Assembly (NCBI RefSeq): GCF_023660105.1
Contig: NZ_JAMHGA010000018.1
Coordinates: 186,001 to 250,000, forward strand
DNA: 64,000 bases
Direction: 5' to 3'
Source of the DNA: Desulfovibrio aminophilus
Lineage (GTDB): Bacteria; Desulfobacterota; Desulfovibrionia; Desulfovibrionales; Desulfovibrionaceae
The notes beneath the pieces were generated by a model. The model ran no database searches. It worked only from the letters and a program-made list of their open reading frames with translations, and was not told the origin of the DNA. The translations under genes and the position numbers were made by a program. Positions 1 through 64,000 of the stretch are shown here, in pieces; position 1 is the stretch's first letter; the number at the start of each line of letters is the position of its first letter.

Positions 1-369
1 CAGGGACTTGAGCAGGGCGTTGGCCGCGCAGGCGCAGCCGCCCCCGGCCTCGCCCAGCCCGCCCATGACGAGCAGGCGCTTGCGCCCGGCGGCCCCGGGC
101 AGGGTCACGGCCAGCTTGTCCGGCAGGTCGTCCACCTCCGGGGTCAGGTTCAGGATGCCGCGCCCGATGCGTTCCTCCACGAGGTCGCCGCGCTGGGCCA
201 GGGGCGTGGGCAGCTCCTCCCGCGAGAGCCCGCTGGCCTGCCCCAGGGACAGGGCCGTGTCCGCGTCCACCATCCACACCGACTGGCCTCGGCGGGCCAG
301 ATAGTCGGCCAGCCAGGCCGTGATGGACGTCTTGCCCACCCCGCCCTTGCCGGCCACGGCCAGTTTCAT
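1..369 (-). CDS. cooC: CO dehydrogenase maturation ATPase CooC, partial
   Basis: Reads leftward off the window edge, so only the N-terminal 123 residues are present. The start MKLAVAGKGGVGKT is the deviant Walker A of the MinD/CooC ATPase family, and the sequence VDADTALSLG follows where the switch region is expected. CooC is known to insert nickel into the C-cluster of CooS in an ATP-dependent way in the cytoplasm. The start ATG has a GGAGG ribosome site about 5 bases upstream. It lies 54 bases downstream of cooS on the same strand and is surely co-transcribed with it. The remaining C-terminal half, including the CxC nickel-binding motif expected in the family, is outside the window apart from a CAC near the cut end. 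Confidence 0.93.
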   Translation of the reverse strand, partial: MKLAVAGKGGVGKTSITAWLADYLARRGQSVWMVDADTALSLGQASGLSREELPTPLAQRGDLVEERIGRGILNLTPEVDDLPDKLAVTLPGAAGRKRLLVMGGLGEAGGGCACAANALLKSL

Positions 370-423
370 GTCGTCCTCCCGGGAAGGCGGGCGGCGGCCG
401 GAAACTGCCGCCGCCCGGGGTTG

Positions 424-2316
424 CTACGCCTTCAGGCCCAGGGCCCGGCGCTTGTCGGCGATGATCGCGTCCAGCTTTTCGGCCGCGGCCACGGGGTCGG
501 GCTCCACCAGGAAGGCCGCGCCCACCACGTTCTTGAGCCCCTCCAGGGCCAGGCCGGTGACCAGCTCGCTGCCCAGGATGTTCGGCGGCAGGCCGAGGTG
601 GGTGTGGATGCCGCTGGCCACGGCGTAGAGCCCGATGGTGGCGGCCTTCTCCGAGTACCACTCGGGCGCGCTGGCCACCACGGGCAGGTCCGCGATGTCC
701 GCGCCCAGGGCGTCTGCCAGCACGGCGCAGAGGTGCAGGATGCGCGAGTTGTCCACGCAGCTGCCCATGTGCAGCACCGGCGGGATGCCCAGGGATTTGC
801 ACACGGCCGAGAGCCCGGGCCCGGCCTGCTCGGCGGCCGAGGGCGTCAGCAGGCCCGCCTTGCCCATGGCCACGGTGGCGCAGCCGGTGATGACCACCAG
901 CACGTCGCGCTTGATGAGCTCGCGGGCCAGGGTCACGTGGCAGTGGTCGTGCTTGAGCTTGGGGTTGTTGCAGCCCACGATGCCCGCCACGCCGCGCACC
1001 GCGCCGGAGGCCACGGCGTCCAGCAGGGGCTTGGGCGTGCCGCCCAGGGCCCCGAGGATGGCCTCGTTGGAGAAGCCGCTCATGATCTCCACCGGCTCGC
1101 CGGGAATGAGCACCCGGCCCGGATCGCGCTTGGCGAAGGCCTCGATGGCCATCTCCACGACCTTGCGGCCCTGGGCCCGGGCGGTGTCGAAGTGGAACTC
1201 CACGTGCTCGGCCCCGGAGAAGTGAGCCTTGTCCGAGGTGCTGATGAAGCGGGTATGGTAGCAGGCGGCCACGCCCACCAGGCTCGGCATGATGCACTGG
1301 TAGTCGGCCACCACGGCCTCCACCGCGCCGGTGACGATGGCCAGCTCGGTCATGAGATGGTTGCCCGCCATGGGGATGCCCTGGCGCATGAGCACCTCGT
1401 TGCCCGTGCAGCACAGGCCCGCGATGTTGATGCCCGAGGCCCCGGCGGCCTTGGCCCTGGCCAGCATCTCCGGCTCGCGCGCGGCGGCCAGGACCATCTC
1501 CGAGACGATGGGGCTGTGGCCGTGAACCAGGATGTTCACCTGGTCCTTTTTGAGCACGCCCAGGTTGACCTTGGAGGAGACGGGCCTGGGCGTGCCGAAG
1601 AGGATGTCCGAGACCTCGGTGGCGATCATGGAGCCGCCCCAGCCGTCGGCCAGGGCCACGCGGGCGGCGTGCAGACAGATGCTCGTGGGGTCGCTGTCCA
1701 CGCCCATGTGCGTGCGGTGGAGCATCTCCACGGGCTCGCGGTCGATGCCGCGCGGGGTCACGCCGAGCTTGGCCCAGAGTTCGCGACGCTTGGCGGGCAC
1801 GCGCGGCAGGAAGGCCAGGCGGCCCTTGCGGCAGCCGAAGTCCTCGTAGAAACGGTCGGCCAGTTCGGCCGCGATCCGGGTCGCGTCCTTGCCCGCGCAG
1901 TCGATGCCCGCCTCGGCCGCGATGCGGGCGAGCTTCTCCTCGTCGCGCACGGCGTAGTCCTTGGTGGTTCCCTGGCCCACGGCCTCCAGGGTCTCCAGCA
2001 GGTCGCGGCCGTGGTCCGAGTGGGCCGCCGCGCCACCGGCCACGAAGCGGCCGAAGTTGCGGGCCACGATGAGGTCCCCGTCCGCGCCGCAGACGCCGCG
2101 CTTCTTGCCGTTGCCGTTTCCGTTGGCGCTGATCCGGCAGGGGCCCATGACGCACTTGTTGCAGGTCAGTCCCTTCTCGCAGAAGGCGCAATGCGGCGTC
2201 TGCTGGTCCAGCCGGTCCCAGACGGTCTCCACGCCGTCCCGCCGGGCCTTGTCGATCATCTGCCTCGCGTCGTCCCAAAGAGTCAGTTCTTCCAGGGTCC
2301 GCTTGTCCTTGGCCAT
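424..2316 (-). CDS. cooS: Anaerobic Ni-Fe-S carbon monoxide dehydrogenase catalytic subunit CooS
   Basis: Product of 630 residues, the normal size for monofunctional CODH, which oxidises CO to CO2 with electrons leaving through B- and D-clusters. The N-terminus carries C43-x2-C46 and then C52, C55 and C60, i.e. D- and B-cluster ligands; the short CX2C spacing is the type described for Desulfovibrio vulgaris CODH rather than the longer spacing of Rhodospirillum CooS. C-cluster regions are visible as HVEFHFD, GLCCTGNE, GCNNPKLKHDHCH, ITGCATVAMGK and GSCVDNS. I chose the ATG at 2316 (MAKDKRTLEE) because GAGGAGG lies just upstream and the longer open frame to 2412 would run across the CooA box. 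Order cooA-cooS-cooC matches Desulfovibrio. Confidence 0.97.
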   Translation of the reverse strand: MAKDKRTLEELTLWDDARQMIDKARRDGVETVWDRLDQQTPHCAFCEKGLTCNKCVMGPCRISANGNGNGKKRGVCGADGDLIVARNFGRFVAGGAAAHSDHGRDLLETLEAVGQGTTKDYAVRDEEKLARIAAEAGIDCAGKDATRIAAELADRFYEDFGCRKGRLAFLPRVPAKRRELWAKLGVTPRGIDREPVEMLHRTHMGVDSDPTSICLHAARVALADGWGGSMIATEVSDILFGTPRPVSSKVNLGVLKKDQVNILVHGHSPIVSEMVLAAAREPEMLARAKAAGASGINIAGLCCTGNEVLMRQGIPMAGNHLMTELAIVTGAVEAVVADYQCIMPSLVGVAACYHTRFISTSDKAHFSGAEHVEFHFDTARAQGRKVVEMAIEAFAKRDPGRVLIPGEPVEIMSGFSNEAILGALGGTPKPLLDAVASGAVRGVAGIVGCNNPKLKHDHCHVTLARELIKRDVLVVITGCATVAMGKAGLLTPSAAEQAGPGLSAVCKSLGIPPVLHMGSCVDNSRILHLCAVLADALGADIADLPVVASAPEWYSEKAATIGLYAVASGIHTHLGLPPNILGSELVTGLALEGLKNVVGAAFLVEPDPVAAAEKLDAIIADKRRALGLKA

Positions 2317-2395
2317 GTGTGCTCCTCCTCGTCGGGTTCCTTTTCGGGCCGGGCCCGAGCATGCCCGAGGAATAGCCCGTCGGGCGGGAGCGGTC

Positions 2396-2411
2396 TGTCG
2401 CCTGGGCGACA
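2396..2411. promoter_or_regulatory. Candidate CooA-binding box upstream of cooS
   Basis: TGTCG-N6-CGACA is a perfect 5-bp inverted repeat 80 bases upstream of the cooS start. The published CooA consensus from Rhodospirillum rubrum is TGTCA-N6-CGACA, so half-site sequence and 6-base spacing both agree. It sits in the 154-bp gap between cooA and cooS, in the right place to activate cooS-cooC when CO is present. Confidence 0.8.
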
Positions 2412-2470
2412 AAACGGCACGCTTCGCGGATTTCGCGGGGGAGGGATGAGGAATCAGCGAGAGGCGGTGT

Positions 2471-3124
2471 CTAGCGGCTGGCTTCCAGGTTCGCCACGTC
2501 CGGGATGAGGTAGGAGCCCCGGCCGCGCTTCACGATGAGTCCGTCGCGGATCATGTCGTTGAGCAGGGTGGAGACGGTCTGGCGGGTGGCCCCGACCACG
2601 GCCGCGATCTCCTCCACAGTCAGGCCGGACTCCACCAGCAGGCCGCCGGACTCGGGCGCGCCCTTGCGGACCTCGTGCAGGAAGAACTCGGTGATCCGCT
2701 TGCGGGCGTCCTTGAAGGCCAGGCTCTGGATGATGGAGAAGGAGTTGCGCAGCAGCGAGCCCAGGACCTGGATGATGCCGTAGGTCAACTCGGGGAACTC
2801 CTCCACGCACTTGCGGAAGTCCTCGGCCCTGGCCTCCAGGAGCACGACCGGCCGCACGGCCCGGACAAAGGCCGGGGTGTGGCTGCTGTATATGCCCCCG
2901 GGCTTGAGGATCGAGACGGTCAGCTCCTTGTCCTCGTGGGCCAGGTAGACCCGGACGAGGCCCGAGGCCACGATGAAGACGATGCTCTCCGGGTGGTGCG
3001 GGGTGAAGATGACCTCCCGGCGGCCATAGGATCGCTCGGCGAAGATGCGGCGCAGGGGCGCGCGGTCGGGGCTTTGCAGCTCCCGCAGCACGTCCTGGCC
3101 GGTGAAGTTCATCTTGAGGGGCAC
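2471..3124 (-). CDS. cooA: CO-sensing heme regulator CooA (CRP/FNR family)
   Basis: A 217-residue protein with an N-terminal cyclic-nucleotide-type sensor fold and a C-terminal winged helix (recognition helix near GATRQTVSTLLND). It starts at GTG (3124) with GGAG 6 bases upstream, giving MPLKMNF: proline 2 is the unusual N-terminal heme ligand of Rhodospirillum CooA. The CO-displaceable histidine is also recognisable at H82 in the segment IYSSHTPAF, corresponding to H77 of R. rubrum CooA. The redox-switch cysteine before it is replaced by serine, so the ferric-state ligand may differ. It sits directly upstream of cooS on the same strand with a CooA-type box between them, so it most likely activates cooS-cooC in response to CO. 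Confidence 0.92.
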   Translation of the reverse strand: MPLKMNFTGQDVLRELQSPDRAPLRRIFAERSYGRREVIFTPHHPESIVFIVASGLVRVYLAHEDKELTVSILKPGGIYSSHTPAFVRAVRPVVLLEARAEDFRKCVEEFPELTYGIIQVLGSLLRNSFSIIQSLAFKDARKRITEFFLHEVRKGAPESGGLLVESGLTVEEIAAVVGATRQTVSTLLNDMIRDGLIVKRGRGSYLIPDVANLEASR

Positions 3125-3176
3125 TGGTTCTCCGGGGGGCGCGTCCTGGAACGGTGCGCGGTGGAAGACGCGGGCG

Positions 3177-3539
3177 TCAGCCCAGGGCGCGGCGGATGTA
3201 TTCGCGCAGGTCGCCGGCCGCGAGGGGCTTGGCCAGGAAGAAGGTGGCCCCGGCCTCGAGCAGGCCCGCGATCTCCTTCACCCCGACCACGGCGGACATG
3301 ATGATCACCGGCAGGCCGCGCAGGGCCGTGTCCTCGCGCAGGGCCAGGATGAGCTGGCGGCCGTCCATCTCGGGCATCATGATGTCCGTGAGCAGGAGCT
3401 GGAAGTCGTTGACCCGCAGGGCGTCGTAGGCGTGGCGTCCGTTGGGGCTGACGAAGGCCGTGTGTCCCATGTCTTCCACCAGCCGGGCGGCCAGGCGCTG
3501 GGAGATGCGGTCGTCTTCCGCGATGAGGATTTTGGCCAT
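3177..3539 (-). CDS. Stand-alone receiver-domain response regulator
   Basis: A 120-residue CheY-like protein beginning MAKILIAEDD with the acidic pair D9-D10, phosphoacceptor D52 in LLLTDIMMPEMDG and the conserved lysine in FLAKPL. There is no output domain, so it probably works by protein-protein interaction or in a phosphorelay. An upstream extension is possible in frame, but the ATG at 3539 gives the standard receiver N-terminus and is preceded by a GGGAG-type site. It lies 52 bases upstream of cooA on the same strand. No cognate kinase is adjacent, and a link to CO metabolism is only positional. Confidence 0.9.
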   Translation of the reverse strand: MAKILIAEDDRISQRLAARLVEDMGHTAFVSPNGRHAYDALRVNDFQLLLTDIMMPEMDGRQLILALREDTALRGLPVIIMSAVVGVKEIAGLLEAGATFFLAKPLAAGDLREYIRRALG

Positions 3540-3649
3540 GCGTGCGTCTCCGGCTCCCCTCCCGTCCGCCTCTCCGTGCCTCGTGGGAATCCCATTTTCT
3601 ATTTTGGCAGAGATGGGCCGGGCTGACAAGCTCGCCCTGCCCGGGCGGG

Positions 3650-3680
3650 AAAAAAGGCCCGCCCCGGGGCGGGGCGGGCC
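3650..3680 (-). terminator. Rho-independent terminator, minus strand
   Basis: On the minus strand a GC-only hairpin (GGCCCGCCCC / GGGGCGGGCC-type arms) is followed by TTTTTT. It lies just downstream of the small gene at 3705-3944 and separates it from the receiver gene and cooA. Confidence 0.75.
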
Positions 3681-3704
3681 GGCACACCATATCGTGCTGG
3701 GGGC

Positions 3705-3944
3705 CTAGAGCTTCTCGACGAGCATGGTGTCGTCGAAGTCGGGCACCAGTCTGTACTTGGCGCCTCCGGCCTCGAATTCGTAATCCATTCCAGGGAAGAG
3801 CTGCAGGCTGGGATTGAACTCGTCCCCGAAGAAGATGTCCTTGGCTTCGCCGTTGCTGTCGAAGCGGACGGACTTGCCTCCGGCCAGGGTGACGATCTCG
3901 CCGTGATGGATGCGAACGGGAAGATCCGCCTCGGTGTAATCCAT
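3705..3944 (-). CDS. Small conserved-looking protein of unknown function
   Basis: A 79-residue soluble, acidic protein starting MDYTEADLPVRIHHGE with a strong GGGAGGGA ribosome site just upstream; a longer in-frame start at 4007 would precede that site and is less likely. Predicted mostly beta from alternating hydrophobic residues. I do not recognise a family. It is transcribed away from flgE and ends at a clear terminator, so it forms a single-gene unit. A cluster of TATAAG/CTTATA-like sequence 20-30 bases upstream of the start could be its promoter. No membrane segment or signal peptide is visible. Confidence 0.75.
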   Translation of the reverse strand: MDYTEADLPVRIHHGEIVTLAGGKSVRFDSNGEAKDIFFGDEFNPSLQLFPGMDYEFEAGGAKYRLVPDFDDTMLVEKL

Positions 3945-4068
3945 GACTCTCCCTCCCTTTATAAGTACTTTGGTTCGCTTATATCTCCCATTGGGGCGCA
4001 TGTCCACTTCCTCACAAGAGAAAATCAGGTCTTCCGCCGGAAGGCGCGGGTGGCGGGCGGCGAAATCC

Positions 4069-4084
4069 TGGCATGATCCTTGCC
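4069..4084 (+). promoter_or_regulatory. Sigma-54 (-24/-12) promoter of flgE
   Basis: TGGCATG-ATCC-TTGCC has the invariant GG and GC separated by 10 bases and differs from the consensus TGGCACG-N4-TTGCW at only two positions. It lies about 95 bases upstream of the flgE ATG. Sigma-54 control of middle-class flagellar genes is usual in this group. Confidence 0.85.
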
Positions 4085-4177
4085 TCTGTCCGGGTGGAGG
4101 AATTTTTTGCCGGATGTCCGGGCCGTCGGCCCGGGCTCCGCAATCCCGGTGGGGTCGCCGGGAAAAGGAGAGCCTTC

Positions 4178-5773
4178 ATGGGTTTCAGCGCAATGTACGT
4201 GGGCGCCACGGGAATCACGTCGCTCAGCCAGAAGATGTCGTCCATCGGCAACGACCTGTCCAACGTGGACACCGTGGCCTACCGGGGAAACGACGTCTTC
4301 TTCCAGGATCTCATGAGCCGGTACGGGACCGTGGGCCAGGTTCTCTCCAACGACACGGGCGCCGCCTTCCAGATGGGCATGGGCGTGGCCGTGGCCGACG
4401 TGCGCATCGATCTCACCCAGGGATCGTTCATGGACGGCGACACGAACACGGACATGTCCATCGACGGCAAGGGCATGTTCCGCGTCGTGAGCCCGGACAG
4501 CGGCTCGACCTACTACACCCGGGCCGGGAACTTCCGGTTCAACAACGCGGGGTACCTGATGGACCCCCACGGGAACGTGCTCCAGGGCCGGGCCATCGAC
4601 CGGACCACCGGAACGGTGGGCGGTGGCGTTTCGGACATCGTGCTGCCCTGGGAGGATGCGACCATCGACGGCGTACCCACCCGGGTGATCACGTCCCCGC
4701 CGAGCCCCACGACCCGCCTCAACCTCCAGTTCGCCCTGGACAAGAACGAGACCGACCACAGCACGAGCTCCACCGACCCGTTCTTCGCCCTGGCCGGACT
4801 CTGGAACGGGGCCGCGGACCCGCCGCTGGCGGGCAGCAGCTACGCCATGTCCAGTTCCATCAACGTCTACGACGCTGAGGGCAACGCCCATCCCATGACG
4901 ATCTACCTGGACAAGGTGGACGTCACCCCGAGCGACGGGAAGACGTACTGGGAATACATCGCCACCGTGGACCCGGCGGCCGACGGCCGCGCCGGGATGA
5001 CCGGGACCTCCGGGGCCGGGCTGCTCATGATGGGCACCCTGACCTTCAACAATTTCGGCCAGCTGGTGGGCCAGACCGCCTACACCTATGAAGGGGCGGG
5101 CGATTCGGCCGTTCTGAGCAACTGGTCTCCGGCGGCCTTTTCCGTCGACGGCTTCCCGACCATGAACATGACCTTTTTGGGCACGGCCAGCGGAGCCGCC
5201 GCCGGGACCGGGGAGCAGACCATCGCCCTGAACCTGGGCCTGGGCAGCGCCACGAGCAGTTGGACCGGGCTGGCCTCCAACGCCTCGGCCGCCTCCGTGG
5301 GAACCAGCGCGGCGAACCTGCCGAACCTGGCCTCCATCGCGGAGCAGCCCAACGCCAGCACCGGCTACGGCGATTCCCTGGCCACCCTGAGCTCGAGCCA
5401 GGACGGCCACGCCACCGGCTACCTGCTGGACGTCTCCGTGACCAGCGAGGGCTACCTGCGGGCGCGCTACACCAACGGCGAGGAGGAGAACCTCTACCAG
5501 ATTCCTCTGTACACCTTCACCAACGAATACGGCCTGCGCCGGGAGGGCTCGAACCTCTACACGGCGACCCAGGAATCCGGCGCGGTGGTCGAGGGAACGG
5601 CCGGGACCGGCCCTCGGGGCAACATCCAGGGCAAGACCCTGGAAAAGTCCAATGTGGACATGGCGGAGAAGTTCGTGGAGATGATCACCACCCAGCGCGG
5701 TTTCCAGGCCAATACCAAGGTGGTGAGCACGTCCGACTCGTTGTTGAACACCGCCATCAGCATGAAGCGGTAA
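4178..5773 (+). CDS. flgE: Flagellar hook protein FlgE
   Basis: A 531-residue protein. The N-terminus (MGFSAMYVGATGITSL, then NDLSNVDTVAYRG) is the flagellar rod/hook helix and motif, and the C-terminus (SNVDMAEKFVEMITTQRGFQ then a VVSTSDSLLNTAISMKR tail) is the FlgE/FlgG coiled-coil signature that packs the inside of the hook. The middle, roughly residues 150-420, is the variable Ser/Thr/Gly-rich surface domain. The start is fixed by AAAAGGAG 8 bases upstream; the longer frame beginning at 4073 overlaps the sigma-54 promoter. Exported by the flagellar type III apparatus, so no signal peptide is expected. It stands alone between its own promoter and terminator, apart from other flagellar genes, as FlgE paralogues often do. 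Confidence 0.95.
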   Translation: MGFSAMYVGATGITSLSQKMSSIGNDLSNVDTVAYRGNDVFFQDLMSRYGTVGQVLSNDTGAAFQMGMGVAVADVRIDLTQGSFMDGDTNTDMSIDGKGMFRVVSPDSGSTYYTRAGNFRFNNAGYLMDPHGNVLQGRAIDRTTGTVGGGVSDIVLPWEDATIDGVPTRVITSPPSPTTRLNLQFALDKNETDHSTSSTDPFFALAGLWNGAADPPLAGSSYAMSSSINVYDAEGNAHPMTIYLDKVDVTPSDGKTYWEYIATVDPAADGRAGMTGTSGAGLLMMGTLTFNNFGQLVGQTAYTYEGAGDSAVLSNWSPAAFSVDGFPTMNMTFLGTASGAAAGTGEQTIALNLGLGSATSSWTGLASNASAASVGTSAANLPNLASIAEQPNASTGYGDSLATLSSSQDGHATGYLLDVSVTSEGYLRARYTNGEEENLYQIPLYTFTNEYGLRREGSNLYTATQESGAVVEGTAGTGPRGNIQGKTLEKSNVDMAEKFVEMITTQRGFQANTKVVSTSDSLLNTAISMKR

Positions 5774-5790
5774 GGAAGGAAATGATATCC

Positions 5791-5830
5791 GGGCCCGCTC
5801 CGTATGGGGCGGGCCTCTTTTCTTTTTTTT
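5791..5830 (+). terminator. Rho-independent terminator after flgE
   Basis: Hairpin GGCCCGCTCC-gtat-GGGGCGGGCC followed by a run of T residues broken by one C (5817-5830), 18 bases after the flgE stop codon. Confidence 0.85.
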
Positions 5831-5851
5831 CGTCAGGGGATAGAAAGACAG

Positions 5852-5879
5852 TTGACTTCGCGCCTGGATGGAATACGAA
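5852..5879 (+). promoter_or_regulatory. Possible sigma-70 promoter for pal
   Basis: TTGACT at 5852 and TACGAA about 16 bases later resemble -35/-10 elements, 45-70 bases upstream of the pal start. A weak, by-eye match. Confidence 0.4.
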
Positions 5880-5924
5880 TTGAAGTGATGCAAAACGGTC
5901 ATTAGCGAGAAAGGAGTTGCCCAT

Positions 5925-6455
5925 ATGAAGTCCAAGTTTGCCGTTCTGTTGGTGTTCCTGGCCATGGCTCTGCTGCTCGCCGCGGGTTGCGCCAAGAAGA
6001 AGACCGCCGCCCAGCCCCAGGCCGTGGTCATCGAGGATACCACTCCTCCGGCCGCGCCCGAGCCCTACACGCCCCCGGCCGTGGACGAGGATGCGCTCAA
6101 GGCCGAGCAGGCCATGCAGGAGCTGGCCTCCCCCATCCATTTCGACTTCGACAAGTCCGCCATCCGCGCCGGAGAGGACCGCGACCGGCTTCAGAGCAAG
6201 GCCGTGATCATGCAGCGCTACTCCGTGGTTTCCGTGACCATCGAGGGCCACTGCGACGAGCGCGGCACCAACGAGTACAACATGGCCCTGGGCTCCCGCC
6301 GCGCGAATTCCGCCAAGGAGTACTTGAAGGTGCTGGGCGTCGACCCCTCCCGCATCGACACCGTGAGCTACGGCGAAGAGCGTCCCGTGGACCCGGGCCA
6401 CAACGAGGCCGCTTGGTCCAAGAACCGCCGCGACGAGTTCGTGGTGCGCCGCTAA
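5925..6455 (+). CDS. pal: Peptidoglycan-associated lipoprotein Pal (OmpA-like)
   Basis: 176 residues. A 21-residue signal peptide ends in the lipobox LLAAGC, so Cys22 would be lipidated and the protein anchored in the outer membrane facing the periplasm. A Pro/Ala linker leads to an OmpA/Pal peptidoglycan-binding domain (about residues 68-176) with FDFDKSAIR, the [12 protein letters not shown] motif and [13 protein letters not shown], which hold the diaminopimelate-binding Asp and Arg. AAGGAG lies about 10 bases before the ATG. Pal normally works with TolB and TolQRA in envelope constriction; none of those genes is adjacent here, the gene having its own promoter region and terminator. Confidence 0.95.
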
Positions 6456-6480
6456 CGGCGTCCGCTTCGACGAAACGAAA

Positions 6481-6507
6481 GGCCGACGCCCCGAGTCGGC
6501 CTTTTTT
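6481..6507 (+). terminator. Rho-independent terminator after pal
   Basis: GGCCGAC-gcccc-GAGTCGGCC with a T6 tail, 25 bases after the pal stop; AAA upstream pairs with the tail, a compact classic terminator. Confidence 0.88.
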
Positions 6508-6581
6508 CATGGCCGGACCGGGTTCCGGGCTTTTCAGCGGCCCGCTCGACGGATATGTTCGGCCGAACCGGGAGGAGGAGA

Positions 6582-7340
6582 ATGGACACCGCACGCCGGG
6601 CGCTCTGGATCGCGGCCCTGATCGTCATCTGCTGTTCCTGCGGCGGCCGTTCGGCGGGCCGGGACAAGGTCGCCGGTCCCCTGGACGCCTCGGACCAGTG
6701 CGTGCTCGTGCTGGCCGACGACTGGGATTCCACCGGGGGCGTGCTGCGCCTGTTCGAGCGTTCCTGGACCGGGAGCTGGAAGGCCGTCGGACCGGAGGCG
6801 CCCGTGTTCCTGGGCCGCAAGGGCCTGGGCTGGGGCCGAGGCCTGCACCCGGAGCAGCCCGGTGAGCTCCGCAAGGCCGAGGGAGACGGCCGCGCCCCGG
6901 CCGGGGTCTTCGCCCTGGGTCCGGCTTTCGGCCGGGCCCCGATGGAGCCGCCGCTCAAGGCCATGCCCTTCCTGGTGGCGGACAGCGAGACGATCTGCGT
7001 GGACGACAGCGTGTCCTCCCACTACAACACCGTGTTCCAGGCCGACCAGGTCCCGGTCCGCAACTGGGACAGCTTCGAGCACATGCTGCGGACCGACGCC
7101 CGCTACGACCTGGGGCTGCTGGTGGGCCACAATCCGCCCCCGGTGGCGCCGGAGGGCGGCTCCTGCATCTTCATGCACCTCTATTCGGATCCGCCGCTGC
7201 CCACCTCGGGCTGCACGTCCCTGCCCCGGCCGGACATGGAGCGCCTGCTGCGTCGCCTCGACGCGGGCAGGCGGCCGGTGCTCGCGCAACTTCCCCGGGC
7301 CGAATACAACCGGTTCAAGGAGGCCTGGAACCTGCCCTGA
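6582..7340 (+). CDS. L,D-transpeptidase (YkuD-like) family lipoprotein
   Basis: 252 residues from the ATG at 6582, preceded by GGGAGGAGGAGA. The N-terminal hydrophobic segment runs into a cysteine cluster ending CSCGG, consistent with a lipoprotein signal. The C-terminal half resembles the YkuD catalytic domain: H199 in the FMHLYSD segment and C211 in TSGCTSLP match the HX(n)SXGC(T/V) active site. Upstream, GRAPAGVFALGPAFG matches the substrate-side motif of COG3786-type proteins. It would act in the periplasm on peptidoglycan cross-links or lipoprotein attachment. Placement just after pal, though in a separate transcription unit, fits a cell-envelope role. Confidence 0.85.
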   Translation: MDTARRALWIAALIVICCSCGGRSAGRDKVAGPLDASDQCVLVLADDWDSTGGVLRLFERSWTGSWKAVGPEAPVFLGRKGLGWGRGLHPEQPGELRKAEGDGRAPAGVFALGPAFGRAPMEPPLKAMPFLVADSETICVDDSVSSHYNTVFQADQVPVRNWDSFEHMLRTDARYDLGLLVGHNPPPVAPEGGSCIFMHLYSDPPLPTSGCTSLPRPDMERLLRRLDAGRRPVLAQLPRAEYNRFKEAWNLP

Positions 7341-7492
7341 GGGCCGCGTTCCGTTTTTTTGCCGCATTGAAATGCGCTTCGGCTTCCCATGAGCGCGGCG
7401 GCGGGGTATGATCCGCTCCATGCGGCTCTTCGGCCGGATATCGGGCGGCGTCTGTTTCCGCGCGTGATCGAAGCGGCGCAAAGGATCGTTTC

Positions 7493-7918
7493 ATGCACTG
7501 GCTGCATCCCATCTTCCAGACATTGGCCCTGCCCTTCGCCATCTGCGCCCTTTTGCTCGGCTGGACCCGTTTCGCCGCCGTCCACTTGGCCCGTCCCGGG
7601 CAGTTTCAATGGACGCGCCACGTGACCCTGGGAAGCGTCGCGCTGTCCATCTGGCTGGCCGGATTTTTCGCCGGCGCGGGTATCGCCTGGCTTGAGTGGC
7701 GGGCGGTGTTCGTCACCGGCCTGCATGCCCGCCTGGGGCTGTGCATGGTGCCGTTCCTCGCGTTCGGGTTGGTCTCCGGGCTGGCCATGCACCGGAAGAA
7801 GAAGGCGAGGCGCTGGCTGCCGCTGGCCCACGGGCTGAACAACGCCTTGCTCATTCCGGCCGCGTTCGTCCAGTTGGCCACCGGACTGCGCATCCTGAGC
7901 TCCGCCGTTTTTCCCTGA
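7493..7918 (+). CDS. Small four-helix membrane protein, DUF4079-like
   Basis: 141 residues with four hydrophobic segments (about 7-26, 42-66, 76-98 and 112-135) and histidines near helix ends (H2, H5, H44 region, H78, the second HR in AMHRKKK, and H112). This resembles DUF4079/cytochrome-b561-like small membrane proteins, in which paired histidines may bind heme; that assignment is tentative. The start ATG at 7493 is the first in frame and has no strong ribosome site, so the N-terminus is uncertain. It stands alone between the L,D-transpeptidase gene and a hairpin terminator. Confidence 0.75.
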   Translation: MHWLHPIFQTLALPFAICALLLGWTRFAAVHLARPGQFQWTRHVTLGSVALSIWLAGFFAGAGIAWLEWRAVFVTGLHARLGLCMVPFLAFGLVSGLAMHRKKKARRWLPLAHGLNNALLIPAAFVQLATGLRILSSAVFP

Positions 7919-7980
7919 CCTCCCGGCCCGCCACGGGCGGCCGTGGGGTGGGTGGCCGGAAACAATGCCGGAAAAAGCAA

Positions 7981-8012
7981 GGGCCTCGGTGGGCGTTCCA
8001 CCGGGGCCTTCT
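7981..8012 (+). terminator. Hairpin terminator
   Basis: GGGCCTCGGTGG-gcgtt-CCACCGGGGCC then TTCTCGTTCGT, 63 bases after the preceding stop codon. A near-identical hairpin with the same TTCGTTCG tail follows the GntR gene at 13846-13877. Confidence 0.65.
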
Positions 8013-8120
8013 CGTTCGTGTTGGGCCGGGAGGTCCCGCGCTCCAATCCCGATTTGCGTAAATTTATTCAATAAATAAAGTCTGATGGATGAAAGATGTC
8101 GACTCGGGGCGTGATCCTTG

Positions 8121-8180
8121 TTGACATGAATACTATTTTGGTTCATCTTGAATTCAACTTGAATTAAAAATGAATTCCGA
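8121..8180 (+). promoter_or_regulatory. Promoter/operator region of the desulfidase-RidA-TRAP operon
   Basis: TTGACA at 8121 could be a -35 element. Downstream are the palindrome TTGAATTCAA (8148-8157), a second TTGAATT 11 bases further on and a third TGAATTC near 8170. This repeated AT-rich pattern in an otherwise GC-rich gap is a plausible operator for the GntR-type regulator encoded at the end of the operon. By-eye assignment. Confidence 0.4.
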
Positions 8181-8260
8181 TCAACTCGCTCGGCGCGAGA
8201 TGAGCCCGGAAAACTACGGACGCCATGTCGCCCGGGCCGATTCCGAGAGGGGGAGAGAGC

Positions 8261-9541
8261 GTGGATTCCGAGAAATTGCTGCGCATCATTCGGGGTGAAC
8301 TGGTCGAGACCACCGGGTGTACCGACCCCGGGGCCATTGTCCTGGCGGTTGCCGTGGCCACCCAGGCCTTGGGGCGGACCCCGGGCGATGTCGAGGTCGT
8401 GCTCAGTCCCGAAGTCTACAAGAACGCGGTGAGCGTCGGCATCCCCGGCGCGGGTCGCCGTGGAGCCGAACAGGCCGCGGCCTTGGGCGTCGAGATGGCC
8501 GGGCATGCCGATGAGGGACTGGCCATCATGAATCGAGTGACCGCGGAAAAGGTGGCCGCGTCCCTGACTCATCTGGAACAGGGGCGGGTGCGCGTGGGCT
8601 ATGCGGGAGACTGCCCGGACAAGCTCTACATCCAGGCCCGCGTGCGCGTCGGGATGGAGGAGGCCCTGGCCGTGATTCAGGGCGACTACGACGCCGTGTC
8701 GCGGCTGGAAAGAAACGGCCGGGAATTGCCTCTGACGCGGGGTGTTTCGGCGGCCCCTGAAGCGCTTGCCGAGACCTTCGACATCGAGGAGGCGTTGGAC
8801 GCCCTGGAGCGCATCCCGGTGGACAAGCTGGAGTTTCTGCTGCGCGCCGCGGAGATGAACAAGGCCGCCACCGACCTGAAGGATCTGCGCTTCGGCGGAG
8901 CCCTGGCGGGCATGGCCGAGGGGCTCACCGGACGCCACGCCTGCGTGGCGCTCGGCAAGCTGTACACCGGGGCCGCCGTGGAGGCCCGCATGTGCGGGCT
9001 GGTGCGTCCCATCACGGCCATCGCCGGCAGCGGCAACATCGGCATCATCGCCCTGCTGGGCGTGCTGGGCGCGGGCGAGGGGCTGGAGGCCTCCCGTGAG
9101 AAGTTGATCCGGGCGCTGGCCGTGAGCACCGTGGTGACCATCACGGTGAAACGCATCCTGACCCGCATGACCAATGTCTGCGGCTGCACCGTGGCCGGAG
9201 CCTCGGGGGTGGCCGCCGGCACGGTCTCCCTGCTGGGCGGAAGTCGGGCGAGGATGGACGAGGCCATTCAGGCCGTGCTCGGGGCCTTCAGCGGGGTGGT
9301 CTGCGACGGGGCCAAGGAATCCTGCGCCTACAAGGCGTCGGCCACGGCGGGCAGCGCCATCGAATATGCCTTCTTCGCCGTGGGCGACGGAGTGGCCATT
9401 CCCCCGGGCATGGGCGTGGTGGGCTCGACCCTGGCCCAGACCCTGGCCAACCTCGGCAAACTCAACGAGCAGGGCATGCGCGAGGTGGGCTCGTGCATCC
9501 TGGAGATCATCAAGACGAATCAGAAGGAGAGGAGGCCATGA
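8261..9541 (+). CDS. L-cysteine desulfidase / L-serine dehydratase alpha-like protein (UPF0597, CyuA/CdsB type)
   Basis: 426 residues from the GTG at 8261, which has GGGGGAGAG upstream; an ATG 12 codons earlier (8225) is the alternative. The N-terminal ETTGCTDPGAI and the central NVCGCTVAGASG with later cysteines (VVCDGAKESC) are the iron-sulfur ligands of this family, which removes sulfide and ammonia from L-cysteine, or ammonia from serine, through an enamine intermediate. The fold includes two Gly-rich segments (GSGNIGIIALL and SATAGSAIEYA). Its stop overlaps the start of ridA by ATGA. RidA removes exactly the reactive 2-aminoacrylate such an enzyme releases, and a TRAP transporter follows, so uptake and breakdown of a small amino acid or related acid is likely. 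Confidence 0.88.
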   Translation: MDSEKLLRIIRGELVETTGCTDPGAIVLAVAVATQALGRTPGDVEVVLSPEVYKNAVSVGIPGAGRRGAEQAAALGVEMAGHADEGLAIMNRVTAEKVAASLTHLEQGRVRVGYAGDCPDKLYIQARVRVGMEEALAVIQGDYDAVSRLERNGRELPLTRGVSAAPEALAETFDIEEALDALERIPVDKLEFLLRAAEMNKAATDLKDLRFGGALAGMAEGLTGRHACVALGKLYTGAAVEARMCGLVRPITAIAGSGNIGIIALLGVLGAGEGLEASREKLIRALAVSTVVTITVKRILTRMTNVCGCTVAGASGVAAGTVSLLGGSRARMDEAIQAVLGAFSGVVCDGAKESCAYKASATAGSAIEYAFFAVGDGVAIPPGMGVVGSTLAQTLANLGKLNEQGMREVGSCILEIIKTNQKERRP

Positions 9542-9918
9542 GGAGGATCATCTTCACGGACAAGGCCCCCGGCCCCGTGGGGCCGTATTCCCAGGCCGTG
9601 CGCCACGGCGGGCTGGTGTTCGCCTCGGGGCAGGTGGCCATCGACCCGGTGAGCGGCGAGGTCGTTTACGGCGGGGTGGCGGAGCAGACCGAACTGGCCC
9701 TGAAGAATCTGCGCGCGGTGCTGGAAGCGGCGGGCAGCGGCCTGGACCGGGTTCTCAAGTGCAACGTCTACCTGGCCGACATCGGGGATTTCGAAGCCAT
9801 GAACGAGGTCTACAAACGATATTTCACCAAGGACTATCCTGCCCGGCTTACCGTGGCCGTGGGCAGCATGTTCGGTGGGCTCGCGGTGGAGATGGACGCC
9901 ATAGCGGCGGTGGAATAG
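9538..9918 (+). CDS. ridA: RidA family enamine/imine deaminase
   Basis: 126 residues, standard length for the YjgF/RidA family, starting MRRIIFTDKAPGPVGPYSQAV. Hallmarks are PGPVGPYSQAV, FASGQVAIDP and YPARLTVAVGSM with the conserved arginine in the active-site cleft that binds the carboxylate of 2-iminobutanoate or 2-aminoacrylate. Trimeric cytosolic enzyme. The ATG overlaps the upstream stop codon and lies 7 bases after AGGAGAGGAGG, showing translational coupling to the desulfidase/dehydratase. The pairing is chemically sensible: the upstream enzyme makes the enamine and RidA hydrolyses it before it damages PLP enzymes. Confidence 0.93.
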   Translation: MRRIIFTDKAPGPVGPYSQAVRHGGLVFASGQVAIDPVSGEVVYGGVAEQTELALKNLRAVLEAAGSGLDRVLKCNVYLADIGDFEAMNEVYKRYFTKDYPARLTVAVGSMFGGLAVEMDAIAAVE

Positions 9919-9957
9919 GTGTCGACAGCAACCGGTCATCAGAAGAGGGAGGAAACA

Positions 9958-10968
9958 ATGCGCGCGAAACTGATTCTGCTGGGTGTCACGGCCCTGGTGC
10001 TGGCCTTCCTGGCCGGCACGCCCCGCGGCTTTGCCGCGGAACAGAAGTATGATCTCAAGCTGGCGCAGCTCTTCGCCACGGACAGCGACCTGGGCAAGTC
10101 CGCGCGCCAGTTCGCCGCCCTGGTCAAGGAGAAGTCCGGCGGGCGGATTTCGATCAGCGTGTTCGACGGAGGGCAGTTGGGCGGCCAGAAGGAAGTTTAC
10201 GACGCCTTGCTGCGCGGGGTCGTGGACTTCAACATGGACTGGCCCATGACCTCCTACAACCAGAAGCTGGCGGTGGTCTTCGCCCCCTACATGTTCACCT
10301 CCTGGGAGCAGGCCAAGGCGGCCTACGCCGTGCCCGACGGCTGGCTGACCAAGATCGTGGGCAAGGTCTTCGAGGAATCCAAGATCAAGTACCTCGGCCC
10401 CTACCCCTATGAGTTCAGCGGCGTGACCCTGAACGCGGCTCCGGCCACCAACGCCGACATGGCCAAGGGCATCAAGGTCCGTGTGCCCCCCATCGAGCCC
10501 TTCATGTCCGTGTGGGAGGCCCTGGGCTTCATTCCCACGCCCATCGACTACGCCGAGACGCCCACGGCCATCCAGACCGGCGTGGTGGACGGCCAGGTGG
10601 GCGGCGGTCCCGAGCAGGCCTGGAGCGACTTCCGCGACGTGTCCAAGTATTACATCCATTACAAGGATTACTTCTCCTGCGCCCAGTTCATGATGAACCA
10701 GGACCTCTGGAACCGCATGTCGCCCGCCGATCGGGAGATCATCGTCCAGGCCGCCGCCAAGGTCATCGCCGACCGTTTCGTGCAGGCCGAGGCTTCGGAG
10801 CGCCGCTACATCGAGGAACTGGGCAAGGCCAAGGTCCAGGTGATCCAGCTCTCCCCCGAGGACGCGGCCCGGGCCAAGAAGCTCGTGCGCGAGAAGGTCT
10901 GGCCCAAGCTGGCCAAGCTGGTGGGCGAGGACATCATCACGCAGATCAAGGCCAACGCCGAGAAGTAG
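9958..10968 (+). CDS. dctP: TRAP transporter solute-binding protein (DctP family)
   Basis: 336 residues with a signal peptide cleaved near GFAAEQKYD, so periplasmic. DctP features are visible: LATDSDLGKSARQFAALVKEK-type ligand helix, GGQLGGQKEVYDALLRG, and the conserved arginine in KGIKVRVPPIEPF that normally salt-bridges a carboxylate ligand. Start at 9958 is backed by GAGGGAGGAAAC. It lies 39 bases after ridA and heads dctPQM. The substrate cannot be read from the sequence; the enzyme context suggests a small carboxylate or amino acid. The signal peptide rules out the in-frame start at 9919. Confidence 0.93.
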   Translation: MRAKLILLGVTALVLAFLAGTPRGFAAEQKYDLKLAQLFATDSDLGKSARQFAALVKEKSGGRISISVFDGGQLGGQKEVYDALLRGVVDFNMDWPMTSYNQKLAVVFAPYMFTSWEQAKAAYAVPDGWLTKIVGKVFEESKIKYLGPYPYEFSGVTLNAAPATNADMAKGIKVRVPPIEPFMSVWEALGFIPTPIDYAETPTAIQTGVVDGQVGGGPEQAWSDFRDVSKYYIHYKDYFSCAQFMMNQDLWNRMSPADREIIVQAAAKVIADRFVQAEASERRYIEELGKAKVQVIQLSPEDAARAKKLVREKVWPKLAKLVGEDIITQIKANAEK

Positions 10969-11064
10969 GCCACGAACGGCCGACGCTTGCGGCCCGGCGC
11001 GTCGGCGCGCCGGGCCGCTCCGGCCCTTTCGGGGGCGGCGGGGCGAGTGGAGGAGAAAGAGCGC

Positions 11065-11604
11065 ATGAACAGGACAATCGCAATGCTGGCGACCTTGGAA
11101 AAGGGGCTCGCCCTGGCCCAGCGGGTGGTGCTGGTCGTCTCGGTGGGGCTCATCGCCGTGCTCATCGTGGCGCAGATATTCCTGCGGGTGGTGCTGAAGA
11201 GCCCGCTGTTCGGGGTCGAGGAGATCGCCCTCATCGCCGGAACGTGGCTCTACCTCATCGGGGCGGCCTACTGCACCCGCGAACACAGCCACATCGAGGC
11301 CAGCATGGTGCACCTGATCTTCAAGCGGCCGCTGCACCAGGAATTGGTCCGCTGTCTGGCCAGCGCCGTCAGCATGGCCCTGGCCTCGGTCATGGCCAAA
11401 TGGGGCTATGACTTCGTGCTGTGGGGGCTGGAGCACAAGTCCGTCACCCCGTCGCTGGGCCTGAACTATCTCGTGGCCCAGAGCGCCCTGTTCGTCGGAG
11501 CGCTGCTCATGGTCCTGTATTTCGGATTGGAACTGGTCGCGCGCGTGCGCAACGTGGCGAATCTGGCCGCCGGGAAGAACGGCCCGGCTCGGAGGGAGGC
11601 ATGA
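11065..11604 (+). CDS. dctQ: TRAP transporter small membrane subunit (DctQ family)
   Basis: 179 residues with four hydrophobic segments (about 20-42, 55-73, 93-113 and 133-155) and the DctQ signatures EEIALIAGTWLYLIGAAYC and REHSHIEASMV. It pairs with DctM in the inner membrane and docks DctP. GAGGAGAAAGAG precedes the ATG. Its stop codon overlaps the dctM start (ATGA), so production of the two subunits is coupled. The 96-bp gap after dctP contains a GC-rich inverted repeat that may hold the mRNA level of dctP above that of the membrane genes, a frequent arrangement in TRAP operons. Confidence 0.92.
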   Translation: MNRTIAMLATLEKGLALAQRVVLVVSVGLIAVLIVAQIFLRVVLKSPLFGVEEIALIAGTWLYLIGAAYCTREHSHIEASMVHLIFKRPLHQELVRCLASAVSMALASVMAKWGYDFVLWGLEHKSVTPSLGLNYLVAQSALFVGALLMVLYFGLELVARVRNVANLAAGKNGPARREA

Positions 11605-12905
11605 TCGGGCTTCTGACCGCCCTGGGCATCATCGTGGTCCTCTTGGTCATCGGCGTGCCCATCGGCTTCGCCTTCGCCGGGGCCGTCCTGTTCCTCACCG
11701 CGTACTTCCAGCTGGACCCGGGCCTGCTGTTGCCCAGCGCCTTCTTCCAGACCTATTCCGTGGTCCTGCTCTCCCTGCCCATGTTCATCTTCGCCGGGCG
11801 GATCATGGGCGAGGGCGGCATCGCCACCCCGCTCATCAACCTGGCCGAGACCCTGGTGGGGCGGGTGCGCGGCGGCCTGGGCATCGTGCTCGTATTCAGC
11901 TGCGCCCTGTTCGGGGCCATCTCCGGCACGGCCTCCTCGGCCGTGGCCGCCATCGGCACGGTGATGATCCCGCGCATGGAGGAAGCCGGATATCCCCGGG
12001 GGTACACCACCGGGCTCATCAGCTGCTCCTCGCTTCTGGGGCAGCTCATCCCGCCCAGCGTGCCCATGATCCTCTTCGCCTGGATCACGCGCCAGTCCAT
12101 CGCGGCCTGCTTCCTGTCCACCGTGGGCCCCGGACTCCTCATGATCGTCCTCTACGCCTTCCTGAACTGGCTCATGTGCCGCCGCATCCCCACCATCAAG
12201 GTGGGACCGAGGCTGGGGCTGGCCGATTCCCTGCGCGAGACCGGCCGAGCCACCCGACACGCCAGCTTCGCCCTGATGATGCCCATCCTCATCCTGGGCG
12301 GCATCTACGGCGGACTGTTCACTCCCACGGAGGCGGCTTCCGTGGCCGCGCTCTACGGCATCCCCGTGGGGTTCTGGATCTACAAGGGGCTGACCCTCAA
12401 GAAGCTCTGGCAGACCACCATCGACTCGGCCGCCACCATCGGGGCCATCGTCATCATGTTCCTGTTCATCCTGGTGGCCAGCCGCGTGTTCACCATGCAG
12501 CAGGTGCCCCAGATGATCGTCGACGCCCTGCTGAACATCTCCGAGAACAAGATCGTCATCCTCATGATGGCCAACGTCTTCCTGATCATCGTGGGCATGC
12601 TCATGGACGACATCAGCGGAACGCTCATCGCCGCGCCGCTGCTCATGCCCCTCATGCTCAAGATCGGCGTGCATCCGGTGCAGTTCGCGGCCATAGTCGG
12701 GACCAACCTGGCCATCGGCGCGAACACCCCGCCCACGGCTCCGATCCTCTACCTGGCGGGCCGCATCGGCGGCGTGACCATCGAGGAGTTCATCAAGCCG
12801 GTGGCCGTGCTCCTGCTCTTCGGCTCCCTGCCCGTGGCCTTGGCCACCACCTACTGGCCGGACCTCTCCCTGTTCCTGCCCCGGCTCATGGGGTACGTGC
12901 ATTAA
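11601..12905 (+). CDS. dctM: TRAP transporter large membrane subunit (DctM family)
   Basis: 434 residues with about twelve hydrophobic segments. Typical DctM motifs are GVPIGFAFAGAVLF at the N-terminus, FGAISGTASSAVAAIGTVMIP (first substrate/sodium loop), IPPSVPMILFA, GGIYGGLFTPTEAASVAALY and NLAIGANTPPTAPILYLA. It is the sodium-coupled permease of the system. Start overlaps the dctQ stop by four bases and has GGAGGGAGGC upstream. No truncation or frameshift seen. Confidence 0.95.
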   Translation: MIGLLTALGIIVVLLVIGVPIGFAFAGAVLFLTAYFQLDPGLLLPSAFFQTYSVVLLSLPMFIFAGRIMGEGGIATPLINLAETLVGRVRGGLGIVLVFSCALFGAISGTASSAVAAIGTVMIPRMEEAGYPRGYTTGLISCSSLLGQLIPPSVPMILFAWITRQSIAACFLSTVGPGLLMIVLYAFLNWLMCRRIPTIKVGPRLGLADSLRETGRATRHASFALMMPILILGGIYGGLFTPTEAASVAALYGIPVGFWIYKGLTLKKLWQTTIDSAATIGAIVIMFLFILVASRVFTMQQVPQMIVDALLNISENKIVILMMANVFLIIVGMLMDDISGTLIAAPLLMPLMLKIGVHPVQFAAIVGTNLAIGANTPPTAPILYLAGRIGGVTIEEFIKPVAVLLLFGSLPVALATTYWPDLSLFLPRLMGYVH

Positions 12906-12972
12906 TGCGCCTTCTCCCGACCCTGGCGGCGGAATCCGGGTTTTGTCCCGGGTTCCGCCGCGCCTCTTCCCT

Positions 12973-13013
12973 CCGGGTGGAGCCGCCGGGCCTGGGCTTG
13001 CGGCTCCACCCGG
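12973..13013 (+). terminator. Long hairpin after the TRAP operon
   Basis: Arms of 13 bases (CCGGGTGGAGCCG at 12973 and CGGCTCCACCCGG at 13001) around a 15-base loop, 68 bases after dctM. There is no T run, so it may act as a weak terminator or a 3' mRNA stabiliser between dctM and the GntR gene. Confidence 0.5.
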
Positions 13014-13121
13014 CGCGTTGAGTTCTCCCGGTCGCCGTGGTATGGCGCGCTATCTTGATTCCTGTGTCCGAACGACGTCGCCGGTTCTCCGGGCCGAGCG
13101 CACAAGGAGCGGCATCCTTTC

Positions 13122-13745
13122 ATGACACCCCGCCAAGTCGCCGAGCAGCTCAAGCAGAAGATCATCATGCTCGAACTGCCCCCCGAGACGATCCTCAACA
13201 TCAGCGAGCTCGCCGTGCAGCATGGCGTCAGCCGCACGCCCGTGAAGGAGGCGCTCATCGTGCTGCAGGCCGAGGAGTGGGTCCAGAGGCACGGATCGCA
13301 TTTCATGGTCACTCCCTTGAGCCTGGAGCGCATCAAGCAGATCACCGAGATCCGCTCCATCCTGGAGGTGGAGTCCAACCTGCTGGCCCTGCGGCGCATG
13401 GATGAGACGACGCGTCGTTCCTTCGACAGCCTTCGGGTGCGCATCAACGGCCTGGACTCCTCGGCCACCAACCTGGACATCGTCAACGCGGACCTGGCGC
13501 TGCATCGCCGTCTGTACACGGCCACCAGGAACACGCAACTGGCCAAGGTGCTGGACCATCTGCTGAGCCACTACCTGCGTTTCTGGCTGTCCCTGCCACA
13601 GCGGATCGAACTGGATTCGTTCTTCGACGACACCCTGGGGATGATCGCCGCGGTGGTGAACAACGACGAGAAGGCCCTGCGGGAACTCTCCGAACACCAC
13701 GTCGCCCGTTCCGCGGACTTCATCGTGCGGATATTCCTGGCCTAG
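13122..13745 (+). CDS. GntR-family transcriptional regulator with FCD domain
   Basis: 207 residues. Residues 1-70 form a winged helix of GntR type (ELAVQHGVSRTPVKEAL is the recognition region and VTPLSLERIKQITEIRSILE the linker into the effector domain). The rest is an all-helical FCD domain with DLALHRRLYTAT and a histidine in ELSEHH that would complete the metal/carboxylate site. FadR/FCD regulators usually respond to organic acids. Placement directly after the TRAP genes, on the same strand, suggests it represses or activates the 8261-12905 operon. AAGGAG lies about 13 bases upstream of the ATG, slightly distant. Confidence 0.9.
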   Translation: MTPRQVAEQLKQKIIMLELPPETILNISELAVQHGVSRTPVKEALIVLQAEEWVQRHGSHFMVTPLSLERIKQITEIRSILEVESNLLALRRMDETTRRSFDSLRVRINGLDSSATNLDIVNADLALHRRLYTATRNTQLAKVLDHLLSHYLRFWLSLPQRIELDSFFDDTLGMIAAVVNNDEKALRELSEHHVARSADFIVRIFLA

Positions 13746-13845
13746 CCCGAATCATCGCCCCCCGGAGGGAGGGGCCGCAAGGCGTTCGCGGAGATCCTCG
13801 CTGGGCCGGGCCCCACGCGGCCTGAAACACCGCCGACAGAAACAC

Positions 13846-13877
13846 GGGCCCCGGTGGAACGTCCACCGGGGCCCTTT
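13846..13877 (+). terminator. Hairpin terminator after the GntR gene, possibly bidirectional
   Basis: Perfect 12-bp arms GGGCCCCGGTGG / CCACCGGGGCCC with a 5-base loop and a TTTCGTTCG tail. It lies between two genes that converge (GntR at left, TonB-dependent receptor at right), so it may serve both. Confidence 0.75.
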
Positions 13878-13896
13878 CGTTCGCGCCGGAGGCGGC

Positions 13897-16137
13897 TCAG
13901 ATGTCCAGGGCCACGCTGAACATGGCCGTGAAGGGCGCGCCGGTCAGGTAGCTGTTCAGGCCTCCGGCGCTGTCGTCGCTGGCGTTGATGCTCGAGACGT
14001 ACTTCCGGTCCAGCAGGTTGGAGAGCTCCAGGGAGAAGCGCAGGGCCTTGGTGTAGGCGAAGTCCTTCACCGTGTAGCCGAGCCGCAGGTCCAGGAGCGT
14101 GTAGCCGGGGATCTTTTCCTGGTGCTTGGCGTCGCCGTACCGGCCGCCCACATAGCGCACGGTGGGCACGGCCTCGAACCCGCCGTAGGAGAGGATGACG
14201 CCCGTCTTGGCCATGATCGTGGGCGTGTCCGCCACCTGCCTGCCCTTGCAGTCCGTGACGGCGCCCGCGTAGTTCAGGTCGTCGTCGTAGGTCAGGATGT
14301 TGTACGAGGGATTGAAGAACAGGCTGACGTGCTCGCCGAGGTGGAAGTTCGTGTCCAGCTCGAAGCCGTAGCCCGTGGCCTTGCCCACGTTCTGCTGGTA
14401 GTTCAGGTTCACGCGCGGATCGTAGACCGTGACCAGGAGGTTGTCGCTCTTGGTGTAGTAGACCGAGGGGGTGATTTCGGCCCAGTCGTAGGTCAGGCGC
14501 ACGCCCGCCTCCACCATGTCGGTGGTCTCCATGTCGTAGCCGTTGAACAGGTCGTTGAGGCTGACGCCCGCGGCGTTGAAGGCCGCCCTGTTCTGGGTGA
14601 AGATGTTGATGAGCGGGACGTAGGAGTAGGGCCGGATCTGGCTGCGGCCGTAGCTGGCGAAGCCCTGGGCCGAGTCGGTGAAGTCGTAGGACACGCCCGC
14701 CGAGGGCAGAAAGGCCTCGTAGGTCTTGGCCGAGCGGTCCAGCGTCGGGTCGTGGACGAGCGTTCCGGCGGCCCAGGTGTAGCCCTCGGCGCTCGGGTCG
14801 CTATAGGAAAAATATTTCAACCCCGCCTGCCACTTGAAGCGGTCCAGCGCCCCGGCGATCTTGACGTAGGGCGTGTGAAGCTGGGCGTTTTCCGAGCTCT
14901 TCGTGTAGATGCCGTAGCTCTGGAAGACCATGTTGGTGGTGTAGTTCCGCGTGGTGATCTTCATGCTCGACGATTCGACGAGGTAGCCGAGCGTGGTTTC
15001 GGCGAAGCCCAGGTCCGTGCGCATCTCGGCGATGTTGCCGAAGCGCTCGATGTCCCGGTCATTGCGCTGGACCCTGCCGCCGCCGGCCGGGACGCCGTTG
15101 TAGAGGGTGGTGTTTTCGTTGGCGTAGTATGGCTTGAACGTGAACGAAAGGTCCTTGCTCACGGTCACGGGGATGACCGCGAACAGGTCGTTGTTCACGT
15201 ATTCGCCCTTGTTGTTGCCGTAATAGTACTGGTCGGTGGCCGCCACGCCGGTGCGTTCGGAGTTGAAGTCCGTGCGGTAGTTGTCGTCCAGGTGGCTGAC
15301 CTGGGAATAGCTCAGGGCGCGGTACTTGTAGCTGCTGATGTTGTTGGCGTTGAAGAATATCTTGAGCTCGTCGTCGTTCCAGACCGGCTGCGCGAGCATC
15401 ACGTTGCCGTTGTTGCGCGGGCCGATCTCGCCGGGGCCCTTCCACTTGTCGGCGTGGGTATAGGAATACGAACCGGACAGGCGCGTTCCGATCTGGCCCA
15501 GCGAGCCGGAGTCGAGGCGGACGAAGCTTCGGGAGTAGGCGTTGGAGCCGAATCCCTGGCTCAGGGTGGCCCCGGCCTCCTCCTTGGGCCAGAGCGGCCG
15601 CAGTTCGATGGCCCCGCCGCGCGCGCCCACGCCGGTGCCGATGTCCGCCGGGACCACGCCCTTGTAGATGGCGACGCTGCGGAAGTTCTCGGTGTCGTAG
15701 AGATACTCGCGCGGGCCGATGGGGTTGCCGCCCCAGTTGGGCACGCCCTCCACGGACATGGCCCCCAGGTATCCGCGCACGCCCCTGGTGCGGATGGTGT
15801 TCTGCTCGGGCGAGAGTGCGTAAGGGTCGGGACCCTCGACGTTGACTCCGGAGATGACGTTCAGCGAGTTGTACACGCTGGTCTCGGCCTTGGCCCCCTG
15901 CATGTCCATGCCTTCCCGGGTGACTTCCAGGCCGGTGTTCACGGTGTCGCCGGTCTGCATGGTCGGAGTGACGATCCGCTCTTCCTTCACGACCATTTCT
16001 TCCATGCGCAGGGGTTTTTCCTGTTCCCGCGCCGTGTCCTCGCCGAGGGCCTGTGCCGTGGGAACCAGGGCCAGCCAGAGGGCGAGGGCAAGCCTGCCGC
16101 CCGCGTGGCGGACCATTCCGCTGAACGAATGCCTCAT
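13897..16137 (-). CDS. TonB-dependent outer-membrane receptor
   Basis: 746 residues from the ATG at 16137 (GGAGG 9 bases upstream). Signal peptide to about residue 30, a TonB-box-like EEMVVKEERIVTP, a plug domain (about 45-190, with SGVNVEGPDP, IRTRGVRGYLG and GGAIELRP) and a 22-strand beta-barrel ending FSVALDI. It imports a scarce ligand using TonB energy. The ligand is not evident: there is no neighbouring ABC importer or siderophore gene. The upstream 486-bp gap is unusually AT-rich and holds a long inverted repeat near the start, and a TonB gene is divergent across that gap, so the two are probably co-regulated. A short longer-frame N-terminus (to 16311) is unlikely because it precedes the ribosome site. 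Confidence 0.93.
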   Translation of the reverse strand: MRHSFSGMVRHAGGRLALALWLALVPTAQALGEDTAREQEKPLRMEEMVVKEERIVTPTMQTGDTVNTGLEVTREGMDMQGAKAETSVYNSLNVISGVNVEGPDPYALSPEQNTIRTRGVRGYLGAMSVEGVPNWGGNPIGPREYLYDTENFRSVAIYKGVVPADIGTGVGARGGAIELRPLWPKEEAGATLSQGFGSNAYSRSFVRLDSGSLGQIGTRLSGSYSYTHADKWKGPGEIGPRNNGNVMLAQPVWNDDELKIFFNANNISSYKYRALSYSQVSHLDDNYRTDFNSERTGVAATDQYYYGNNKGEYVNNDLFAVIPVTVSKDLSFTFKPYYANENTTLYNGVPAGGGRVQRNDRDIERFGNIAEMRTDLGFAETTLGYLVESSSMKITTRNYTTNMVFQSYGIYTKSSENAQLHTPYVKIAGALDRFKWQAGLKYFSYSDPSAEGYTWAAGTLVHDPTLDRSAKTYEAFLPSAGVSYDFTDSAQGFASYGRSQIRPYSYVPLINIFTQNRAAFNAAGVSLNDLFNGYDMETTDMVEAGVRLTYDWAEITPSVYYTKSDNLLVTVYDPRVNLNYQQNVGKATGYGFELDTNFHLGEHVSLFFNPSYNILTYDDDLNYAGAVTDCKGRQVADTPTIMAKTGVILSYGGFEAVPTVRYVGGRYGDAKHQEKIPGYTLLDLRLGYTVKDFAYTKALRFSLELSNLLDRKYVSSINASDDSAGGLNSYLTGAPFTAMFSVALDI

Positions 16138-16215
16138 GCGTTTCACCTCCGTTGATTCTCTCCGTGATTCGTGTCGCGCCGGCCGCGAGGGGCGGGCCGG
16201 GCATATGAGTCCAGG

Positions 16216-16254
16216 CGAATCGACTACGGCAGTTATTCCCTTGTAGTCTATTCG
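16216..16254. promoter_or_regulatory. Long inverted repeat upstream of the TonB-dependent receptor
   Basis: CGAATCGACTAC (16216-16227) and GTAGTCTATTCG (16243-16254) are complementary at 11 of 12 positions around a 15-base loop, about 80 bases before the receptor start. It could be an operator or a leader-RNA hairpin. The rest of the gap, 16255-16624, is AT-rich with no gene that I can support; it should hold the divergent promoters of receptor and tonB. I see no convincing Fur box. Confidence 0.55.
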
Positions 16255-16624
16255 TGTTAACAAAATAAAAAGAGTAGCACTAAAAGAATAAAAATGAAGA
16301 TAACTGGTCAAATTCGATCAGTTTTTGAGCGTTCGCAGCCTAAATGCAGTTCCACATAAAGTCAACGGGAACTCTGTTTTTTGCCCGCTCGTTTAGCGCA
16401 ATATCGTTGTATTATTAACTATTATTCGGAATTTGTCGGAAAACGCAGAAGAACATCTTGCAAGGTGAAAGCTGGGGATGGAGTGTGTTGCCGTGTTGAG
16501 TATGACTGATGTGTAGACGATCATTTTTTCTGTTTTACATTCATAGTGTGATTAATTAAGAATAGGTGCCACTCGTGTTCGGAACGCCGCCCGCGTCCGG
16601 GCCGTTCGGCCTGGGACTGGGGAC

Positions 16625-17551
16625 ATGCGGCTGGAACAATCGGGAATGGCGGAGTTTTTCATGCTACACGTCGACCGCGTGGACGGAGTCGCGCACGGAG
16701 AACTGTCCCGGGAGCTGTTGCTCCCCGGGCTGCGGCTGTTCGAGGCGGTGCGCGGCCGGGGCGGCGGAATCGGGCTCGCGGCGGCGCTGCTGGCCTTGCT
16801 GCTGCACGGCCTGGTGCTCGCCGGGGCCCTGGCGTTCGTGCCGGATGCCGTGGAGTACGCGGATTTTCCCGCCTACGAGGTGGACTTGGTGAGTCTCGTC
16901 CAGGGCGGCGGCAGCGGCCACGAGGACGGCGTTCCGGCGGTCGCGGCCCGGGTGGCCTCGGCCTTGCCCAAACAGCGGGAGCCCGTGCCTGTCCGGCAGG
17001 ATCCGCGCCCGGCGAAGTCCGTTCCGCCCCGCGCGGCGGAACCGGCTCCCGCGCCCGCTCCGGTGGCCGTGCCCGCTCCGGTGGCCGTGCCCGACCCCGG
17101 GGCCCCGGCATCCACGGACGCCGTCGAGGACGTCCCGGCTCCCTCCGCGCCCCCCGCGGCCGCTCCGGCGGGCGGCGAAGCGCCCGGCCCCGTCGCGGCG
17201 CAGACGCATCCGGCCGGTCTGCCGCATGGCCAGGGCCAGGGGCTGGGCCCGGGTCTGGACGGCTACGGCCTGGGCCAGGTGGAACGGGCCCCGCGCCTGC
17301 TGCGCAAGGTGGAGCCGAAATATCCGCTGGCCGCGCGCAGGCGGCAGGTCACGGGCAAGGTGCTGGTCAAGTTTCTGGTGGACCCCGAGGGCCGCGTGCG
17401 GCACCTGGACGTGGTCGAATCCCGGCCCAGGGGGGTGTTCGATCAGGCCGCCGTGGAGGCCGTGTCCGCCTGGGAGTTCAGTCCCGGCGTGCTGCGCGGC
17501 CGGAACGTGAGCGTCTGGATGCTCCTGCCGATCTCCTTCACGCTGCAGTGA
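16625..17551 (+). CDS. tonB: TonB energy-transducing protein
   Basis: Up to 308 residues. One membrane span (about 50-72, AAALLALLLHGLVLAGALAF) near the N-terminus, a long Pro/Ala/Val-rich periplasmic spacer (about 120-210) and a C-terminal TonB domain (about 225-308; EPKYPLAARRRQVTGKVLV, then SRPRGVFDQAAVEAVSAWEF). It transmits proton-motive force to outer-membrane receptors. ExbB and ExbD are not adjacent. Start is uncertain: ATGs at 16625, 16646 and 16661 are all in frame, the last with GGAG at good spacing. The last 336 bp recur as a frameshifted copy at 34154-34486, 17 kb away. Confidence 0.92.
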   Translation: MRLEQSGMAEFFMLHVDRVDGVAHGELSRELLLPGLRLFEAVRGRGGGIGLAAALLALLLHGLVLAGALAFVPDAVEYADFPAYEVDLVSLVQGGGSGHEDGVPAVAARVASALPKQREPVPVRQDPRPAKSVPPRAAEPAPAPAPVAVPAPVAVPDPGAPASTDAVEDVPAPSAPPAAAPAGGEAPGPVAAQTHPAGLPHGQGQGLGPGLDGYGLGQVERAPRLLRKVEPKYPLAARRRQVTGKVLVKFLVDPEGRVRHLDVVESRPRGVFDQAAVEAVSAWEFSPGVLRGRNVSVWMLLPISFTLQ

Positions 17552-17588
17552 GGCCGCATCCCGGCTCGATACGGGTTGTGCTGCCGAC

Positions 17589-18983
17589 TTACGTCAGATC
17601 GTACTTCTTCAGCAGGGCGTAGAGGCGGGCCCGGGACAGGTCGGACAGGGCGCAGGCCCGTTGGATGTCGCCGCCGGTCTGGGTCAGCAGGTCCTGGAGG
17701 TAGCGGCGTTCCACGTCGGCCACGGCCTGGAGCCGGACCTCGCGCAGGGGCTGGAGAGGACCGCTTGTCTCGAATTCCGCCCCGGCCGGGGCGCCGTGCC
17801 CGGGCACCGAGGAACGCGCCAGGCTCACGCGGATGTTCGTGGGCAGGTGCGCCGGGATGAGCACCGGATCGTTCTGCGCGGCCGCCAGGGAGCGCTCCAC
17901 GGCGTGGATCAGCTCCCGGACGTTGCCGGGCCATTCGTAGCTCTCCAGGGCTTCCAGGTAGTCCGGGGAGATGCGCTTGGCGGGCAGGCCGTGCAGGCGG
18001 CACCGCCGGGCCACGAAATGGCGGCAGAGCAGGGCGATGTCGCCGTGGCGCTCCTTGAGGCGCGGCAGGCTGAGGGTCATGGTCCGCACCCGGAAGAGCA
18101 GGTCCTGGCGGAAGCGCCCCTGCTCCACCAGCGCGTCCAGGTCGCGGTTGGTGGCCACCACCAGTCGGAATTCACTGCGGATTTCCTTCACCCCGCCCAC
18201 CGGGCGGAAGCAGCCGTCCTGCAGGACGCGCAGGAAGGACTTCTGCACCGCCAGGGGCAGCTCCCCGATCTCGTCCAGGAAGAGGGTGCCCCGGTGGGAC
18301 TGGAGCACCAAGCCCTCGAAGCGGCGGTCCGCGCCGGTGAAGGCCCCCCGCTCGTAGCCGAAGAGCTGGCTTTCCACCAGCTGCTCCGGCAGGGCGGCGC
18401 AGTCCACCACCACGAAGGACGCCTCGGCCCGGTCGCTGTTGTCGTGGATGGCCCGGGCGAAGAGTTCCTTGCCCGTGCCGGTTTCTCCGGTGATGAGCAC
18501 CGAGGCGTCGGTGGCCGCCGCCTGGGCCGCCAGGTCCAGGCAGCGCAGCATGGTCCGGCTGTCGCCGATGATGCCGCTGCGCTTGAGTCCCAGGGGCAGG
18601 AGCCGGTTCTTGCCCCGGTGGTGCTCGATGGCCCGCTGGAGCGGCAGGCGGATCTTGTTCAATGTCGGCGGCTTGGCGATGTAGCTCCAAGCCCCGCTGC
18701 GGATGGCCAGCTCCGCGCCGTCGGGGTCGCCCACGCCGGTGAGGATGATGACCTCCGGCGCGGAGGGGCACTCCTGGAAACGTCCGAGATGCTCCAGACC
18801 GCTGCCGTCGGGCATGCGCACGTCCAGGATGACCACGTCGTAGTCCCCGGCCTCGGCCGTGGCCAGGCCCTCTTTGAGGGTGGCCGAGCAGTCGGCCGCG
18901 TAGCCCATCTGCTCCACGGCGGTCTGGAGCGCGTCGCGGAGCATGGCGTCGTCGTCCACGATGAGCACGTTGGGCCTGTTCAT
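17589..18983 (-). CDS. NtrC-family sigma-54-dependent response regulator
   Basis: 464 residues: receiver domain (1-120; acidic pocket D10-D12, phosphoacceptor D54, lysine in YIAKPP), AAA+ sigma-54 activator domain (about 140-370; Walker A GETGTGKE 166-173, GAFTGA loop in YERGAFTGADRR, Walker B FLDEIGELP) and a C-terminal Fis-type helix-turn-helix (GGDIQRACALSDLSRARLYALLKK). It activates sigma-54 promoters when phosphorylated. The start overlaps the end of the sensor kinase gene by ATGA, so the two form one system. The divergent hdr operon, with a -24/-12-like sequence and a palindrome in the intervening gap, is the obvious target. Confidence 0.95.
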   Translation of the reverse strand: MNRPNVLIVDDDAMLRDALQTAVEQMGYAADCSATLKEGLATAEAGDYDVVILDVRMPDGSGLEHLGRFQECPSAPEVIILTGVGDPDGAELAIRSGAWSYIAKPPTLNKIRLPLQRAIEHHRGKNRLLPLGLKRSGIIGDSRTMLRCLDLAAQAAATDASVLITGETGTGKELFARAIHDNSDRAEASFVVVDCAALPEQLVESQLFGYERGAFTGADRRFEGLVLQSHRGTLFLDEIGELPLAVQKSFLRVLQDGCFRPVGGVKEIRSEFRLVVATNRDLDALVEQGRFRQDLLFRVRTMTLSLPRLKERHGDIALLCRHFVARRCRLHGLPAKRISPDYLEALESYEWPGNVRELIHAVERSLAAAQNDPVLIPAHLPTNIRVSLARSSVPGHGAPAGAEFETSGPLQPLREVRLQAVADVERRYLQDLLTQTGGDIQRACALSDLSRARLYALLKKYDLT

Positions 18984-20920
18984 GCTCCGCTCCCTCCGCT
19001 GGGCCGCGCCCGGCCGAGAATCCGGCGCGCGAGGACCGCGAGCTGGTCCATGCCGTAGGGTTTGTCCAGGTATTCCTGGGCCCCGAGTTTCCAGGCCTTT
19101 TCCCGGGAAGCCAGCTCACTGTGCCCGGAGGCCAGGATGATGGGCAGGTGCGGGTTGATCTTGAGCAGCTCGCGCACGAGGTCCGGCCCGGTCATCCCCG
19201 GCATGGTCGCATCGGTGAGCACCAGGTCGAAACCCTGCGGCGCGTCTCGGAACAGGGCCAGGGCCTCCTCGCCCCGGGAGCAGGCCGTGACCTCGTAGCC
19301 CAGGGCGGTCAGACCCAGGGTGCAGGCGTCCAGGATCTCCACCTCGTCGTCCACCACCAGGATGCGGCCGCCGCCGCGCACCTCGGGGAGCACGCGCGTC
19401 GGCTCCTCCGCCTCGCGGGCCGGGGCGTCCGTGCGCGGCAGGAGGATTTCGAAGCAGGTCCCCGCGCCGGGCTTGCTGCGCACCCGCACGCCGCCGCGCA
19501 ACTGGTCCACGATGTTCTGGACCACGGCCAAGCCCAGGCCGGTGCCCGAGCCGTCGCCCCGGGTGGTGAAGAAGGGCTCGAAGATGTGCTCCATGTGCTC
19601 GGCGTCGATGCCGTGGCCCGTGTCGCGCACGCTGAGGAGCACGTGCGGGCCCGGCGCGGCGCAGGGGAAGGAGCGGTCGCCGCTCCGGGGCACGTCCCGC
19701 TCCGAGACGCGCAGTTCCAGCGATCCGCCGCTGCCGCGCATGGCCCAGGCCGCGTTGGTGCAGAGATTGATGACCATCTGGTGGATTTGGGAGGGATCGG
19801 CCAGGACCACGTCGCGCTTGGTCTCCAGTTCCAGGCTGATGGCGATGGTGCTCGGCAGGGTGGGGCGGAGGAGTTTCAGGCATTCCTCCAGGATGACGGC
19901 CAGGCGCACCGGCATGGGGTGGTCGGACTCGTGGCGGCGGCTCAGGCCGAGAATCTGGCGCACCAGGTCGCCTGCCCTCTTGGTGGCCTTGAGAATGCGC
20001 TCGAAGACCGAGCGCAGCGGGTCGCCCTCGGGCAGGCGGCACAGGCCGATGTCGGCCAGAAGCACGATGGGCGCCAGGATGTTGTTGAAGTCGTGGGCGA
20101 TGCCCCCGGCCAGGGTGCCCAGGGCTTCCATCTTCTGGGCCCGGCGCAGTTGGCGTTCGAGGATTTCCACCTCGGTGACGTCGCGCCAGACGCTCACGTA
20201 GCCGAGGATGCTGCCGCCCTTGCCCCGGATGGGGGCCACGGTCTTCTCGCAGCGGATCACCTTGCCGTCCTTGCAGGTGTTGCCCACCCGACCGGTCCAG
20301 GAGTCTCCCCGCGCGAGACAGTCCAGAATCTCCGCCAAGCAGCGGCCCTGTTCGAAGCCGACGTAGAACGTCGAGGGATCGTGGCCCCGCACGTCCTTGA
20401 GCGAGTAGCCGGTGAGGGCTTCGAAGGACTGGTTGATGAACTCCACGCGCATGTCCTCGTCGTAGACGATCACCGCGTCGGCGGTCTGCTCGATGGCCGA
20501 GGCCAGGCGGGTGCGTTCGCGTTCGGCGGCCTTGCGCGCGGAGACGTCCCGGCTGAACACGGCCACGCGATCCGGCTCCCCGTCCGTTCCCGCGACCCGG
20601 TGCATGCGCGTCTCCAGGTCCAGGCCGGGGATGAGGTTCTCCTCCAGTCTGCGATCCTGGCCGTCCAGGGCGCGGTCCACGGACTCGGCCCATCTTTGGG
20701 CCGTCTCCTGGGGAAAGAAGTCGTAGATGCGTTCTCCGGCGAGTTGCCCGGGATCAAGGTGGAAGATGGCGGCCATGGAGCGGTTGCAGGCCAGGACCGT
20801 GCCGTCCCGGCGGAGGAGCAGGGCATGGTCCGAGGCGGCGTTGAGCAGGGTGTGGACGAGGTCCTCACCGGGCCGTCGCGGGCAGCGGCGGGACGTGGCG
20901 GCAGGGCGTCTGGAGCGCAT
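18980..20920 (-). CDS. PAS-PAS hybrid histidine kinase with C-terminal receiver
   Basis: 646 residues. Two PAS domains (about 20-130 and 140-255), a dimerisation/phosphoacceptor helix with H276 in GGIAHDFNN, a HATPase domain (about 385-505; N box NLCTNAAWAM, G1 DTGHGI, G2 GTGLGLAVVQN) and a receiver domain (about 525-640; VDDE, phosphoacceptor Asp in LVLTDATMPGMTG, LDKPY). No membrane segment, so it is cytoplasmic and probably senses an internal redox or metabolic cue. The first PAS has a cysteine (ACNRS), but no heme or flavin motif is clear. Overlaps the downstream response-regulator gene by four bases. It is divergent from the hdr operon. Confidence 0.93.
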   Translation of the reverse strand: MRSRRPAATSRRCPRRPGEDLVHTLLNAASDHALLLRRDGTVLACNRSMAAIFHLDPGQLAGERIYDFFPQETAQRWAESVDRALDGQDRRLEENLIPGLDLETRMHRVAGTDGEPDRVAVFSRDVSARKAAERERTRLASAIEQTADAVIVYDEDMRVEFINQSFEALTGYSLKDVRGHDPSTFYVGFEQGRCLAEILDCLARGDSWTGRVGNTCKDGKVIRCEKTVAPIRGKGGSILGYVSVWRDVTEVEILERQLRRAQKMEALGTLAGGIAHDFNNILAPIVLLADIGLCRLPEGDPLRSVFERILKATKRAGDLVRQILGLSRRHESDHPMPVRLAVILEECLKLLRPTLPSTIAISLELETKRDVVLADPSQIHQMVINLCTNAAWAMRGSGGSLELRVSERDVPRSGDRSFPCAAPGPHVLLSVRDTGHGIDAEHMEHIFEPFFTTRGDGSGTGLGLAVVQNIVDQLRGGVRVRSKPGAGTCFEILLPRTDAPAREAEEPTRVLPEVRGGGRILVVDDEVEILDACTLGLTALGYEVTACSRGEEALALFRDAPQGFDLVLTDATMPGMTGPDLVRELLKINPHLPIILASGHSELASREKAWKLGAQEYLDKPYGMDQLAVLARRILGRARPSGGSGA

Positions 20921-20994
20921 GCGGCCTCCCTGTCTTCCCGATGCCCGGTCGGCCGCGCACCTGAGAAGGCTGTTATCTTCTTATGGAAGACTTT

Positions 20995-21011
20995 GTCTTG
21001 CCGCGCAAGAC
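20995..21011. promoter_or_regulatory. Palindrome between the two-component pair and the hdr operon
   Basis: GTCTTG-CCGCG-CAAGAC is a perfect 6-bp inverted repeat, about 90 bases upstream of the -24/-12-like sequence at 21096. That is the usual place for an enhancer bound by an NtrC-type activator. It is followed by GTTTTTT, so a weak terminator is the alternative reading. The remaining gap 20921-21191 contains no gene that I can support. Confidence 0.45.
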
Positions 21012-21095
21012 GTTTTTTATGTTTTGGATTGTTCACCGGATTGGGGAGGAATCGACAACATATCGGAACGCCTGTTTTTTGTCCGATCCGGCGGA

Positions 21096-21113
21096 TTGGG
21101 CACGATTCTTGAG
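21096..21113 (+). promoter_or_regulatory. Candidate sigma-54 promoter for the hdr operon
   Basis: TTGGGCACGATTCTTGAG: GGCACG-N4-TTG matches the -24 box exactly and most of the -12 box, but the usually invariant GC at -12 is GA. Its position, about 80 bases upstream of hdrA and next to a sigma-54 activator gene, raises its credibility. Confidence 0.4.
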
Positions 21114-21191
21114 ATGGTGCGTGCAGCCAGCGACCGCGCGGCCCCGGCCGGAACGCCGGACGGGACCGGGCAAGGAACGGGAGGGCACGGC

Positions 21192-23189
21192 ATGGCCAGC
21201 AGAATCGGTGTCTATGTATGCCACTGCGGCACGAACATCGCCGGCAAGGTGGACTCGGCGGGCGTGGCGCGCTTCGCGGCCGGACTGAAGAACGTGATCG
21301 TGGCCCGGGACTACAAGTTCATGTGCTCGGACCCGGGGCAGGACATGATCATCAAGGACATCCGGGAGATGGGCCTGACCCGGGTGGTGGTGGCGTCCTG
21401 TTCGCCGCGACTGCACGAGAAGACCTTCCAGAAGGCCTGCCAGCGCGGCGGACTGAACCCCTTCCTCTTCCAGATGACCTGCATCCGGGAGCACTGCTCC
21501 TGGGTGGTGGCCGATCCGGAAGCGGCCACGGCCAAGGCTCGCAACCTGTTGGCCGCCGCGGTTTCCCGGGTCAACTACCACGACGAGCTGCATTCCCGCG
21601 TGGAAGCCGTGCACCCCGACGTGCTCGTGGTGGGCGGCGGCATCGCCGGAATCCAGGCCGCCCTGGACATCGCCAAGGCGGGCCACAAGGTCCACCTCGT
21701 GGAGAAGGGGCCCTCCATCGGCGGCCACATGGCCCAGTTCGACAAGACCTTCCCCACCCTGGACTGCGCGGCCTGCATCTCCACGCCCAAGATGGTGGCC
21801 GTGGCCCAGGAGTCGAACATCAACCTCATGACCCTGAGCGAGGTGGTGGAGGTCAAGGGCTACGTGGGCAACTACATGGTGCGGGTGCGGACCGCGCCGC
21901 GCTACGTGAACCAGGATCTCTGCACGGGCTGCGGCCTGTGCATGGAGAAGTGCCCCAAGAGCGTGGTCAGCGAGTTCGAGGAGGGCATCGGCAAGCGCAA
22001 GGCCATCCACCGCAATTCGCCCCAGAGCGTGCCCAACACGCCGATGATCGACCCCGCCGTCTGCATCCATTTCGTCAAGGGCAAGTGCGGAGCCTGCGAG
22101 AAGCACTGCCCCTCCGGGGCCATCGATTTCCAGCAGACCGAGTCCTTCCTGGACCTGCAGGTGGGCACCGTGGTCCTGGCCACGGGCTTCGACATCATGG
22201 ACCCGTCCTGCCTGCCGCAATACGGCTTCGGGCGCTATCCCGAGGTCTACACGGGGTTGCAGTTCGAGCGCCTGAACAACGCCGTGGGCCCCACGGGCGG
22301 CAAGATCGTGATGAAGGACGGCCGCCCGCCGGAGAGCGTGGGCATCATCCACTGCGTGGGCAGCCGCGACAAGAACCACCATCCGTACTGCTCGCGGGTC
22401 TGCTGCATGTACGCCCTGAAGTACGACCACCTCATCAAGGACAAGGTCGGCCACGGCGCCAAGGTCTACAATTTCTACATCGACATGCGCTGCTTCGGAA
22501 AGGGCTACGAGGAATTCTACCGCCGGGTCCAGGAGGAGGGCGTGACCTTCATCCGGGGCCGTCCGGCCGAGATCACGGACCGCGCCGCGAACGCCGCCGA
22601 GGAGGGCAAGCTCGTGGTGGTCTGCGAGGACACCCTGCTGGGCCGGACCCTGCGCGTGCCCGTGGACATGGTGGTGCTCTGCACGGCCATGAAGGCCCGG
22701 GCCGACGCCCCGGAAGTGGCCAGGGTCTTCGGCATCAGCCAGGGCCAGGACGGCTTCTTCCTGGAGGAGCACCCCAAGCTCGGGCCGGTGTCCACGGCCA
22801 CCGACGGCATCTTCCTGGCCGGAACCTGCCAGGGGCCCAAGGACATCCCCGACGCCGTGGCCCACGCCTCGGGCGGCGCGGGACAGGCCCTGGCCCTGGC
22901 CGCGCGCGGCGAGGTGGACATCTCGCCCACGGTCTCCTGGATCAACCCGGATGTCTGCGTGGGCTGCAAGATGTGCATCGACCTCTGCGCCTATTCGGCC
23001 ATCGAGTTCGACGAGCGGCGCAAGGTCTCGGTGATCAACGAGGCCATGTGCAAGGGCTGCGGCAGCTGCGCCGGGCACTGTCCCAGCGGGGCGGCCCAGG
23101 TCCGCCACTTCAACGGCAAGCAGGTCTTCGCGGAGATGGAGGGGCTGCTGAGCCCGGCGCCGGACGCGCCCGGCGTGGAAGCCGTCTGA
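21192..23189 (+). CDS. hdrA: HdrA-type FAD/iron-sulfur oxidoreductase
   Basis: 665 residues, the length and order of heterodisulfide reductase subunit A: N-terminal cysteine domain (C10, C12, C45, C70), FAD-binding GGGIAG (148-153), the LDCAAC motif (192-195), where some methanogen HdrAs carry selenocysteine, a ferredoxin insertion (C244, C247, C250, C254 and a second set), and a C-terminal two-cluster ferredoxin (CVGCKMCIDLC and CKGCGSCAGHC). HdrA is the flavin centre where electrons are bifurcated or confurcated. GGGAGGG precedes the ATG. It opens a ten-gene operon with MvhD, FrhB-like, HdrB and HdrC partners, so a cytoplasmic Hdr/Flox-like complex is expected. Confidence 0.95.
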   Translation: MASRIGVYVCHCGTNIAGKVDSAGVARFAAGLKNVIVARDYKFMCSDPGQDMIIKDIREMGLTRVVVASCSPRLHEKTFQKACQRGGLNPFLFQMTCIREHCSWVVADPEAATAKARNLLAAAVSRVNYHDELHSRVEAVHPDVLVVGGGIAGIQAALDIAKAGHKVHLVEKGPSIGGHMAQFDKTFPTLDCAACISTPKMVAVAQESNINLMTLSEVVEVKGYVGNYMVRVRTAPRYVNQDLCTGCGLCMEKCPKSVVSEFEEGIGKRKAIHRNSPQSVPNTPMIDPAVCIHFVKGKCGACEKHCPSGAIDFQQTESFLDLQVGTVVLATGFDIMDPSCLPQYGFGRYPEVYTGLQFERLNNAVGPTGGKIVMKDGRPPESVGIIHCVGSRDKNHHPYCSRVCCMYALKYDHLIKDKVGHGAKVYNFYIDMRCFGKGYEEFYRRVQEEGVTFIRGRPAEITDRAANAAEEGKLVVVCEDTLLGRTLRVPVDMVVLCTAMKARADAPEVARVFGISQGQDGFFLEEHPKLGPVSTATDGIFLAGTCQGPKDIPDAVAHASGGAGQALALAARGEVDISPTVSWINPDVCVGCKMCIDLCAYSAIEFDERRKVSVINEAMCKGCGSCAGHCPSGAAQVRHFNGKQVFAEMEGLLSPAPDAPGVEAV

Positions 23190-23213
23190 TCCTGGAAGAA
23201 ACGGGAGGAAGTC

Positions 23214-23684
23214 ATGGAAGAACTGGTCGTCGTCCCGCAAACGGAATCCCGGGCGGTCCCGGGAGAGGCCTTCGAGCCCGCCATCGTGGCCTTCGTCTGC
23301 AACTGGTGCACCTACACCGCCGCGGACCTGGCGGGCACCGCGCGCATGGTCCAGTCGCCCAACGTCCGGCTGGTGCGCATGATGTGCACCGGCATGGTGG
23401 ACCCCAAGTACGTCATCAAGGCCCTGCTCTCCGGGGCGGACGCGGTGCTCGTCTCCGGCTGCCATCCCGGGGACTGCCACTACATCAACGGCAACTACAA
23501 GGCCCGCCGGCGCATGAAGCTGCTCAAGGAGATCCTGCCGCGCTTCGGCATCGACGAGCGCCGGCTCAAGCTGACCTGGGTGGGAGCCAGCGAGGGCAAC
23601 GAGTTCGCCGCCACGGTCAACGCCTTCGTGGCGGAAATCAAGGAGCTGGGGCCCATCGACACCCGGCGCCTGCCCTTGCTCTGA
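23214..23684 (+). CDS. mvhD: MvhD/FlpD-type [2Fe-2S] electron-transfer subunit
   Basis: 156 residues matching the methyl-viologen-reducing hydrogenase delta subunit: C29 and C32 (FVCNWCTY), C58 (MMCTGMVDP) and C83/C88 (SGCHPGDCHY). In methanogens MvhD links hydrogenase or formate dehydrogenase to HdrA. All positions are cysteine here, with no UGA. 24 bases after hdrA with GGGAGGAAG upstream. No hydrogenase large or small subunit is encoded nearby, so the electron donor is more likely to come through the next gene product. Confidence 0.94.
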   Translation: MEELVVVPQTESRAVPGEAFEPAIVAFVCNWCTYTAADLAGTARMVQSPNVRLVRMMCTGMVDPKYVIKALLSGADAVLVSGCHPGDCHYINGNYKARRRMKLLKEILPRFGIDERRLKLTWVGASEGNEFAATVNAFVAEIKELGPIDTRRLPLL

Positions 23685-23709
23685 ACCCCTGATCGAGCGG
23701 AGGCACGTC

Positions 23710-24852
23710 ATGGGAACCATCGCCAGAATCGAGGTCAAGGACGGCAACCCGGTGGCCGCGCTGCGTGAGCTTTGCGCCCGGCTGCTGGCGGACGACGAGG
23801 TCGCGGCCGTGCTCGTGCCCCGGCGTCTGCCCGGGACCAACGGAACCATGCCCGCGCTCGTCACCGACCCGGCCGAGCTGCGGGACGCCGAACCCCTGGC
23901 CCCGTCCTTCCGCATCAACGGGGCCCGCATGCTGGCCCGGCTCACCCGGGGCGGCACGGACGGCGGCCTGGTGGCGGCCTTCATGCGGCCCTGCGAGGTC
24001 CGGGCCTTCGTGGAGCTCTGCAAGCTGAACCAGGGCAGCATGGAGAACGCCCTGATCATCAGCGCGGACTGCCCCGGGGCCTTCACCAACGCCGACTATC
24101 CGACCTTCGCCGGGAACGGCGACCCGGCCGCCGCCGAGATGGACTTCCTGCGGGCCGTGGGCCGGGGGAGTTTCAACGGCGTGGAGATCGCCCGGGCCTG
24201 CTCGGTCTGCGAGCATCCGGCCAGCGCCGAGGCCGACCTGGTCATCGGCCTCTTCGGCCAGGATCCGGCCCAGGGCCTGCTGCTCCTGGCCAACACCCCG
24301 CGCGGCGAGGGCTTCATGACCCGCCTGCAGCTGCCCGAGGCCGCCGACGACGGGTCCCGGGCCAAGGCGCTCGGGGAGCTGGCCGTCGAGCGGAGCGCCG
24401 CCCGCGACCAGATGTTCGAGGAGACGTCCGCGGCCACCTCGGACATGAACGGGCTGTCCAACTTCCTCGCGGCCTGCGTGAACTGCTACAACTGCCGGAT
24501 GGCCTGCCCGGTCTGCTACTGCAAGGAGTGCGTCTTCCTCACGGACGTCTTCGACCACAAGCCGTGGCAGTACCTCTCCTGGGCCCGCCAGCGCGGCAGC
24601 CTGAAGATGCCCACGGACACCGTCTTCTTCCACATCACCCGCCTGGCCCACATGAGCACGGCCTGCGTGGGCTGCGGGCAGTGCTCCAACGCCTGTCCCA
24701 ACGGGGTGCCGGTCATGGAGCTGTTCCGCACCATCGCCGCCTCCACCCAGCAGGCCTTCGAGTACGAGGCGGGCCGGAGCCTCAACGAGCCGCCGCCGCT
24801 CACCGTGTTCCGGGAGCGGGAGTTCGCCGAGGTCACCGGAGGACTGGAGTAG
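23710..24852 (+). CDS. FrhB/FdhB-like iron-sulfur oxidoreductase subunit
   Basis: 380 residues. The N-terminal half resembles the F420-hydrogenase/formate-dehydrogenase beta subunit family (RPCEVRAFVELCKLNQ is the recognisable block). The C-terminal third carries two ferredoxin-type motifs: CVNCYNCRMACPVCYCKEC around residues 257-275, and CVGCGQCSNACPNG around 317-330. Such subunits pass electrons between a soluble or flavin donor and Hdr complexes. The gene lies 25 bases after mvhD, and its partner enzyme is not in the operon. Precise donor (NADH, F420-like, formate) is not readable from the sequence. Confidence 0.85.
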   Translation: MGTIARIEVKDGNPVAALRELCARLLADDEVAAVLVPRRLPGTNGTMPALVTDPAELRDAEPLAPSFRINGARMLARLTRGGTDGGLVAAFMRPCEVRAFVELCKLNQGSMENALIISADCPGAFTNADYPTFAGNGDPAAAEMDFLRAVGRGSFNGVEIARACSVCEHPASAEADLVIGLFGQDPAQGLLLLANTPRGEGFMTRLQLPEAADDGSRAKALGELAVERSAARDQMFEETSAATSDMNGLSNFLAACVNCYNCRMACPVCYCKECVFLTDVFDHKPWQYLSWARQRGSLKMPTDTVFFHITRLAHMSTACVGCGQCSNACPNGVPVMELFRTIAASTQQAFEYEAGRSLNEPPPLTVFREREFAEVTGGLE

Positions 24853-24891
24853 TCCCCGTCGAGGGGACCGCGAGGGACGCGGGAGGATCGC

Positions 24892-27800
24892 ATGAAGAAG
24901 GAATACGGAGCCCTGGTGGTTGGCGCCGGAATCGGCGGCATCCGTGCCGCCCTGGACCTGGCCGAGACCGGGTACAAGGTGGCCCTCATCGATGCCCGGC
25001 CGAACCTGGGAGGCATCCTGACGCAGCTCGACCTGCAATTCCCCACGGACCGCTGCGGGATGTGCAAGATGCTCCCCCTGACCCAGCGCGACCAGTCCAG
25101 CCAGTACTGCCTGCGCAAGGGACTGTTTCACAAGAACATCGACATCCACCTTCAGACCGAGCTGACCGCCCTGGAGGGCGATCCGGGCAAGTTTCACGCC
25201 ACCCTGAGCCGCCGATCCACCTTCGTGGATCCGGAGCGCTGCGTGAGCTGCGGCAAGTGCGCCGAGGTCTGCCCGGTGCGGGTGCCCAACGAGTTCAACG
25301 CGGGCCTGAGCAAGCGGGCGGCCGTGTACCTGCCCGTGCCGCACAACATTCCCAACCACTATGTGGTGGACCTGGACAGCTGCCAGCGCTGCTGGCGCTG
25401 CCACGAGGCCTGCCCCACCGGGGCCATCGACTTCCGTTCGGTCCAGCGCGCCGAGTTCCACGTCCTGGCGGTCACGCCGGACGTGGCGGCCGGGGCGGAG
25501 CTGAGCCAATGGCTCCAGGACCTGGACTTCCCCACCCGCGTGGAGGGCACGGGCGAGGCCGCCGTGGATCGGCTCGGCGGCGGCGCGGAGTGCGGCCTGC
25601 TGCTGCTGGACCTGGATATGCCCGGCGGCGGGGCCGAGCGCGCCCTGCGACGCGCCCTGGAGCTGCGGCCCGGTCTGGCCGTGGTCCTGCTGGCCGCTCC
25701 CGGAAAGGAAGAGGCGACCCAGGCCCTGCTGAAGCTCGGCGCGCGCGACGTGCTGGCCAAGCCCCTGGCCCGGGAGAAGGCCGTGCCCTGGCTGGACAAG
25801 CTCTTCATGCGCCTAGCCTCGGATCGGACCCTGGAGCTGGAGGTGGGTGCGGTGATTCTGGCCGCCGGGTTCGAGTGTTTCGACCCGGCCTCGGCCCCGG
25901 CCGGATGCGCCGACATCCTGGCCTACGGCTCGCACCCGGGCGTGCTCACTTCCGTGGAGTTCGAGCGCCTGTGCAGCTCCACCGGCCCCACCGGCGGCCA
26001 CATGGTCCGGCCCGGCGACGGCAAGCCCCTGCGCCGGATCGCCTGGCTCCAGTGCGTGGGCTCGCGGGATGTGAAGCGCAACGCGGACTTCTGCTCCTCC
26101 TTCTGCTGCATGATCTCCATCAAGGAGGCCATGCTGGCCAAGAAGCTGTCGGGCGGCGAGGCCGAGACGGTCATCTTCTACATGGACATGCGCACGCCGG
26201 GGCGGGACTACCAGCGCTACCGCGACGAAGCCGAGACCTCGGGCGGGGTGCGCTTCGTGCCCGCCAGGCCGCATACCCTGCTGCCCGGACCGGACGGCGA
26301 CGTGCTCGTGGAATACTACGACTATTCCGGCGAACTGCGCTCGGAGGTCTTCGACGCCGTGGTCCTGGCCGTGGGAGCCAGGCCGCCCCGGTCCATGGAG
26401 CGCCTGGCCCAGGCCGCCGGGGTCGAGGTCAACGACTGGGGTTTCTGCGAGACCAAGCCCCTGGCCCCCAACCGCACGAGCCGCCTGGGCGTGTTCGCGG
26501 CCGGGGCCTTCGGGGAGCCCAAGGACATCCGCGACACCCTGATTCAGGCCGGCGCGGCGGCCATGGGCGCCTCGCGCATGATGCGGGTCTATCGCGGGCC
26601 GCGCGAGGAGTTGGTCGAGGAGGAGCCGGTCTACACCGACGTCTCCCGCCAGGAACCCCGGGTGCTCATGGCCCTGTGCACGTCCTGCCCGACCCTGGAG
26701 CGCCGGGCGGACATGGCCGAGTTGCGGCGGCGCATGGAAAGCCTGCCCGGCGTGGCCCGGGTCATGGAGGTGGGCTCGGCCTGCACGAGCCAGGGCTGGG
26801 AGGCGATCAGGAACGAGGCCGCCGAGCTGCACCCCAATCGGGTGCTCATCGGGGCCTGCCTGCCGTATGCCCATGTGCCGCGCCTGCGGGAGCTGGGCGA
26901 GGCCCTGGAGCTCAACCCGGCGCTCATGGACGTGGTGGACATCCACACCGCCGCCTTCGCGGGCGGCGACGATGACGTTTCGGCGCGGACCGCCGAGACG
27001 GCCTCGCTGCTGGCCATGGCCGAGGCCAAGCTCCTGGGCGCGGACCCCTCGCCCCTGCCGCAGGCCACGCCGGTCTCGCCCAACGCCCTGGTGGTGGGCG
27101 GCGGACTGGCGGGCATGACCGCGGCCATGGGCATCGCGGACCAGGGCTTCAAGGTCTTCCTGGTGGAGGAGGCCGAGGAACTGGGCGGCACGGCCATGAG
27201 CCTGCGCTACACCCTGGAGGGCGAGGACCCCGCGCGCTTCATGGGGGATCTCATCGAGCAGGTGGAGAAGAATCCGAACATCCGCGTGCTCAAGGATTCC
27301 CGGGTGGTGCTCTCGCGCGGCCGGGCCGGGCGGTTCGTGACCGTCATCGCCACCGGCGAGGGCGTGGCCCACACCCTGCACCACGGGGCCACCATCCTGG
27401 CCACCGGCGGCCGGGAGGCCCGGGTCTACGAATACGGCAACCGGGTGCACAAGTGCGTGCTGACCCAGCTGGAGCTGGAACAGCGCCTGGCCGACGGCGC
27501 GCTGGACGCCTCCGGGCTCGGCGGGGTGGCCATGATTCAGTGCTGGCGCTCGCGCGACGAGTCGCGGCGCTATTGCAGCCGGGTCTGCTGCCTGAGCGCG
27601 CTGAAGAACATCCTCATGCTCAAGCGCCGCAATCCCGGCCTGCCCATCTACGTCTTCTACCGCGACATCATGAGCACGGGCTTCTCGGAGCACTTCTACA
27701 CCGAGGCCCGGCGCGCCGGGGCCGTGTTCGTCCGCTACACCCTGGCGAACAAGCCGCGCGTGGAGTTCGAGGACCAGAAGCCGGTGATCACCGCCCTGGA

Positions 27801-28359
27801 CCCGGTCCTGGGCGGAGAGATCCAGGTGCGGCCGGACCTGCTCGTGCTCTCCAGCGGCGTGGAGCCCAACGACGCCGCCGAGGTGGCCGAGCTCTTCGGC
27901 GTGGGGCTGAACGAGGACGGCTTCTACCAGGAGGCCGAGACCAAGTGGCGGCCGGTGGACTTCCTCAAGCACGGCGTCTTCGCCTGCGGCCTGGCCCTGG
28001 GCCCGGCCACCATGCGCGACACGCTCCTCTCGTCCAAGGCCGCCGCCCAGAGGGCCGTGCGCATCCTGAACGAAAAGCGCCTCACCTGCGGCAACGTGGT
28101 GGCCGAGGTGCGCAACACGCTCTGCTCGCGCTGCGGCCGGTGCATTCCGGTCTGCCCGTATGGGGCGCGGTCCCTGGACCTGGAGAGCGACGCCATCGTG
28201 GTGGACGACCTGCTCTGCCAGGGCTGCGGCTCATGCATGGCGGTCTGTCCCAACAGCGCCACCGTGCTGCGCGGCTTCCGCGACGAGCAGGTCATGGCCG
28301 TGATCGACGCGGCCCTGGTCGGCCCGTCCCCGGCGGCGGCCGCGAACACCGGACGATGA
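24892..28359 (+). CDS. Giant double HdrA-like flavoprotein with an embedded receiver-like domain
   Basis: 1155 residues. First HdrA-like half: FAD motif GAGIGG (11-16), CGMC (55-58), ferredoxin C117-C120-C123-C127 and C164-C167-C170-C174. Then, at about 188-306, an insert that reads as a receiver domain: D240 in LLLDLDMPGGG, beta-4 VVLLAAP and K290 in DVLAKPLA. The acidic pair of a true receiver is replaced by TP (195-196) and the Thr/Ser by Ala, so it may be a pseudo-receiver. The HdrA fold resumes (GCADILAYG onward). A linker (about 585-720) leads to a second FAD domain (GGGLAG, 736-741) and a C-terminal two-cluster ferredoxin (CSRCGRCIPVC, CQGCGSCMAVC). The gene is inside the hdr operon, 39 bases after the FrhB-like gene, and presumably is the second flavin hub. 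Confidence 0.9.
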   Translation: MKKEYGALVVGAGIGGIRAALDLAETGYKVALIDARPNLGGILTQLDLQFPTDRCGMCKMLPLTQRDQSSQYCLRKGLFHKNIDIHLQTELTALEGDPGKFHATLSRRSTFVDPERCVSCGKCAEVCPVRVPNEFNAGLSKRAAVYLPVPHNIPNHYVVDLDSCQRCWRCHEACPTGAIDFRSVQRAEFHVLAVTPDVAAGAELSQWLQDLDFPTRVEGTGEAAVDRLGGGAECGLLLLDLDMPGGGAERALRRALELRPGLAVVLLAAPGKEEATQALLKLGARDVLAKPLAREKAVPWLDKLFMRLASDRTLELEVGAVILAAGFECFDPASAPAGCADILAYGSHPGVLTSVEFERLCSSTGPTGGHMVRPGDGKPLRRIAWLQCVGSRDVKRNADFCSSFCCMISIKEAMLAKKLSGGEAETVIFYMDMRTPGRDYQRYRDEAETSGGVRFVPARPHTLLPGPDGDVLVEYYDYSGELRSEVFDAVVLAVGARPPRSMERLAQAAGVEVNDWGFCETKPLAPNRTSRLGVFAAGAFGEPKDIRDTLIQAGAAAMGASRMMRVYRGPREELVEEEPVYTDVSRQEPRVLMALCTSCPTLERRADMAELRRRMESLPGVARVMEVGSACTSQGWEAIRNEAAELHPNRVLIGACLPYAHVPRLRELGEALELNPALMDVVDIHTAAFAGGDDDVSARTAETASLLAMAEAKLLGADPSPLPQATPVSPNALVVGGGLAGMTAAMGIADQGFKVFLVEEAEELGGTAMSLRYTLEGEDPARFMGDLIEQVEKNPNIRVLKDSRVVLSRGRAGRFVTVIATGEGVAHTLHHGATILATGGREARVYEYGNRVHKCVLTQLELEQRLADGALDASGLGGVAMIQCWRSRDESRRYCSRVCCLSALKNILMLKRRNPGLPIYVFYRDIMSTGFSEHFYTEARRAGAVFVRYTLANKPRVEFEDQKPVITALDPVLGGEIQVRPDLLVLSSGVEPNDAAEVAELFGVGLNEDGFYQEAETKWRPVDFLKHGVFACGLALGPATMRDTLLSSKAAAQRAVRILNEKRLTCGNVVAEVRNTLCSRCGRCIPVCPYGARSLDLESDAIVVDDLLCQGCGSCMAVCPNSATVLRGFRDEQVMAVIDAALVGPSPAAAANTGR

Positions 28360-28372
28360 AGGAGGTCGAGCC

Positions 28373-28951
28373 ATGAACCAGCGGAGCGAAGCCGTCTCCC
28401 TGCCCGCCGCCGTGACCATCGCGGCCGACGCGGCCGCCCTGGCCGAGATCCAGGACATGGTCCGGGCCTGCATGCAGTGCGGAACCTGTTCCGCCTCCTG
28501 CCCCAACGCCCCGGCCATGGACCACACGCCCCGGAGCCTGTGGCGCATGCTCCTGCTGGGGCTCGTGGACGAGGTGCTGGAGAGCCGGACCTTCTGGCTC
28601 TGCTCGGCCTGCTACTCCTGCACGCTGCGCTGTCCGCGCGGCCTGCCCCTGACCGCGGCCATGGCCGCGCTGAAGCGCCTGGCCGCCTCCGACGGCCGGT
28701 CCGCGGACCGCAAGCGGGGCCTGTTCTACGAGGACTTCATGCGCAACGTGGAGAAGAACGGGCGGGTGCGCGAGACCGAGCTCATGCTCCATTATTTCCT
28801 GGACATGCGCGATCCGCTCCTGCCCCTGGAATACACCCCGCTCGGGCTGAAGCTCCTGCGCAAGGGCAAGCTGCACCTGGGCGGAAGCGGACAGCTGGGC
28901 CGTCTCGGCCCGCTCTTCGCCAAGGTCCGTGAAATGGAGGCCCGGCCATGA
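28373..28951 (+). CDS. hdrC: HdrC-type iron-sulfur protein
   Basis: 192 residues with two ferredoxin motifs, CMQCGTCSASCPNAP and CSACYSCTLRCPRG, followed by a helical tail; this is the HdrC pattern. HdrC carries electrons between HdrA and HdrB. GGAGG lies 7 bases before the ATG. The end overlaps the hdrB start (ATGA), so the HdrBC pair is translationally coupled. No membrane helix, so this is the soluble form. Confidence 0.92.
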   Translation: MNQRSEAVSLPAAVTIAADAAALAEIQDMVRACMQCGTCSASCPNAPAMDHTPRSLWRMLLLGLVDEVLESRTFWLCSACYSCTLRCPRGLPLTAAMAALKRLAASDGRSADRKRGLFYEDFMRNVEKNGRVRETELMLHYFLDMRDPLLPLEYTPLGLKLLRKGKLHLGGSGQLGRLGPLFAKVREMEARP

Positions 28952-29835
28952 AGTACAGCTACTATCCCGGCTGCTCCCTGGAGAGCGGGGCGGTGGAGTA
29001 CGACCTCTCCAGCCGCGAGGTGCTGCGCCTGCTCGGCGTGGAGTTGGCGGAAATCCCGGACTGGACCTGCTGCGGCGCGAGCGCCGTGGAACCCGTGAGC
29101 AGCCTGCTGACCCTGGCCCTGCCCGCCCGCAACCTGGCCCTGGCCGAACGCGAGGTCCCGGACGCGGACATGCTCGTGCCGTGCAGCGCCTGCTACCTGA
29201 ACCATCTGCGCGTGGAGCGGGAGTGCGGCGCGGACCGCAAGCTCGCGGCCCGGGTCAACGAGGCCCTCTCCGCCGAGGGACTGAGCCGCTCCGGCACGGT
29301 GCGGGTCCGCCACCTCCTGGACGTGCTCTTCCGGGACGTGGGCCCGGAGCGGGTGGGCCAGGCCGTGGTCCGCCGCCTGGAAGGGCTGACCGCGGCTCCC
29401 TATTACGGCTGCCAAGTGTTGCGGCCCTATCCGCTGTTCGACGACCCGGAGCGTCCGGCCTCGATGACGCCCCTGCTCAAGGCCCTGGGCGTCGAGGTCC
29501 TGGACTGGGACATGGGCGGCCGCTGCTGCGGGGCCTCGCTCATGGCCACCAAGCGCGACGCGGCCCTGGCCCTGGTGTCCGCCATCCTGGACGCGGCCTC
29601 GGGGGCGGACCTCATCGTCACGGTCTGCCCCATGTGCCAGATGAACCTGGAGGCCTACCAGAAGGAGGCCATCCGCTCCGGCGGCAGGGGACGCCCGGTG
29701 TCGGTGCTCTATCTGCCTCAGCTCATGGGCCTGGCGCTGGGCCTTTCGGAAGACGACGTGCTTCTGGGCAAGAATCTGGCGGTCACGGACACGCTGCTCG
29801 GCAAGCTGCGCGCGCCCGAGGCCGCGGAGGTCTGA
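28948..29835 (+). CDS. hdrB: HdrB-type subunit with two CCG domains
   Basis: 295 residues with the two cysteine-rich CCG repeats of HdrB: YYPGCSLES, WTCCGASAVE and CSACYLNHLR in the first; YYGCQVL, GRCCGASL and CPMCQMN in the second. In methanogen HdrB these bind two noncubane [4Fe-4S] clusters that cleave a disulfide such as CoM-S-S-CoB. In a sulfate reducer the substrate must be different, for example a DsrC-type trisulfide or small thiol; that is inference. Overlaps hdrC by four bases. Confidence 0.93.
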   Translation: MKYSYYPGCSLESGAVEYDLSSREVLRLLGVELAEIPDWTCCGASAVEPVSSLLTLALPARNLALAEREVPDADMLVPCSACYLNHLRVERECGADRKLAARVNEALSAEGLSRSGTVRVRHLLDVLFRDVGPERVGQAVVRRLEGLTAAPYYGCQVLRPYPLFDDPERPASMTPLLKALGVEVLDWDMGGRCCGASLMATKRDAALALVSAILDAASGADLIVTVCPMCQMNLEAYQKEAIRSGGRGRPVSVLYLPQLMGLALGLSEDDVLLGKNLAVTDTLLGKLRAPEAAEV

Positions 29836-29866
29836 GGTCACGGAACCCCAACAGGAGGGTAAGGAT

Positions 29867-30814
29867 ATGTTCAAGGACATCCTTTTGGCGATCACGCCGT
29901 CGGAATTGTGTGACTGCGCGGCGGACGCGGCCTTCCACTTCGCGCAGCGGTTCGAATCCCGCCTGGTCGTGGTGCATGTCTGCGGCATGGTCCAGGGCTG
30001 GGGCGAGATGGAGTTCCTGGAGTCTTCCGGCGAGGTCGGCCGGATCAAGGCCTCGGTGGAGGAGTACTACAAGGACAAGCTGAAGGGCTTGGACAACTAC
30101 GAGATCAAGGTGGTGCCCGGCGTGCCCCACGCCGAGATCCTGCGCATCGCCCGCAAGATGAACGCCGACCTCATCGTCATGGGGCCGCACACCAAGGAAT
30201 ACGCCGAGATGCGCGTCCGCCAGTGGGGCATGGCCGGCAGCACCCTGGAACAGGTGAGCCAGAAGGCCCGCTGCCCGGTCATGATCGTGGCCAAGTCCAC
30301 GCCGTACGGCGAGCACAACTTCCTGAACATCGTCGCGGCCACGGACTTCTCCGAGCAGGCCGACTGCGCGGTCTTCTACGGCGGCCAGATCGCCCGGCAC
30401 TACAAGGCGGGCCTCACGGTCTTCCACTGCGTGGACGCGGGCGAATCCGGGCGCGTCTCCCTGGGCCAGGAGGAGATCCGGCGCTCCATCGAGACGGCCA
30501 AGGCCAACCTGGAGGAGCGCTACGGGGACAAGCTCCGGGGCATCAAGGGCTGCTCCTTCGAGGCCTGGGAGGGCATGCCCGCCATGGAAATCCTGAAGCT
30601 GGCGCGGATGCGCGAGGCCGATCTCATCCTCATGGCCCACCACACCCGCGAGGCCGATCCCGAGAAGGCCTTCCTGGGCTCCACCGTGGTCCAGGTGGCC
30701 CTCAACTCCACCTGTCCGACCATGAGCGTGAACCGTCACTTCGACCTGCGCTGCGGCCTGATGTACGACCAGACCGGCGAAGTGGTCTCGGAAACCGGCA
30801 TGGCCGCCGTCTAG
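29867..30814 (+). CDS. Tandem universal stress protein (UspA) family protein
   Basis: 315 residues forming two UspA domains (about 1-145 and 150-290). The first begins MFKDILLAITPSE and contains ADLIVMGPHTK...STLEQVSQKARCPVMIV, close to the ATP-binding GX2GX9GS pattern; the second has ADLILMAHHTREADPEKAFLGSTVVQV. AGGAGG precedes the ATG. Usp genes inside electron-transfer operons are often redox or energy-charge regulators, but the role here is unknown. It is followed after 16 bases by a receiver-domain gene, giving a small regulatory pair in the middle of the hdr operon. Confidence 0.9.
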   Translation: MFKDILLAITPSELCDCAADAAFHFAQRFESRLVVVHVCGMVQGWGEMEFLESSGEVGRIKASVEEYYKDKLKGLDNYEIKVVPGVPHAEILRIARKMNADLIVMGPHTKEYAEMRVRQWGMAGSTLEQVSQKARCPVMIVAKSTPYGEHNFLNIVAATDFSEQADCAVFYGGQIARHYKAGLTVFHCVDAGESGRVSLGQEEIRRSIETAKANLEERYGDKLRGIKGCSFEAWEGMPAMEILKLARMREADLILMAHHTREADPEKAFLGSTVVQVALNSTCPTMSVNRHFDLRCGLMYDQTGEVVSETGMAAV

Positions 30815-30830
30815 GATCGGGGAGGACGAC

Positions 30831-31220
30831 ATGAGCGGTTTGATCAGGGTTCTGGTGGTGGACGACGACGCGCGTTTCGCCTCCAACATGGTCAAGCTTC
30901 TGGAAGCCTACGGCCTCCTCGCCGACACGGTGAACAGCGGCGAGGAGGCCCTGAAGAGCCTGGGCCGGGACGCCTACGACGTGGTGCTCCTGGACGTGCG
31001 CCTGCCGGGCCTCACCGGCACGGCCACCCTGGAGCACCTGGCCCAGGCCGGGGTCGAGGCCAGGATCATCGTGGTCACCGGGCACGCCTCGGCGGACGAC
31101 GCGGCCGAGTTCCTCCGGCTGGGGGCCTTCGACTACCTGCTCAAGCCCTGCAAGACGGAGAAGCTCCTGGAGGTGATCCGCGGGGCCTGCGGGAGCAAGA
31201 CCGGGGCGACGGTCGGCTAG
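30831..31220 (+). CDS. Stand-alone receiver-domain protein in the hdr operon
   Basis: 129 residues with an intact receiver: D11-D13 acidic pocket, phosphoacceptor D55 (VVLLDVRLPG), T83 and K105 (YLLKPCKTE). No output domain. It sits between uspA and the HdrD-like genes, so it is made together with the electron-transfer proteins. Because the giant HdrA in the same operon carries a degenerate receiver-like insert, this protein may dimerise with or regulate that flavoprotein; the hybrid kinase divergent from the operon is a candidate phosphodonor. Both suggestions are inference. Confidence 0.92.
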   Translation: MSGLIRVLVVDDDARFASNMVKLLEAYGLLADTVNSGEEALKSLGRDAYDVVLLDVRLPGLTGTATLEHLAQAGVEARIIVVTGHASADDAAEFLRLGAFDYLLKPCKTEKLLEVIRGACGSKTGATVG

Positions 31221-31246
31221 CGACGCGCGGCCAAGGAGGGAACGCC

Positions 31247-32542
31247 ATGGGAGAGACGATGACGATGCTGACGCCCAGGACCAGCGAATTCCTGGGCAAG
31301 GTCATGAACCTGATGCCGGAAGGCGGAAATCTGTCCATGTGCCTGACCTGCGGCGCCTGCTCCGCAGGCTGCCCCGCGACGGGTCTGCACGGCATGGACC
31401 CGCGCAAGTTCTTGAGGCTGTGCGCCCTGGGACAGGATGACATCGTGCTGTCCACCCCCTGGGTCTGGATGTGCACCATGTGCCAACGATGCGTTTACGC
31501 CTGCCCCATGCACATCGACATCCCGCGCCTGATCTATGAGGCCCGGGCGTCCTGGCCGCGGGAGAACCGGCCCAAGGGCATCCGGGGGTCCTGCGATCAG
31601 GCCCTGAACACCGAAGGCAACTCGGCCATGGGAGCGCGGAGCGAGGACTTCAAGTTCGTGGTCGAGGACATCCTGCAGGAGGTCAAGGAGTCGCAGCCGG
31701 GCTGGGAGGACCTTTCGGTCTCCTTCAACCGCCAGGGCGCGGAGTATTTCCTGAACCAGAACTCCCGCGAGCCCGTGACCGAGCCGGACGAGATGGTTCC
31801 GCTGTGGAAAATCCTGCACACGACGCAATGCGACTGGACATACGGCACGCTGGGCTGGGCCGCCGAGAACTATTGCATGTTCCTGGCCGACGACAAAGCC
31901 TGGGAAACCATCGTCCGCAACAAGATCCAGGCTGTGGAGGAGCTGGGATGCCGATATTGGCTGAACACGGAGTGAGGGCACGAGATGTACGCAATCCGGT
32001 CTGGATTGCAGAAGTTCGGCATCACTCCCAAGTTCGAGATCGAGAGCATCATCCGGCTCTATGCCCGCTGGATACGGGAAGGGAAGCTGAGGGTCAGTTC
32101 CGACTGGAACCGGGACCTGGGCGTGACCTTCACGGTCCAGGATCCGTGCCAGCTCGTGCGCAAGTCCTTCGGCGACCCGGTGGCCGAGGACCTGCGGTTC
32201 GTGGTCAAGTCCGTGGTCGGCGAGGAGCACTTCATCGACATGGCTCCGAACCGGTCCAACAACTATTGCTGCGGGGGCGGGGGCGGATATCTGCAATCCG
32301 GCTTCACCGCCGAGCGGCGGGCCTATGGGCAGAGGAAGCTCAAGCAGATACTGGACACCGGCGCGGACTACTGCATCGCTCCGTGCCACAACTGCCATTC
32401 GCAGATTCACGATCTCTCCGAGAATTCGGGCAAGCATTTCCCGGTGGTCCATCTCTGGACCCTGATCTGCCTGTCCATGGGCTGCCTCGGGGAGAACGAG
32501 CGCAGCTATCTGGGCGAAGACCTGGCCGGCGTGGGGTTGTGA
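31247..32542 (+). CDS. HdrD/DsrK-like iron-sulfur protein, probable selenoprotein (UGA = Sec243)
   Basis: Two open stretches in one frame, separated by a single TGA at 31973-31975, together give a complete 431-residue HdrD-like protein: two ferredoxin motifs (C32-C35-C38-C42 and C76-C79-C82-C86) and two CCG domains. The residues around the stop read NTE-U-GHEMYAIRSG. The adjacent paralogue (32616-33926) has DCGGGSYGCRTG there, with Cys235 at the UGA position, so UGA replaces a cysteine of the first CCG domain. A bacterial SECIS-like hairpin follows immediately (31991-32009). The second CCG motif (NNYCCGGGGG) is intact. Start ATG has AAGGAGGG upstream. The alternative is a nonsense mutation or a second start at 31985, which has a weak GAGGG before it; with every flank conserved I favour selenocysteine. 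Confidence 0.85.
31991..32009 (+). promoter_or_regulatory. SECIS-like stem-loop downstream of the in-frame UGA
   Basis: GCAATCC-GGTCT-GGATTGC: seven perfect base pairs closing a GGUCU loop, starting 15 bases after the UGA, with the loop 22 bases after it. The known E. coli fdhF SECIS also has GGUCU in its apical loop at about 18 bases after UGA, and SelB requires the loop G and bulged U in this range. Confidence 0.8.
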
Positions 32543-32615
32543 CGCGTTGCGGGGCGCGTCCGGCCTCCGGGCCGGGCGCCCCCGCGACGACGCCCCGCAA
32601 CGAGTGAGGTTCGCC

Positions 32616-33926
32616 ATGAGCACCGTCATTCCCGCCTCCCTGGATGAGGAAATCCGGCTGCATCTCGCCAAGTTCGATTTCAGCGCCTGCCTGGCCTGCG
32701 GGGCGTGCAGCAGCGGCTGCCCCACCAGCAACTCCCCGGACAACGAGGGCTGGAACATCCGCAAGGTGCTGCGCATGCTGGCCTACGGCATGGTGGACGA
32801 GGTCGTGGCCGCCAACTTCCCCTGGCTCTGCACGGGGTGCGGCCGTTGCGCCCTGGCCTGTCCAATGGGCCTGGACATCGTGCCGATCATGCTTCACATG
32901 AAGCATCTCCGCTCCCGCGACCAGGTGCCCGGCGTGCTCCAGAAGGGCATCGCGAACAACCTGGAGAGCGGCAACAACATGAGCATCCCCCGGGACGACT
33001 ACCTGCTCGGCATGGCCGAGCTGGGACAGCAGCTTTCCGATGAAGACTGCCCGGGATTCTACGTGCCCGTGGATCACAACGACGCCGACATCCTGTTCTT
33101 TCCCAACTCCAAGGAGGTCTACGGCGACTTCGAGGACCAGTTCTGGTGGTGGAAGGTCTTCTATGCCGCGCACGAGAACTGGACCGTGCCTTCCGAGGGT
33201 TGGGAGGCCGTGGACTGGGCCCTGTTCACCGGCAACTACGACGGCATCAGGGCCCTGGCCGAGCGCAAGATCGAGTACATCCGGCGCTTCAACATCCGGC
33301 GCATGATCATGCCGGACTGCGGCGGCGGGTCCTACGGCTGCCGGACCGGCATGAAGCACTGCATCGAGCTGAACAAGGAGAACAAGGTCAATTTCATCTA
33401 TCTCTATGAATACCTCAAGGAGATCATCGAGCAGGGGCGGATCACGCTGGACAAGAGGGTGCACGCGGGCAAGCGCTTCACTTGGCACGACTCCTGTAAA
33501 CACGGCCGTGAACTGCTCAAGCACTATGGCCAGGCGTTTTTCGAGGAACCCCGCTGGATTCTCTCCCAGTGCGTGGACGAGTTCGTGGAGATGACGCCCA
33601 ACCGCGAGGCGAACTATTGCTGCGGCGCGGGCGGCGGCAACTGGCCCGGCCCCTTCGAGAAGCAGTCGGCCTTCCACGGCCGCTACAAGGCCGAGCAGAT
33701 CCGCCGCACCGGCGCGGACGTGGTGGTGGTCGGCTGCTCCAACTGCCGCGACCAGATCATGAAGCGCCTGCCCAAGTACTACAAGGATCTCAAGTACGAG
33801 GTGAAGTACATCTGGCAGGTGGTGGCCGAGGCCCTGGTCATCGAGCCCTGGGCCCAGGAGGCCGTGGATCGGGCGGCGGCCGCCGCCGCCGCCCAGTGGA
33901 AGGCCTTCGGCATCGAGCCGGAGTAG
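32616..33926 (+). CDS. HdrD/DsrK-like iron-sulfur protein, cysteine form
   Basis: 436 residues, paralogous to the preceding gene product: ferredoxin motifs C25-C28-C31-C35 and C72-C75-C78-C82, then two CCG domains (MPDCGGGSYGC with C235; HDSCKHG, then NYCCGAGGGNW and VGCSNCRDQ). HdrD/DsrK proteins carry catalytic noncubane clusters acting on disulfides or persulfides, with a membrane or soluble partner. It is the last gene of the hdr operon, 73 bases after the Sec-containing paralogue and 27 bases before a strong terminator. Having one Sec and one Cys copy side by side is unusual. TGAGG is a modest ribosome site. Confidence 0.93.
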   Translation: MSTVIPASLDEEIRLHLAKFDFSACLACGACSSGCPTSNSPDNEGWNIRKVLRMLAYGMVDEVVAANFPWLCTGCGRCALACPMGLDIVPIMLHMKHLRSRDQVPGVLQKGIANNLESGNNMSIPRDDYLLGMAELGQQLSDEDCPGFYVPVDHNDADILFFPNSKEVYGDFEDQFWWWKVFYAAHENWTVPSEGWEAVDWALFTGNYDGIRALAERKIEYIRRFNIRRMIMPDCGGGSYGCRTGMKHCIELNKENKVNFIYLYEYLKEIIEQGRITLDKRVHAGKRFTWHDSCKHGRELLKHYGQAFFEEPRWILSQCVDEFVEMTPNREANYCCGAGGGNWPGPFEKQSAFHGRYKAEQIRRTGADVVVVGCSNCRDQIMKRLPKYYKDLKYEVKYIWQVVAEALVIEPWAQEAVDRAAAAAAAQWKAFGIEPE

Positions 33927-33952
33927 TGGGCGACGATTCTTCCTGTGACCCA

Positions 33953-33996
33953 AACGAAAAGGCTCCCAGGCGATCGCCTCGGAGCCTTTTCGTTTT
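33953..33996 (+). terminator. Rho-independent terminator of the hdr operon
   Basis: AAACGAAAA-GGCTCC ... GGAGCC-TTTTCGTTTT: the stem (33961-33966 with 33981-33986) is extended by complementary A and T flanks, and the internal loop contains a further GGCGATCGCC palindrome. It abuts the tRNA-like gene. Confidence 0.9.
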
Positions 33997-33997
33997 C

Positions 33998-34073
33998 TGG
34001 TGGAGACGACCGGGATTGAACCGACGACCTATGCGTTGCGGAGCCATCGCTCTCCCCTCTGAGCGACGTCCCC
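33998..34073 (-). tRNA. tRNA-Ala(CGC)-like gene with a damaged anticodon arm
   Basis: On the minus strand 76 bases fold as a tRNA with encoded CCA: acceptor GGGGACG/CGTCTCC including a G3-U70 pair (the alanine identity element), D arm GCTC/GAGC, and T arm with TTCAATC. The anticodon arm is degenerate: stem ATGGC/CGCAT has two mismatches and position 33 is C instead of the universal U, with CGC at 34-36. The repeat copy at 35346-35388 preserves TTCGCAA in the loop. So this is either a decayed tRNA or a product of recombination at an integration site. Confidence 0.6.
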
Positions 34074-34153
34074 ATGAAGGAGAGATTTCATAGCCGCCTT
34101 TATGTCGGGCCCCAAACTCCAATTTCATTTTTTTGGGCGCGACCGCTCAAAGT

Positions 34154-34486
34154 CGGTCTGCCGCATGGCCAGGGCCAGGGGCTGGGCCTGGGGCTGGACG
34201 GCTATGGCCTGGGCCAGGAGGAACGGGCCCCGCGCCTGCTGCGCAAGGTGGAGCCGAAATATCCCCTGGCCGCGCGCAGGCGGCAGGTCACGGGCAAGGC
34301 GCTGGTCAAGTTCCTGGTGGACCCCGAGGGCCGCGTGCGGCGCCTGGACGTGGTCGAATCCCGGCCCAGGGGGGCGATCAGGCCGCCGTGGAGGCCGTGT
34401 CCGCCTGGGAGTTCAGCCCCGGCGTGCTGCGCGGTCGGAACGTGAGTGTCTGGATGCTCCTGCCGATCTCCTTCACGTTGCAGTGA
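34154..34486 (+). pseudogene. Frameshifted partial duplicate of tonB 3' end
   Basis: Nearly identical to 17216-17551 (the last 336 bp of tonB), from GLPHGQGQGLG to the stop after FTLQ. Four bases (TGTT) are missing where the intact gene reads GGGGTGTTCGATC, so the frame is lost after SRPRG. There is no membrane segment or promoter, so it cannot make a working TonB. It lies between the two tRNA-derived repeats, suggesting that the piece arrived with, or by recombination during, island formation. The base differences from the intact gene are scattered, many of them silent. Confidence 0.9.
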
Positions 34487-34507
34487 TGCCGTCGCCGGGC
34501 GTCTGGA

Positions 34508-35218
34508 CTAGGCGAACAGGCGGAGCCAGACGACGGAGATGGGCATGACCAGGAACAGCGACGGGATCATGCTGATGACCGGCACCGGCGACAGCCCGAA
34601 CTGCCGCAGCGCGGCCCCCAGCATGATGATGCCGCCGCAGGCGGAGAAGTCCGCGAACATGGCGGGCGTGGTCAGCGGCGTCACGCTGGTGGCCAACAGC
34701 AGGATGGCCGCTTGAATCAGAAATTGCGGCACGACCAGCACCGCGACGACGCCGCCGATATTGGCCGCGAAGAGCAGGGCCGTGGGAAGATCCAGCAGCG
34801 ACTTGATGAGCAGGAGCGAAGGGTCGCCGGTCATGCCCTCGTTCATGGAGCCCATGATGCCCAGACCGCTGACGCAAAAGAGCACGGTCAGCACCGCGAA
34901 CTGGTCGCGGAAAGTCTGTTCGGGGAGAGCCGCCGCTGCTTTGCCTCGCCGGAAGAATCCCACGACCCGGAACGCCAGCCTCATGGCTCCCGCTTCGATG
35001 CGGCAGGCTTCGCCCAGCAGGGTGCCGAGCAGCAGGGAGATGACCACCGGCGGCAGCGAATTGCCCTTGGCGGTCATGGAGACGCCGATCCCCATGGTGA
35101 TGCAGCTGAAGACGAGAATGATCTTCTTGTTGAATTCCGGCGAGATGATGCGGCCGCAGACCGACCCTGTGAACGCGCCGAAGATGATGCAGGCGCTGTT
35201 GACGATGGGACCGAGCAT
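34508..35218 (-). CDS. DUF554 family membrane protein
   Basis: 236 residues with about seven hydrophobic segments, starting MLGPIVNSACIIFGAFTGSVCG and containing the family blocks FSCITMGIGVSMTAKG, FCVSGLGIMGSMNEG and ACGGIIMLGAALRQF. DUF554 proteins are inner-membrane proteins of unknown function, sometimes suggested as transporters. The start is supported by AAGGAAG at 8 bases. It lies alone between the tonB fragment and the tRNA repeat, inside the 1.3-kb interval bounded by the direct repeats. No partner is evident. Confidence 0.88.
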   Translation of the reverse strand: MLGPIVNSACIIFGAFTGSVCGRIISPEFNKKIILVFSCITMGIGVSMTAKGNSLPPVVISLLLGTLLGEACRIEAGAMRLAFRVVGFFRRGKAAAALPEQTFRDQFAVLTVLFCVSGLGIMGSMNEGMTGDPSLLLIKSLLDLPTALLFAANIGGVVAVLVVPQFLIQAAILLLATSVTPLTTPAMFADFSACGGIIMLGAALRQFGLSPVPVISMIPSLFLVMPISVVWLRLFA

Positions 35219-35345
35219 GATTCTTCCTTGATGAGATGGAGGTGTTTTGCCAAGGACGCGCTTGTCTCGAGCAGCGTTTCACTCGGGCGCGAGTCGGGAA
35301 AGAGAAACGGGTCACAGCTTCCGCGCTGCAACCCGTTGTTTTCTT

Positions 35346-35388
35346 TGGTGGAGACGATCGGGATTGAACCGACGACCTATGCGTTGCG
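35346..35388 (-). repeat. 43-bp direct repeat of the tRNA-Ala-like 3' half (candidate att site)
   Basis: Matches 33998-34040 at 42 of 43 bases, from the CCA end to the anticodon loop, in the same orientation. Tyrosine integrases commonly recombine at tRNA anticodon loops, and an integrase gene begins 233 bases to the right. The stretch between repeat and integrase (35389-35620) is AT-rich and holds no gene, only the palindrome at 35571. Confidence 0.75.
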
Positions 35389-35570
35389 AACCCTTGAGTC
35401 TATCGATCCTAACAAAATCCTAGCTAGTTTAACTGAGTTTTATAATCTTTTATTTCAATATATTGATTGCGTAACAAATGCGTTATCAACCCATCGGTTG
35501 TTTGCTGAAATTTGCCCGAATTTGATCTTCGTGTTAGGAATAGGTTAGGAATTTGGAGGCGAAATAACCC

Positions 35571-35586
35571 TTGCGTTGCAACGCAA
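35571..35586. promoter_or_regulatory. Perfect 16-bp palindrome upstream of the integrase
   Basis: TTGCGTTGCAACGCAA, centred 42 bases before the integrase start; a likely operator for the integrase promoter or an arm-type binding site. Confidence 0.5.
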
Positions 35587-35620
35587 AGAGGTCACTTTCT
35601 GAAAGCCTGGGAGGCGGAAA

Positions 35621-36808
35621 ATGGGAACGAAATACCATCTCGTGGACGCGGGACGCTGGCCCGGAGTGTATTGCTATGCAAGCTCGGAGCGCCGTTATCA
35701 GGGAAAAGCTGACGTCTGCTACGTTGTGGCCTACCGTCTGGACAAGAAACTGCGCTGGGAAAAGGTTGGCTGGAAATCTGAGGGCTACACGCCCCCGATC
35801 GCGGGCGAGATTCGGGCCGAGCGCATGAAGCAGATTCGGCACGGCGAAGAAGTGAAAACCTCAAAGGAAATTCAGAGGGAACAACGCCAGAAGAACAGGG
35901 AAATCGATGAGATCGCCGCAGCATATTTCGACGCTCGGAGAGGGGAGCGGTGGCGGCGAATCGATGAAAAACGGTACATGAAGCACATCGCTCCGTTGCT
36001 GGGGAAAAAGACGGTCAAGACTCTCTCGCCGTTGGATGTGGCCCGGGTGAAGCAAAGCATGAAAGGGCTGGCTCCTTCCACTATCTGGGGGGCGCTGGAA
36101 ATCCTTCGCCGTGTGTTGAATCATGGCGCCAAGATCGGCATGTGCCCGTCGTTGAAGTTCAGCATCGAGATGCCGAAAAAAGACAATGAAGTCGTGGAAT
36201 ATCTGACTGCTGAAGAGGTCTCCAGGTTTCTCCAGGTTCTTGAGGATTGGCCCAATCAGGATGCGGCCCGGATGTTGAAGTTGGCTCTTTTTTCCGGAAT
36301 GCGCAGAGGGGAGATTTTCAAACTCCAGGTCGCTGATGTCGATTTCCGCCTGGGGCTCATTACCCTTCGTGGCCCCAAGGGAGGAAAAACCGTCTCCATC
36401 CCCTTGAATCCGATCGTTAGGAAAATTTTGACTGACCAGATCCATTGGAAGTCGGCCCGGTGGCCGGGGAGCGATTATGTTTTCCCTGGGAAAGGCGGGG
36501 CTCAGCGGACGGATTCAAATGCCGTCGATAGAATCAAGTCGGCGGCAAATCTGCCAAAGAGGTTTCGAATATTTCATGGCTTGCGGCATCACTACGCTGT
36601 TACATTGGCGAATTCTGGAAAATTCTCGCTGGATGTGATTGGTGAACTTCTGACGCATAAAAGCATCGCCATGACAAAACGCTATGGACAATTCCTGCCT
36701 GATACGATGAAAAGGGCTGGCGAGCTTGCCGCTGAAGTGGTCATGAAGGGCATTGGTGGTGATGGTGCTGATATCGTGGCGCTCAATGTCTACGCCAAGA
36801 GCGAATGA
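35621..36808 (+). CDS. int: Tyrosine recombinase (phage/island integrase)
   Basis: 395 residues. The catalytic domain (about 190-370) has all tyrosine-recombinase residues: Arg in FSGMRRGEI, Lys near GPKGGKTVS, HGLRHHYA (H-x-x-R), His in LLTHKSIAM and the nucleophile Tyr in TKRYGQF. The N-terminal part contains a SAM-like core-binding domain (AAAYFDARRGERW through LRRVLNHG). The ribosome site GGGAGG lies 8 bases before the ATG. It lies beside a tRNA-derived repeat, the expected attachment site, and marks the left edge of the accessory island to the right. The next gene overlaps its stop codon. Confidence 0.94.
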   Translation: MGTKYHLVDAGRWPGVYCYASSERRYQGKADVCYVVAYRLDKKLRWEKVGWKSEGYTPPIAGEIRAERMKQIRHGEEVKTSKEIQREQRQKNREIDEIAAAYFDARRGERWRRIDEKRYMKHIAPLLGKKTVKTLSPLDVARVKQSMKGLAPSTIWGALEILRRVLNHGAKIGMCPSLKFSIEMPKKDNEVVEYLTAEEVSRFLQVLEDWPNQDAARMLKLALFSGMRRGEIFKLQVADVDFRLGLITLRGPKGGKTVSIPLNPIVRKILTDQIHWKSARWPGSDYVFPGKGGAQRTDSNAVDRIKSAANLPKRFRIFHGLRHHYAVTLANSGKFSLDVIGELLTHKSIAMTKRYGQFLPDTMKRAGELAAEVVMKGIGGDGADIVALNVYAKSE

Positions 36809-37569
36809 GGATGGAGTTGGTGAAAATTCTGTGCAATGACCAATACGTTTCTGCTGAATCGATGCTTCATTTGATGTTGTCCGTCATGCTCTTTCCGAAT
36901 GATCATGATGAGCAAAAATCATGGCTTACGAAGTATGTCGTTCTAAAGATGAATTATACTCATGCTAATATCGCTTACACATGTGCTGCAAATGATGAAA
37001 TAGAGGCATACAGCAAGTCTGGATTCATTGTAGCCATGCATGCCATGGCGTTGGGCGGTTGGTTTGAGTTCTCAAAATACCTCTTTGCGAATGTGTCTCA
37101 ACCACTCAGGGAACTTATACTGAACCAGGCGAAAATCGGTTTGATTTCCGGTCATATATTGAAAGCTGCATTGGAGAATAATGGTAATATTTCAAAGGCG
37201 TGTGAACGTGTTTCTCAAAAAAACGTTGGGGAGAATGAAACGTATTCCATGTGTAAAATAAAAAAATATGATGATCCTGAATACTTCAGGAAAAATTATT
37301 GGTATAAATTTAATAATGTTGCCCATTTATGGGCTGCGGCGACGGATTATTTCCATTCAGCTGCTGAATTAGCTGATATTGTGATTCATGATCCGCACCC
37401 TTTTTATTTCAGTATTAATAAGGATATTGAAGTTGCAGTGAGAACTTTTTCCGAAAAATCTCGATCGGTACTCGCGAGAGCCATCAACTTCAAAACCAAT
37501 AATGGACGTGAAAAGCCTCTGATCGATATCGGCAAATGCCAGTTTACTTTCGATCTTGAGTTGCATTGA
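36805..37569 (+). CDS. AT-rich gene of unknown function coupled to the integrase
   Basis: 254 residues beginning MRMELVKILCNDQYVSAESM, with the ATG overlapping the integrase stop codon (ATGA); a second ATG two codons later is possible. Much lower GC than the core genome and different codon use, a sign of recent transfer. The protein is soluble and largely helical by appearance, with no motif that I recognise. Overlap with the integrase suggests it belongs to the mobile element, perhaps as an accessory or regulatory protein. No signal peptide or membrane segment. Confidence 0.7.
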   Translation: MRMELVKILCNDQYVSAESMLHLMLSVMLFPNDHDEQKSWLTKYVVLKMNYTHANIAYTCAANDEIEAYSKSGFIVAMHAMALGGWFEFSKYLFANVSQPLRELILNQAKIGLISGHILKAALENNGNISKACERVSQKNVGENETYSMCKIKKYDDPEYFRKNYWYKFNNVAHLWAAATDYFHSAAELADIVIHDPHPFYFSINKDIEVAVRTFSEKSRSVLARAINFKTNNGREKPLIDIGKCQFTFDLELH

Positions 37570-37664
37570 GCCGGCATTGGACAAATCCCGGATCCACCCC
37601 GCCAAGCGTCTTTTCAGATTGAATTGAATGCATGTTGAGAACGTTAATGCTATGCCATACTGAT

Positions 37665-38472
37665 CTTCTTTTCTTACAGATTCGAGATGTTGGTTGATGA
37701 TTTCGAAGGGGCGCCGTCTCATGTTTCGATAGCCTTGGTGCGGACGTTCCAGGTTGTAGTAGCGCAGCCAGCGATCCGGGTTTTTCTGGAGCGCCTCCAC
37801 GGTTTCATAGAGGATTGCGCGGAACGCCTCCCGAAAGAACTCGTCCAGCACGGTCCCGTTGAAGCGCTCGACACCTACGTTTGCTCTCAGCTTCTGATCC
37901 GCGTCCTGCAGTGCTCGATTTCGTTCAACTCCAGGCACAGCTCATAGGGGGCTCTCCGTTCTGCGGAACTCCCAGTCGTTGTCCGTGCGGATGGCCGTGA
38001 TCGGCAACCCTTCTCCGCCGTAAAAGGGCAGCACGTCGTTGTGCAGGACAGCCGCGCCCGCCTTCGGGCGTTTGCTCGCGCAGGAAGCCGAAGGCGCAGC
38101 TCAAGTAGATATCCGCCACGACGTGCAGATGCGCCCGGCCTACGCCCTTCAGGCGGCGACGTAGGACGTGTCCTGGCGGAGCAGTTCCCCGGGCAGGAAA
38201 CTCTCCACATGCCGCTCCCAGAAGGCCGGATTCTGCTCACCGATGAACGCCACCTGTTCGCCTGTCAGCTCGATGGGATCGCCGGCGCGCTTTTTCTCAA
38301 GCTTTAGCCAGTGGTTGTATCTGCTGGCCATGCCGAGCTTGATGAGGATGTTCTGGATCGTGGGAGAGCTGGCCGACACGCCCGCCACTTGAGCGGGCTC
38401 CACGTCTTTGTCTGCGGGATACTGAGGCGGCATATATTTTATCATATTGTTTTCATTTAGTTTTAACGCCAC
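37665..38472 (-). pseudogene. Degraded IS481-family transposase
   Basis: Minus-strand fragments in different frames add up to most of an IS481 transposase: the N-terminal helix-turn-helix (TIQNILIKLGMASRYNHWLKL), then ERHVESFLPGELLRQDT, then (another frame) ADIYLSCAFGFL, then YELCLELNEIEHCRTR, then VERFNGTVLDEFFREAFR and the terminal YYNLERPHQGYRNMRRRPFEI. The core DDE residues are partly recognisable, but there are at least three frame breaks, so it is inactive. I could not identify terminal inverted repeats. The remnant separates the integrase module from the CRISPR module. Confidence 0.85.
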
Positions 38473-38670
38473 GGTTCACGCCGGTTTGGAGTGGAGTTCG
38501 ATGCATGGTGGCCTTGCCTTGTGATGCCACCTGTCATGCGGCATCAAGCTCTGTTTTTTTGAGATTAAAAATATATTTTGGAATAATTTTTATAAAGTTA
38601 AAGCCATGAACTCCGCTTGGCTCGCAATTAATTTGGAATAACAGGCCAAGATTAAACAATGAAAAATTGA
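38473..38670. other. AT-rich intergenic stretch
   Basis: No gene that I can support between the transposase remnant and the LHH nuclease (38473-38957). The decamer TAATTTTTAT at about 38584 also occurs in the inverted repeat upstream of 55737. A -24/-12-like promoter follows at 38671; from there to 38957 I see only a short open frame of 39 codons at 38701 without a ribosome site. Confidence 0.5.
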
Positions 38671-38687
38671 TTGGCATGCTGGCTGCA
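38671..38687 (+). promoter_or_regulatory. Candidate sigma-54 promoter upstream of the LHH nuclease gene
   Basis: TTGGCATG-CTGG-CTGCA has GG and GC exactly 10 bases apart and matches the consensus at TTGGCA, G and TGCA. It lies about 270 bases upstream of the gene at 38958, giving a long leader. The only sigma-54 activator in the island is the CARF protein at 51090. Confidence 0.5.
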
Positions 38688-38957
38688 CAATTTTTGAGCG
38701 ATGGGCGACAAAATGTTGGGCAGCACTCTGGCGCACGGAGACGGTGGAGCGAAAAAAGTTTTTTTGATGCGGGACGATAGCTCGTCGCCACCGTTTGCGG
38801 TGTCGACTCAACCGCTTTGACGGATGACGCATATTCAGAATGAGTTCAGGATGAACTTTCGTGTGGCGGGTGTCGCTCGGGGCATTCATGCATCTGTGCG
38901 GAAAGACCTTTGCGATGCGTTTTCTCGTCATGCGGCGATGCCGAAAAGGAGGCGATC

Positions 38958-39548
38958 ATGAATGCCATCATGAGAAAGTGCTGCGCGGTATTGCTGCTGG
39001 TAATGGCGTTGACGTCTGCGCATCCGGTGGACCTCCATGCCGGAGTCATTGACTGGGGGCTGCGCCAGATTCCCAGGCTGCTCCGCTATGTCAAGAATGC
39101 CGCGCCGCGGTTCGTCGAAGAACTGCGCCCCGTTGCGCATTTTGTGGAGGAGCGCGTCCCCCGTCTGCTCGAAGACACCTGGCCGCAGATGACGGGGCTT
39201 GAGCGTGCACTTGCCCGGCAAGGCGAGGCGGCTATTGTGGCCGCGAGGAAGGTAATCAAGCGCGCCATGACCTTTGAGTCGGATGCGGTGGACGCCATGG
39301 GGAGGACGAATCGGGAACGCATGCGAGCCGGGTTTGCACCAATCGGCAAGGACGGCAAGCCCGTGGAACTTCACCATATGCACCAGAAGGACGATGGAGT
39401 CATCATGGAGCTTACCCATACGGAGCATAGGGCCAATTCGGCGGAGTTGCACCAATACCGCACTCGCAGCGAGATCGACCGCGCGGAGTTCAACGCCTGG
39501 AAGCAGGAATACTGGAAAGTGCGAGCTCAGGAGCTCGACACGCAATGA
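38958..39548 (+). CDS. Secreted LHH-type nuclease toxin-like protein
   Basis: 196 residues with a signal peptide (about 1-28, MNAIMRKCCAVLLLVMALTS then a cleavable AHPVDLHAG). The middle is helical. The C-terminus (about 112-195) matches the LHH subgroup of HNH/endonuclease VII nucleases: MGRTNRERMRAGFAPIGKDGKP, then LHH at 138-140, and the ELTHTEHRAN and LHQYR segments. LHH domains are usually the toxic tip of polymorphic toxins. AAGGAGG precedes the start at 8 bases; an upstream in-frame start at 38910 would destroy the signal peptide. No immunity gene follows directly. An exported or envelope-directed nuclease next to a CRISPR locus is unusual. Confidence 0.8.
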   Translation: MNAIMRKCCAVLLLVMALTSAHPVDLHAGVIDWGLRQIPRLLRYVKNAAPRFVEELRPVAHFVEERVPRLLEDTWPQMTGLERALARQGEAAIVAARKVIKRAMTFESDAVDAMGRTNRERMRAGFAPIGKDGKPVELHHMHQKDDGVIMELTHTEHRANSAELHQYRTRSEIDRAEFNAWKQEYWKVRAQELDTQ

Positions 39549-39768
39549 GCACCCGGAAGGGACATTCCGATCTATTCGGCAAGTTCCATTGTCGTTTGAT
39601 TTTGGCTGAGGGGGGGAGCCGTTGAGGCCGCCATGGCGGCTTGCGGGTTCCCTTTGGAAAGCGAAACCGCAGGTTGAATTTTGAAGGCGTCGATTACCGG
39701 TTGAAGATGCGTCCGGGTATTTGATACGACCGGCTCCGCAGGCGCCTTGGCTCAATCGAATAGGATCA

Positions 39769-39803
39769 TGGCTGCAAGGTCATAGGTCACACGCCACTTC
39801 AAC
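39769..39803 (-). repeat. Degenerate terminal CRISPR repeat
   Basis: Only the end CACTTCAAC matches the CRISPR repeat, but the segment lies exactly one spacer length (34 bases) from the first intact repeat. This marks the left side as the old, leader-distal end of array 1. The stretch 39549-39768 before it contains no feature that I recognise. Confidence 0.6.
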
Positions 39804-39837
39804 ATCCTGGAGCGGCCGTCTCGCCTTCTGGCGGGAA

Positions 39838-40545
39838 GTCGTAACCCCCCAGAGCTCCGGGGTCACTTCAACCGTGGAGTCGGACCCCAGGACTCGGAGG
39901 AATTTGTCGTAACCCCCCAGAGCTCCGGGGTCACTTCAACCCCGGAAGAAATTCCGGGGACGATGTTGATTGTGTCGTAACCCCCCAGAGCTCCGGGGTC
40001 ACTTCAACGCGGAGGGGCGAGCGGACACCCTGATCCCCACGGTCGTAACCCCCCAGAGCTCCGGGGTCACTTCAACTTATTCGGAACCGAGAATTGTACA
40101 AAGGAATGAGTCGTAACCCCCCAGAGCTCCGGGGTCACTTCAACAGGAGAGCCGCGTGAATCTAGAAACTTCGTTGTCGTAACCCCCCAGAGCTCCGGGG
40201 TCACTTCAACGAATTGGTCGACTTTCTCTATCGCGGAGAGGGTCGTAACCCCCCAGAGCTCCGGGGTCACTTCAACGAACCAGAATCGATTAAAAAAAGT
40301 TTCTTGGGTCGTAACCCCCCAGAGCTCCGGGGTCACTTCAACTTTGTCGAACGTTATCTCCCGGTACAAATCAAACGTCGTAACCCCCCAGAGCTCCGGG
40401 GTCACTTCAACCAGAAACCAACTAAACCCCATCTGTGGGGAGGAGTCGTAACCCCCCAGAGCTCCGGGGTCACTTCAACGAAGCGGCCGCTCAAGTGGCG
40501 CAAGCCGTGAGTCGTAACCCCCCAGAGCTCCGGGGTCACTTCAAC
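39838..40545 (-). CRISPR. CRISPR array 1: 11 repeats of 35 bp, 10 spacers
   Basis: Repeats begin at 39838, 39906, 39974, 40042, 40110, 40176, 40242, 40308, 40377, 40445 and 40511, all identical by eye. On the transcribed (minus) strand the repeat begins GTTGAAGTGACCCC and ends GGGGGGTTACGAC, with internal complementarity (CCCCGGAGCTCTGGGG) for a stem. Spacers are 31-34 bases. The leader is on the right, next to cas2, judged from the degenerate repeat on the left and the sequence shared with array 2 on the right. Confidence 0.98.
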
Positions 40546-40724
40546 CGTTACCTCGAAATCCATTGCATGTCTAGGGCTGGAATGGCTATTTGCTAGAACC
40601 TCCCAGAAAAGTCCATTCCTCGCTTCCCGATTCACCAAAAACAAGGTGATAAAACGCCAGTTTTTCCTTGCAGCTCTAGGGTCGCTAGAACCTCGGCGCA
40701 TTTGCGCCCAGCGTGTGCGTCGAA
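40546..40724 (-). promoter_or_regulatory. Leader of CRISPR array 1
   Basis: Non-coding stretch between the newest repeat and cas2. It shares CGTTAC, GTCTAGGGC and TTTGCTAGAACCTCCC with the flank of array 2. The decamer GCTAGAACCT occurs at 40592 and again at 40684, 92 bases apart, as it does in array 2. Confidence 0.8.
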
Positions 40725-40985
40725 TCAGACGATCTCCACCACCGCATCTTCGCCCCCGCACTTCATGGCTTTTTCCCGGCACTGGGCGCAAAGCGGCACC
40801 ACGGCGATTTGGTCGTCGTCCCCGCCGAACGCCTCCAATTTCGCAATTGCCCGTTTCAGTTCATGTCGCTCCAGTTCAACGGCGAACACGGACTTCTGCA
40901 GCCTGGTCCCAAGCGTCTCCAGGTAGCGAGCCAGACGATTGCGTTTCTTGTTTTCGATGATGTCGTAAAAAACGAGGTACAGCAT
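40725..40985 (-). CDS. cas2: Cas2 spacer-acquisition protein
   Basis: 86 residues starting MLYLVFYDI, the ferredoxin-like first strand of Cas2 with its catalytic-position Asp, followed by NKKRNRLARYLETLG and LQKSVFAVEL, all typical. It forms the Cas1-Cas2 integrase complex. A GTG three codons upstream (40994) overlaps the cas1 stop and is an alternative start. Last gene of the cas operon, immediately beside the array leader. Confidence 0.93.
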   Translation of the reverse strand: MLYLVFYDIIENKKRNRLARYLETLGTRLQKSVFAVELERHELKRAIAKLEAFGGDDDQIAVVPLCAQCREKAMKCGGEDAVVEIV

Positions 40986-40990
40986 GGCGT

Positions 40991-42994
40991 TCACCGTATT
41001 CGGAAAGCGTCGTACGGTCGGCGGCGCTGAAATACTTCAATAAGTTGGGTGGCAGCGCGATCAAGAAATCCGTTGAGGTCGGAGCGTGTTTTTCCCTCCC
41101 CTTCGCCGTTGTCAGCCAAAATGCGTTCCCGGGCCAACGTTTCTTCCATCCGACGGATCATGAGGCCGATAACGCCGGGCTTGCCCCGACATGGGCCGCT
41201 GTCGGACATGTTGAAATCCCCGGGGGTCACTTCGCGCCGGTGAATCAGGGCGAGTACCAACCGTTCGGAGACGTGCCGGAACTGCTCCAGCAGATCAGAG
41301 GCCAGGGCGAAGTGGCGGCCGCGGCCCTGGTGGAAGATTCCCAGACGAGGATCGATGTCGCATGCAGCAAGAGCGGAACCCAACCTGTTGGCGAGGAGGC
41401 TGTAACCGAATGAGAGCATGGCGTTTACTGGATCAGTGGATGGGCGGTATCTGCGCCCGGGAAAAGAGAACGGATCGACGAGTCCCGCGAATTTATGGAA
41501 AAACGCATTGGCTGCGGCGCCCTCGATTCCGCGCAGGGAATCAAGGGATAACGCCCGCGCCGCGTTTTCCTCCATACCGCCGAGCCTGGGTTCGTCGGCG
41601 TTGTTGCGCCTCAAAATCACCCTGCAGTTGTGGATTTTGGCGGCGATCATCTCACGCGCAGTCTTGAGCCTCCAGTTTTCATCGGCAAGGCTTTCTTCCT
41701 GCCGCAGTCTGAGCTGGGCCGATACTGGTGAAGGCGTCTGCAGCAGACCGACGAGACGGCCAAGGGCGTCCAGGAAAGAGACTGGGATGGAAGCGCGGGC
41801 GGCTCGGTGCAAAATGGCAGGGGGAACAGCCGGTCGGCCAACGAGGACGAGTCGGCCGACACGATCCCAAGGAATCCTGCGCTCACCTTCAGAATGTTCG
41901 ATCACCAGTGTCCTGCCGCGAAGAGTAGCGTTACGGCAGGTCGAGGTGAGATAGACCGACATTCCCGCGAGTTGGCTCTCCCCGAGGGCCGGGCGCCAGG
42001 AAGTGGTTCGCATCTCCTCGGTGACGGTTTCCTGAGCAGGGGGGGGCGCGATCGTCGATTTTGGCACAGGTTCAGGGGAAGGCCGGCCTTCACGCCAAAT
42101 AACTTGCCGGGCCACGTCCACCTCTGGAATATGGTAGAATCCGAAGCCGAAGGCTGTGTTTTTACCCGCGCCGACATACTGTCCAAGGCTGAGGCTCAAC
42201 GCCTCCTGTGGGAGCGGCCGCCCTATGATCCGCAACATTCCGACAACCCCGCCGAGCACCTTTCGGGAGGCGCGTCCGTAAGGGATATCGAGCCAGTCCA
42301 ATTTGGCATCGGCGATCCGTAATCCGGAGGTGCGGTTATCTTGTTGAATATCCGCGCTTGCACGGAGATCACCTCGCTGTCGCAAACGGGAAATCAGATG
42401 TCCAATGGCCGAAGGATCTGCTGCATATGCGCTGTCGAAAAAACGGTGGCCGTCGTGCGCCGTCCCTTCCGGTCGCGGCAACCGCAATGGTGAGTCCAAT
42501 ATGAGAGAGAACTCCTCCATGCGTTCCAGTTGGTGGATTTCCGGCTCCAATGCTTGCAGGCCCAGCGGGATAATGCGGTCCCAACTGCTGGGGCCGGAGC
42601 GCGGCAAGATTTCCTCACCTCCGACGCAATCACGAATCGATTCCAACCGAATCGTCCTACCCGGTTGGAACTGGCCGTTCGTGAAGGATTCTCTGTTGAA
42701 CTCCTCGAGCACGCCTTGCATGACTTCCGGCATCGGCAGCGGAAGCACCATGCGTAAGAAAAGAGACACGCCCGGCACGACGCTCTGGCTTGGCGGGTAT
42801 GCCGGTAGAAGCCCCATACGGGGGACGAATCCTTCCGGCACAGGCTCTGGCAGTCCGAGACGTCTACGCAAGAGGTGCTTGAATAAAGAGCTCCACTGAA
42901 TGCCGTGGTATTCCGGTAGCCCCCCGATACGGCGCAGCACAAGGAATTCTGCTTCGAGCAGGGCTAGAGCTGGAATATCTATGGTGAAGGACAC
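40991..42994 (-). CDS. cas6-cas1: Cas6-Cas1 fusion protein
   Basis: 667 residues from GTG. Residues about 1-300 are a Cas6/RAMP crRNA endonuclease, ending in the Gly-rich loop SLGQYVGAGKNTAFGFGFYHI (270-289). After a Pro/Glu linker (300-340), residues 345-667 are Cas1, with E491 (GIEGAAANAFF), H555 (GIFHQGRGR) and the D567/E570 region (ALASDLLEQFRH) as metal ligands. Fused enzymes of this kind (with or without reverse transcriptase) are known in type III systems; no reverse-transcriptase domain is present here. The fusion physically couples repeat recognition with spacer integration. It overlaps the upstream RAMP gene by 16 bases. Confidence 0.92.
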   Translation of the reverse strand: MSFTIDIPALALLEAEFLVLRRIGGLPEYHGIQWSSLFKHLLRRRLGLPEPVPEGFVPRMGLLPAYPPSQSVVPGVSLFLRMVLPLPMPEVMQGVLEEFNRESFTNGQFQPGRTIRLESIRDCVGGEEILPRSGPSSWDRIIPLGLQALEPEIHQLERMEEFSLILDSPLRLPRPEGTAHDGHRFFDSAYAADPSAIGHLISRLRQRGDLRASADIQQDNRTSGLRIADAKLDWLDIPYGRASRKVLGGVVGMLRIIGRPLPQEALSLSLGQYVGAGKNTAFGFGFYHIPEVDVARQVIWREGRPSPEPVPKSTIAPPPAQETVTEEMRTTSWRPALGESQLAGMSVYLTSTCRNATLRGRTLVIEHSEGERRIPWDRVGRLVLVGRPAVPPAILHRAARASIPVSFLDALGRLVGLLQTPSPVSAQLRLRQEESLADENWRLKTAREMIAAKIHNCRVILRRNNADEPRLGGMEENAARALSLDSLRGIEGAAANAFFHKFAGLVDPFSFPGRRYRPSTDPVNAMLSFGYSLLANRLGSALAACDIDPRLGIFHQGRGRHFALASDLLEQFRHVSERLVLALIHRREVTPGDFNMSDSGPCRGKPGVIGLMIRRMEETLARERILADNGEGEGKTRSDLNGFLDRAATQLIEVFQRRRPYDAFRIR

Positions 42995-44832
42995 ATCTGC
43001 TTCCAGTATGATGGCCCCGCGTTGGGATATTCGAGATTCATTTGAGGCCGCAGCGGGTTCAGATTGGATGAAGAAGCAGCGTTGAGCTGCTTGATGAACT
43101 GATCCACTTCGTGTGAAATTTGTCCCAGCTTGGAAATTATAACTGAAATTTCATCGTCGCAACCGATATTGATTTTGCGCCATTGGTAATCACGGGGCTC
43201 CCTCATCCAGATGGCTCTGATGGATGGTGAAAAACTTCCAAATCCATAGGCTTTGGCAAGTCCGAGCTTGAAAGCATGACCGGTGAAGCGCTGGTCAAGA
43301 ACCATCAAAAGTGCCCCCAACTCTTTTAGGGCGCAATTCTCAACTCCGAGCGTGCCCCGGAAGATTATTCCTGGGGCGCAGACCATCGCCCAGCTACGCA
43401 AATGGTGCGATGGCTTTTCGCAGTTACCGCGTTGCACGTAATTCGTGAAAATCTTCGATAAGTCTGACAGGCGTTCGTTTCTGAGCCCATGCCGGTATGA
43501 TTTGGCCCCTTTGATCATGCCGTCGTGTCCATAATAGCCGTTGATGTCTCGCTTGTTTGCCTTGGGCGGCATTTGAAGAGGGAGAAGAACCTGCCTGGCT
43601 TTCTCCCCTGAGCCGTCACCCCAGGATAGTATATTGACCTTGACCCCTTCAGGATTTTGATCAGTAACCTGAATTTGGCTCAGGGGCGACTCGTTTACGA
43701 GAGCGGACGATTTGAATCTGCCTCGAAATCCCGCAGGTGCTCCCTGTTCTTTTTCTTTGTTAATGACGCCGAATAGACTGCAGCGCGGACAAAGTTTTTG
43801 AAAAGATGAACACGCCTTTTGATCTTTTGGAACAGCGTCTTCTTGGTTGAACAGTGCTTTGAAACTGAAACATTTTCCTATTGATGTTATAGTCCCGTTA
43901 AATTCTTGGTAGTATATAAGCGATCCTGTTTTTAGATCATTTAAGTTTTCATACCACGGTTGTCCGTCAAATGAACTCTTTGTGCCTCTCTCTTTAAAAG
44001 ATCCAGCATAAACTATTTTTTTTAGTTTATCGATAGTCTCAAAAGACTTTATTGGAAGCTTTCCATATAATTCTTTCTTGTGTGAGTCTTTGTAAAAAAT
44101 GTATCTTATTTGAGACTTATTGCTATCATTTAAACGAAGATTCATGCCACGACAGTATGTTCCTGCGCAAATATATAAATTGTGTGCACTATAGTCGCAT
44201 AACTTTATTTCTTCTAAATACCTTTTGTTCACTATTCCAGTGTATGATTTTCCGACCTCAGGTATTAACTGAGAAGATTTATTGTGTATAAAGTAAAATA
44301 TATCTACTGGTTTAATTGAAATTTCAGCAGAAGATAAGTTTAAAGATACAATCACGCCAGATTTTGAAGAAGACCTGCTGACTCTATACCGTTTCCATTT
44401 TCCTGTGTAAGGGTATTGACCTGGATCAAGTTTCGTGTGTCCGATTTCTCTAGTATTGACACGGTAGCACCCCCCCATCAACGCGGCAAACGAATTGGCA
44501 ACAGCAGATTTGACGGTGAATGGGCTGATGGCGAGTCTGTCGCCGGGCATGTACCACCGGCGATTATTTCCCTTATATTTTTGTCCAAGTTGGTCATGTG
44601 GATTGCAGGCTTGAATAGCATCATCAATGCATGGATTGAGTGCAGACGGAGTTTTTGTTGTCCATTCAACGTCAAAGGCGACATCGATACGTCCGTTGTG
44701 CAAAATGTCGTGGCTTATATCATTAATGCCTTGAGCAAGCCATTTTTTCCTTTTTATAAAATAGTATGGAAAGCAAAAATTTTTGTTATCTTTTTTTTGT
44801 AAATAATTTTTATTGAATTTACATGAATTCAT
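42979..44832 (-). CDS. RAMP-superfamily CRISPR protein, TIGR03986-like
   Basis: 617 residues. RAMP features: N-terminal YMPGDRLAISPFTVKSAVANSF, a zinc-binding-like CPRCSLFG block followed by GFRGRFKSSALV, and a C-terminal Gly-rich AKAYGFGSFSP loop. Its size and pattern resemble the TIGR03986 family of type III-associated RAMPs; function is probably as a fused Cas7-type backbone subunit binding crRNA. AAGGAG precedes the ATG at 44832. The middle (about 150-330) is AT-rich and poorly recognisable, with many Lys/Asn/Tyr, unlike core genes. Fourth from last in the cas operon. Confidence 0.8.
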   Translation of the reverse strand: MNSCKFNKNYLQKKDNKNFCFPYYFIKRKKWLAQGINDISHDILHNGRIDVAFDVEWTTKTPSALNPCIDDAIQACNPHDQLGQKYKGNNRRWYMPGDRLAISPFTVKSAVANSFAALMGGCYRVNTREIGHTKLDPGQYPYTGKWKRYRVSRSSSKSGVIVSLNLSSAEISIKPVDIFYFIHNKSSQLIPEVGKSYTGIVNKRYLEEIKLCDYSAHNLYICAGTYCRGMNLRLNDSNKSQIRYIFYKDSHKKELYGKLPIKSFETIDKLKKIVYAGSFKERGTKSSFDGQPWYENLNDLKTGSLIYYQEFNGTITSIGKCFSFKALFNQEDAVPKDQKACSSFQKLCPRCSLFGVINKEKEQGAPAGFRGRFKSSALVNESPLSQIQVTDQNPEGVKVNILSWGDGSGEKARQVLLPLQMPPKANKRDINGYYGHDGMIKGAKSYRHGLRNERLSDLSKIFTNYVQRGNCEKPSHHLRSWAMVCAPGIIFRGTLGVENCALKELGALLMVLDQRFTGHAFKLGLAKAYGFGSFSPSIRAIWMREPRDYQWRKINIGCDDEISVIISKLGQISHEVDQFIKQLNAASSSNLNPLRPQMNLEYPNAGPSYWKQMCPSP

Positions 44833-44842
44833 GACAAACTCC

Positions 44843-45328
44843 TTAATAAATAGCAGTAGTCAAAAATATGTGCATTCTAGTTTCAGGTATAATGACCTCG
44901 ATTACATTAATATCATTTCCAAGCAAATTCAAATGTTTTTGTATTTTAAAATTTGTTTTTCTCCAGTAACAAAGCCTACCATCATGCTCATCGTTAGTGT
45001 GCAGCGTCCATCGTTGAAAAATGAAATTGCCGTCTTCTCGTTCCATAGAAATTTCTTCATATAAGTTGTTGTCTTCACGCCAAAGGCCGACTTCCATGAG
45101 TGGGCCCTCTGGATTGGCGAAAAGCCCAGATGTTTCAATGGAGCCACCCCGTAAAATTTCTTTAAAAGCCTTCACCTTGCCTTCGTCTGACAAGATGGTC
45201 TCTTCGGTCGAGCAGGCGGCGTACCCTCCATTCCAAAGTTTCCCTAACGCATATTCAAACCCAGCAAGTGGAGCGCGCGCATATGATGTTACCATCCGAC
45301 CTGGTAGGAATGTATGCATTCCGAGCAT
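44843..45328 (-). CDS. csx19: Csx19-like (TIGR03984-like) CRISPR accessory protein
   Basis: 161 residues, beta-rich, starting MLGMHTFLPGRMVTSYARAP with FEYALGKLWNGG. Size and position between RAMP genes match Csx19, a small protein of unknown function found with type III-D Cas10/Csx10 modules; the assignment rests on length, context and general resemblance. Start lies 3 bases after the preceding stop codon; the CTCC-complement GGAG ribosome site lies within the end of the upstream gene. No enzyme motif seen. Confidence 0.6.
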   Translation of the reverse strand: MLGMHTFLPGRMVTSYARAPLAGFEYALGKLWNGGYAACSTEETILSDEGKVKAFKEILRGGSIETSGLFANPEGPLMEVGLWREDNNLYEEISMEREDGNFIFQRWTLHTNDEHDGRLCYWRKTNFKIQKHLNLLGNDINVIEVIIPETRMHIFLTTAIY

Positions 45329-45331
45329 ATC

Positions 45332-46651
45332 CTATGACTCCTTTGTGTAGCCTATAATCTGGAATTGTCCTGTGCAGGTTGATGTGGTTCCAAGGCGATT
45401 CCATCCTGGAGGTGAATTCTCAACCAACAATTCTTTGATTCGCGTTTCAATGATATCAAGAGCCGAGTCGTAATGTTCCTTGTTGGTTAGACTGTCCACG
45501 ATGATCTCAAAGGCAAACCGGCCCGAGCTTAGATATTCACCGGCGAAAAGTTGAATATTTTGTTGTGTGTGTTCGCAAAGCTGGATTCGATGAATGATTT
45601 CCATGTGAAATGAGTCGGGGATAGCTTGGGCGTCGCCTACTGAAACCATACCACGTTTTTGAAGGTTGCCGAAAAGCCGGCAACGGGTACAGCCACATTG
45701 TTTTTGTCCAATGGCGATTCCCGGTGAGCAGATTTTTTCGCCTCGTGTTCGAAGATATCTTTCGATTGGGACGGATAACACTGCTTGCCGGAATGATTTT
45801 CCTGGAATGACTGGCCTTGATTCAGCACTATCCCCAGAGAAAAAAGTTTGGCGATTGCAAAAAAAATCCGGCATCGCTGAAGGGATGACCGACTCCGAAA
45901 GCGGAAGTGATTTGTTGGAAACGCAGAGGAGTTGACCATCAAGCAGCTCAAAATCAAGATAGAACGTAGACCATGGGGAATCCACAGCGGTTTTAGTCAG
46001 GGGTATTCGCGTCCATGGCTCGGTTCCGTGAGTCCAAAGTGATTTTCGCCCTTGTGGGGTACGGAGGTCGATCAATGCGGTCTCAAGAGATTCGATGGAA
46101 AGTCGTCCGTATCCATAACCCCATCCTCCGCCGATTGTTTCGACGCCAGAGTCTATGACCCAAAAAGCGTTGCTGAGTGACGTTATGATTTCATCGACTA
46201 CCTGACATTCTGAAAGAAACCAATTGAATCTCATTTGAATTTCAATTCCAGCTGGAGCAATCTCAGCATTGAACAGCGCTCCTTCATCAACTGTGGCGCT
46301 TTCTCGATTTATACGGTTGTAGTGAATTACATCATAAATTGGTATATTTACATTTGTTGCTTCAAACCAGCATGGAGAGAGACCAAATGTATCTGAATCA
46401 CCGACTGTTGATTTTTGTGGACGGTAGTCCCCAATTAAAAGTGAAAAATGCTTACCATGAGAGAAACGCATAAGCGCTCTTTTTAATAGGCTGGCCCAAA
46501 CATATCCGCTGATATGCAGTTGGCCATCAGGACTGCGTTCCAGTTCTGCGTCAACAATGTCATCTCCTGCTCCTGATCGCAGCAGAAGTGGAGTCCTGAG
46601 GCGCATATGAGCCTTAACTGCGAGAACTATTTTACTTTCCGACAGTTCCAT
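45332..46651 (-). CDS. Fused double Csm3-like RAMP (Cas7-Cas7) subunit
   Basis: 439 residues from the ATG at 46651, which has AGAGGAAC upstream; it overlaps the preceding gene by 20 bases. The first RAMP domain (about 1-215) has RTPLLLRSGAGDD, an HISGYVWASLLKRAL helix and the Gly-rich GGGWGYGYGRLS. The second (about 225-439) has VIPGKSFRQAVLS, a CGCTRCRLFGN zinc-like knuckle and later strands. Csm3 subunits form the backbone and hold the Asp that cuts target RNA; candidates are the DD in the first domain. Fused Cas7 repeats are a hallmark of III-D variants on the way to gRAMP-like effectors. Confidence 0.82.
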   Translation of the reverse strand: MELSESKIVLAVKAHMRLRTPLLLRSGAGDDIVDAELERSPDGQLHISGYVWASLLKRALMRFSHGKHFSLLIGDYRPQKSTVGDSDTFGLSPCWFEATNVNIPIYDVIHYNRINRESATVDEGALFNAEIAPAGIEIQMRFNWFLSECQVVDEIITSLSNAFWVIDSGVETIGGGWGYGYGRLSIESLETALIDLRTPQGRKSLWTHGTEPWTRIPLTKTAVDSPWSTFYLDFELLDGQLLCVSNKSLPLSESVIPSAMPDFFCNRQTFFSGDSAESRPVIPGKSFRQAVLSVPIERYLRTRGEKICSPGIAIGQKQCGCTRCRLFGNLQKRGMVSVGDAQAIPDSFHMEIIHRIQLCEHTQQNIQLFAGEYLSSGRFAFEIIVDSLTNKEHYDSALDIIETRIKELLVENSPPGWNRLGTTSTCTGQFQIIGYTKES

Positions 46652-48500
46652 AGTTCCTCTTTTTGTTATTGTAAATTCTAACTGCACAATTATGAAGGCC
46701 GAAGTATAGTGCTGAGCGCATTTCTTCGACTCCATGCTGATCGAGTATTCTTTGAAGTTCTTCGTAAATTTTAAATAATGCACCGTAGTTATTTTGTTGG
46801 TTTGAATCTTTTTTTGCTTTTATATATCTATATTTAACGAGTTGACGATTTAAAGTGTATTTTAATAGGTCAACAGACATGGATGGATTTAGAAGACCGC
46901 GCAGTAATCCTCGCTGGTGCCGGCTTAATTCCTGACTAATTTCTATGTCTATATTTTTTTGATGCGCGCAGTTGTCTTCAAATATACAATCAGCGGTTAT
47001 TTCATTTATGATTTTTCCAAACCCACCCCATGTGATAGAGAAGAATTCCGGAACATTTGACAACGATTCGCCAAACAAAACGCTGCCAGGCTTGGCCACT
47101 ATTTTATTCCTCCTGGAACGGCGTAGCATTGTGTTGTATTTTCTTTCAACGCCCATAATGATGTGGCCTACACCATGAGAGATGGATACGGCAGGTATGG
47201 GGTTAATGAGTAGCCTAGGAGAATTTTTTTGTTTAATTTCTTCCGATTGAACTGTTGAAAATTGTGCCTTGAAGACGCCACCTTTGAGCCGCAACAAGGA
47301 TGTATTCTCAAGAATACACCAGGCCAGACGGCAGAACTCGCTTTTGGGGGCCAGGAATCGGATGGTCCCACCCAATGTAGTGCCTGCTGGCATGAATTCT
47401 TGAACGAAAAGGCCATCGTCACCAGTTACAAAGCTGTCTTGCAGCGAGTTTCGCATGCGGCGTCGGATCGACCGCTCGATTACTTGGATGTGCGAACCAT
47501 TGGTGACGAAGCTGGATCCAGCCAGAGGGGTCGTTTTGGATTGCGGCATTACCGTTGGGTTTGTCTCATCGCGACGCTTGTCAAAATTGTCGTGGATAGT
47601 GCCCGTCTCGTCACGTAAAGTTGTCACCGGAGCCGGATAGGCAAGTTCTCCGCCGGCACCTGTTGGATAAAACTGGGAAAAGCGGATCGTTTCCATTTCT
47701 TCGGGGGTTGGCCAGCGGCCCGCGAGCATATGGAATGTTCGTACGAACCCGCCCCTGAATTGATCGGCGGTAATCCAGTCCGCCCCGGCCAGAACTTGAG
47801 CGCGTCCCGGAGAGACATTTTTACTTCGTAAATGCGTCAGGGCTTGGATGCGGCATAGTATAATATTAGGGGCGAGGTTCGCTGGACAGTCGGGCAGAAT
47901 TGTTTCTTCGGGCTGCATCCAGTGGCATTTCATTTGTCCACGTCCGTACCCCCTGGAACGAAAAGCGCCAAATGAACCAACGAGTTCAGTCGCGTTGTCG
48001 ATCAGCTCCCTTGCTCTGCCGAGCGAAGCGGCGTCGGGGAAAGGCCCCAAAAACAATTTGGCGGAAAGACTTAAATTATCAAGCCAAGCGAGTTGGTGAA
48101 AACCGAGCATATTTTCCTGAATTGTTCGATGATCCTTGTTTTGCTGAATGCGCGCCTTGATTTTGTATCGAGTTGAAGTCCATGATTTGCGCGACTCATC
48201 GGTCAAAGAAAGATCGGTGACTCGAAAAAGTCCGGGGTCACTATTCCCCTCCTGTCCAAAGAGACTGCCGATCAACTGTTTCTGCATCCCTCCGGTCAAG
48301 CGATCTAACCAGCGCGCCGCCATGCGGAGGTCGTTGTGGACCTGCGTGTCCGCGTAAACTGGAGTCCCATCATCGAGGTCGGTAAGGTGTTGCGAATAGC
48401 CGAATTTGGTCATTTCCCTCCCGGCGGTAAACCAGTATCCCCTTGCCGCGACGCGCAGTTCGCCTTGGAGGAAATGAATGGAATGTGCGCTTGTAGCCAC
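46632..48500 (-). CDS. csx10: Csx10-like RAMP protein of a type III-D module
   Basis: 622 residues from GTG at 48500 (AAGGAG 7 bases upstream); the longer open frame to 48740 would overlap cas10 extensively. N-terminal strand HSIHFLQGELRVAARGYWFTAG and NDLRMAARWLDRLTGGM resemble RAMP/Cas5-type proteins; the Gly-rich GSFGAFRSRGYGRGQ follows. A second similar region comprises TTLGGTIRFLAPK and LKGGVFKAQF. Csx10 caps the crRNA 5' handle next to Cas10 in III-D complexes. It lies 16 bases after cas10 in the operon. Exact family call is by context and overall pattern. Confidence 0.72.
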   Translation of the reverse strand: MATSAHSIHFLQGELRVAARGYWFTAGREMTKFGYSQHLTDLDDGTPVYADTQVHNDLRMAARWLDRLTGGMQKQLIGSLFGQEGNSDPGLFRVTDLSLTDESRKSWTSTRYKIKARIQQNKDHRTIQENMLGFHQLAWLDNLSLSAKLFLGPFPDAASLGRARELIDNATELVGSFGAFRSRGYGRGQMKCHWMQPEETILPDCPANLAPNIILCRIQALTHLRSKNVSPGRAQVLAGADWITADQFRGGFVRTFHMLAGRWPTPEEMETIRFSQFYPTGAGGELAYPAPVTTLRDETGTIHDNFDKRRDETNPTVMPQSKTTPLAGSSFVTNGSHIQVIERSIRRRMRNSLQDSFVTGDDGLFVQEFMPAGTTLGGTIRFLAPKSEFCRLAWCILENTSLLRLKGGVFKAQFSTVQSEEIKQKNSPRLLINPIPAVSISHGVGHIIMGVERKYNTMLRRSRRNKIVAKPGSVLFGESLSNVPEFFSITWGGFGKIINEITADCIFEDNCAHQKNIDIEISQELSRHQRGLLRGLLNPSMSVDLLKYTLNRQLVKYRYIKAKKDSNQQNNYGALFKIYEELQRILDQHGVEEMRSALYFGLHNCAVRIYNNKKRNYGTVGK

Positions 48501-48516
48501 CGATAACTCCTTGTCC

Positions 48517-49995
48517 TCAGGAATTGATGATGCAGAGCAGTTCCAGAAAGGTCGCCAGTCGGTGCGGGTCCATGACTCCATCTTGGAGGAAGTCTTCATC
48601 GTTGAGAATTCGGCAAAAAGAAGGTTCGGCATCCGCGCAGCGTGCTTTGAGCCACTCATCGATGGTCGGTAATTTGTTGAGGATCGCCGCAGCCAAAGTG
48701 TAAATAGCTGTTTTTGATATGCTGGCTTTGTGTCTTTCAACCATTGCCAAGTAATTTTCCAGGCTGGTACGTGGCCCAGTTATGGCTATTGGATTTTCTC
48801 TCGGTAAAACGCTATAGTAACCGCCTTCCTCCTCGGCTGCCAAAGCCCATGCAACCATGTTGGTTTTCCGGCTTCTCTTTTTTGCCTGCTTCATTAATTT
48901 TTCATTAGCCGCATGGATTCTTCTGAATGGCGTATGAGTTGAAGTAATAATGAAGCTACCTCCAAAGCAGTATGGTGAATCAACAATGTTTTCGTTGTTA
49001 TTTGATTTGTTATTTAAAGATAGCCACTGATTGTTTAGTGGGTGATTTGTGCCTAATGATTTGATTACTTCAAATAATGAACTTGATAAATTTATAGAAA
49101 AATTAATAATTGATTCTTTACTCATTATTATACAAAGATCATCTCCGCCTGCTATGACAAGCCTGAACGGTAAAAATTTTCCGTTAGGATTTGGAAAAGT
49201 GCGTATCAATGCTTTTGAAACGATAGTGCTAAATACATTTAGAACGTCATTAAATATGGAAAGTATATTTTCTTCTGGCTGTTGATTCCAAATGTTAACC
49301 TTATGTTTCATGTTGTTGATGTCTGATGTCCAAACTGCCATCTGAAGGCCTTTTGCTTCTATTTCTTCATTATGACTAGGGTTTAGTTCATTAAAATCTA
49401 TTGGAATAATTTTATTTTTTAAATTTGGTAATTTTGAAATGTATGAATGATAAATTTTTTCAAGCGTCGTAAGATTTTTTTTATATAATATATCGCATAG
49501 AGAATGACGCGCTTCTTCTTTTGCTGACTCACAAAAGCGGCACAAGCTATTTGATTCAGCTGGATACTCTCCACATTCTGAGCAATGATTTACATGCGGT
49601 AAAAAAGTCACTCCATAGCCGCGAAGTTTTGTTTTTGTATTTTGTAATTGTGCGATGAGTGCTTTTTCTCCTTCGCGCAAAGCTTGATCCAAAGAATAAG
49701 CCGATGTCGGCCCTGCCCACTGAAATTCAAGCATTGGTAGTTTCGTAGAAATACATTCGATGCAGTCTTCCAATGCCTTGCGCGCCATGCTTTCGTCCGT
49801 GAAGCTTGCGGTGAACTTGCCACCCCCGGCAATTAACGTCTTACCGCCTTTTGTTGTTACAAGCTCAGGCAAAGTTATTTCATTTAAACGAGAAATGATT
49901 TGGCTGGTTCCGGCCATGAACCAAAGCCGGTCTAGGCGGAATATTGTTTTTTGGATAGCTGAGAACTGCAATGATATGTAATGCTTGTACGCCAT
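48517..49995 (-). CDS. cas10: Cas10 large subunit lacking the HD domain, with active GGDD palm
   Basis: 492 residues from the ATG at 49995 (AGAGGAG upstream). Short for Cas10. The N-terminus begins directly with a degenerate palm (MAYKHYISLQFSAIQKTIF), so there is no HD DNase domain. A zinc knuckle (C138, C141, C152, C155) precedes the second palm, which contains LVIAGGDDLCIIM with GGDD at 283-286, the catalytic motif for making cyclic oligoadenylate. The prediction is that this complex signals but does not cut DNA through Cas10. First gene of the cas operon. A -24/-12-like promoter lies 73-87 bases upstream, and two CARF-domain genes are close by, agreeing with a signalling role. Confidence 0.92.
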   Translation of the reverse strand: MAYKHYISLQFSAIQKTIFRLDRLWFMAGTSQIISRLNEITLPELVTTKGGKTLIAGGGKFTASFTDESMARKALEDCIECISTKLPMLEFQWAGPTSAYSLDQALREGEKALIAQLQNTKTKLRGYGVTFLPHVNHCSECGEYPAESNSLCRFCESAKEEARHSLCDILYKKNLTTLEKIYHSYISKLPNLKNKIIPIDFNELNPSHNEEIEAKGLQMAVWTSDINNMKHKVNIWNQQPEENILSIFNDVLNVFSTIVSKALIRTFPNPNGKFLPFRLVIAGGDDLCIIMSKESIINFSINLSSSLFEVIKSLGTNHPLNNQWLSLNNKSNNNENIVDSPYCFGGSFIITSTHTPFRRIHAANEKLMKQAKKRSRKTNMVAWALAAEEEGGYYSVLPRENPIAITGPRTSLENYLAMVERHKASISKTAIYTLAAAILNKLPTIDEWLKARCADAEPSFCRILNDEDFLQDGVMDPHRLATFLELLCIINS

Positions 49996-50066
49996 GATTT
50001 CTCCTCTGGTCGTCCCGACGCCGCAGTTCATGTTTTTACCACTGGTTATCTATATTTTGAGGCTGA

Positions 50067-50082
50067 AGCAGTCAACACGCCA
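50067..50082 (-). promoter_or_regulatory. Candidate sigma-54 promoter of the cas operon
   Basis: On the minus strand TGGCGTG-TTGA-CTGCT: GG and GC are exactly 10 bases apart, and TGGC, G and TGCT agree with the consensus TGGCACG-N4-TTGCW. Transcription would begin near 50056, about 60 bases before the cas10 start. Confidence 0.5.
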
Positions 50083-50109
50083 CCCCCTGATCCCATTCCG
50101 ATCTTTGAG

Positions 50110-50958
50110 TTAACATGTTTTGAGGATCATCTTTAACAGCGTGTGTGCAGGAATGCGGCTTCCATGGGGCGGACTCGCTATGATCGTGCCTCCAGTTGGC
50201 CCGCCCCATCCATTTTCGAGCGTGGATAATTTTTTCAGTAAATCCAGTAGATCTTCTTTGGCTTCGGGAGCGACGGAAATGCTGACGTGTTCCGCCCCGG
50301 CCAAGCCCATGGCGATGGAAATTTGAGCGCCGTTTCGCCGAAGGAGGCCATGAACTCCCGGTAGGGGAGAACGGAGGAAGAGCGCGGTGCGCCCTTTTGT
50401 GGTGTGAAGCTGCACGATTTTGTCCGCCTGGCGCTCGAGGGTGTTTCGGTATTTTTTTGCGATGATGGCATAATGCTCCCAGTGCGGATCTGCGCAGATG
50501 GCTGGTGAAAGATCCCGCGGATCAATATTCTTTTCGCGCAATACAGATATCAATTCAATGCCGCGTCGGAATTGTACGACAGAATCGGGGTGACTCATGC
50601 GAATCCCGGAATGTACGGCAGCGAGTTGCACGGCTTCATTCTTGGCTCCCCTGGGAAGTCCCAGATCAACCGCCTCAACATAGTCGCATAGCATCTTGTC
50701 TGTCGGGCTTGAACGACCAAAGACCATCATGGCCTGGACGCAGGCTGGGGGCAGGGGAACTTCCCCGGTATGGTGGTCGAAGTTGTTGAGATGTGTCTGG
50801 CCGCTGCCCCCGCATTCGATGCAGATCACTCGAGGATTGTTCAGGAATGCGGTTGGGGCTTCGCCGCATACATTTTCCAGACGGTCTTCGCTTGTCGCTC
50901 CAGCAAAGCTGGCCGCCAGGACTGTGTCGAGATCGGGCTTCCAGAAAATGAGATGCAT
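50110..50958 (-). CDS. DHH-family phosphoesterase-like protein, candidate cyclic-oligoadenylate hydrolase
   Basis: 282 residues from the ATG at 50958 (GGGAGGCG upstream). DHH phosphoesterase features: KPDLDTVLAAS near the N-terminus as the first Asp motif and NFDHHTGE around residue 60 as the DHH motif; the C-terminus (VHGLLRRNGAQISIAMGL, then GGPTGGTIIASP) resembles the DHHA1 substrate domain with its GG-x-x-GG-type loop. Related enzymes cut oligoribonucleotides or cyclic di-AMP. DHH proteins have been noted with type III CRISPR loci. Placement between cas10 and a CARF regulator suggests it degrades the cOA signal or its linear products; this is inference. Confidence 0.75.
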   Translation of the reverse strand: MHLIFWKPDLDTVLAASFAGATSEDRLENVCGEAPTAFLNNPRVICIECGGSGQTHLNNFDHHTGEVPLPPACVQAMMVFGRSSPTDKMLCDYVEAVDLGLPRGAKNEAVQLAAVHSGIRMSHPDSVVQFRRGIELISVLREKNIDPRDLSPAICADPHWEHYAIIAKKYRNTLERQADKIVQLHTTKGRTALFLRSPLPGVHGLLRRNGAQISIAMGLAGAEHVSISVAPEAKEDLLDLLKKLSTLENGWGGPTGGTIIASPPHGSRIPAHTLLKMILKTC

Positions 50959-50980
50959 GATACGCCTCCCGCCATCTGCC

Positions 50981-50997
50981 AGCATGATTCATTCCAA
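50981..50997 (-). promoter_or_regulatory. Candidate sigma-54 promoter of the DHH gene
   Basis: Minus strand TTGGAATG-AATC-ATGCT: GG-N10-GC spacing is right and the -24 half shares TGGAATG with the site at 55681. Transcription would begin about 12 bases before the ATG, close to the ribosome site, so this is weaker than the other candidates. The AT-rich gap 50998-51089 should also hold the promoter of the divergent CARF gene. Confidence 0.35.
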
Positions 50998-51089
50998 AAC
51001 GTAATCCAGTATAATCATTACTTTTTAATAAAATGCTTGTGATAATTCGCGAAAATTTTATAAGATTAAATAAAATATTGGAGGTCCAT

Positions 51090-52601
51090 ATGGTGAAAGC
51101 GGAAGCGGCGAGGAACATCCTTGTGGCCTGGGTTGGGGCGAGTGATGTCAGCGAGGTCAATGAGGGTCCTATTGTGACGGCATTACGCGAGAAGCATTAC
51201 CAGCACGTACATTTGCTCGTCAGCAAGGATTTCGAACAGCGCGTTGCGGATCTGAAGCGAGGGATTGAAGAAAAAATGGGCGTTGATGTAAAAATCCACT
51301 CAACGGGCATCGCCGACCCCACGGCTTATGGCGAGATCCTTCGCGGCATGCGGAAGTGTTTGGATTCGCTTGGGGAGGATGCGCTAGACAAAACGGTGAT
51401 ACAGATAACGTCGGGTACCCCTGCCATGCAGGCGGTCAGCATCATTCTGTCGCGGACGGAGTTCCAAGGGGTTGGCCTGCTCCAGGTCAGGCACCCACAA
51501 GATGTTATCAAGTCTGGCAAGAAGCCGGTGGAGGAGGTCATTCTTCCAAAATTCGAGGCGAGATATTTCACCCAGCATACGGATGAGGAGGGTGTAAGGG
51601 TTCGGTGTCGTAAGCAAGAAGAAATATACAAGGTGGCGTTGCGTGTTGCGGACAAGAAATGCCCCGTGTTGATTTTCGGCGAAACCGGAGTCGGGAAGGA
51701 ATATCTGGCGAAGTACATCCATGACCAGATGACCCCGAAAGCGAAAGCTTGGGTGGCTGTAAACTGCGGGGCGATTCCGGATACGTTGTTCGAATCCGAG
51801 TTCTTCGGCCATGAGAAGGGGGCGTTTACCGGCGCGGCGCAAGCGCGCAAAGGTTATTTCGAGCAGGCGGACGGGGGGACGCTCTTTTTGGATGAAGTCG
51901 GCGACTTGCCGTTGACGTCACAGGTGAAACTGCTGCGGGCCATTCAGGAGAAACGGGCCAGGCGCGTCGGCGGCGAAAAAGAGTATTCCTTTTCGGTACG
52001 TATCATAGCGGCGACAAACCGGGATCTGTTTGCCGCCGCTCGCAATGGGTCGTTTCGTCAGGACTTGCTATACCGCATAGCGGACTTCCCGTTGCGGCTG
52101 CCCTCCGTGAGGGAGTTCGGCACGAAGGGGGTCGACAAGTTCATAAACCATTTTCTGAAGGAAATTGTGAAGGAAACCGGGAGTCGCTATGAGTGCACCG
52201 GTGAGGCTCGTGATCTGTTGCGTATCCAGCAGTGGCCCGGCAATCTTCGAGAGCTCAGAAGTGTGCTCCGGCGGGCCGCTTTTTGCGCGGACGGCGAGAT
52301 GATCACCGAGGAGAACGTTCGCCAAAGCCTGAGCATGATTCCTGGCGAGCCCGCGCGGCCTCAGAAGCAGGACATCGGCCCCGGCTTCAACATTAGGAAA
52401 CATTTGGACGAGATCGCGAGAAACCTCATAGAACAGGCCCGGGAACGATGCGGGGGCAGTAAGACCAAGATGGCGGCCATGTTGGGATACGAGAGGTATC
52501 AGACGATGGAAAATCACGCCAAGAAACTCGGCATCCCCCTCCCGAGAAAGAGCCGGGAGCCCCAGGACGGTGCCTCTGATAGGCACGGCGGCGTGGAATA
52601 G
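51090..52601 (+). CDS. CARF-domain sigma-54-dependent transcription activator (RtcR-like architecture)
   Basis: 503 residues from the ATG at 51090 (GGAGG 5 bases upstream). Residues 1-165 form a CARF-type Rossmann domain: NILVAWVGASD first strand and ligand loop VIQITSGTPAMQAVSIIL (103-120). Residues about 175-410 are a sigma-54 AAA+ domain with Walker A GETGVGKE (197-204), GAFTGA (244-249), Walker B FLDE (266-269) and a sensor region RQDLLYRIADFPLRLP. The C-terminus has a Fis-like helix-turn-helix (GGSKTKMAAMLGYERYQTMENHAKKLG). RtcR is the known CARF activator for RNA repair genes, but no rtcA/rtcB is here; the neighbours are Cas10, a DHH enzyme and a double-CARF nuclease. All motifs needed for activity are present. 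Confidence 0.92.
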   Translation: MVKAEAARNILVAWVGASDVSEVNEGPIVTALREKHYQHVHLLVSKDFEQRVADLKRGIEEKMGVDVKIHSTGIADPTAYGEILRGMRKCLDSLGEDALDKTVIQITSGTPAMQAVSIILSRTEFQGVGLLQVRHPQDVIKSGKKPVEEVILPKFEARYFTQHTDEEGVRVRCRKQEEIYKVALRVADKKCPVLIFGETGVGKEYLAKYIHDQMTPKAKAWVAVNCGAIPDTLFESEFFGHEKGAFTGAAQARKGYFEQADGGTLFLDEVGDLPLTSQVKLLRAIQEKRARRVGGEKEYSFSVRIIAATNRDLFAAARNGSFRQDLLYRIADFPLRLPSVREFGTKGVDKFINHFLKEIVKETGSRYECTGEARDLLRIQQWPGNLRELRSVLRRAAFCADGEMITEENVRQSLSMIPGEPARPQKQDIGPGFNIRKHLDEIARNLIEQARERCGGSKTKMAAMLGYERYQTMENHAKKLGIPLPRKSREPQDGASDRHGGVE

Positions 52602-53034
52602 CCGGGGACGTCCTTGACGGTATTTCCGTTTGGCGCGTTCAGATGTCGAGGCTGCGCATGCTCATGCCGCAATCGGACTGGAGGGCATGGGAAAAGTGGA
52701 ATTGAGGCCTGAAACGGAATTCGCTGCCACGACAGACAGATGGGATGTCAACGGTTGGGGCCGCCCTCATTCATTCTGACGACCAAAACAGCCATAAAAA
52801 AGACCGGTCACACCCTGCGCGTGAACATCTCTCCTTGTGGCGCCCTTGCGTTGATGCCGATCTTTCAGACGGCATCGCAGTGCGAGGCGCTCCCGCAGCA
52901 TGATTTCTTCACGCCGTCAGCGTTGTTCCATCATGGAATGCAGGCCGGCTTGTCTTCGCCTTCCCTTGAGGATGGCGTCGATTCCCCTTGTTGAACCACT
53001 CGGGTCGACATGCTTTCAGGAAGGCGCGGTCTCT
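52602..53034. other. Intergenic region without a supported gene
   Basis: 433 bp between the CARF regulator and array 2. Short open frames exist on both strands, but none has a ribosome site or recognisable motif. Being at the leader-distal side of array 2, it may contain decayed spacers or repeats, but I could not find any repeat half there. Confidence 0.5.
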
Positions 53035-53204
53035 GTCGTACCCCCCCAGAGCTCCGGGGTCATTTCAACAAATATAACAAGAGGTGATTTGATGGCTGAT
53101 GTCGTAACCCCCCAGAGCTCCGGGGTCATTTCAACTAGTGTGGAGTACCCGTCTGACGGGTATATGATAGTCGTAACCCCCCAGAGCTCCGGGGTCATTT
53201 CAAC
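53035..53204 (-). CRISPR. CRISPR array 2: three repeats, two spacers
   Basis: Repeats at 53035, 53101 and 53170, same 35-bp family as array 1 but with CATTTCAAC in place of CACTTCAAC in all three copies; the leader-distal copy also has GTCGTAC for GTCGTAA. Spacers are 31 and 34 bases. Transcribed leftward from the leader on the right. Confidence 0.95.
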
Positions 53205-53412
53205 CGTTACTCCAGAAACGCCCGAAGGTCTAGGGCGGAGAGGCTGTTTGCTAGAACCTCCCCCAAAGGCGGGGCGCCCACCTCTGAAAAGGCCAGAAAA
53301 GACCGTGCTGGAAAGGCTCAAACCATTGATGCCCTAGGCGCGCTAGAACCTGCACCAGTTTCCTTCTGACGCCTGGCGTTGGTTTCTGATCTCGGCGCCT
53401 GCCGTCCGCCTC
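53205..53412 (-). promoter_or_regulatory. Leader of CRISPR array 2
   Basis: Begins CGTTAC and contains GTCTAGGGC and TTTGCTAGAACCTCCC like the array 1 leader. GCTAGAACCT occurs at 53250 and 53342, again 92 bases apart; the sequence between them is not conserved. Confidence 0.8.
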
Positions 53413-55506
53413 TCAACCGACAGTCCTTTTCGCCTGCGCGGCGTTCCGCAAGAGAAGTGAGAGCCGGTCGGGAGAGAGCAGCTCACGCCAGCCGAAGGTC
53501 ATGACCCCCTGGCATGGTGACGCCTCATCCTTCAGCAGGAAACAGGCCATGGGGATCGTGAACCTGGAAACCAATTTCGCCATGGAGCTGGATTCCATGC
53601 AGACTTGGTTGACTGCCTTGACGGCTCCCGCCTTGCAGGAAACGAGGTAGAACCGTCCCCGCCAACAGGCGACGACGTCGATATCGCTTTTGTGCCCCGC
53701 GGAACCGTGCTTTTCTGCCAGGTGGGCCCGTGTCGCCTCGCTCCAGCCCGTGCGCGTCCGGACGCGGACATGATCGGCTCCGGCCGACAGCATGGCGTAG
53801 CCCACAATGCGTTCAAACCAGATGCCACCCTTGCAGGGAATGACGACAGCATCCGCAGTGGACCCGGCGAGGTTCAGAATGCATTTGCCGGGCTCAAGCG
53901 CGCGCATTCTTATTTTTCCGAGTTCTTCCTGTTCGGGGAGGGGATGGTCGCGCCCAAGTGCGCCGACCGTATTCAGAAAAACGGCCAGACGTTTCAATCC
54001 GCCATCCGTTTCTGCCGCGCTGGATAGAATCCGCAGCAGGGACTCATGTTGATCTTTCCAAGCACGAATGATGCTCGCATCCTCGCCTTGGTCCTTGAGT
54101 TCGTGTCCGTTGGCGCGGATGAGAAAAAGGGGGTCCAGGCCTTTCAGTTCGATGTTCGACGGGGCGTTCGGGCCGATCGGGGTTATTGCGCTTCGTCCCA
54201 TGTCGATGCTGTACACGGGAAAACCATGACAACGGGCCCATAATGTCAGCATGGCTCCTTGGGCCTTGCTCCCAGGCGTTATGTTGACCTCGACCCGTTC
54301 GTGAGGGGCCGGCAGGTCGAGGATCTCTTCCGCAGAAAAGGAAACCGGGAACAGTCGCAATTCCTTGATGCCCAAGTCATCGGCGAAGGATTCCAGCCGA
54401 GAGCAGTTCTCGGCCACCAGGCTGTCCTGTGGGGTGTGGCAGAGGACGAGCGAACGCGGTCCATGTGAAGCGATTGCCAGCAGGGTGGCCGCCGGATCCT
54501 TGCCCATGGAGGTGATGAGAGTGGGGCCGCCGTCGAGCGGCTCAACCGCCGTGCGGCCCGGTATGGGCTCACAAGCACGCACCGGAGCGAATGCCTTCTT
54601 CAGCCACTCCACGAGCTCTTTTCTGACAGAGTATCGGTCTTTGGCGGTCAGCAGGAATGAGATGATCTTGCCCCGGCTTTCCGAATCAAGCCGTTCTCTG
54701 GTCAAGTGGTCGAAGGTGAGAACGAAGACGCTTCGGTTGTAGAAATCGCCCGAACGTTCACGGTTTGCCGCCCAATCGAGGATATTCCGTTCCGCGTTCA
54801 AACCTTCGCCTTGCCGGGCGCATGGGGGCAGGAATTTCATGAAGGCGAGGCTGTTGTCGCCTCGGTTCCATATAAGATCAAAGATCAATCCTCCAACGTC
54901 CACATCCTTCAATGCGTGATGGGGCATGGGGATGGCCCTTGGGAAAATCGACAGGGGAATCGCGGGGGCGTCGTTTCGTTTGATGGCGGTCCAGGGCAGG
55001 TTGTGCAGTTTGAGGAGGTCGGCGGGAGGAAGGACTGGGATCGGCAATCGTTCTCGGCGAGTCAATCCCGCGCCGACGGAAAGTTCCATGCGCAGAACCT
55101 CACCCTCGAGCGGGATCAGAAAGACACTGGTTCGCAAATCGAGTCTGGCGAGGTATTCGCAAATTTGAAAGTTCATGCCCCCGGCCAGATTAAATGCACG
55201 GCGTCCTGTCGATGCGGCTTCCCCCGAGGGATGGAGCTGTTGCGCCTGTTGATCGTCAGGGGCGGAGTATGCGGTCTCGGATGCCGTCGCCAGATGAATC
55301 TCAGTTGGTTCGTAGTGGGTGACGTTTTCCAGAAAATATCTAATTCGCTCGGATAGCTGCCGGGTATGGCCCGTCGCGAGAAGGTGAATTTCTGAAGGTC
55401 GTTCCCCAGCTTCGAGAAGCGCCAATATGGGGTTGAGAACTGCCGCTGCCTGGGTTCCGACAAAGGATATGAAGGAATGAATTTCCGGCGTGTCGGTGAA
55501 AGTCAT
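53413..55506 (-). CDS. Can1-like double-CARF nuclease effector
   Basis: 697 residues with AAAGGAG before the ATG. First CARF domain about 10-165 (SFVGTQAAAVLNPI; loop NLAGGMNFQI). Middle segment (165-325) with DHLTRERLDSES may be a degenerate nuclease-like domain. Second CARF about 328-470 with the canonical loop NITPGSKAQGAM (408-419). C-terminal PD-(D/E)xK nuclease about 520-697: E565 (IWFERIVGY), D608/D610 (KSDIDVVACW) and K625 in FYLVSCKAG; the position before CK is Ser rather than Glu. This order and length match Can1 of Thermus, a cyclic-tetra-adenylate-activated DNA nickase. Placed next to array 2, beyond the CARF regulator. Confidence 0.85.
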   Translation of the reverse strand: MTFTDTPEIHSFISFVGTQAAAVLNPILALLEAGERPSEIHLLATGHTRQLSERIRYFLENVTHYEPTEIHLATASETAYSAPDDQQAQQLHPSGEAASTGRRAFNLAGGMNFQICEYLARLDLRTSVFLIPLEGEVLRMELSVGAGLTRRERLPIPVLPPADLLKLHNLPWTAIKRNDAPAIPLSIFPRAIPMPHHALKDVDVGGLIFDLIWNRGDNSLAFMKFLPPCARQGEGLNAERNILDWAANRERSGDFYNRSVFVLTFDHLTRERLDSESRGKIISFLLTAKDRYSVRKELVEWLKKAFAPVRACEPIPGRTAVEPLDGGPTLITSMGKDPAATLLAIASHGPRSLVLCHTPQDSLVAENCSRLESFADDLGIKELRLFPVSFSAEEILDLPAPHERVEVNITPGSKAQGAMLTLWARCHGFPVYSIDMGRSAITPIGPNAPSNIELKGLDPLFLIRANGHELKDQGEDASIIRAWKDQHESLLRILSSAAETDGGLKRLAVFLNTVGALGRDHPLPEQEELGKIRMRALEPGKCILNLAGSTADAVVIPCKGGIWFERIVGYAMLSAGADHVRVRTRTGWSEATRAHLAEKHGSAGHKSDIDVVACWRGRFYLVSCKAGAVKAVNQVCMESSSMAKLVSRFTIPMACFLLKDEASPCQGVMTFGWRELLSPDRLSLLLRNAAQAKRTVG

Positions 55507-55583
55507 GCTCCATCTCCTTTGTTTGCGGCGTGTGCAGCGAATAACTGAATTTGATATGTGGTTTTCGGCTGGAAATGAAGGTG

Positions 55584-55614
55584 TAATTTTTATTATGTTT
55601 TTATATAAAAATTA
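55584..55614. promoter_or_regulatory. AT-rich inverted repeat in a divergent gap
   Basis: TAATTTTTAT and ATAAAAATTA are perfect 10-bp arms around 11 bases. It lies about 70-95 bases upstream of the -24/-12-like site at 55681, where an activator would bind, and between divergent genes (Can1-like and 55737). Confidence 0.45.
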
Positions 55615-55680
55615 TATTTAATTTAGAAATAATAATAGGTTTTTTTAGATATATTCTTTTATTTCTACATGTTATGATCA

Positions 55681-55696
55681 TGGAATGGCAGTTGCA
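55681..55696 (+). promoter_or_regulatory. Candidate sigma-54 promoter for the secreted-protein/SMI1 pair
   Basis: TGGAATG-GCAG-TTGCA: correct GG-N10-GC spacing and a perfect TTGCA -12 box. Transcription would begin near 55707, 30 bases before the ATG at 55737. Confidence 0.5.
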
Positions 55697-55736
55697 TTTC
55701 CTCCCCTCAAAAGAGACCCCAACAAGGAGGAATGCC

Positions 55737-56219
55737 ATGAAGATCACCAAGATTACTGCCCTGTGCGCGTTGTCGATGCTGCTGCTGGTTGCCCAGGTGG
55801 CTTGGGCGGACCCGATAACAAAGTGTATCCCCGGCATACCCATCGTGGAAGGCGGGTATGACGCCAATAGCGGTGAGGACCACGCTGTTGAGGCCGGGCT
55901 GAGTGAAGCCGCTTTCGCCGCCGGCGCGGTAGGAAGTGGAGTTGTCTCAGCCGGCCTTTCGGGCGCGGGCGCTCTTTCCGGCTATGCGGGGGTCGCGTCC
56001 AGTGTCTCCATGCTCGGGCTGGGTCCGGTGACAACCGGCGTGGCGGGATTGATGGGCAGTTCGGCCACGGGCGCTGCGGCGACCACCCTGGTCACCGCGG
56101 CCGTCGGCGGGCCACTGGTCATGGGGACGATCATCGTTGTCGGCGTGGGGGCCGCAGGGTATGGGTTGTACTACCTCGGCAACAAGGCCGTCGGCTGGTA
56201 CAAGGAGCAATCACAGTGA
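55737..56219 (+). CDS. Secreted glycine/alanine-rich hydrophobic protein of unknown function
   Basis: 160 residues with a clear signal peptide (MKITKITALCALSMLLLVAQ then VAWADP). The mature part contains two long Gly/Ala/Ser/Val-rich hydrophobic stretches (about 60-100 and 105-148) of the kind seen in pore-forming peptides and bacteriocin-like proteins, and ends in a basic-aromatic tail (GWYKEQSQ). AAGGAGG lies 8 bases upstream. The next gene encodes an SMI1/KNR4 protein, a family that often supplies immunity to toxins, so a toxin-immunity pair is possible. I do not recognise a named family. It is preceded by a candidate sigma-54 promoter. Confidence 0.75.
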   Translation: MKITKITALCALSMLLLVAQVAWADPITKCIPGIPIVEGGYDANSGEDHAVEAGLSEAAFAAGAVGSGVVSAGLSGAGALSGYAGVASSVSMLGLGPVTTGVAGLMGSSATGAAATTLVTAAVGGPLVMGTIIVVGVGAAGYGLYYLGNKAVGWYKEQSQ

Positions 56220-56278
56220 TATCAGAAGGTAACGGCCAGGCGCTGTGTGCGGTTGATAAAACAGAACGGAGGCGCATC

Positions 56279-56635
56279 ATGCTCGGGTCCAGAACTCATT
56301 ATGTTGAAAGACGGTTGGGTGTCAAGCTTCCCCAGGATTACGCCGCGTTCATTGAACGTCATGGAATTCATAGCGTCAACGGGGTTGAGGTTTATGGCTA
56401 TGACGAACGGGTTGTCGATCCGGAGAAGATTCCCTGCGTCATAGGCGCGACCCATCTCTACGGCCGGGATTATCGACTTGAAGAGGGCATCCTCGTCATC
56501 AGCCACACCGGCGTCGAGGACATCATCGTGCTTCTTGATACGTCAACTGGAAGCATCTTCGAAGCCGGGGCGGATACTCGGAGAAAGGTGGCCTCATCTT
56601 TCAACGAGTGGATCGCTGAGCTCGAGACCAGGTGA
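56279..56635 (+). CDS. SMI1/KNR4 (SUKH) family immunity-like protein
   Basis: 118 residues from the ATG at 56279 (GGAGG 9 bases upstream). The SUKH fold signature appears as VERRLGVKLPQDYAAFIERHG, the later GILVISHTGVEDIIVLLDTSTG strands and the terminal SSFNEWI helix. SUKH proteins neutralise many nuclease toxins and other polymorphic toxins. It follows the secreted protein gene by 59 bases; a GTG at 56216 overlapping that gene's stop codon would give an N-terminal extension. It might protect against the neighbouring product or, speculatively, the LHH nuclease at 38958. Confidence 0.85.
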   Translation: MLGSRTHYVERRLGVKLPQDYAAFIERHGIHSVNGVEVYGYDERVVDPEKIPCVIGATHLYGRDYRLEEGILVISHTGVEDIIVLLDTSTGSIFEAGADTRRKVASSFNEWIAELETR

Positions 56636-57254
56636 TTCTCCTCTGCGTTCGATTTGATAGCGCTCAAGTATATCTACCTTCCCAATGGAATCCATGTGCC
56701 TGTCTTTTTCCGCTTGAGGCGAAGTCCATGGTATTGTTCAATTCTATGGTTCTTGGCTGACGCCACTGCGGGTATCCTCTTGAAATCGTAGACTCGTGAG
56801 GTGATTATGCCTTCCCTTGGTTAATTTTTGGTGAGCGTCTGTGTTTGAACCTCCTCCCTCATTGAGGCACTGGAGGTGTGAATGGTGCAGGCGCTTGACG
56901 ACGTTATTTCCGGACCGCGGCAAGGTAAAGCGAAATATCAGGACAATGCCGATGATGGCGGCCTGGGCAGGTTAAATCTATGTTGATGTATGCTCACAAT
57001 CCAGCATTCAATAATAAAAAATGATAGTATTGTTGTTTCAACCAGCTATCGCATCATGAGTAATGTCGGCTGCGTACTAGTCACAGAAATATATTACGGA
57101 ATACTCGTAAAAAATGTAGATGTTACATTGGGTATACGATTTATACTATCAAGATTATTCAATCTTTACAGCTTTGACTCATTATTTGTGTGTTTTTTGA
57201 TTTGCCAGTAGGTTATTCCGAATTTTGGAATTATTTACAATTATTCTCCACCCC
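56636..57254. other. Intergenic region without a supported gene
   Basis: About 620 bp, increasingly AT-rich to the right. Small open frames (for example 56990-57211) lack ribosome sites and recognisable motifs. It probably separates two modules and should hold the promoter of the phosphatase gene; no clear promoter is visible. Confidence 0.5.
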
Positions 57255-57818
57255 ATGCGAAACACACTTCATGGGGTGGAGACTCTCCCCTATCCCCGGT
57301 CCTATTGGGTCGTCCCTGGCAAATTCCTCGCCGGCTGTTATCCAGGAAGCCTTGATCCAGCCGAGGCCGAGCTGAAGATAGCCCGGCTCGTGGCCTGCGG
57401 AATCAGCTCCATCATCTGCCTCCTGGAAGAGAATGAGCAGGATCGGAGCGGCAACCGCTTTGCCCCGTATACGCCCCTTTATCTGAAAGTCGCCCGTGAA
57501 CAGGGAGTGGCTGCGTCCTGGCATCGCCATCCCATTCATGACCAAGGCGTTCCAACAAAAAAGCAGATGACGGCGATTCTTGATCGCATCGATGAGAGTC
57601 TCGGCAGAGAGCTTCCCGTTTTTGTCCACTGCTGGGGAGGCAAGGGGCGAACAGGCATGGTGGTCGGTTGCTGGCTGGCGCGCCATGGAGTTGCCGAGGG
57701 CGTCGATTTGCTCAAGAGCGTCCAGTATCTCCGGCGGCATGACCCCAAAGGATATGATCCCTCGCCGGATACCGCCGAGCAACGGCGTTTTGTCCTGGAG
57801 TGGGGACGCTGGGAATGA
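57255..57818 (+). CDS. Dual-specificity/tyrosine phosphatase-like protein
   Basis: 187 residues from the ATG at 57255; ribosome site weak, and an alternative TTG lies 10 codons upstream. The active-site loop HCWGGKGRTG (125-134) is the CX5R signature with C126 and R132. The general acid is probably the Asp in HPIHDQGVP (about residue 96). N-terminal YPRSYWVVPGKFLAGCYPG resembles bacterial DSP-type enzymes acting on phosphoproteins, phospholipids or ADP-ribose-linked substrates. The stop overlaps the start of the ADP-ribosylglycohydrolase (ATGA), linking the two functionally. Confidence 0.88.
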   Translation: MRNTLHGVETLPYPRSYWVVPGKFLAGCYPGSLDPAEAELKIARLVACGISSIICLLEENEQDRSGNRFAPYTPLYLKVAREQGVAASWHRHPIHDQGVPTKKQMTAILDRIDESLGRELPVFVHCWGGKGRTGMVVGCWLARHGVAEGVDLLKSVQYLRRHDPKGYDPSPDTAEQRRFVLEWGRWE

Positions 57819-58924
57819 AGCCGCGAAAATCAATGGAGGGCAATGTGAGTCCGATCATCGCGGAGCGCCTGCGGGGACTGGTTTACGGCCAGGCCATAGG
57901 TGATGCCTTGGGGGTGGGTGGGGAGTTTCACTCCGATTACGACATGCACCGTCTGTATCCGGAAGGCCTCAGCGAGTATGATCAGATCCGGCGCTCGTCC
58001 CATGCCGCCGTCTGGAAACCCGGGGAATGGACCGATGATACGGAGCAGTTCCTTGCCATTCTGGAAAGCCTTCTCGATTCAGGAACTGCTGACGCTGAAG
58101 TCGACCTGAACGATATGGCGCATCGGTTGCGCCGATGGTTGACCACGGACGGCCGTGGGATCGGTACTCTGACGTTCAAGGTGCTGACTCATGGCCGGTT
58201 TCTGGAGGCCCCCTCCGATGTGGCGCGTCAGATATGGGAGCAGGACGGTCGCTGCTCCGCTCCCAACGGCGCCGTCATGCGCACTGCGATCCTGGCGATA
58301 CTTCCATGGGAGCATGACCTGCAGGCCTCGGCGCGCGCCGTGCGGGCTGTTTGCGAACTGACGCACGCAGACCCCCGCTGTGCCTGGTCATGCTTGGTGA
58401 CCTCCTTCGTCGCGGCCTGCCTCGTGCGCGGGGATGATGACATCCCCGGCGCCTGTGAGCGGGCCCTGGTCTGCGGCAGGGCGCTCATGCTGGATGAAGC
58501 AGCCGAGGAGGAAACCAGGTTCTGGATAGAGAGGGCGTTGGGCGGGGAGCGCGGGAAGGGGCGGGCCGTGAAATTCATCGGCCGAGACCCTGAGCAGGGA
58601 TGCAGTTTGAAGACACTGTACACCACCGGGCGAGGGCTGGACTCACTATCGATCGGGCAGGGGCCTGGCCAGGGATACACCATGCGCACCATGGCCGCCG
58701 GGCTCTGGGCGGTTTGGCATGCCGGGGGATTTGCCGATGGCCTGCTGCCGGTCATCAACAGAGGCGGCGACGCCGACACCAACGGCGCGGTGGCAGGCGC
58801 CCTGCTCGGTGCGCGATTCGGATTGGGCTGCTTGCCTCGGCGTTGGGTCAGTGGGCTGGTCAACCGGAACCGGCTTGATGCCGCGTTGCGGCGCATGCAA
58901 CCGGCCCTGGGGATTGAACGGTGA
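57815..58924 (+). CDS. ADP-ribosylglycohydrolase family protein
   Basis: 369 residues. GLVYGQAIGDALGVGGEF near the N-terminus, the metal-binding EWTDDTEQ (71-78) and the C-terminal GGDADTNGAVAGALLGARFG are the magnesium-site motifs of ARH/DraG enzymes, which remove ADP-ribose from proteins or nucleic acids. All metal ligands look intact. It overlaps the phosphatase gene on one side (ATGA) and the cyclotransferase gene on the other (GTGA), so the three form a tight operon. No ADP-ribosyltransferase is present in the window. Confidence 0.93.
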   Translation: MKPRKSMEGNVSPIIAERLRGLVYGQAIGDALGVGGEFHSDYDMHRLYPEGLSEYDQIRRSSHAAVWKPGEWTDDTEQFLAILESLLDSGTADAEVDLNDMAHRLRRWLTTDGRGIGTLTFKVLTHGRFLEAPSDVARQIWEQDGRCSAPNGAVMRTAILAILPWEHDLQASARAVRAVCELTHADPRCAWSCLVTSFVAACLVRGDDDIPGACERALVCGRALMLDEAAEEETRFWIERALGGERGKGRAVKFIGRDPEQGCSLKTLYTTGRGLDSLSIGQGPGQGYTMRTMAAGLWAVWHAGGFADGLLPVINRGGDADTNGAVAGALLGARFGLGCLPRRWVSGLVNRNRLDAALRRMQPALGIER

Positions 58925-59811
58925 CGGCGGCTCCCTTGCGCTATTTCGCATACGGCTCGAACCTGAACGCTGGCGGCCTGCTCCGCTGGTGCAGGTCGAC
59001 GAACCGCCCAAACGCCTTGCCTCGTCGTGGGACGCCCGCATTCCTCCCGAATACTGCAGTAGTCTTTCCCCAATATTCGATATTCCGGGGCGGAGGTGTC
59101 CTCGGCTGGCGCAAGCGGGTTGGGTATGCGCTTCCGGGGGCATTATTCGAAATCACGGAATCCGGCTTGGCCACGCTCGATCTCAAGGAAGGCACCCCGG
59201 AAGTCTACAGGTGGAAGATCACCGGGGTGCTCTTGCCTGAAGGCTCTTCGGCGCGGGCTGTCGTGTACAATCTCCCGAGCACTCGACCGAGTGTCCCTGT
59301 ACCGCCCGCTTTCGGCTATCTCGGGATCGTTGTCGCCGGTTTGAAGGGCTATGGTCATTCCGTGATCCGGCTCTTGGCGGCCGCGCAGGGGACCGACGAT
59401 GCCCAGAATGTGCCGCTGTTCTGCTCCGGCACACTCATGCTCGGTGAGGCTTTGCATGGCGTGATGTGTTCGCTTGGCGCGTGGTTTCTTGGGGATGCCG
59501 AGGCGCATGGACTTCTTGCCGGCTTGGGCGATTTTCCAGGGTTCCAGCCAGGCGGTGGGCAGATTATCCGTGGTCAATTGTTTGAGTTTTCAGGCCCCGG
59601 CGCCGCGTTATACCTGCTGGATCGATTGGAGGGCTTTCATGACTTTGGTGTACCTCAATCGCTTTGCTGGCGAGGGCTGCTCTGCGCGCAGGCCTGCGGT
59701 GGGAACTGTATGGCCTGGGCTTACATCATCGTTCAGGGGGAAGGTCCTGTTATCGAGTCCGGCGATTGGAGAAATCGCAAGAAGAGTGATCGTGCCGGAG
59801 GTAAAAGGTGA
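58921..59811 (+). CDS. Double gamma-glutamylcyclotransferase-like (AIG2/GGCT) protein
   Basis: 296 residues starting at GTG that overlaps the upstream stop. First GGCT-like domain about 1-150 with the canonical YFAYGSNLN and, near residue 90, LDLKEGTPEVY supplying the likely catalytic Glu. Second GGCT-like domain about 163-285: PLFCSGTLMLGEALH replaces YGSNL with CSGTL, and YLLDRLEGFHDF carries the second Glu-containing helix. Two fused GGCT units in one chain are uncommon. GGCTs release 5-oxoproline from gamma-glutamyl amines; some relatives act on modified proteins. Part of the phosphatase/ARH operon. Confidence 0.85.
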   Translation: MTAAPLRYFAYGSNLNAGGLLRWCRSTNRPNALPRRGTPAFLPNTAVVFPQYSIFRGGGVLGWRKRVGYALPGALFEITESGLATLDLKEGTPEVYRWKITGVLLPEGSSARAVVYNLPSTRPSVPVPPAFGYLGIVVAGLKGYGHSVIRLLAAAQGTDDAQNVPLFCSGTLMLGEALHGVMCSLGAWFLGDAEAHGLLAGLGDFPGFQPGGGQIIRGQLFEFSGPGAALYLLDRLEGFHDFGVPQSLCWRGLLCAQACGGNCMAWAYIIVQGEGPVIESGDWRNRKKSDRAGGKR

Positions 59812-59927
59812 CAAGCCTATGCTGAAAATTCGTGACATGCTTATTTGAATTGTTTATTTAAAAACAAATAAAAACAATGCAATGAGTGCTCACATGCCGG
59901 AAGGGGCAAACAGCCGGAGGCCGTGAT

Positions 59928-60413
59928 ATGGTTGAGTCGGACTATTTAGGCGAAGATGCTGAAACACTGGGCAAATTGTCCAAACTGCCCATCTTCAACC
60001 TTCTGGACGGACCAAGGGTGTCCAAGGTCGTGGGCTTCTGCAAAATCCGTCGGTATGATCAAGGGGAAACCCTGATTCTGGAAGGGGACACCGACCGTGC
60101 GTTGTTCATTCTCCTTTCCGGGTCTGTCCGTGTCTTGAAGAAGAAAAAGAAGATCTGCGACCTGCAGCGGTTTGGCGATGTCTTCGGCGAGGTGAATCTG
60201 GTGGATGGGCACGGCAGGAGCGCGACTGTGCGGGCCAATAGCGCTGTGCTCTGCCTGGTTGTGGACGCCGCGCGTCTGGAAACCCTTTCCTCGGATGACG
60301 TCGTCTTTTTTCATGCCCTGATGTACCGCGCTCTCGCGGAGATATTGTCCAGGAAACTCCGAGAAACCAGCGATGACGTCGCCTCTTTGAAGGCAAACCA
60401 CTTTTTTTGTTGA
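59928..60413 (+). CDS. Cyclic-nucleotide-binding-domain protein without DNA-binding domain
   Basis: 161 residues from ATG with GGAGG upstream. A CAP_ED-type beta-roll (about 20-130): YDQGETLILEGDTDRALFILLSGSVRVL and FGDVFGEVNLVDGHGRSATVRANS, where FGEVNLVDGHGRSAT is the phosphate-binding cassette region with Glu and Arg in place. It ends in a short helix and has no winged helix, so it is a sensor or adaptor rather than a transcription factor. 95 bases upstream of the tandem AAA+ gene on the same strand, suggesting it gates that ATPase. The ligand could be cAMP, cGMP or another cyclic nucleotide. Confidence 0.88.
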   Translation: MVESDYLGEDAETLGKLSKLPIFNLLDGPRVSKVVGFCKIRRYDQGETLILEGDTDRALFILLSGSVRVLKKKKKICDLQRFGDVFGEVNLVDGHGRSATVRANSAVLCLVVDAARLETLSSDDVVFFHALMYRALAEILSRKLRETSDDVASLKANHFFC

Positions 60414-60508
60414 GCGTCTGCCCTCGGGAAAGGCTCCCTTGTGTTCAGCGTAAGATCGTTCCACCATATGGAATGATGCTCAGATATTCTCCCTGAAAAA
60501 CATGGAGA

Positions 60509-62752
60509 ATGTCAGTGAGATATCCTACCTCTTTCCTCGCGTCGTTCATTGCGATCAATGCTTCCGAGGACACCCTCTATTTGCGCAAGAAGTGCGCGGA
60601 ATGGTTGGTTCGGTGCCTGGAGCGCCAAGAACTGATGGTTTCTGGTCTCGTTGACCTGCTGGCTTGGACTCTGGGGCGTCCCCTGGAGGATCTCGCGGGA
60701 AGTGTGGTCGATTGGCTTGCAAGCGGTGCGGGTAAAGCCTTCAGCCCGAGGAAGCGCGAATCGATCCAAGAGGCACTGGCTGAGGCTGGTGAAAATCCAG
60801 GGTTCTTGAACGAGGCGCTGGGCAGTGCGGTGGAGATGGCGCCGCGGAGCCTGCTGCGGGTTCTCGCCATGCATTCGCGCTGCATCCTGTGCGAGTATAT
60901 CGAGGAGGGCCGGTACCGGGGTGGGAGCGGCATAGAGCGCTGCGCGGACCAGCTCAAGAAGCTGCTCGGCCTGTCCGAGCATGAAGTCGAACTCTGCCTC
61001 CTGCTCTACTGCAAGGAAACCATTGACTACTGTGAGCGCTACTTCGAGGACGGCATCGGCGTAACCCGACCGCTCGGACGTGACACGCTGTCTCAGGCCC
61101 TGGGCATCAACGTGGCCGCGCTGCGCCGTATTCTGTCCGGCAAGCTGGTGAAATTGGGCATCTTGGATACCAAGAGCTACTTCAGTCTGAGTTCCAGCTA
61201 TGTCGCATTTTTTGAAAGCGGCGACGTGGAGGAGCTGACCCGGGGTTTGTTCATGATCCAGAGGGGGAGCGCTCTGCCGATGTCCAGCTACTCCTTGGAT
61301 CCGGCGGAGGTGGAGCACGTCTACGCCTTGCTCGACAGCCATGGGGCAACTCCCACGCACATCCTCCTCTATGGGACGCCCGGAACCGGGAAAAGCAGCT
61401 TCGTCAGATCCCTGGCCAAGAAGCTGAAGCTGCGGGCCTACAGCGTGGCTTTGCCAGAGGACAGCGACCAAGATACCCGCCGGGCCGGCATCGAGGCGTG
61501 CCTGAACATCACCGCAAACGGGACCACGGGGCTTGTCGTGGTGGACGAGGCCGATAACCTTCTCAATACCGAGATGTCCTTTCTTCGGATGGGGCAGAGC
61601 CTGGACAAAGGGTGGCTCAATGAACTCCTTGAACGGCCGGGAGTGCGCATGGTGTGGATCACCAACAGCATCGGCGGGATCGAACCGTCCGTTCGGAGAC
61701 GCTTCGCCTACAGCGTTCAATTCCAGACGTTGGGCGTCAAACAGAGGGTCCGGGTCTGGAAGAACGTGCTTAAGAAAAATAGAGCTTACGATCTCCTTGA
61801 TCAGGATCAAATCGGGGATTTCGCCAAGAGATTCAACCTGACCGCCGGGTATGTCGATTTGGCCGTGAAGAAGGCGCTTGAATCCAGGGGGCGGCGGGCG
61901 GACCCGTTTCGAAAGTCGGTGGAAATGGCCCTGAAGGCCGGGCTTGCGTTGGCCAATGACGGTGAACCGGCAGCCGCCGAGCGCGCTTTGGACCGCAACT
62001 ATTCATTGGAAGGGATCAGCCTGCGGTGCGATCTCGACGGCCTCCTGACCAGATTGGAGCGGTTTGACCGCTGTCTGCGGGATCAATGGTCGCCGCAAGC
62101 GAACATGAACCTGCTGTTCTACGGCCCTCCTGGAACCGGAAAGACCGAATTGGCCAAGTATGTCGCACAGCGGCTAGAGCGGGAGCTGGTCGCGAAGCGC
62201 ACCAGCGAACTCCTGGGGCCCTATGTCGGCATGACGGAACAACTCATCGCGGAGGCCTTCCGGTCTGCGGAGAAGGAGGGGGCCGTGCTCCTGATCGACG
62301 AAGCGGACAGCTTCATTTTCGACCGGGGGCAGGCCGTTCGTTCCTGGGAGGTGACTGCGGTCAACGAGTTCTTGACCCAAATGGAAAGTTTTCGCGGGCT
62401 TCTCATCTGCACCACCAACAGGATGGAGCAGCTTGACTCCGCTTCCATTCGACGTTTCAACCACAAGATCGGTTTCGATTACCTGACTGGTGACGGCAAC
62501 ATCGTTTTTTATCGACGCATGCTGGCTCCTCTTGCGTACGGCGCGGCGGAAAAGGATGCGTTGAACCCGCTTCGCCACTGCACCAACCTGACCCCAGGTG
62601 ATTTCACGATTGTGCGCGATAGGTTTTCGTTTTATTCCAAAAAAGAAGTGAAGCATCAAACCCTTGTCGAGGCCTTGCTGGAGGAATCCAATATCAAGGA
62701 AAGCCGAAATGGAGCGAACCGTATCGGCTTCAACCGTCCACCGCGAAAGTGA
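60509..62752 (+). CDS. Tandem AAA+ ATPase with helical N-terminal domain
   Basis: 747 residues. N-terminal helical region (about 1-260) with no recognised motif. First AAA+ module: Walker A GTPGTGKS (289-296), Walker B VVVDEADN (D346, E347), arginine finger region SVRRRFA. Second module: GPPGTGKT (539-546), LLIDEADS (D597, E598), ASIRRFNHKI. Both are of the classic clade, similar to Cdc48/ARC or Ycf46-like proteins, that remodel proteins in a ring. Ribosome site is weak. Neighbours are a cyclic-nucleotide sensor upstream and a WYL regulator 9 bases downstream, an arrangement often seen in phage-defence or stress modules. Confidence 0.87.
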   Translation: MSVRYPTSFLASFIAINASEDTLYLRKKCAEWLVRCLERQELMVSGLVDLLAWTLGRPLEDLAGSVVDWLASGAGKAFSPRKRESIQEALAEAGENPGFLNEALGSAVEMAPRSLLRVLAMHSRCILCEYIEEGRYRGGSGIERCADQLKKLLGLSEHEVELCLLLYCKETIDYCERYFEDGIGVTRPLGRDTLSQALGINVAALRRILSGKLVKLGILDTKSYFSLSSSYVAFFESGDVEELTRGLFMIQRGSALPMSSYSLDPAEVEHVYALLDSHGATPTHILLYGTPGTGKSSFVRSLAKKLKLRAYSVALPEDSDQDTRRAGIEACLNITANGTTGLVVVDEADNLLNTEMSFLRMGQSLDKGWLNELLERPGVRMVWITNSIGGIEPSVRRRFAYSVQFQTLGVKQRVRVWKNVLKKNRAYDLLDQDQIGDFAKRFNLTAGYVDLAVKKALESRGRRADPFRKSVEMALKAGLALANDGEPAAAERALDRNYSLEGISLRCDLDGLLTRLERFDRCLRDQWSPQANMNLLFYGPPGTGKTELAKYVAQRLERELVAKRTSELLGPYVGMTEQLIAEAFRSAEKEGAVLLIDEADSFIFDRGQAVRSWEVTAVNEFLTQMESFRGLLICTTNRMEQLDSASIRRFNHKIGFDYLTGDGNIVFYRRMLAPLAYGAAEKDALNPLRHCTNLTPGDFTIVRDRFSFYSKKEVKHQTLVEALLEESNIKESRNGANRIGFNRPPRK

Positions 62753-62761
62753 GGAAAAGAA

Positions 62762-63757
62762 ATGCCTGCCAAGCAGGATCCGTATGCCAGTCCGGCGCAG
62801 AAAGCCGTCAGCCTTTACAGCTTGCTGCTTTTCACCGGCAAGCGCTACTTTTTGTCAGAGCTGGCCGCTGAATTGGAGTGCTCCAAACAGACGGTTCTCC
62901 GCATGATGGAACAGTTGGAGAGAGGCATGGGAATTTCCCTTGAGACCGGGAAAGAGGGAAACCGGCGATGGTTCAAGGTGAAGACGCCCAGAAAAAAGCC
63001 GCAAGTCGCGTTGGAACCGGATGACATCAGCAAACTTCTGCTCTGCAGGGACTTGGTCCGCCATCTGCTTCCCAAACCGATTCTTAATAAGTTGGACGAA
63101 GTCGTGGCCAAGGCCACGGTTTTGTTGCCGGACATGGAAGATCGGTCGGCAGCACTTGATTGCGTCGCCGGGATCATGGTCAAGGGAGGGATCGACTACA
63201 CGCCCTTTGAGGCGAGCATTGAGACGCTTCTGGCCGCCATTTCGAGGAAGGAGGTCTGCGAGGTCCGCTATAAGAGTTTCACCGCCGATGCCGCGAAGCT
63301 TCATTATTTCGCTCCAATGCGGCTCACGGCCTATCGCGAGGCCCTTTATGCGGAGGGGTGGTCCGTTGACCCCCGCGGCAAGCCCAGGCAGAAACATCGG
63401 ATGGTTCTTGCCGTGCATCGCATTGATGGCGTGGAACAGACCAGGTTGATGCATGATTTTGAGACATGGTCTGCGCCGAGATATTTTGGTTTTCCTGAAT
63501 GTGAGCCATACCGGGTCAAGGTCGCCTTGTCCAAGTCCGCGGCGCGCTATGTCCGCGAAAGAAAGTGGAGTGATGACCAAGTGTTTGTTGAGAACGCGGA
63601 CGGCAGCGCCGTGCTGGAGTTTATCGCGCAAAGCAAAAGCGAGGTTGTCTCGTGGGTTTTGTCATTTGGGGGAGAGTTGGAGTTGGTTGATCCTTGCGGA
63701 TTGCGTGACGAAGTGATTGATGAGTGCAAACGGCTTGTGGAATTGTATAAAATATAA
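62762..63757 (+). CDS. HTH-WYL transcriptional regulator
   Basis: 331 residues. N-terminal winged helix (about 10-75; YFLSELAAELECSKQTVLRMMEQLE is the recognition region), a WYL-type SH3-like beta domain (about 155-245; EVRYKSFTAD, FAPMRLTAYREALYAEGWS, where the WYL triplet is degenerate) and a WCX-like C-terminal domain ending LVDPCGLRDEVIDECKRLV. WYL proteins commonly regulate CRISPR and other defence genes and may bind nucleic acid or nucleotide ligands. Starts 9 bases after the AAA+ stop with a GAGGAAA site, so co-transcribed. Confidence 0.9.
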   Translation: MPAKQDPYASPAQKAVSLYSLLLFTGKRYFLSELAAELECSKQTVLRMMEQLERGMGISLETGKEGNRRWFKVKTPRKKPQVALEPDDISKLLLCRDLVRHLLPKPILNKLDEVVAKATVLLPDMEDRSAALDCVAGIMVKGGIDYTPFEASIETLLAAISRKEVCEVRYKSFTADAAKLHYFAPMRLTAYREALYAEGWSVDPRGKPRQKHRMVLAVHRIDGVEQTRLMHDFETWSAPRYFGFPECEPYRVKVALSKSAARYVRERKWSDDQVFVENADGSAVLEFIAQSKSEVVSWVLSFGGELELVDPCGLRDEVIDECKRLVELYKI

Positions 63758-63765
63758 ATAGCTGG

Positions 63766-64000
63766 ATGTACGCTGTGCCTAGAGGAATATCGAATGAAGA
63801 AGTTGCTGATAAAATTATTCGTGGTATCGTGAAAGCTCAAAATAAATATAAAAAATGGTCAAGCAATGAACTTTGGCTTGGTTATGCTCCTGAATATTTA
63901 ATGACATGCTGTATTGCTGAATCATTGGCATCTGATAAAAATTGCTTTGTTGAATTGGAGACGCCTGTTGGTAATATTATTAAAAAGCTTGATGTTAAAA
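63766..64000 (+). CDS. AT-rich gene of unknown function, cut by the window end
   Basis: ATG at 63766, 8 bases after the WYL stop, opens a frame that runs unbroken through the window end (78 codons seen): MYAVPRGISNEEVADKIIRG and later NELWLGYAPEYLMTCCIAE. Much lower GC than the genes before it. The segment is helical with no motif I can name. Close spacing suggests it belongs to the CAP_ED/AAA+/WYL module and might be its effector; only the missing remainder could show that. Confidence 0.65.
   Translation, partial: MYAVPRGISNEEVADKIIRGIVKAQNKYKKWSSNELWLGYAPEYLMTCCIAESLASDKNCFVELETPVGNIIKKLDVK

Follow-up and report, generated by a model that had tools for sequence, protein, structure and literature searches.

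In the window (the whole 64,000-nucleotide stretch of Desulfovibrio aminophilus DNA that was analysed), an operon whose genes all lie on the forward strand encodes an HdrA-like flavoprotein of 1,155 aa (24892..28359) together with a set of electron-transfer subunits. Upstream of it lie a partner HdrA of the HdrA2-like type (667 aa, no insert; 21186..23189; NF040770, 786 bits), with orthologues at the loci that were read on their upstream side, a FlpD/MvhD electron-entry subunit (23214..23684; PF02662, 178 bits) and an FrhB/FdhB-like flavin/iron–sulfur subunit (23710..24852; PF04432 and Fer4 matches). Downstream follow an HdrC-like protein (28373..28951; TIGR03290, 86.9 bits), an HdrB-like protein with two CCG domains (28948..29835; PF02754 and TIGR03288), a tandem universal stress protein (Usp; 29867..30814; PF00582, 139.9 bits), a stand-alone canonical receiver of 129 aa (30831..31220; PF00072, 98.6 bits), an HdrD-like protein (31247..32542) and a second HdrD/HmcF/TmcB-like protein (32568..33926; NF045711, 169 bits). 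Divergent from the operon, on the reverse strand, are a PAS-PAS-HisKA-HATPase-REC hybrid kinase (18980..20920), conserved in most orthologous loci, and an NtrC-type response regulator (REC-AAA-HTH_8; 17589..18983), conserved in nearly all of them. Profile searches confirmed the UspA and receiver genes that a first-pass annotation of this DNA had placed in the operon, as well as the divergent hybrid kinase. The HdrD-like gene contains an in-frame TGA at 31973-31975 (context NTE-TGA-GH), and all 11 orthologues examined, from two bacterial groups, have a TGA at the matching position; it probably encodes selenocysteine, and gene-calling programs would break the gene in two there. On either side of the whole hdr region, some 17 kb apart, lies a copy of a TonB C-terminal segment (17215-17556 and 34154-34491). 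The two copies share 95% identity across 342 bases and, with an integrase-like gene at 35621-36808, may mark a past rearrangement.

Profile searches and alignment to a solved HdrA resolve the 1,155-residue protein into two fused HdrA units, of which the first (residues 6–570) has no HdrA N-terminal domain and the second (590–1142) has one. It carries the hallmarks of the HdrA family, namely an FAD domain with two inserted ferredoxin-type clusters and a C-terminal ferredoxin domain. It scored 638.8 bits against NF040770 (HdrA2), under the cutoff of 1100, and 506.2 bits against NF041778, under the cutoff of 1400, and is a relative of the HdrA/HdrA2 equivalog, not the equivalog itself. The inserted ferredoxin domain of the first unit (residues 112–182; 25225..25437; PF00037 matches) holds two 4Fe-4S clusters, and the cluster cysteines C117, C120, C123, C127, C164, C167, C170 and C174 are invariant in 16 orthologues. 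Together with the FlpD, HdrB and HdrC partners, these cysteines suggest that the complex is electron-bifurcating.

Directly behind the last cluster cysteine of this ferredoxin domain, and before the rest of the first FAD domain, residues 186–311 (25447..25824) form a receiver domain. PF00072 matched in frame at window positions 25483-25779 with 39.4 bits (cutoff 30.2; E = 1.6e-9), at residues 199–296 with 34.3 bits in a whole-protein hmmscan, and with 39.7 bits when the insert was searched in isolation. An AlphaFold model of residues 186–316 (pLDDT 90.1) shows the (beta-alpha)5 receiver order of strands and helices, and the top Foldseek matches in the PDB were all receivers (3crn, TM 0.88; NtrC1 4l4u, TM 0.89; CheY, NtrX and Spo0F). 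In alignment to the solved HdrA 8rvv, residues 6–180 correspond to 142–306 and residues 313–511 to 313–506; because positions 306 and 313 of 8rvv adjoin residues 180 and 313 here, the insert stands in for a six-residue link. It measures about 124–127 aa here and 121–136 aa in full-length orthologues, always in the identical slot. The first-pass annotation had proposed just such a receiver between the ferredoxin region and the rest of the first flavin half, and the profile matches, the predicted fold and the 8rvv alignment all agree with it. A structure model of the whole protein reached a pLDDT of 69.5, too low for placing the insert against the remainder.

The canonical phospho-receiver active site (DD, D, T, K) has not survived in this copy, in which three of the five residues are gone: the acidic pair is replaced by T195 and P196 (25474..25479) and, in the active-site alignment, the Thr switch position by A268 (25693..25695). 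The phospho-acceptor position is retained as D240 (25609..25611), and the Lys and cis-Pro positions as K290-P291 (25759..25764), in line with the residues and numbering given previously. The absence of any one of the five residues defines a pseudo-receiver in PMC12632262, and the insert in D. aminophilus HdrA is a pseudo-receiver.

At least 18 further genomes of the order have a receiver in the same slot. Among 59 relatives, insert-bearing full-length orthologues (56–94% identity) came from the genus and the family of D. aminophilus and from two further families of its order. When 395 genomes across the phylum were searched, 15 had a match spanning the insert and both flanks with E below 1e-43, and the next-best matches were ordinary receivers at about 1e-18, with one at 1e-23. 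Desulfobacterales-type MAGs with the insert were found among the matches listed in a scan of named genomes; HdrA homologues from Chloroflexota, Bacillota and archaea among the matches listed had no receiver insert, and some groups carried an oxidoreductase insert of about 470 residues. There is next to no probability that the domain is an assembly or annotation artefact, or flavodoxin-like rather than a receiver: the same in-frame insert in many independent genomes rules out an artefact or a chance match, and the Foldseek and Pfam matches to receivers rule out a flavodoxin.

Two sets of proteins were compared, a canonical set of 23 Desulfobacterales-type homologues from outside the Desulfovibrionales and a degenerate set of 20 proteins from the Desulfovibrionales. 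The acidic pair, phospho-Asp, Thr, Lys and cis-Pro are invariant in the canonical set (23/23), where receiver identity exceeds that of the HdrA core (residues 316–720) in 253 of 253 pairs (median 0.71 versus 0.46). In the degenerate set the receiver is less conserved than the core in 190 of 190 pairs (0.36 versus 0.55). The first residue of the acidic pair is Asp in 10 of the 20 degenerate proteins and the second in none (Glu in 3); the phospho-acceptor position holds Asp in 14 and Gly in the other 6, 2 proteins keep the Thr and 14 the Lys, and the Pro is present in all. In a tree of the HdrA core from which the insert had been left out, built by a quick method with the root drawn at the midpoint, the 42 receiver-bearing proteins formed one clade (SH-aLRT 100), and 19 degenerate proteins formed one clade (SH-aLRT 100) nested among the canonical ones (91). 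The topology points to a single gain of the insert, followed by a single decay in the D. aminophilus lineage. On the simplest reading of these data, a working receiver would have been gained once and would then have lost phosphorylation and shifted to another working mode.

Decay of the active site did not bring neutrality with it. The degenerate insert is the fastest-evolving part of the protein, and its dN/dS from simple pairwise comparison (0.16–0.56) lies below 1 and at about twice that of the core, which argues for purifying selection. Seven residues, R254, E257, W300, D302, K303, R307 and S310, became newly invariant, or nearly so, in the degenerate clade only. Five of them belong to the helix-5 motif W300-L-D-K...R307..S310-D311 (25789..25824), where D302, K303 and R307 are present in 20 of 20 degenerate proteins and W300 and S310 in 19 of 20, all of them at positions that vary in the canonical clade. 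The active site has decayed, yet purifying selection and a new helix-5 motif are apparent, so the D. aminophilus copy is probably a docking or gating module that works independently of phosphorylation.

The main rival to this reading is that the former receiver is a structural relic in the D. aminophilus lineage, merely a spacer or stabiliser with no part in signalling or gating, and retained because a folded domain is hard to remove from a ferredoxin hinge. Its status as the least-conserved part of the protein in the degenerate clade, a dN/dS about twice that of the core and active-site residues scattered among the degenerate proteins would all fit a relic; a dN/dS clearly below 1 and the new invariants do not, and no orthologue without the domain was found in the degenerate clade, in a similarity search whose query itself bears the domain. 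We regard a relic as unlikely, while taking it seriously. Very little probability attaches to a weak but real phospho-receiver in which D240 and K290 still permit slow phosphorylation. Both residues are kept here, as is each position in 14 of 20 relatives, and a changed DD, T or K does not always prevent the reaction (PMC12632262); however, both metal-binding Asp residues and the Thr are gone from this copy, and in 6 of 20 orthologues that have retained the domain Gly stands in place of the phospho-Asp. Equally far-fetched in our estimate is a pseudo-receiver that senses a ligand (quinone or c-di-GMP, as in KaiA/CikA or ShkA) and so reads redox state: such proteins have precedents (PMC12632262) and the host protein is a redox enzyme, but no ligand motif was found in the domain, and its conserved surface is formed by helix 5 and helix 3, not by an established pocket.

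The operon itself offers another candidate, in that the 129-aa receiver, phosphorylated by the divergent hybrid kinase, might pair with the pseudo-receiver in the manner of PleD and so control the enzyme. The REC/pseudo-REC arrangement of PleD is a precedent (reviewed in PMC12632262), and all active-site residues of the 129-aa receiver are intact. We nevertheless consider this pairing improbable, as the 129-aa receiver occurs in only four orthologous operons (in the D. aminophilus genome, two of its genus and one of a close genus), whereas the pseudo-receiver occurs in all; with that distribution it cannot be a general partner, and it was rejected as one. The tandem Usp of this operon is conserved mainly in Desulfovibrionales operons and is mostly absent from canonical-type loci. 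Desulfovibrionales loci have a hybrid kinase and/or an NtrC-type regulator divergent from the operon, and this pair, as a DNA-binding system, more likely controls transcription. A sigma-54 promoter linking the divergent NtrC-type regulator to the operon was also considered and rejected: in the window no site before the operon was better than shuffles, and none was consistent in relatives.

Canonical-type and degenerate-type loci share genes for the HdrA2-like protein, FlpD, the FrhB-like subunit, the receiver-bearing HdrA, HdrC and HdrB, and usually for an HdrD-like protein. The partner HdrA of the canonical group carries an NfnB/GltD-type insert, as in HdrL; this insert of about 460 aa was considered as a possible histidine kinase, a candidate rejected once it was identified from its sequence as an NfnB/GltD-type oxidoreductase. 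Of the 18 canonical-type loci that extend far enough past the hdr genes, 15 have downstream a membrane kinase of HAMP-PAS-PAS-HisKA-HATPase architecture, a member of one orthologous family (53–76% identity), which in most cases comes immediately next; in the canonical loci L078/L158 and L086 the kinase is not nearby. It is usually accompanied by a REC-HATPase protein and often has no adjacent DNA-binding regulator, which makes the HdrA receiver a plausible target. Direct signalling into a bifurcating-type enzyme, as the first-pass annotation had suggested, thus holds up as the probable ancestral state, given 23 of 23 intact receivers and a kinase downstream in most loci. For D. aminophilus itself the case is weaker because the insert lacks three of the five active-site residues and 6 of 20 same-order relatives have Gly where the phospho-Asp would be.

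The kinase family is not exclusive to hdr operons: D. aminophilus has a copy, 57% identical, beside a Tmc complex, and orthologues (47–58% identity over the whole length) persist at other loci in about half of the degenerate genomes. We accordingly rejected the idea that the kinase is exclusive to operons with a receiver-bearing HdrA and was lost with the phospho-site. The D. aminophilus copy lies in a region (L169:4354-16959) encoding TmcD, TmcB and an Rrf2-type regulator divergent from the membrane kinase, a REC-HATPase protein, a tandem Usp and receivers; this is the same kind of regulatory module as that beside the receiver-bearing HdrA in relatives, and it looks like a module travelling with respiratory complexes. 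At one locus of the canonical group (G390; L163:13707-15014), two single Usp genes flank a stand-alone receiver downstream of hdrB, an arrangement that resembles the Usp–receiver pair of the D. aminophilus window. HdrA fusions with an NfnB/GltD-type insert of about 470 aa (L019:1495-5502, L020:1366-5493, L098 and others) are scattered among insert-free homologues, and 12 changes on the tree suggest repeated gain or loss. In two archaeal HdrA homologues (L096:7869-12782 and L117:10001-15049), the two HdrA parts are about 640 and 1,020 residues apart; the region may carry additional inserts, or the parts may be neighbouring genes in their own right.

Compared with known systems, the protein resembles the HdrA of HdrABC-MvhADG and its relatives (5ODC, 8RVV and 7BKB) in domain order and cluster cysteines (alignment E = 1e-110), but here two HdrA units are fused and the receiver replaces the six-residue link. 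HdrL and the HdrA9–11 proteins of ANME (PMC2702500, PMC9012536) likewise carry a complete extra domain next to the inserted ferredoxin clusters of HdrA; theirs, an NfnB/GltD-type NAD(P)H oxidoreductase, immediately precedes the second cluster, whereas here a signalling domain immediately follows it. The protein is not a member of HdrL, given a receiver insert of 124 aa here and HdrL-type inserts of about 470 aa; an HdrL-type HdrA is instead the operon partner of the canonical receiver-bearing HdrA. Receivers on metabolic enzymes are known, thioredoxin reductase included (PMC5847659), and the latter fusions also join REC to a flavin oxidoreductase of the thioredoxin-reductase fold; there REC was reported in combination with the enzyme, and here it lies inside an iron–sulfur flavoprotein of a bifurcating-type complex. 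The insert shares with bacterial pseudo-receivers a receiver fold in which one or more of the five active-site residues is missing, and the text on pseudo-receivers in PMC12632262 makes no mention of heterodisulfide reductase or oxidoreductases. An hdr operon of D. vulgaris is known to be under response-regulator control (PMC3333781). Literature searches of openly readable papers found no description of a receiver or response regulator within HdrA. With receivers on enzymes, pseudo-receivers and HdrA proteins with an oxidoreductase insert all known, and a receiver inside HdrA unreported as far as those searches reached, what is new is the enzyme and the inserted position of an enzyme-output receiver.

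That position suggests how the domain might act. For methanogen HdrA, the proposed exit of low-potential electrons to ferredoxin is the inserted ferredoxin domain (PMC9012536), and a gating role in bifurcation has been suggested for a moving arm of the complex (PMC12350162); a receiver on the end of the inserted ferredoxin domain would be in a good position to influence how that domain moves or how ferredoxin docks. We propose that a canonical two-component receiver entered HdrA once, behind the ferredoxin domain carrying low-potential electrons from the bifurcating flavin. In Desulfobacterales-type bacteria, the nearby membrane histidine kinase would probably phosphorylate the intact HdrA receiver, and the phosphorylated receiver would change the movement or docking of the ferredoxin domain and so raise or lower bifurcation or ferredoxin reduction. 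In the D. aminophilus lineage, the phospho-chemistry would have been lost, and a pseudo-receiver held by the conserved helix 5 could dock or gate either the ferredoxin domain or a partner from the operon with no need of phosphorylation. A single insertion, with phospho-controlled bifurcation in the relatives and phosphorylation-independent docking or gating here, is the account we favour, if by a modest measure of confidence. The narrower proposal, that the Desulfobacterales-type kinase switches bifurcation post-translationally through the HdrA receiver and that the Desulfovibrionales copy is a derived, phosphorylation-independent gate, is put forward tentatively; kinase control of enzyme output is suggested by genetic linkage in the relatives.

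To our knowledge, descriptions of how flavin-based electron bifurcation is controlled have dealt mainly with transcription and redox poise. If our proposal is correct, a receiver at the low-potential exit of HdrA would provide a direct, fast switch from environmental sensing to an energy-conserving step, and the occurrence of the same enzyme with and without the phospho-site, canonical versus decayed and of apparently one origin, makes the question directly testable. Some sulfate reducers may thus control electron bifurcation directly by two-component signalling.
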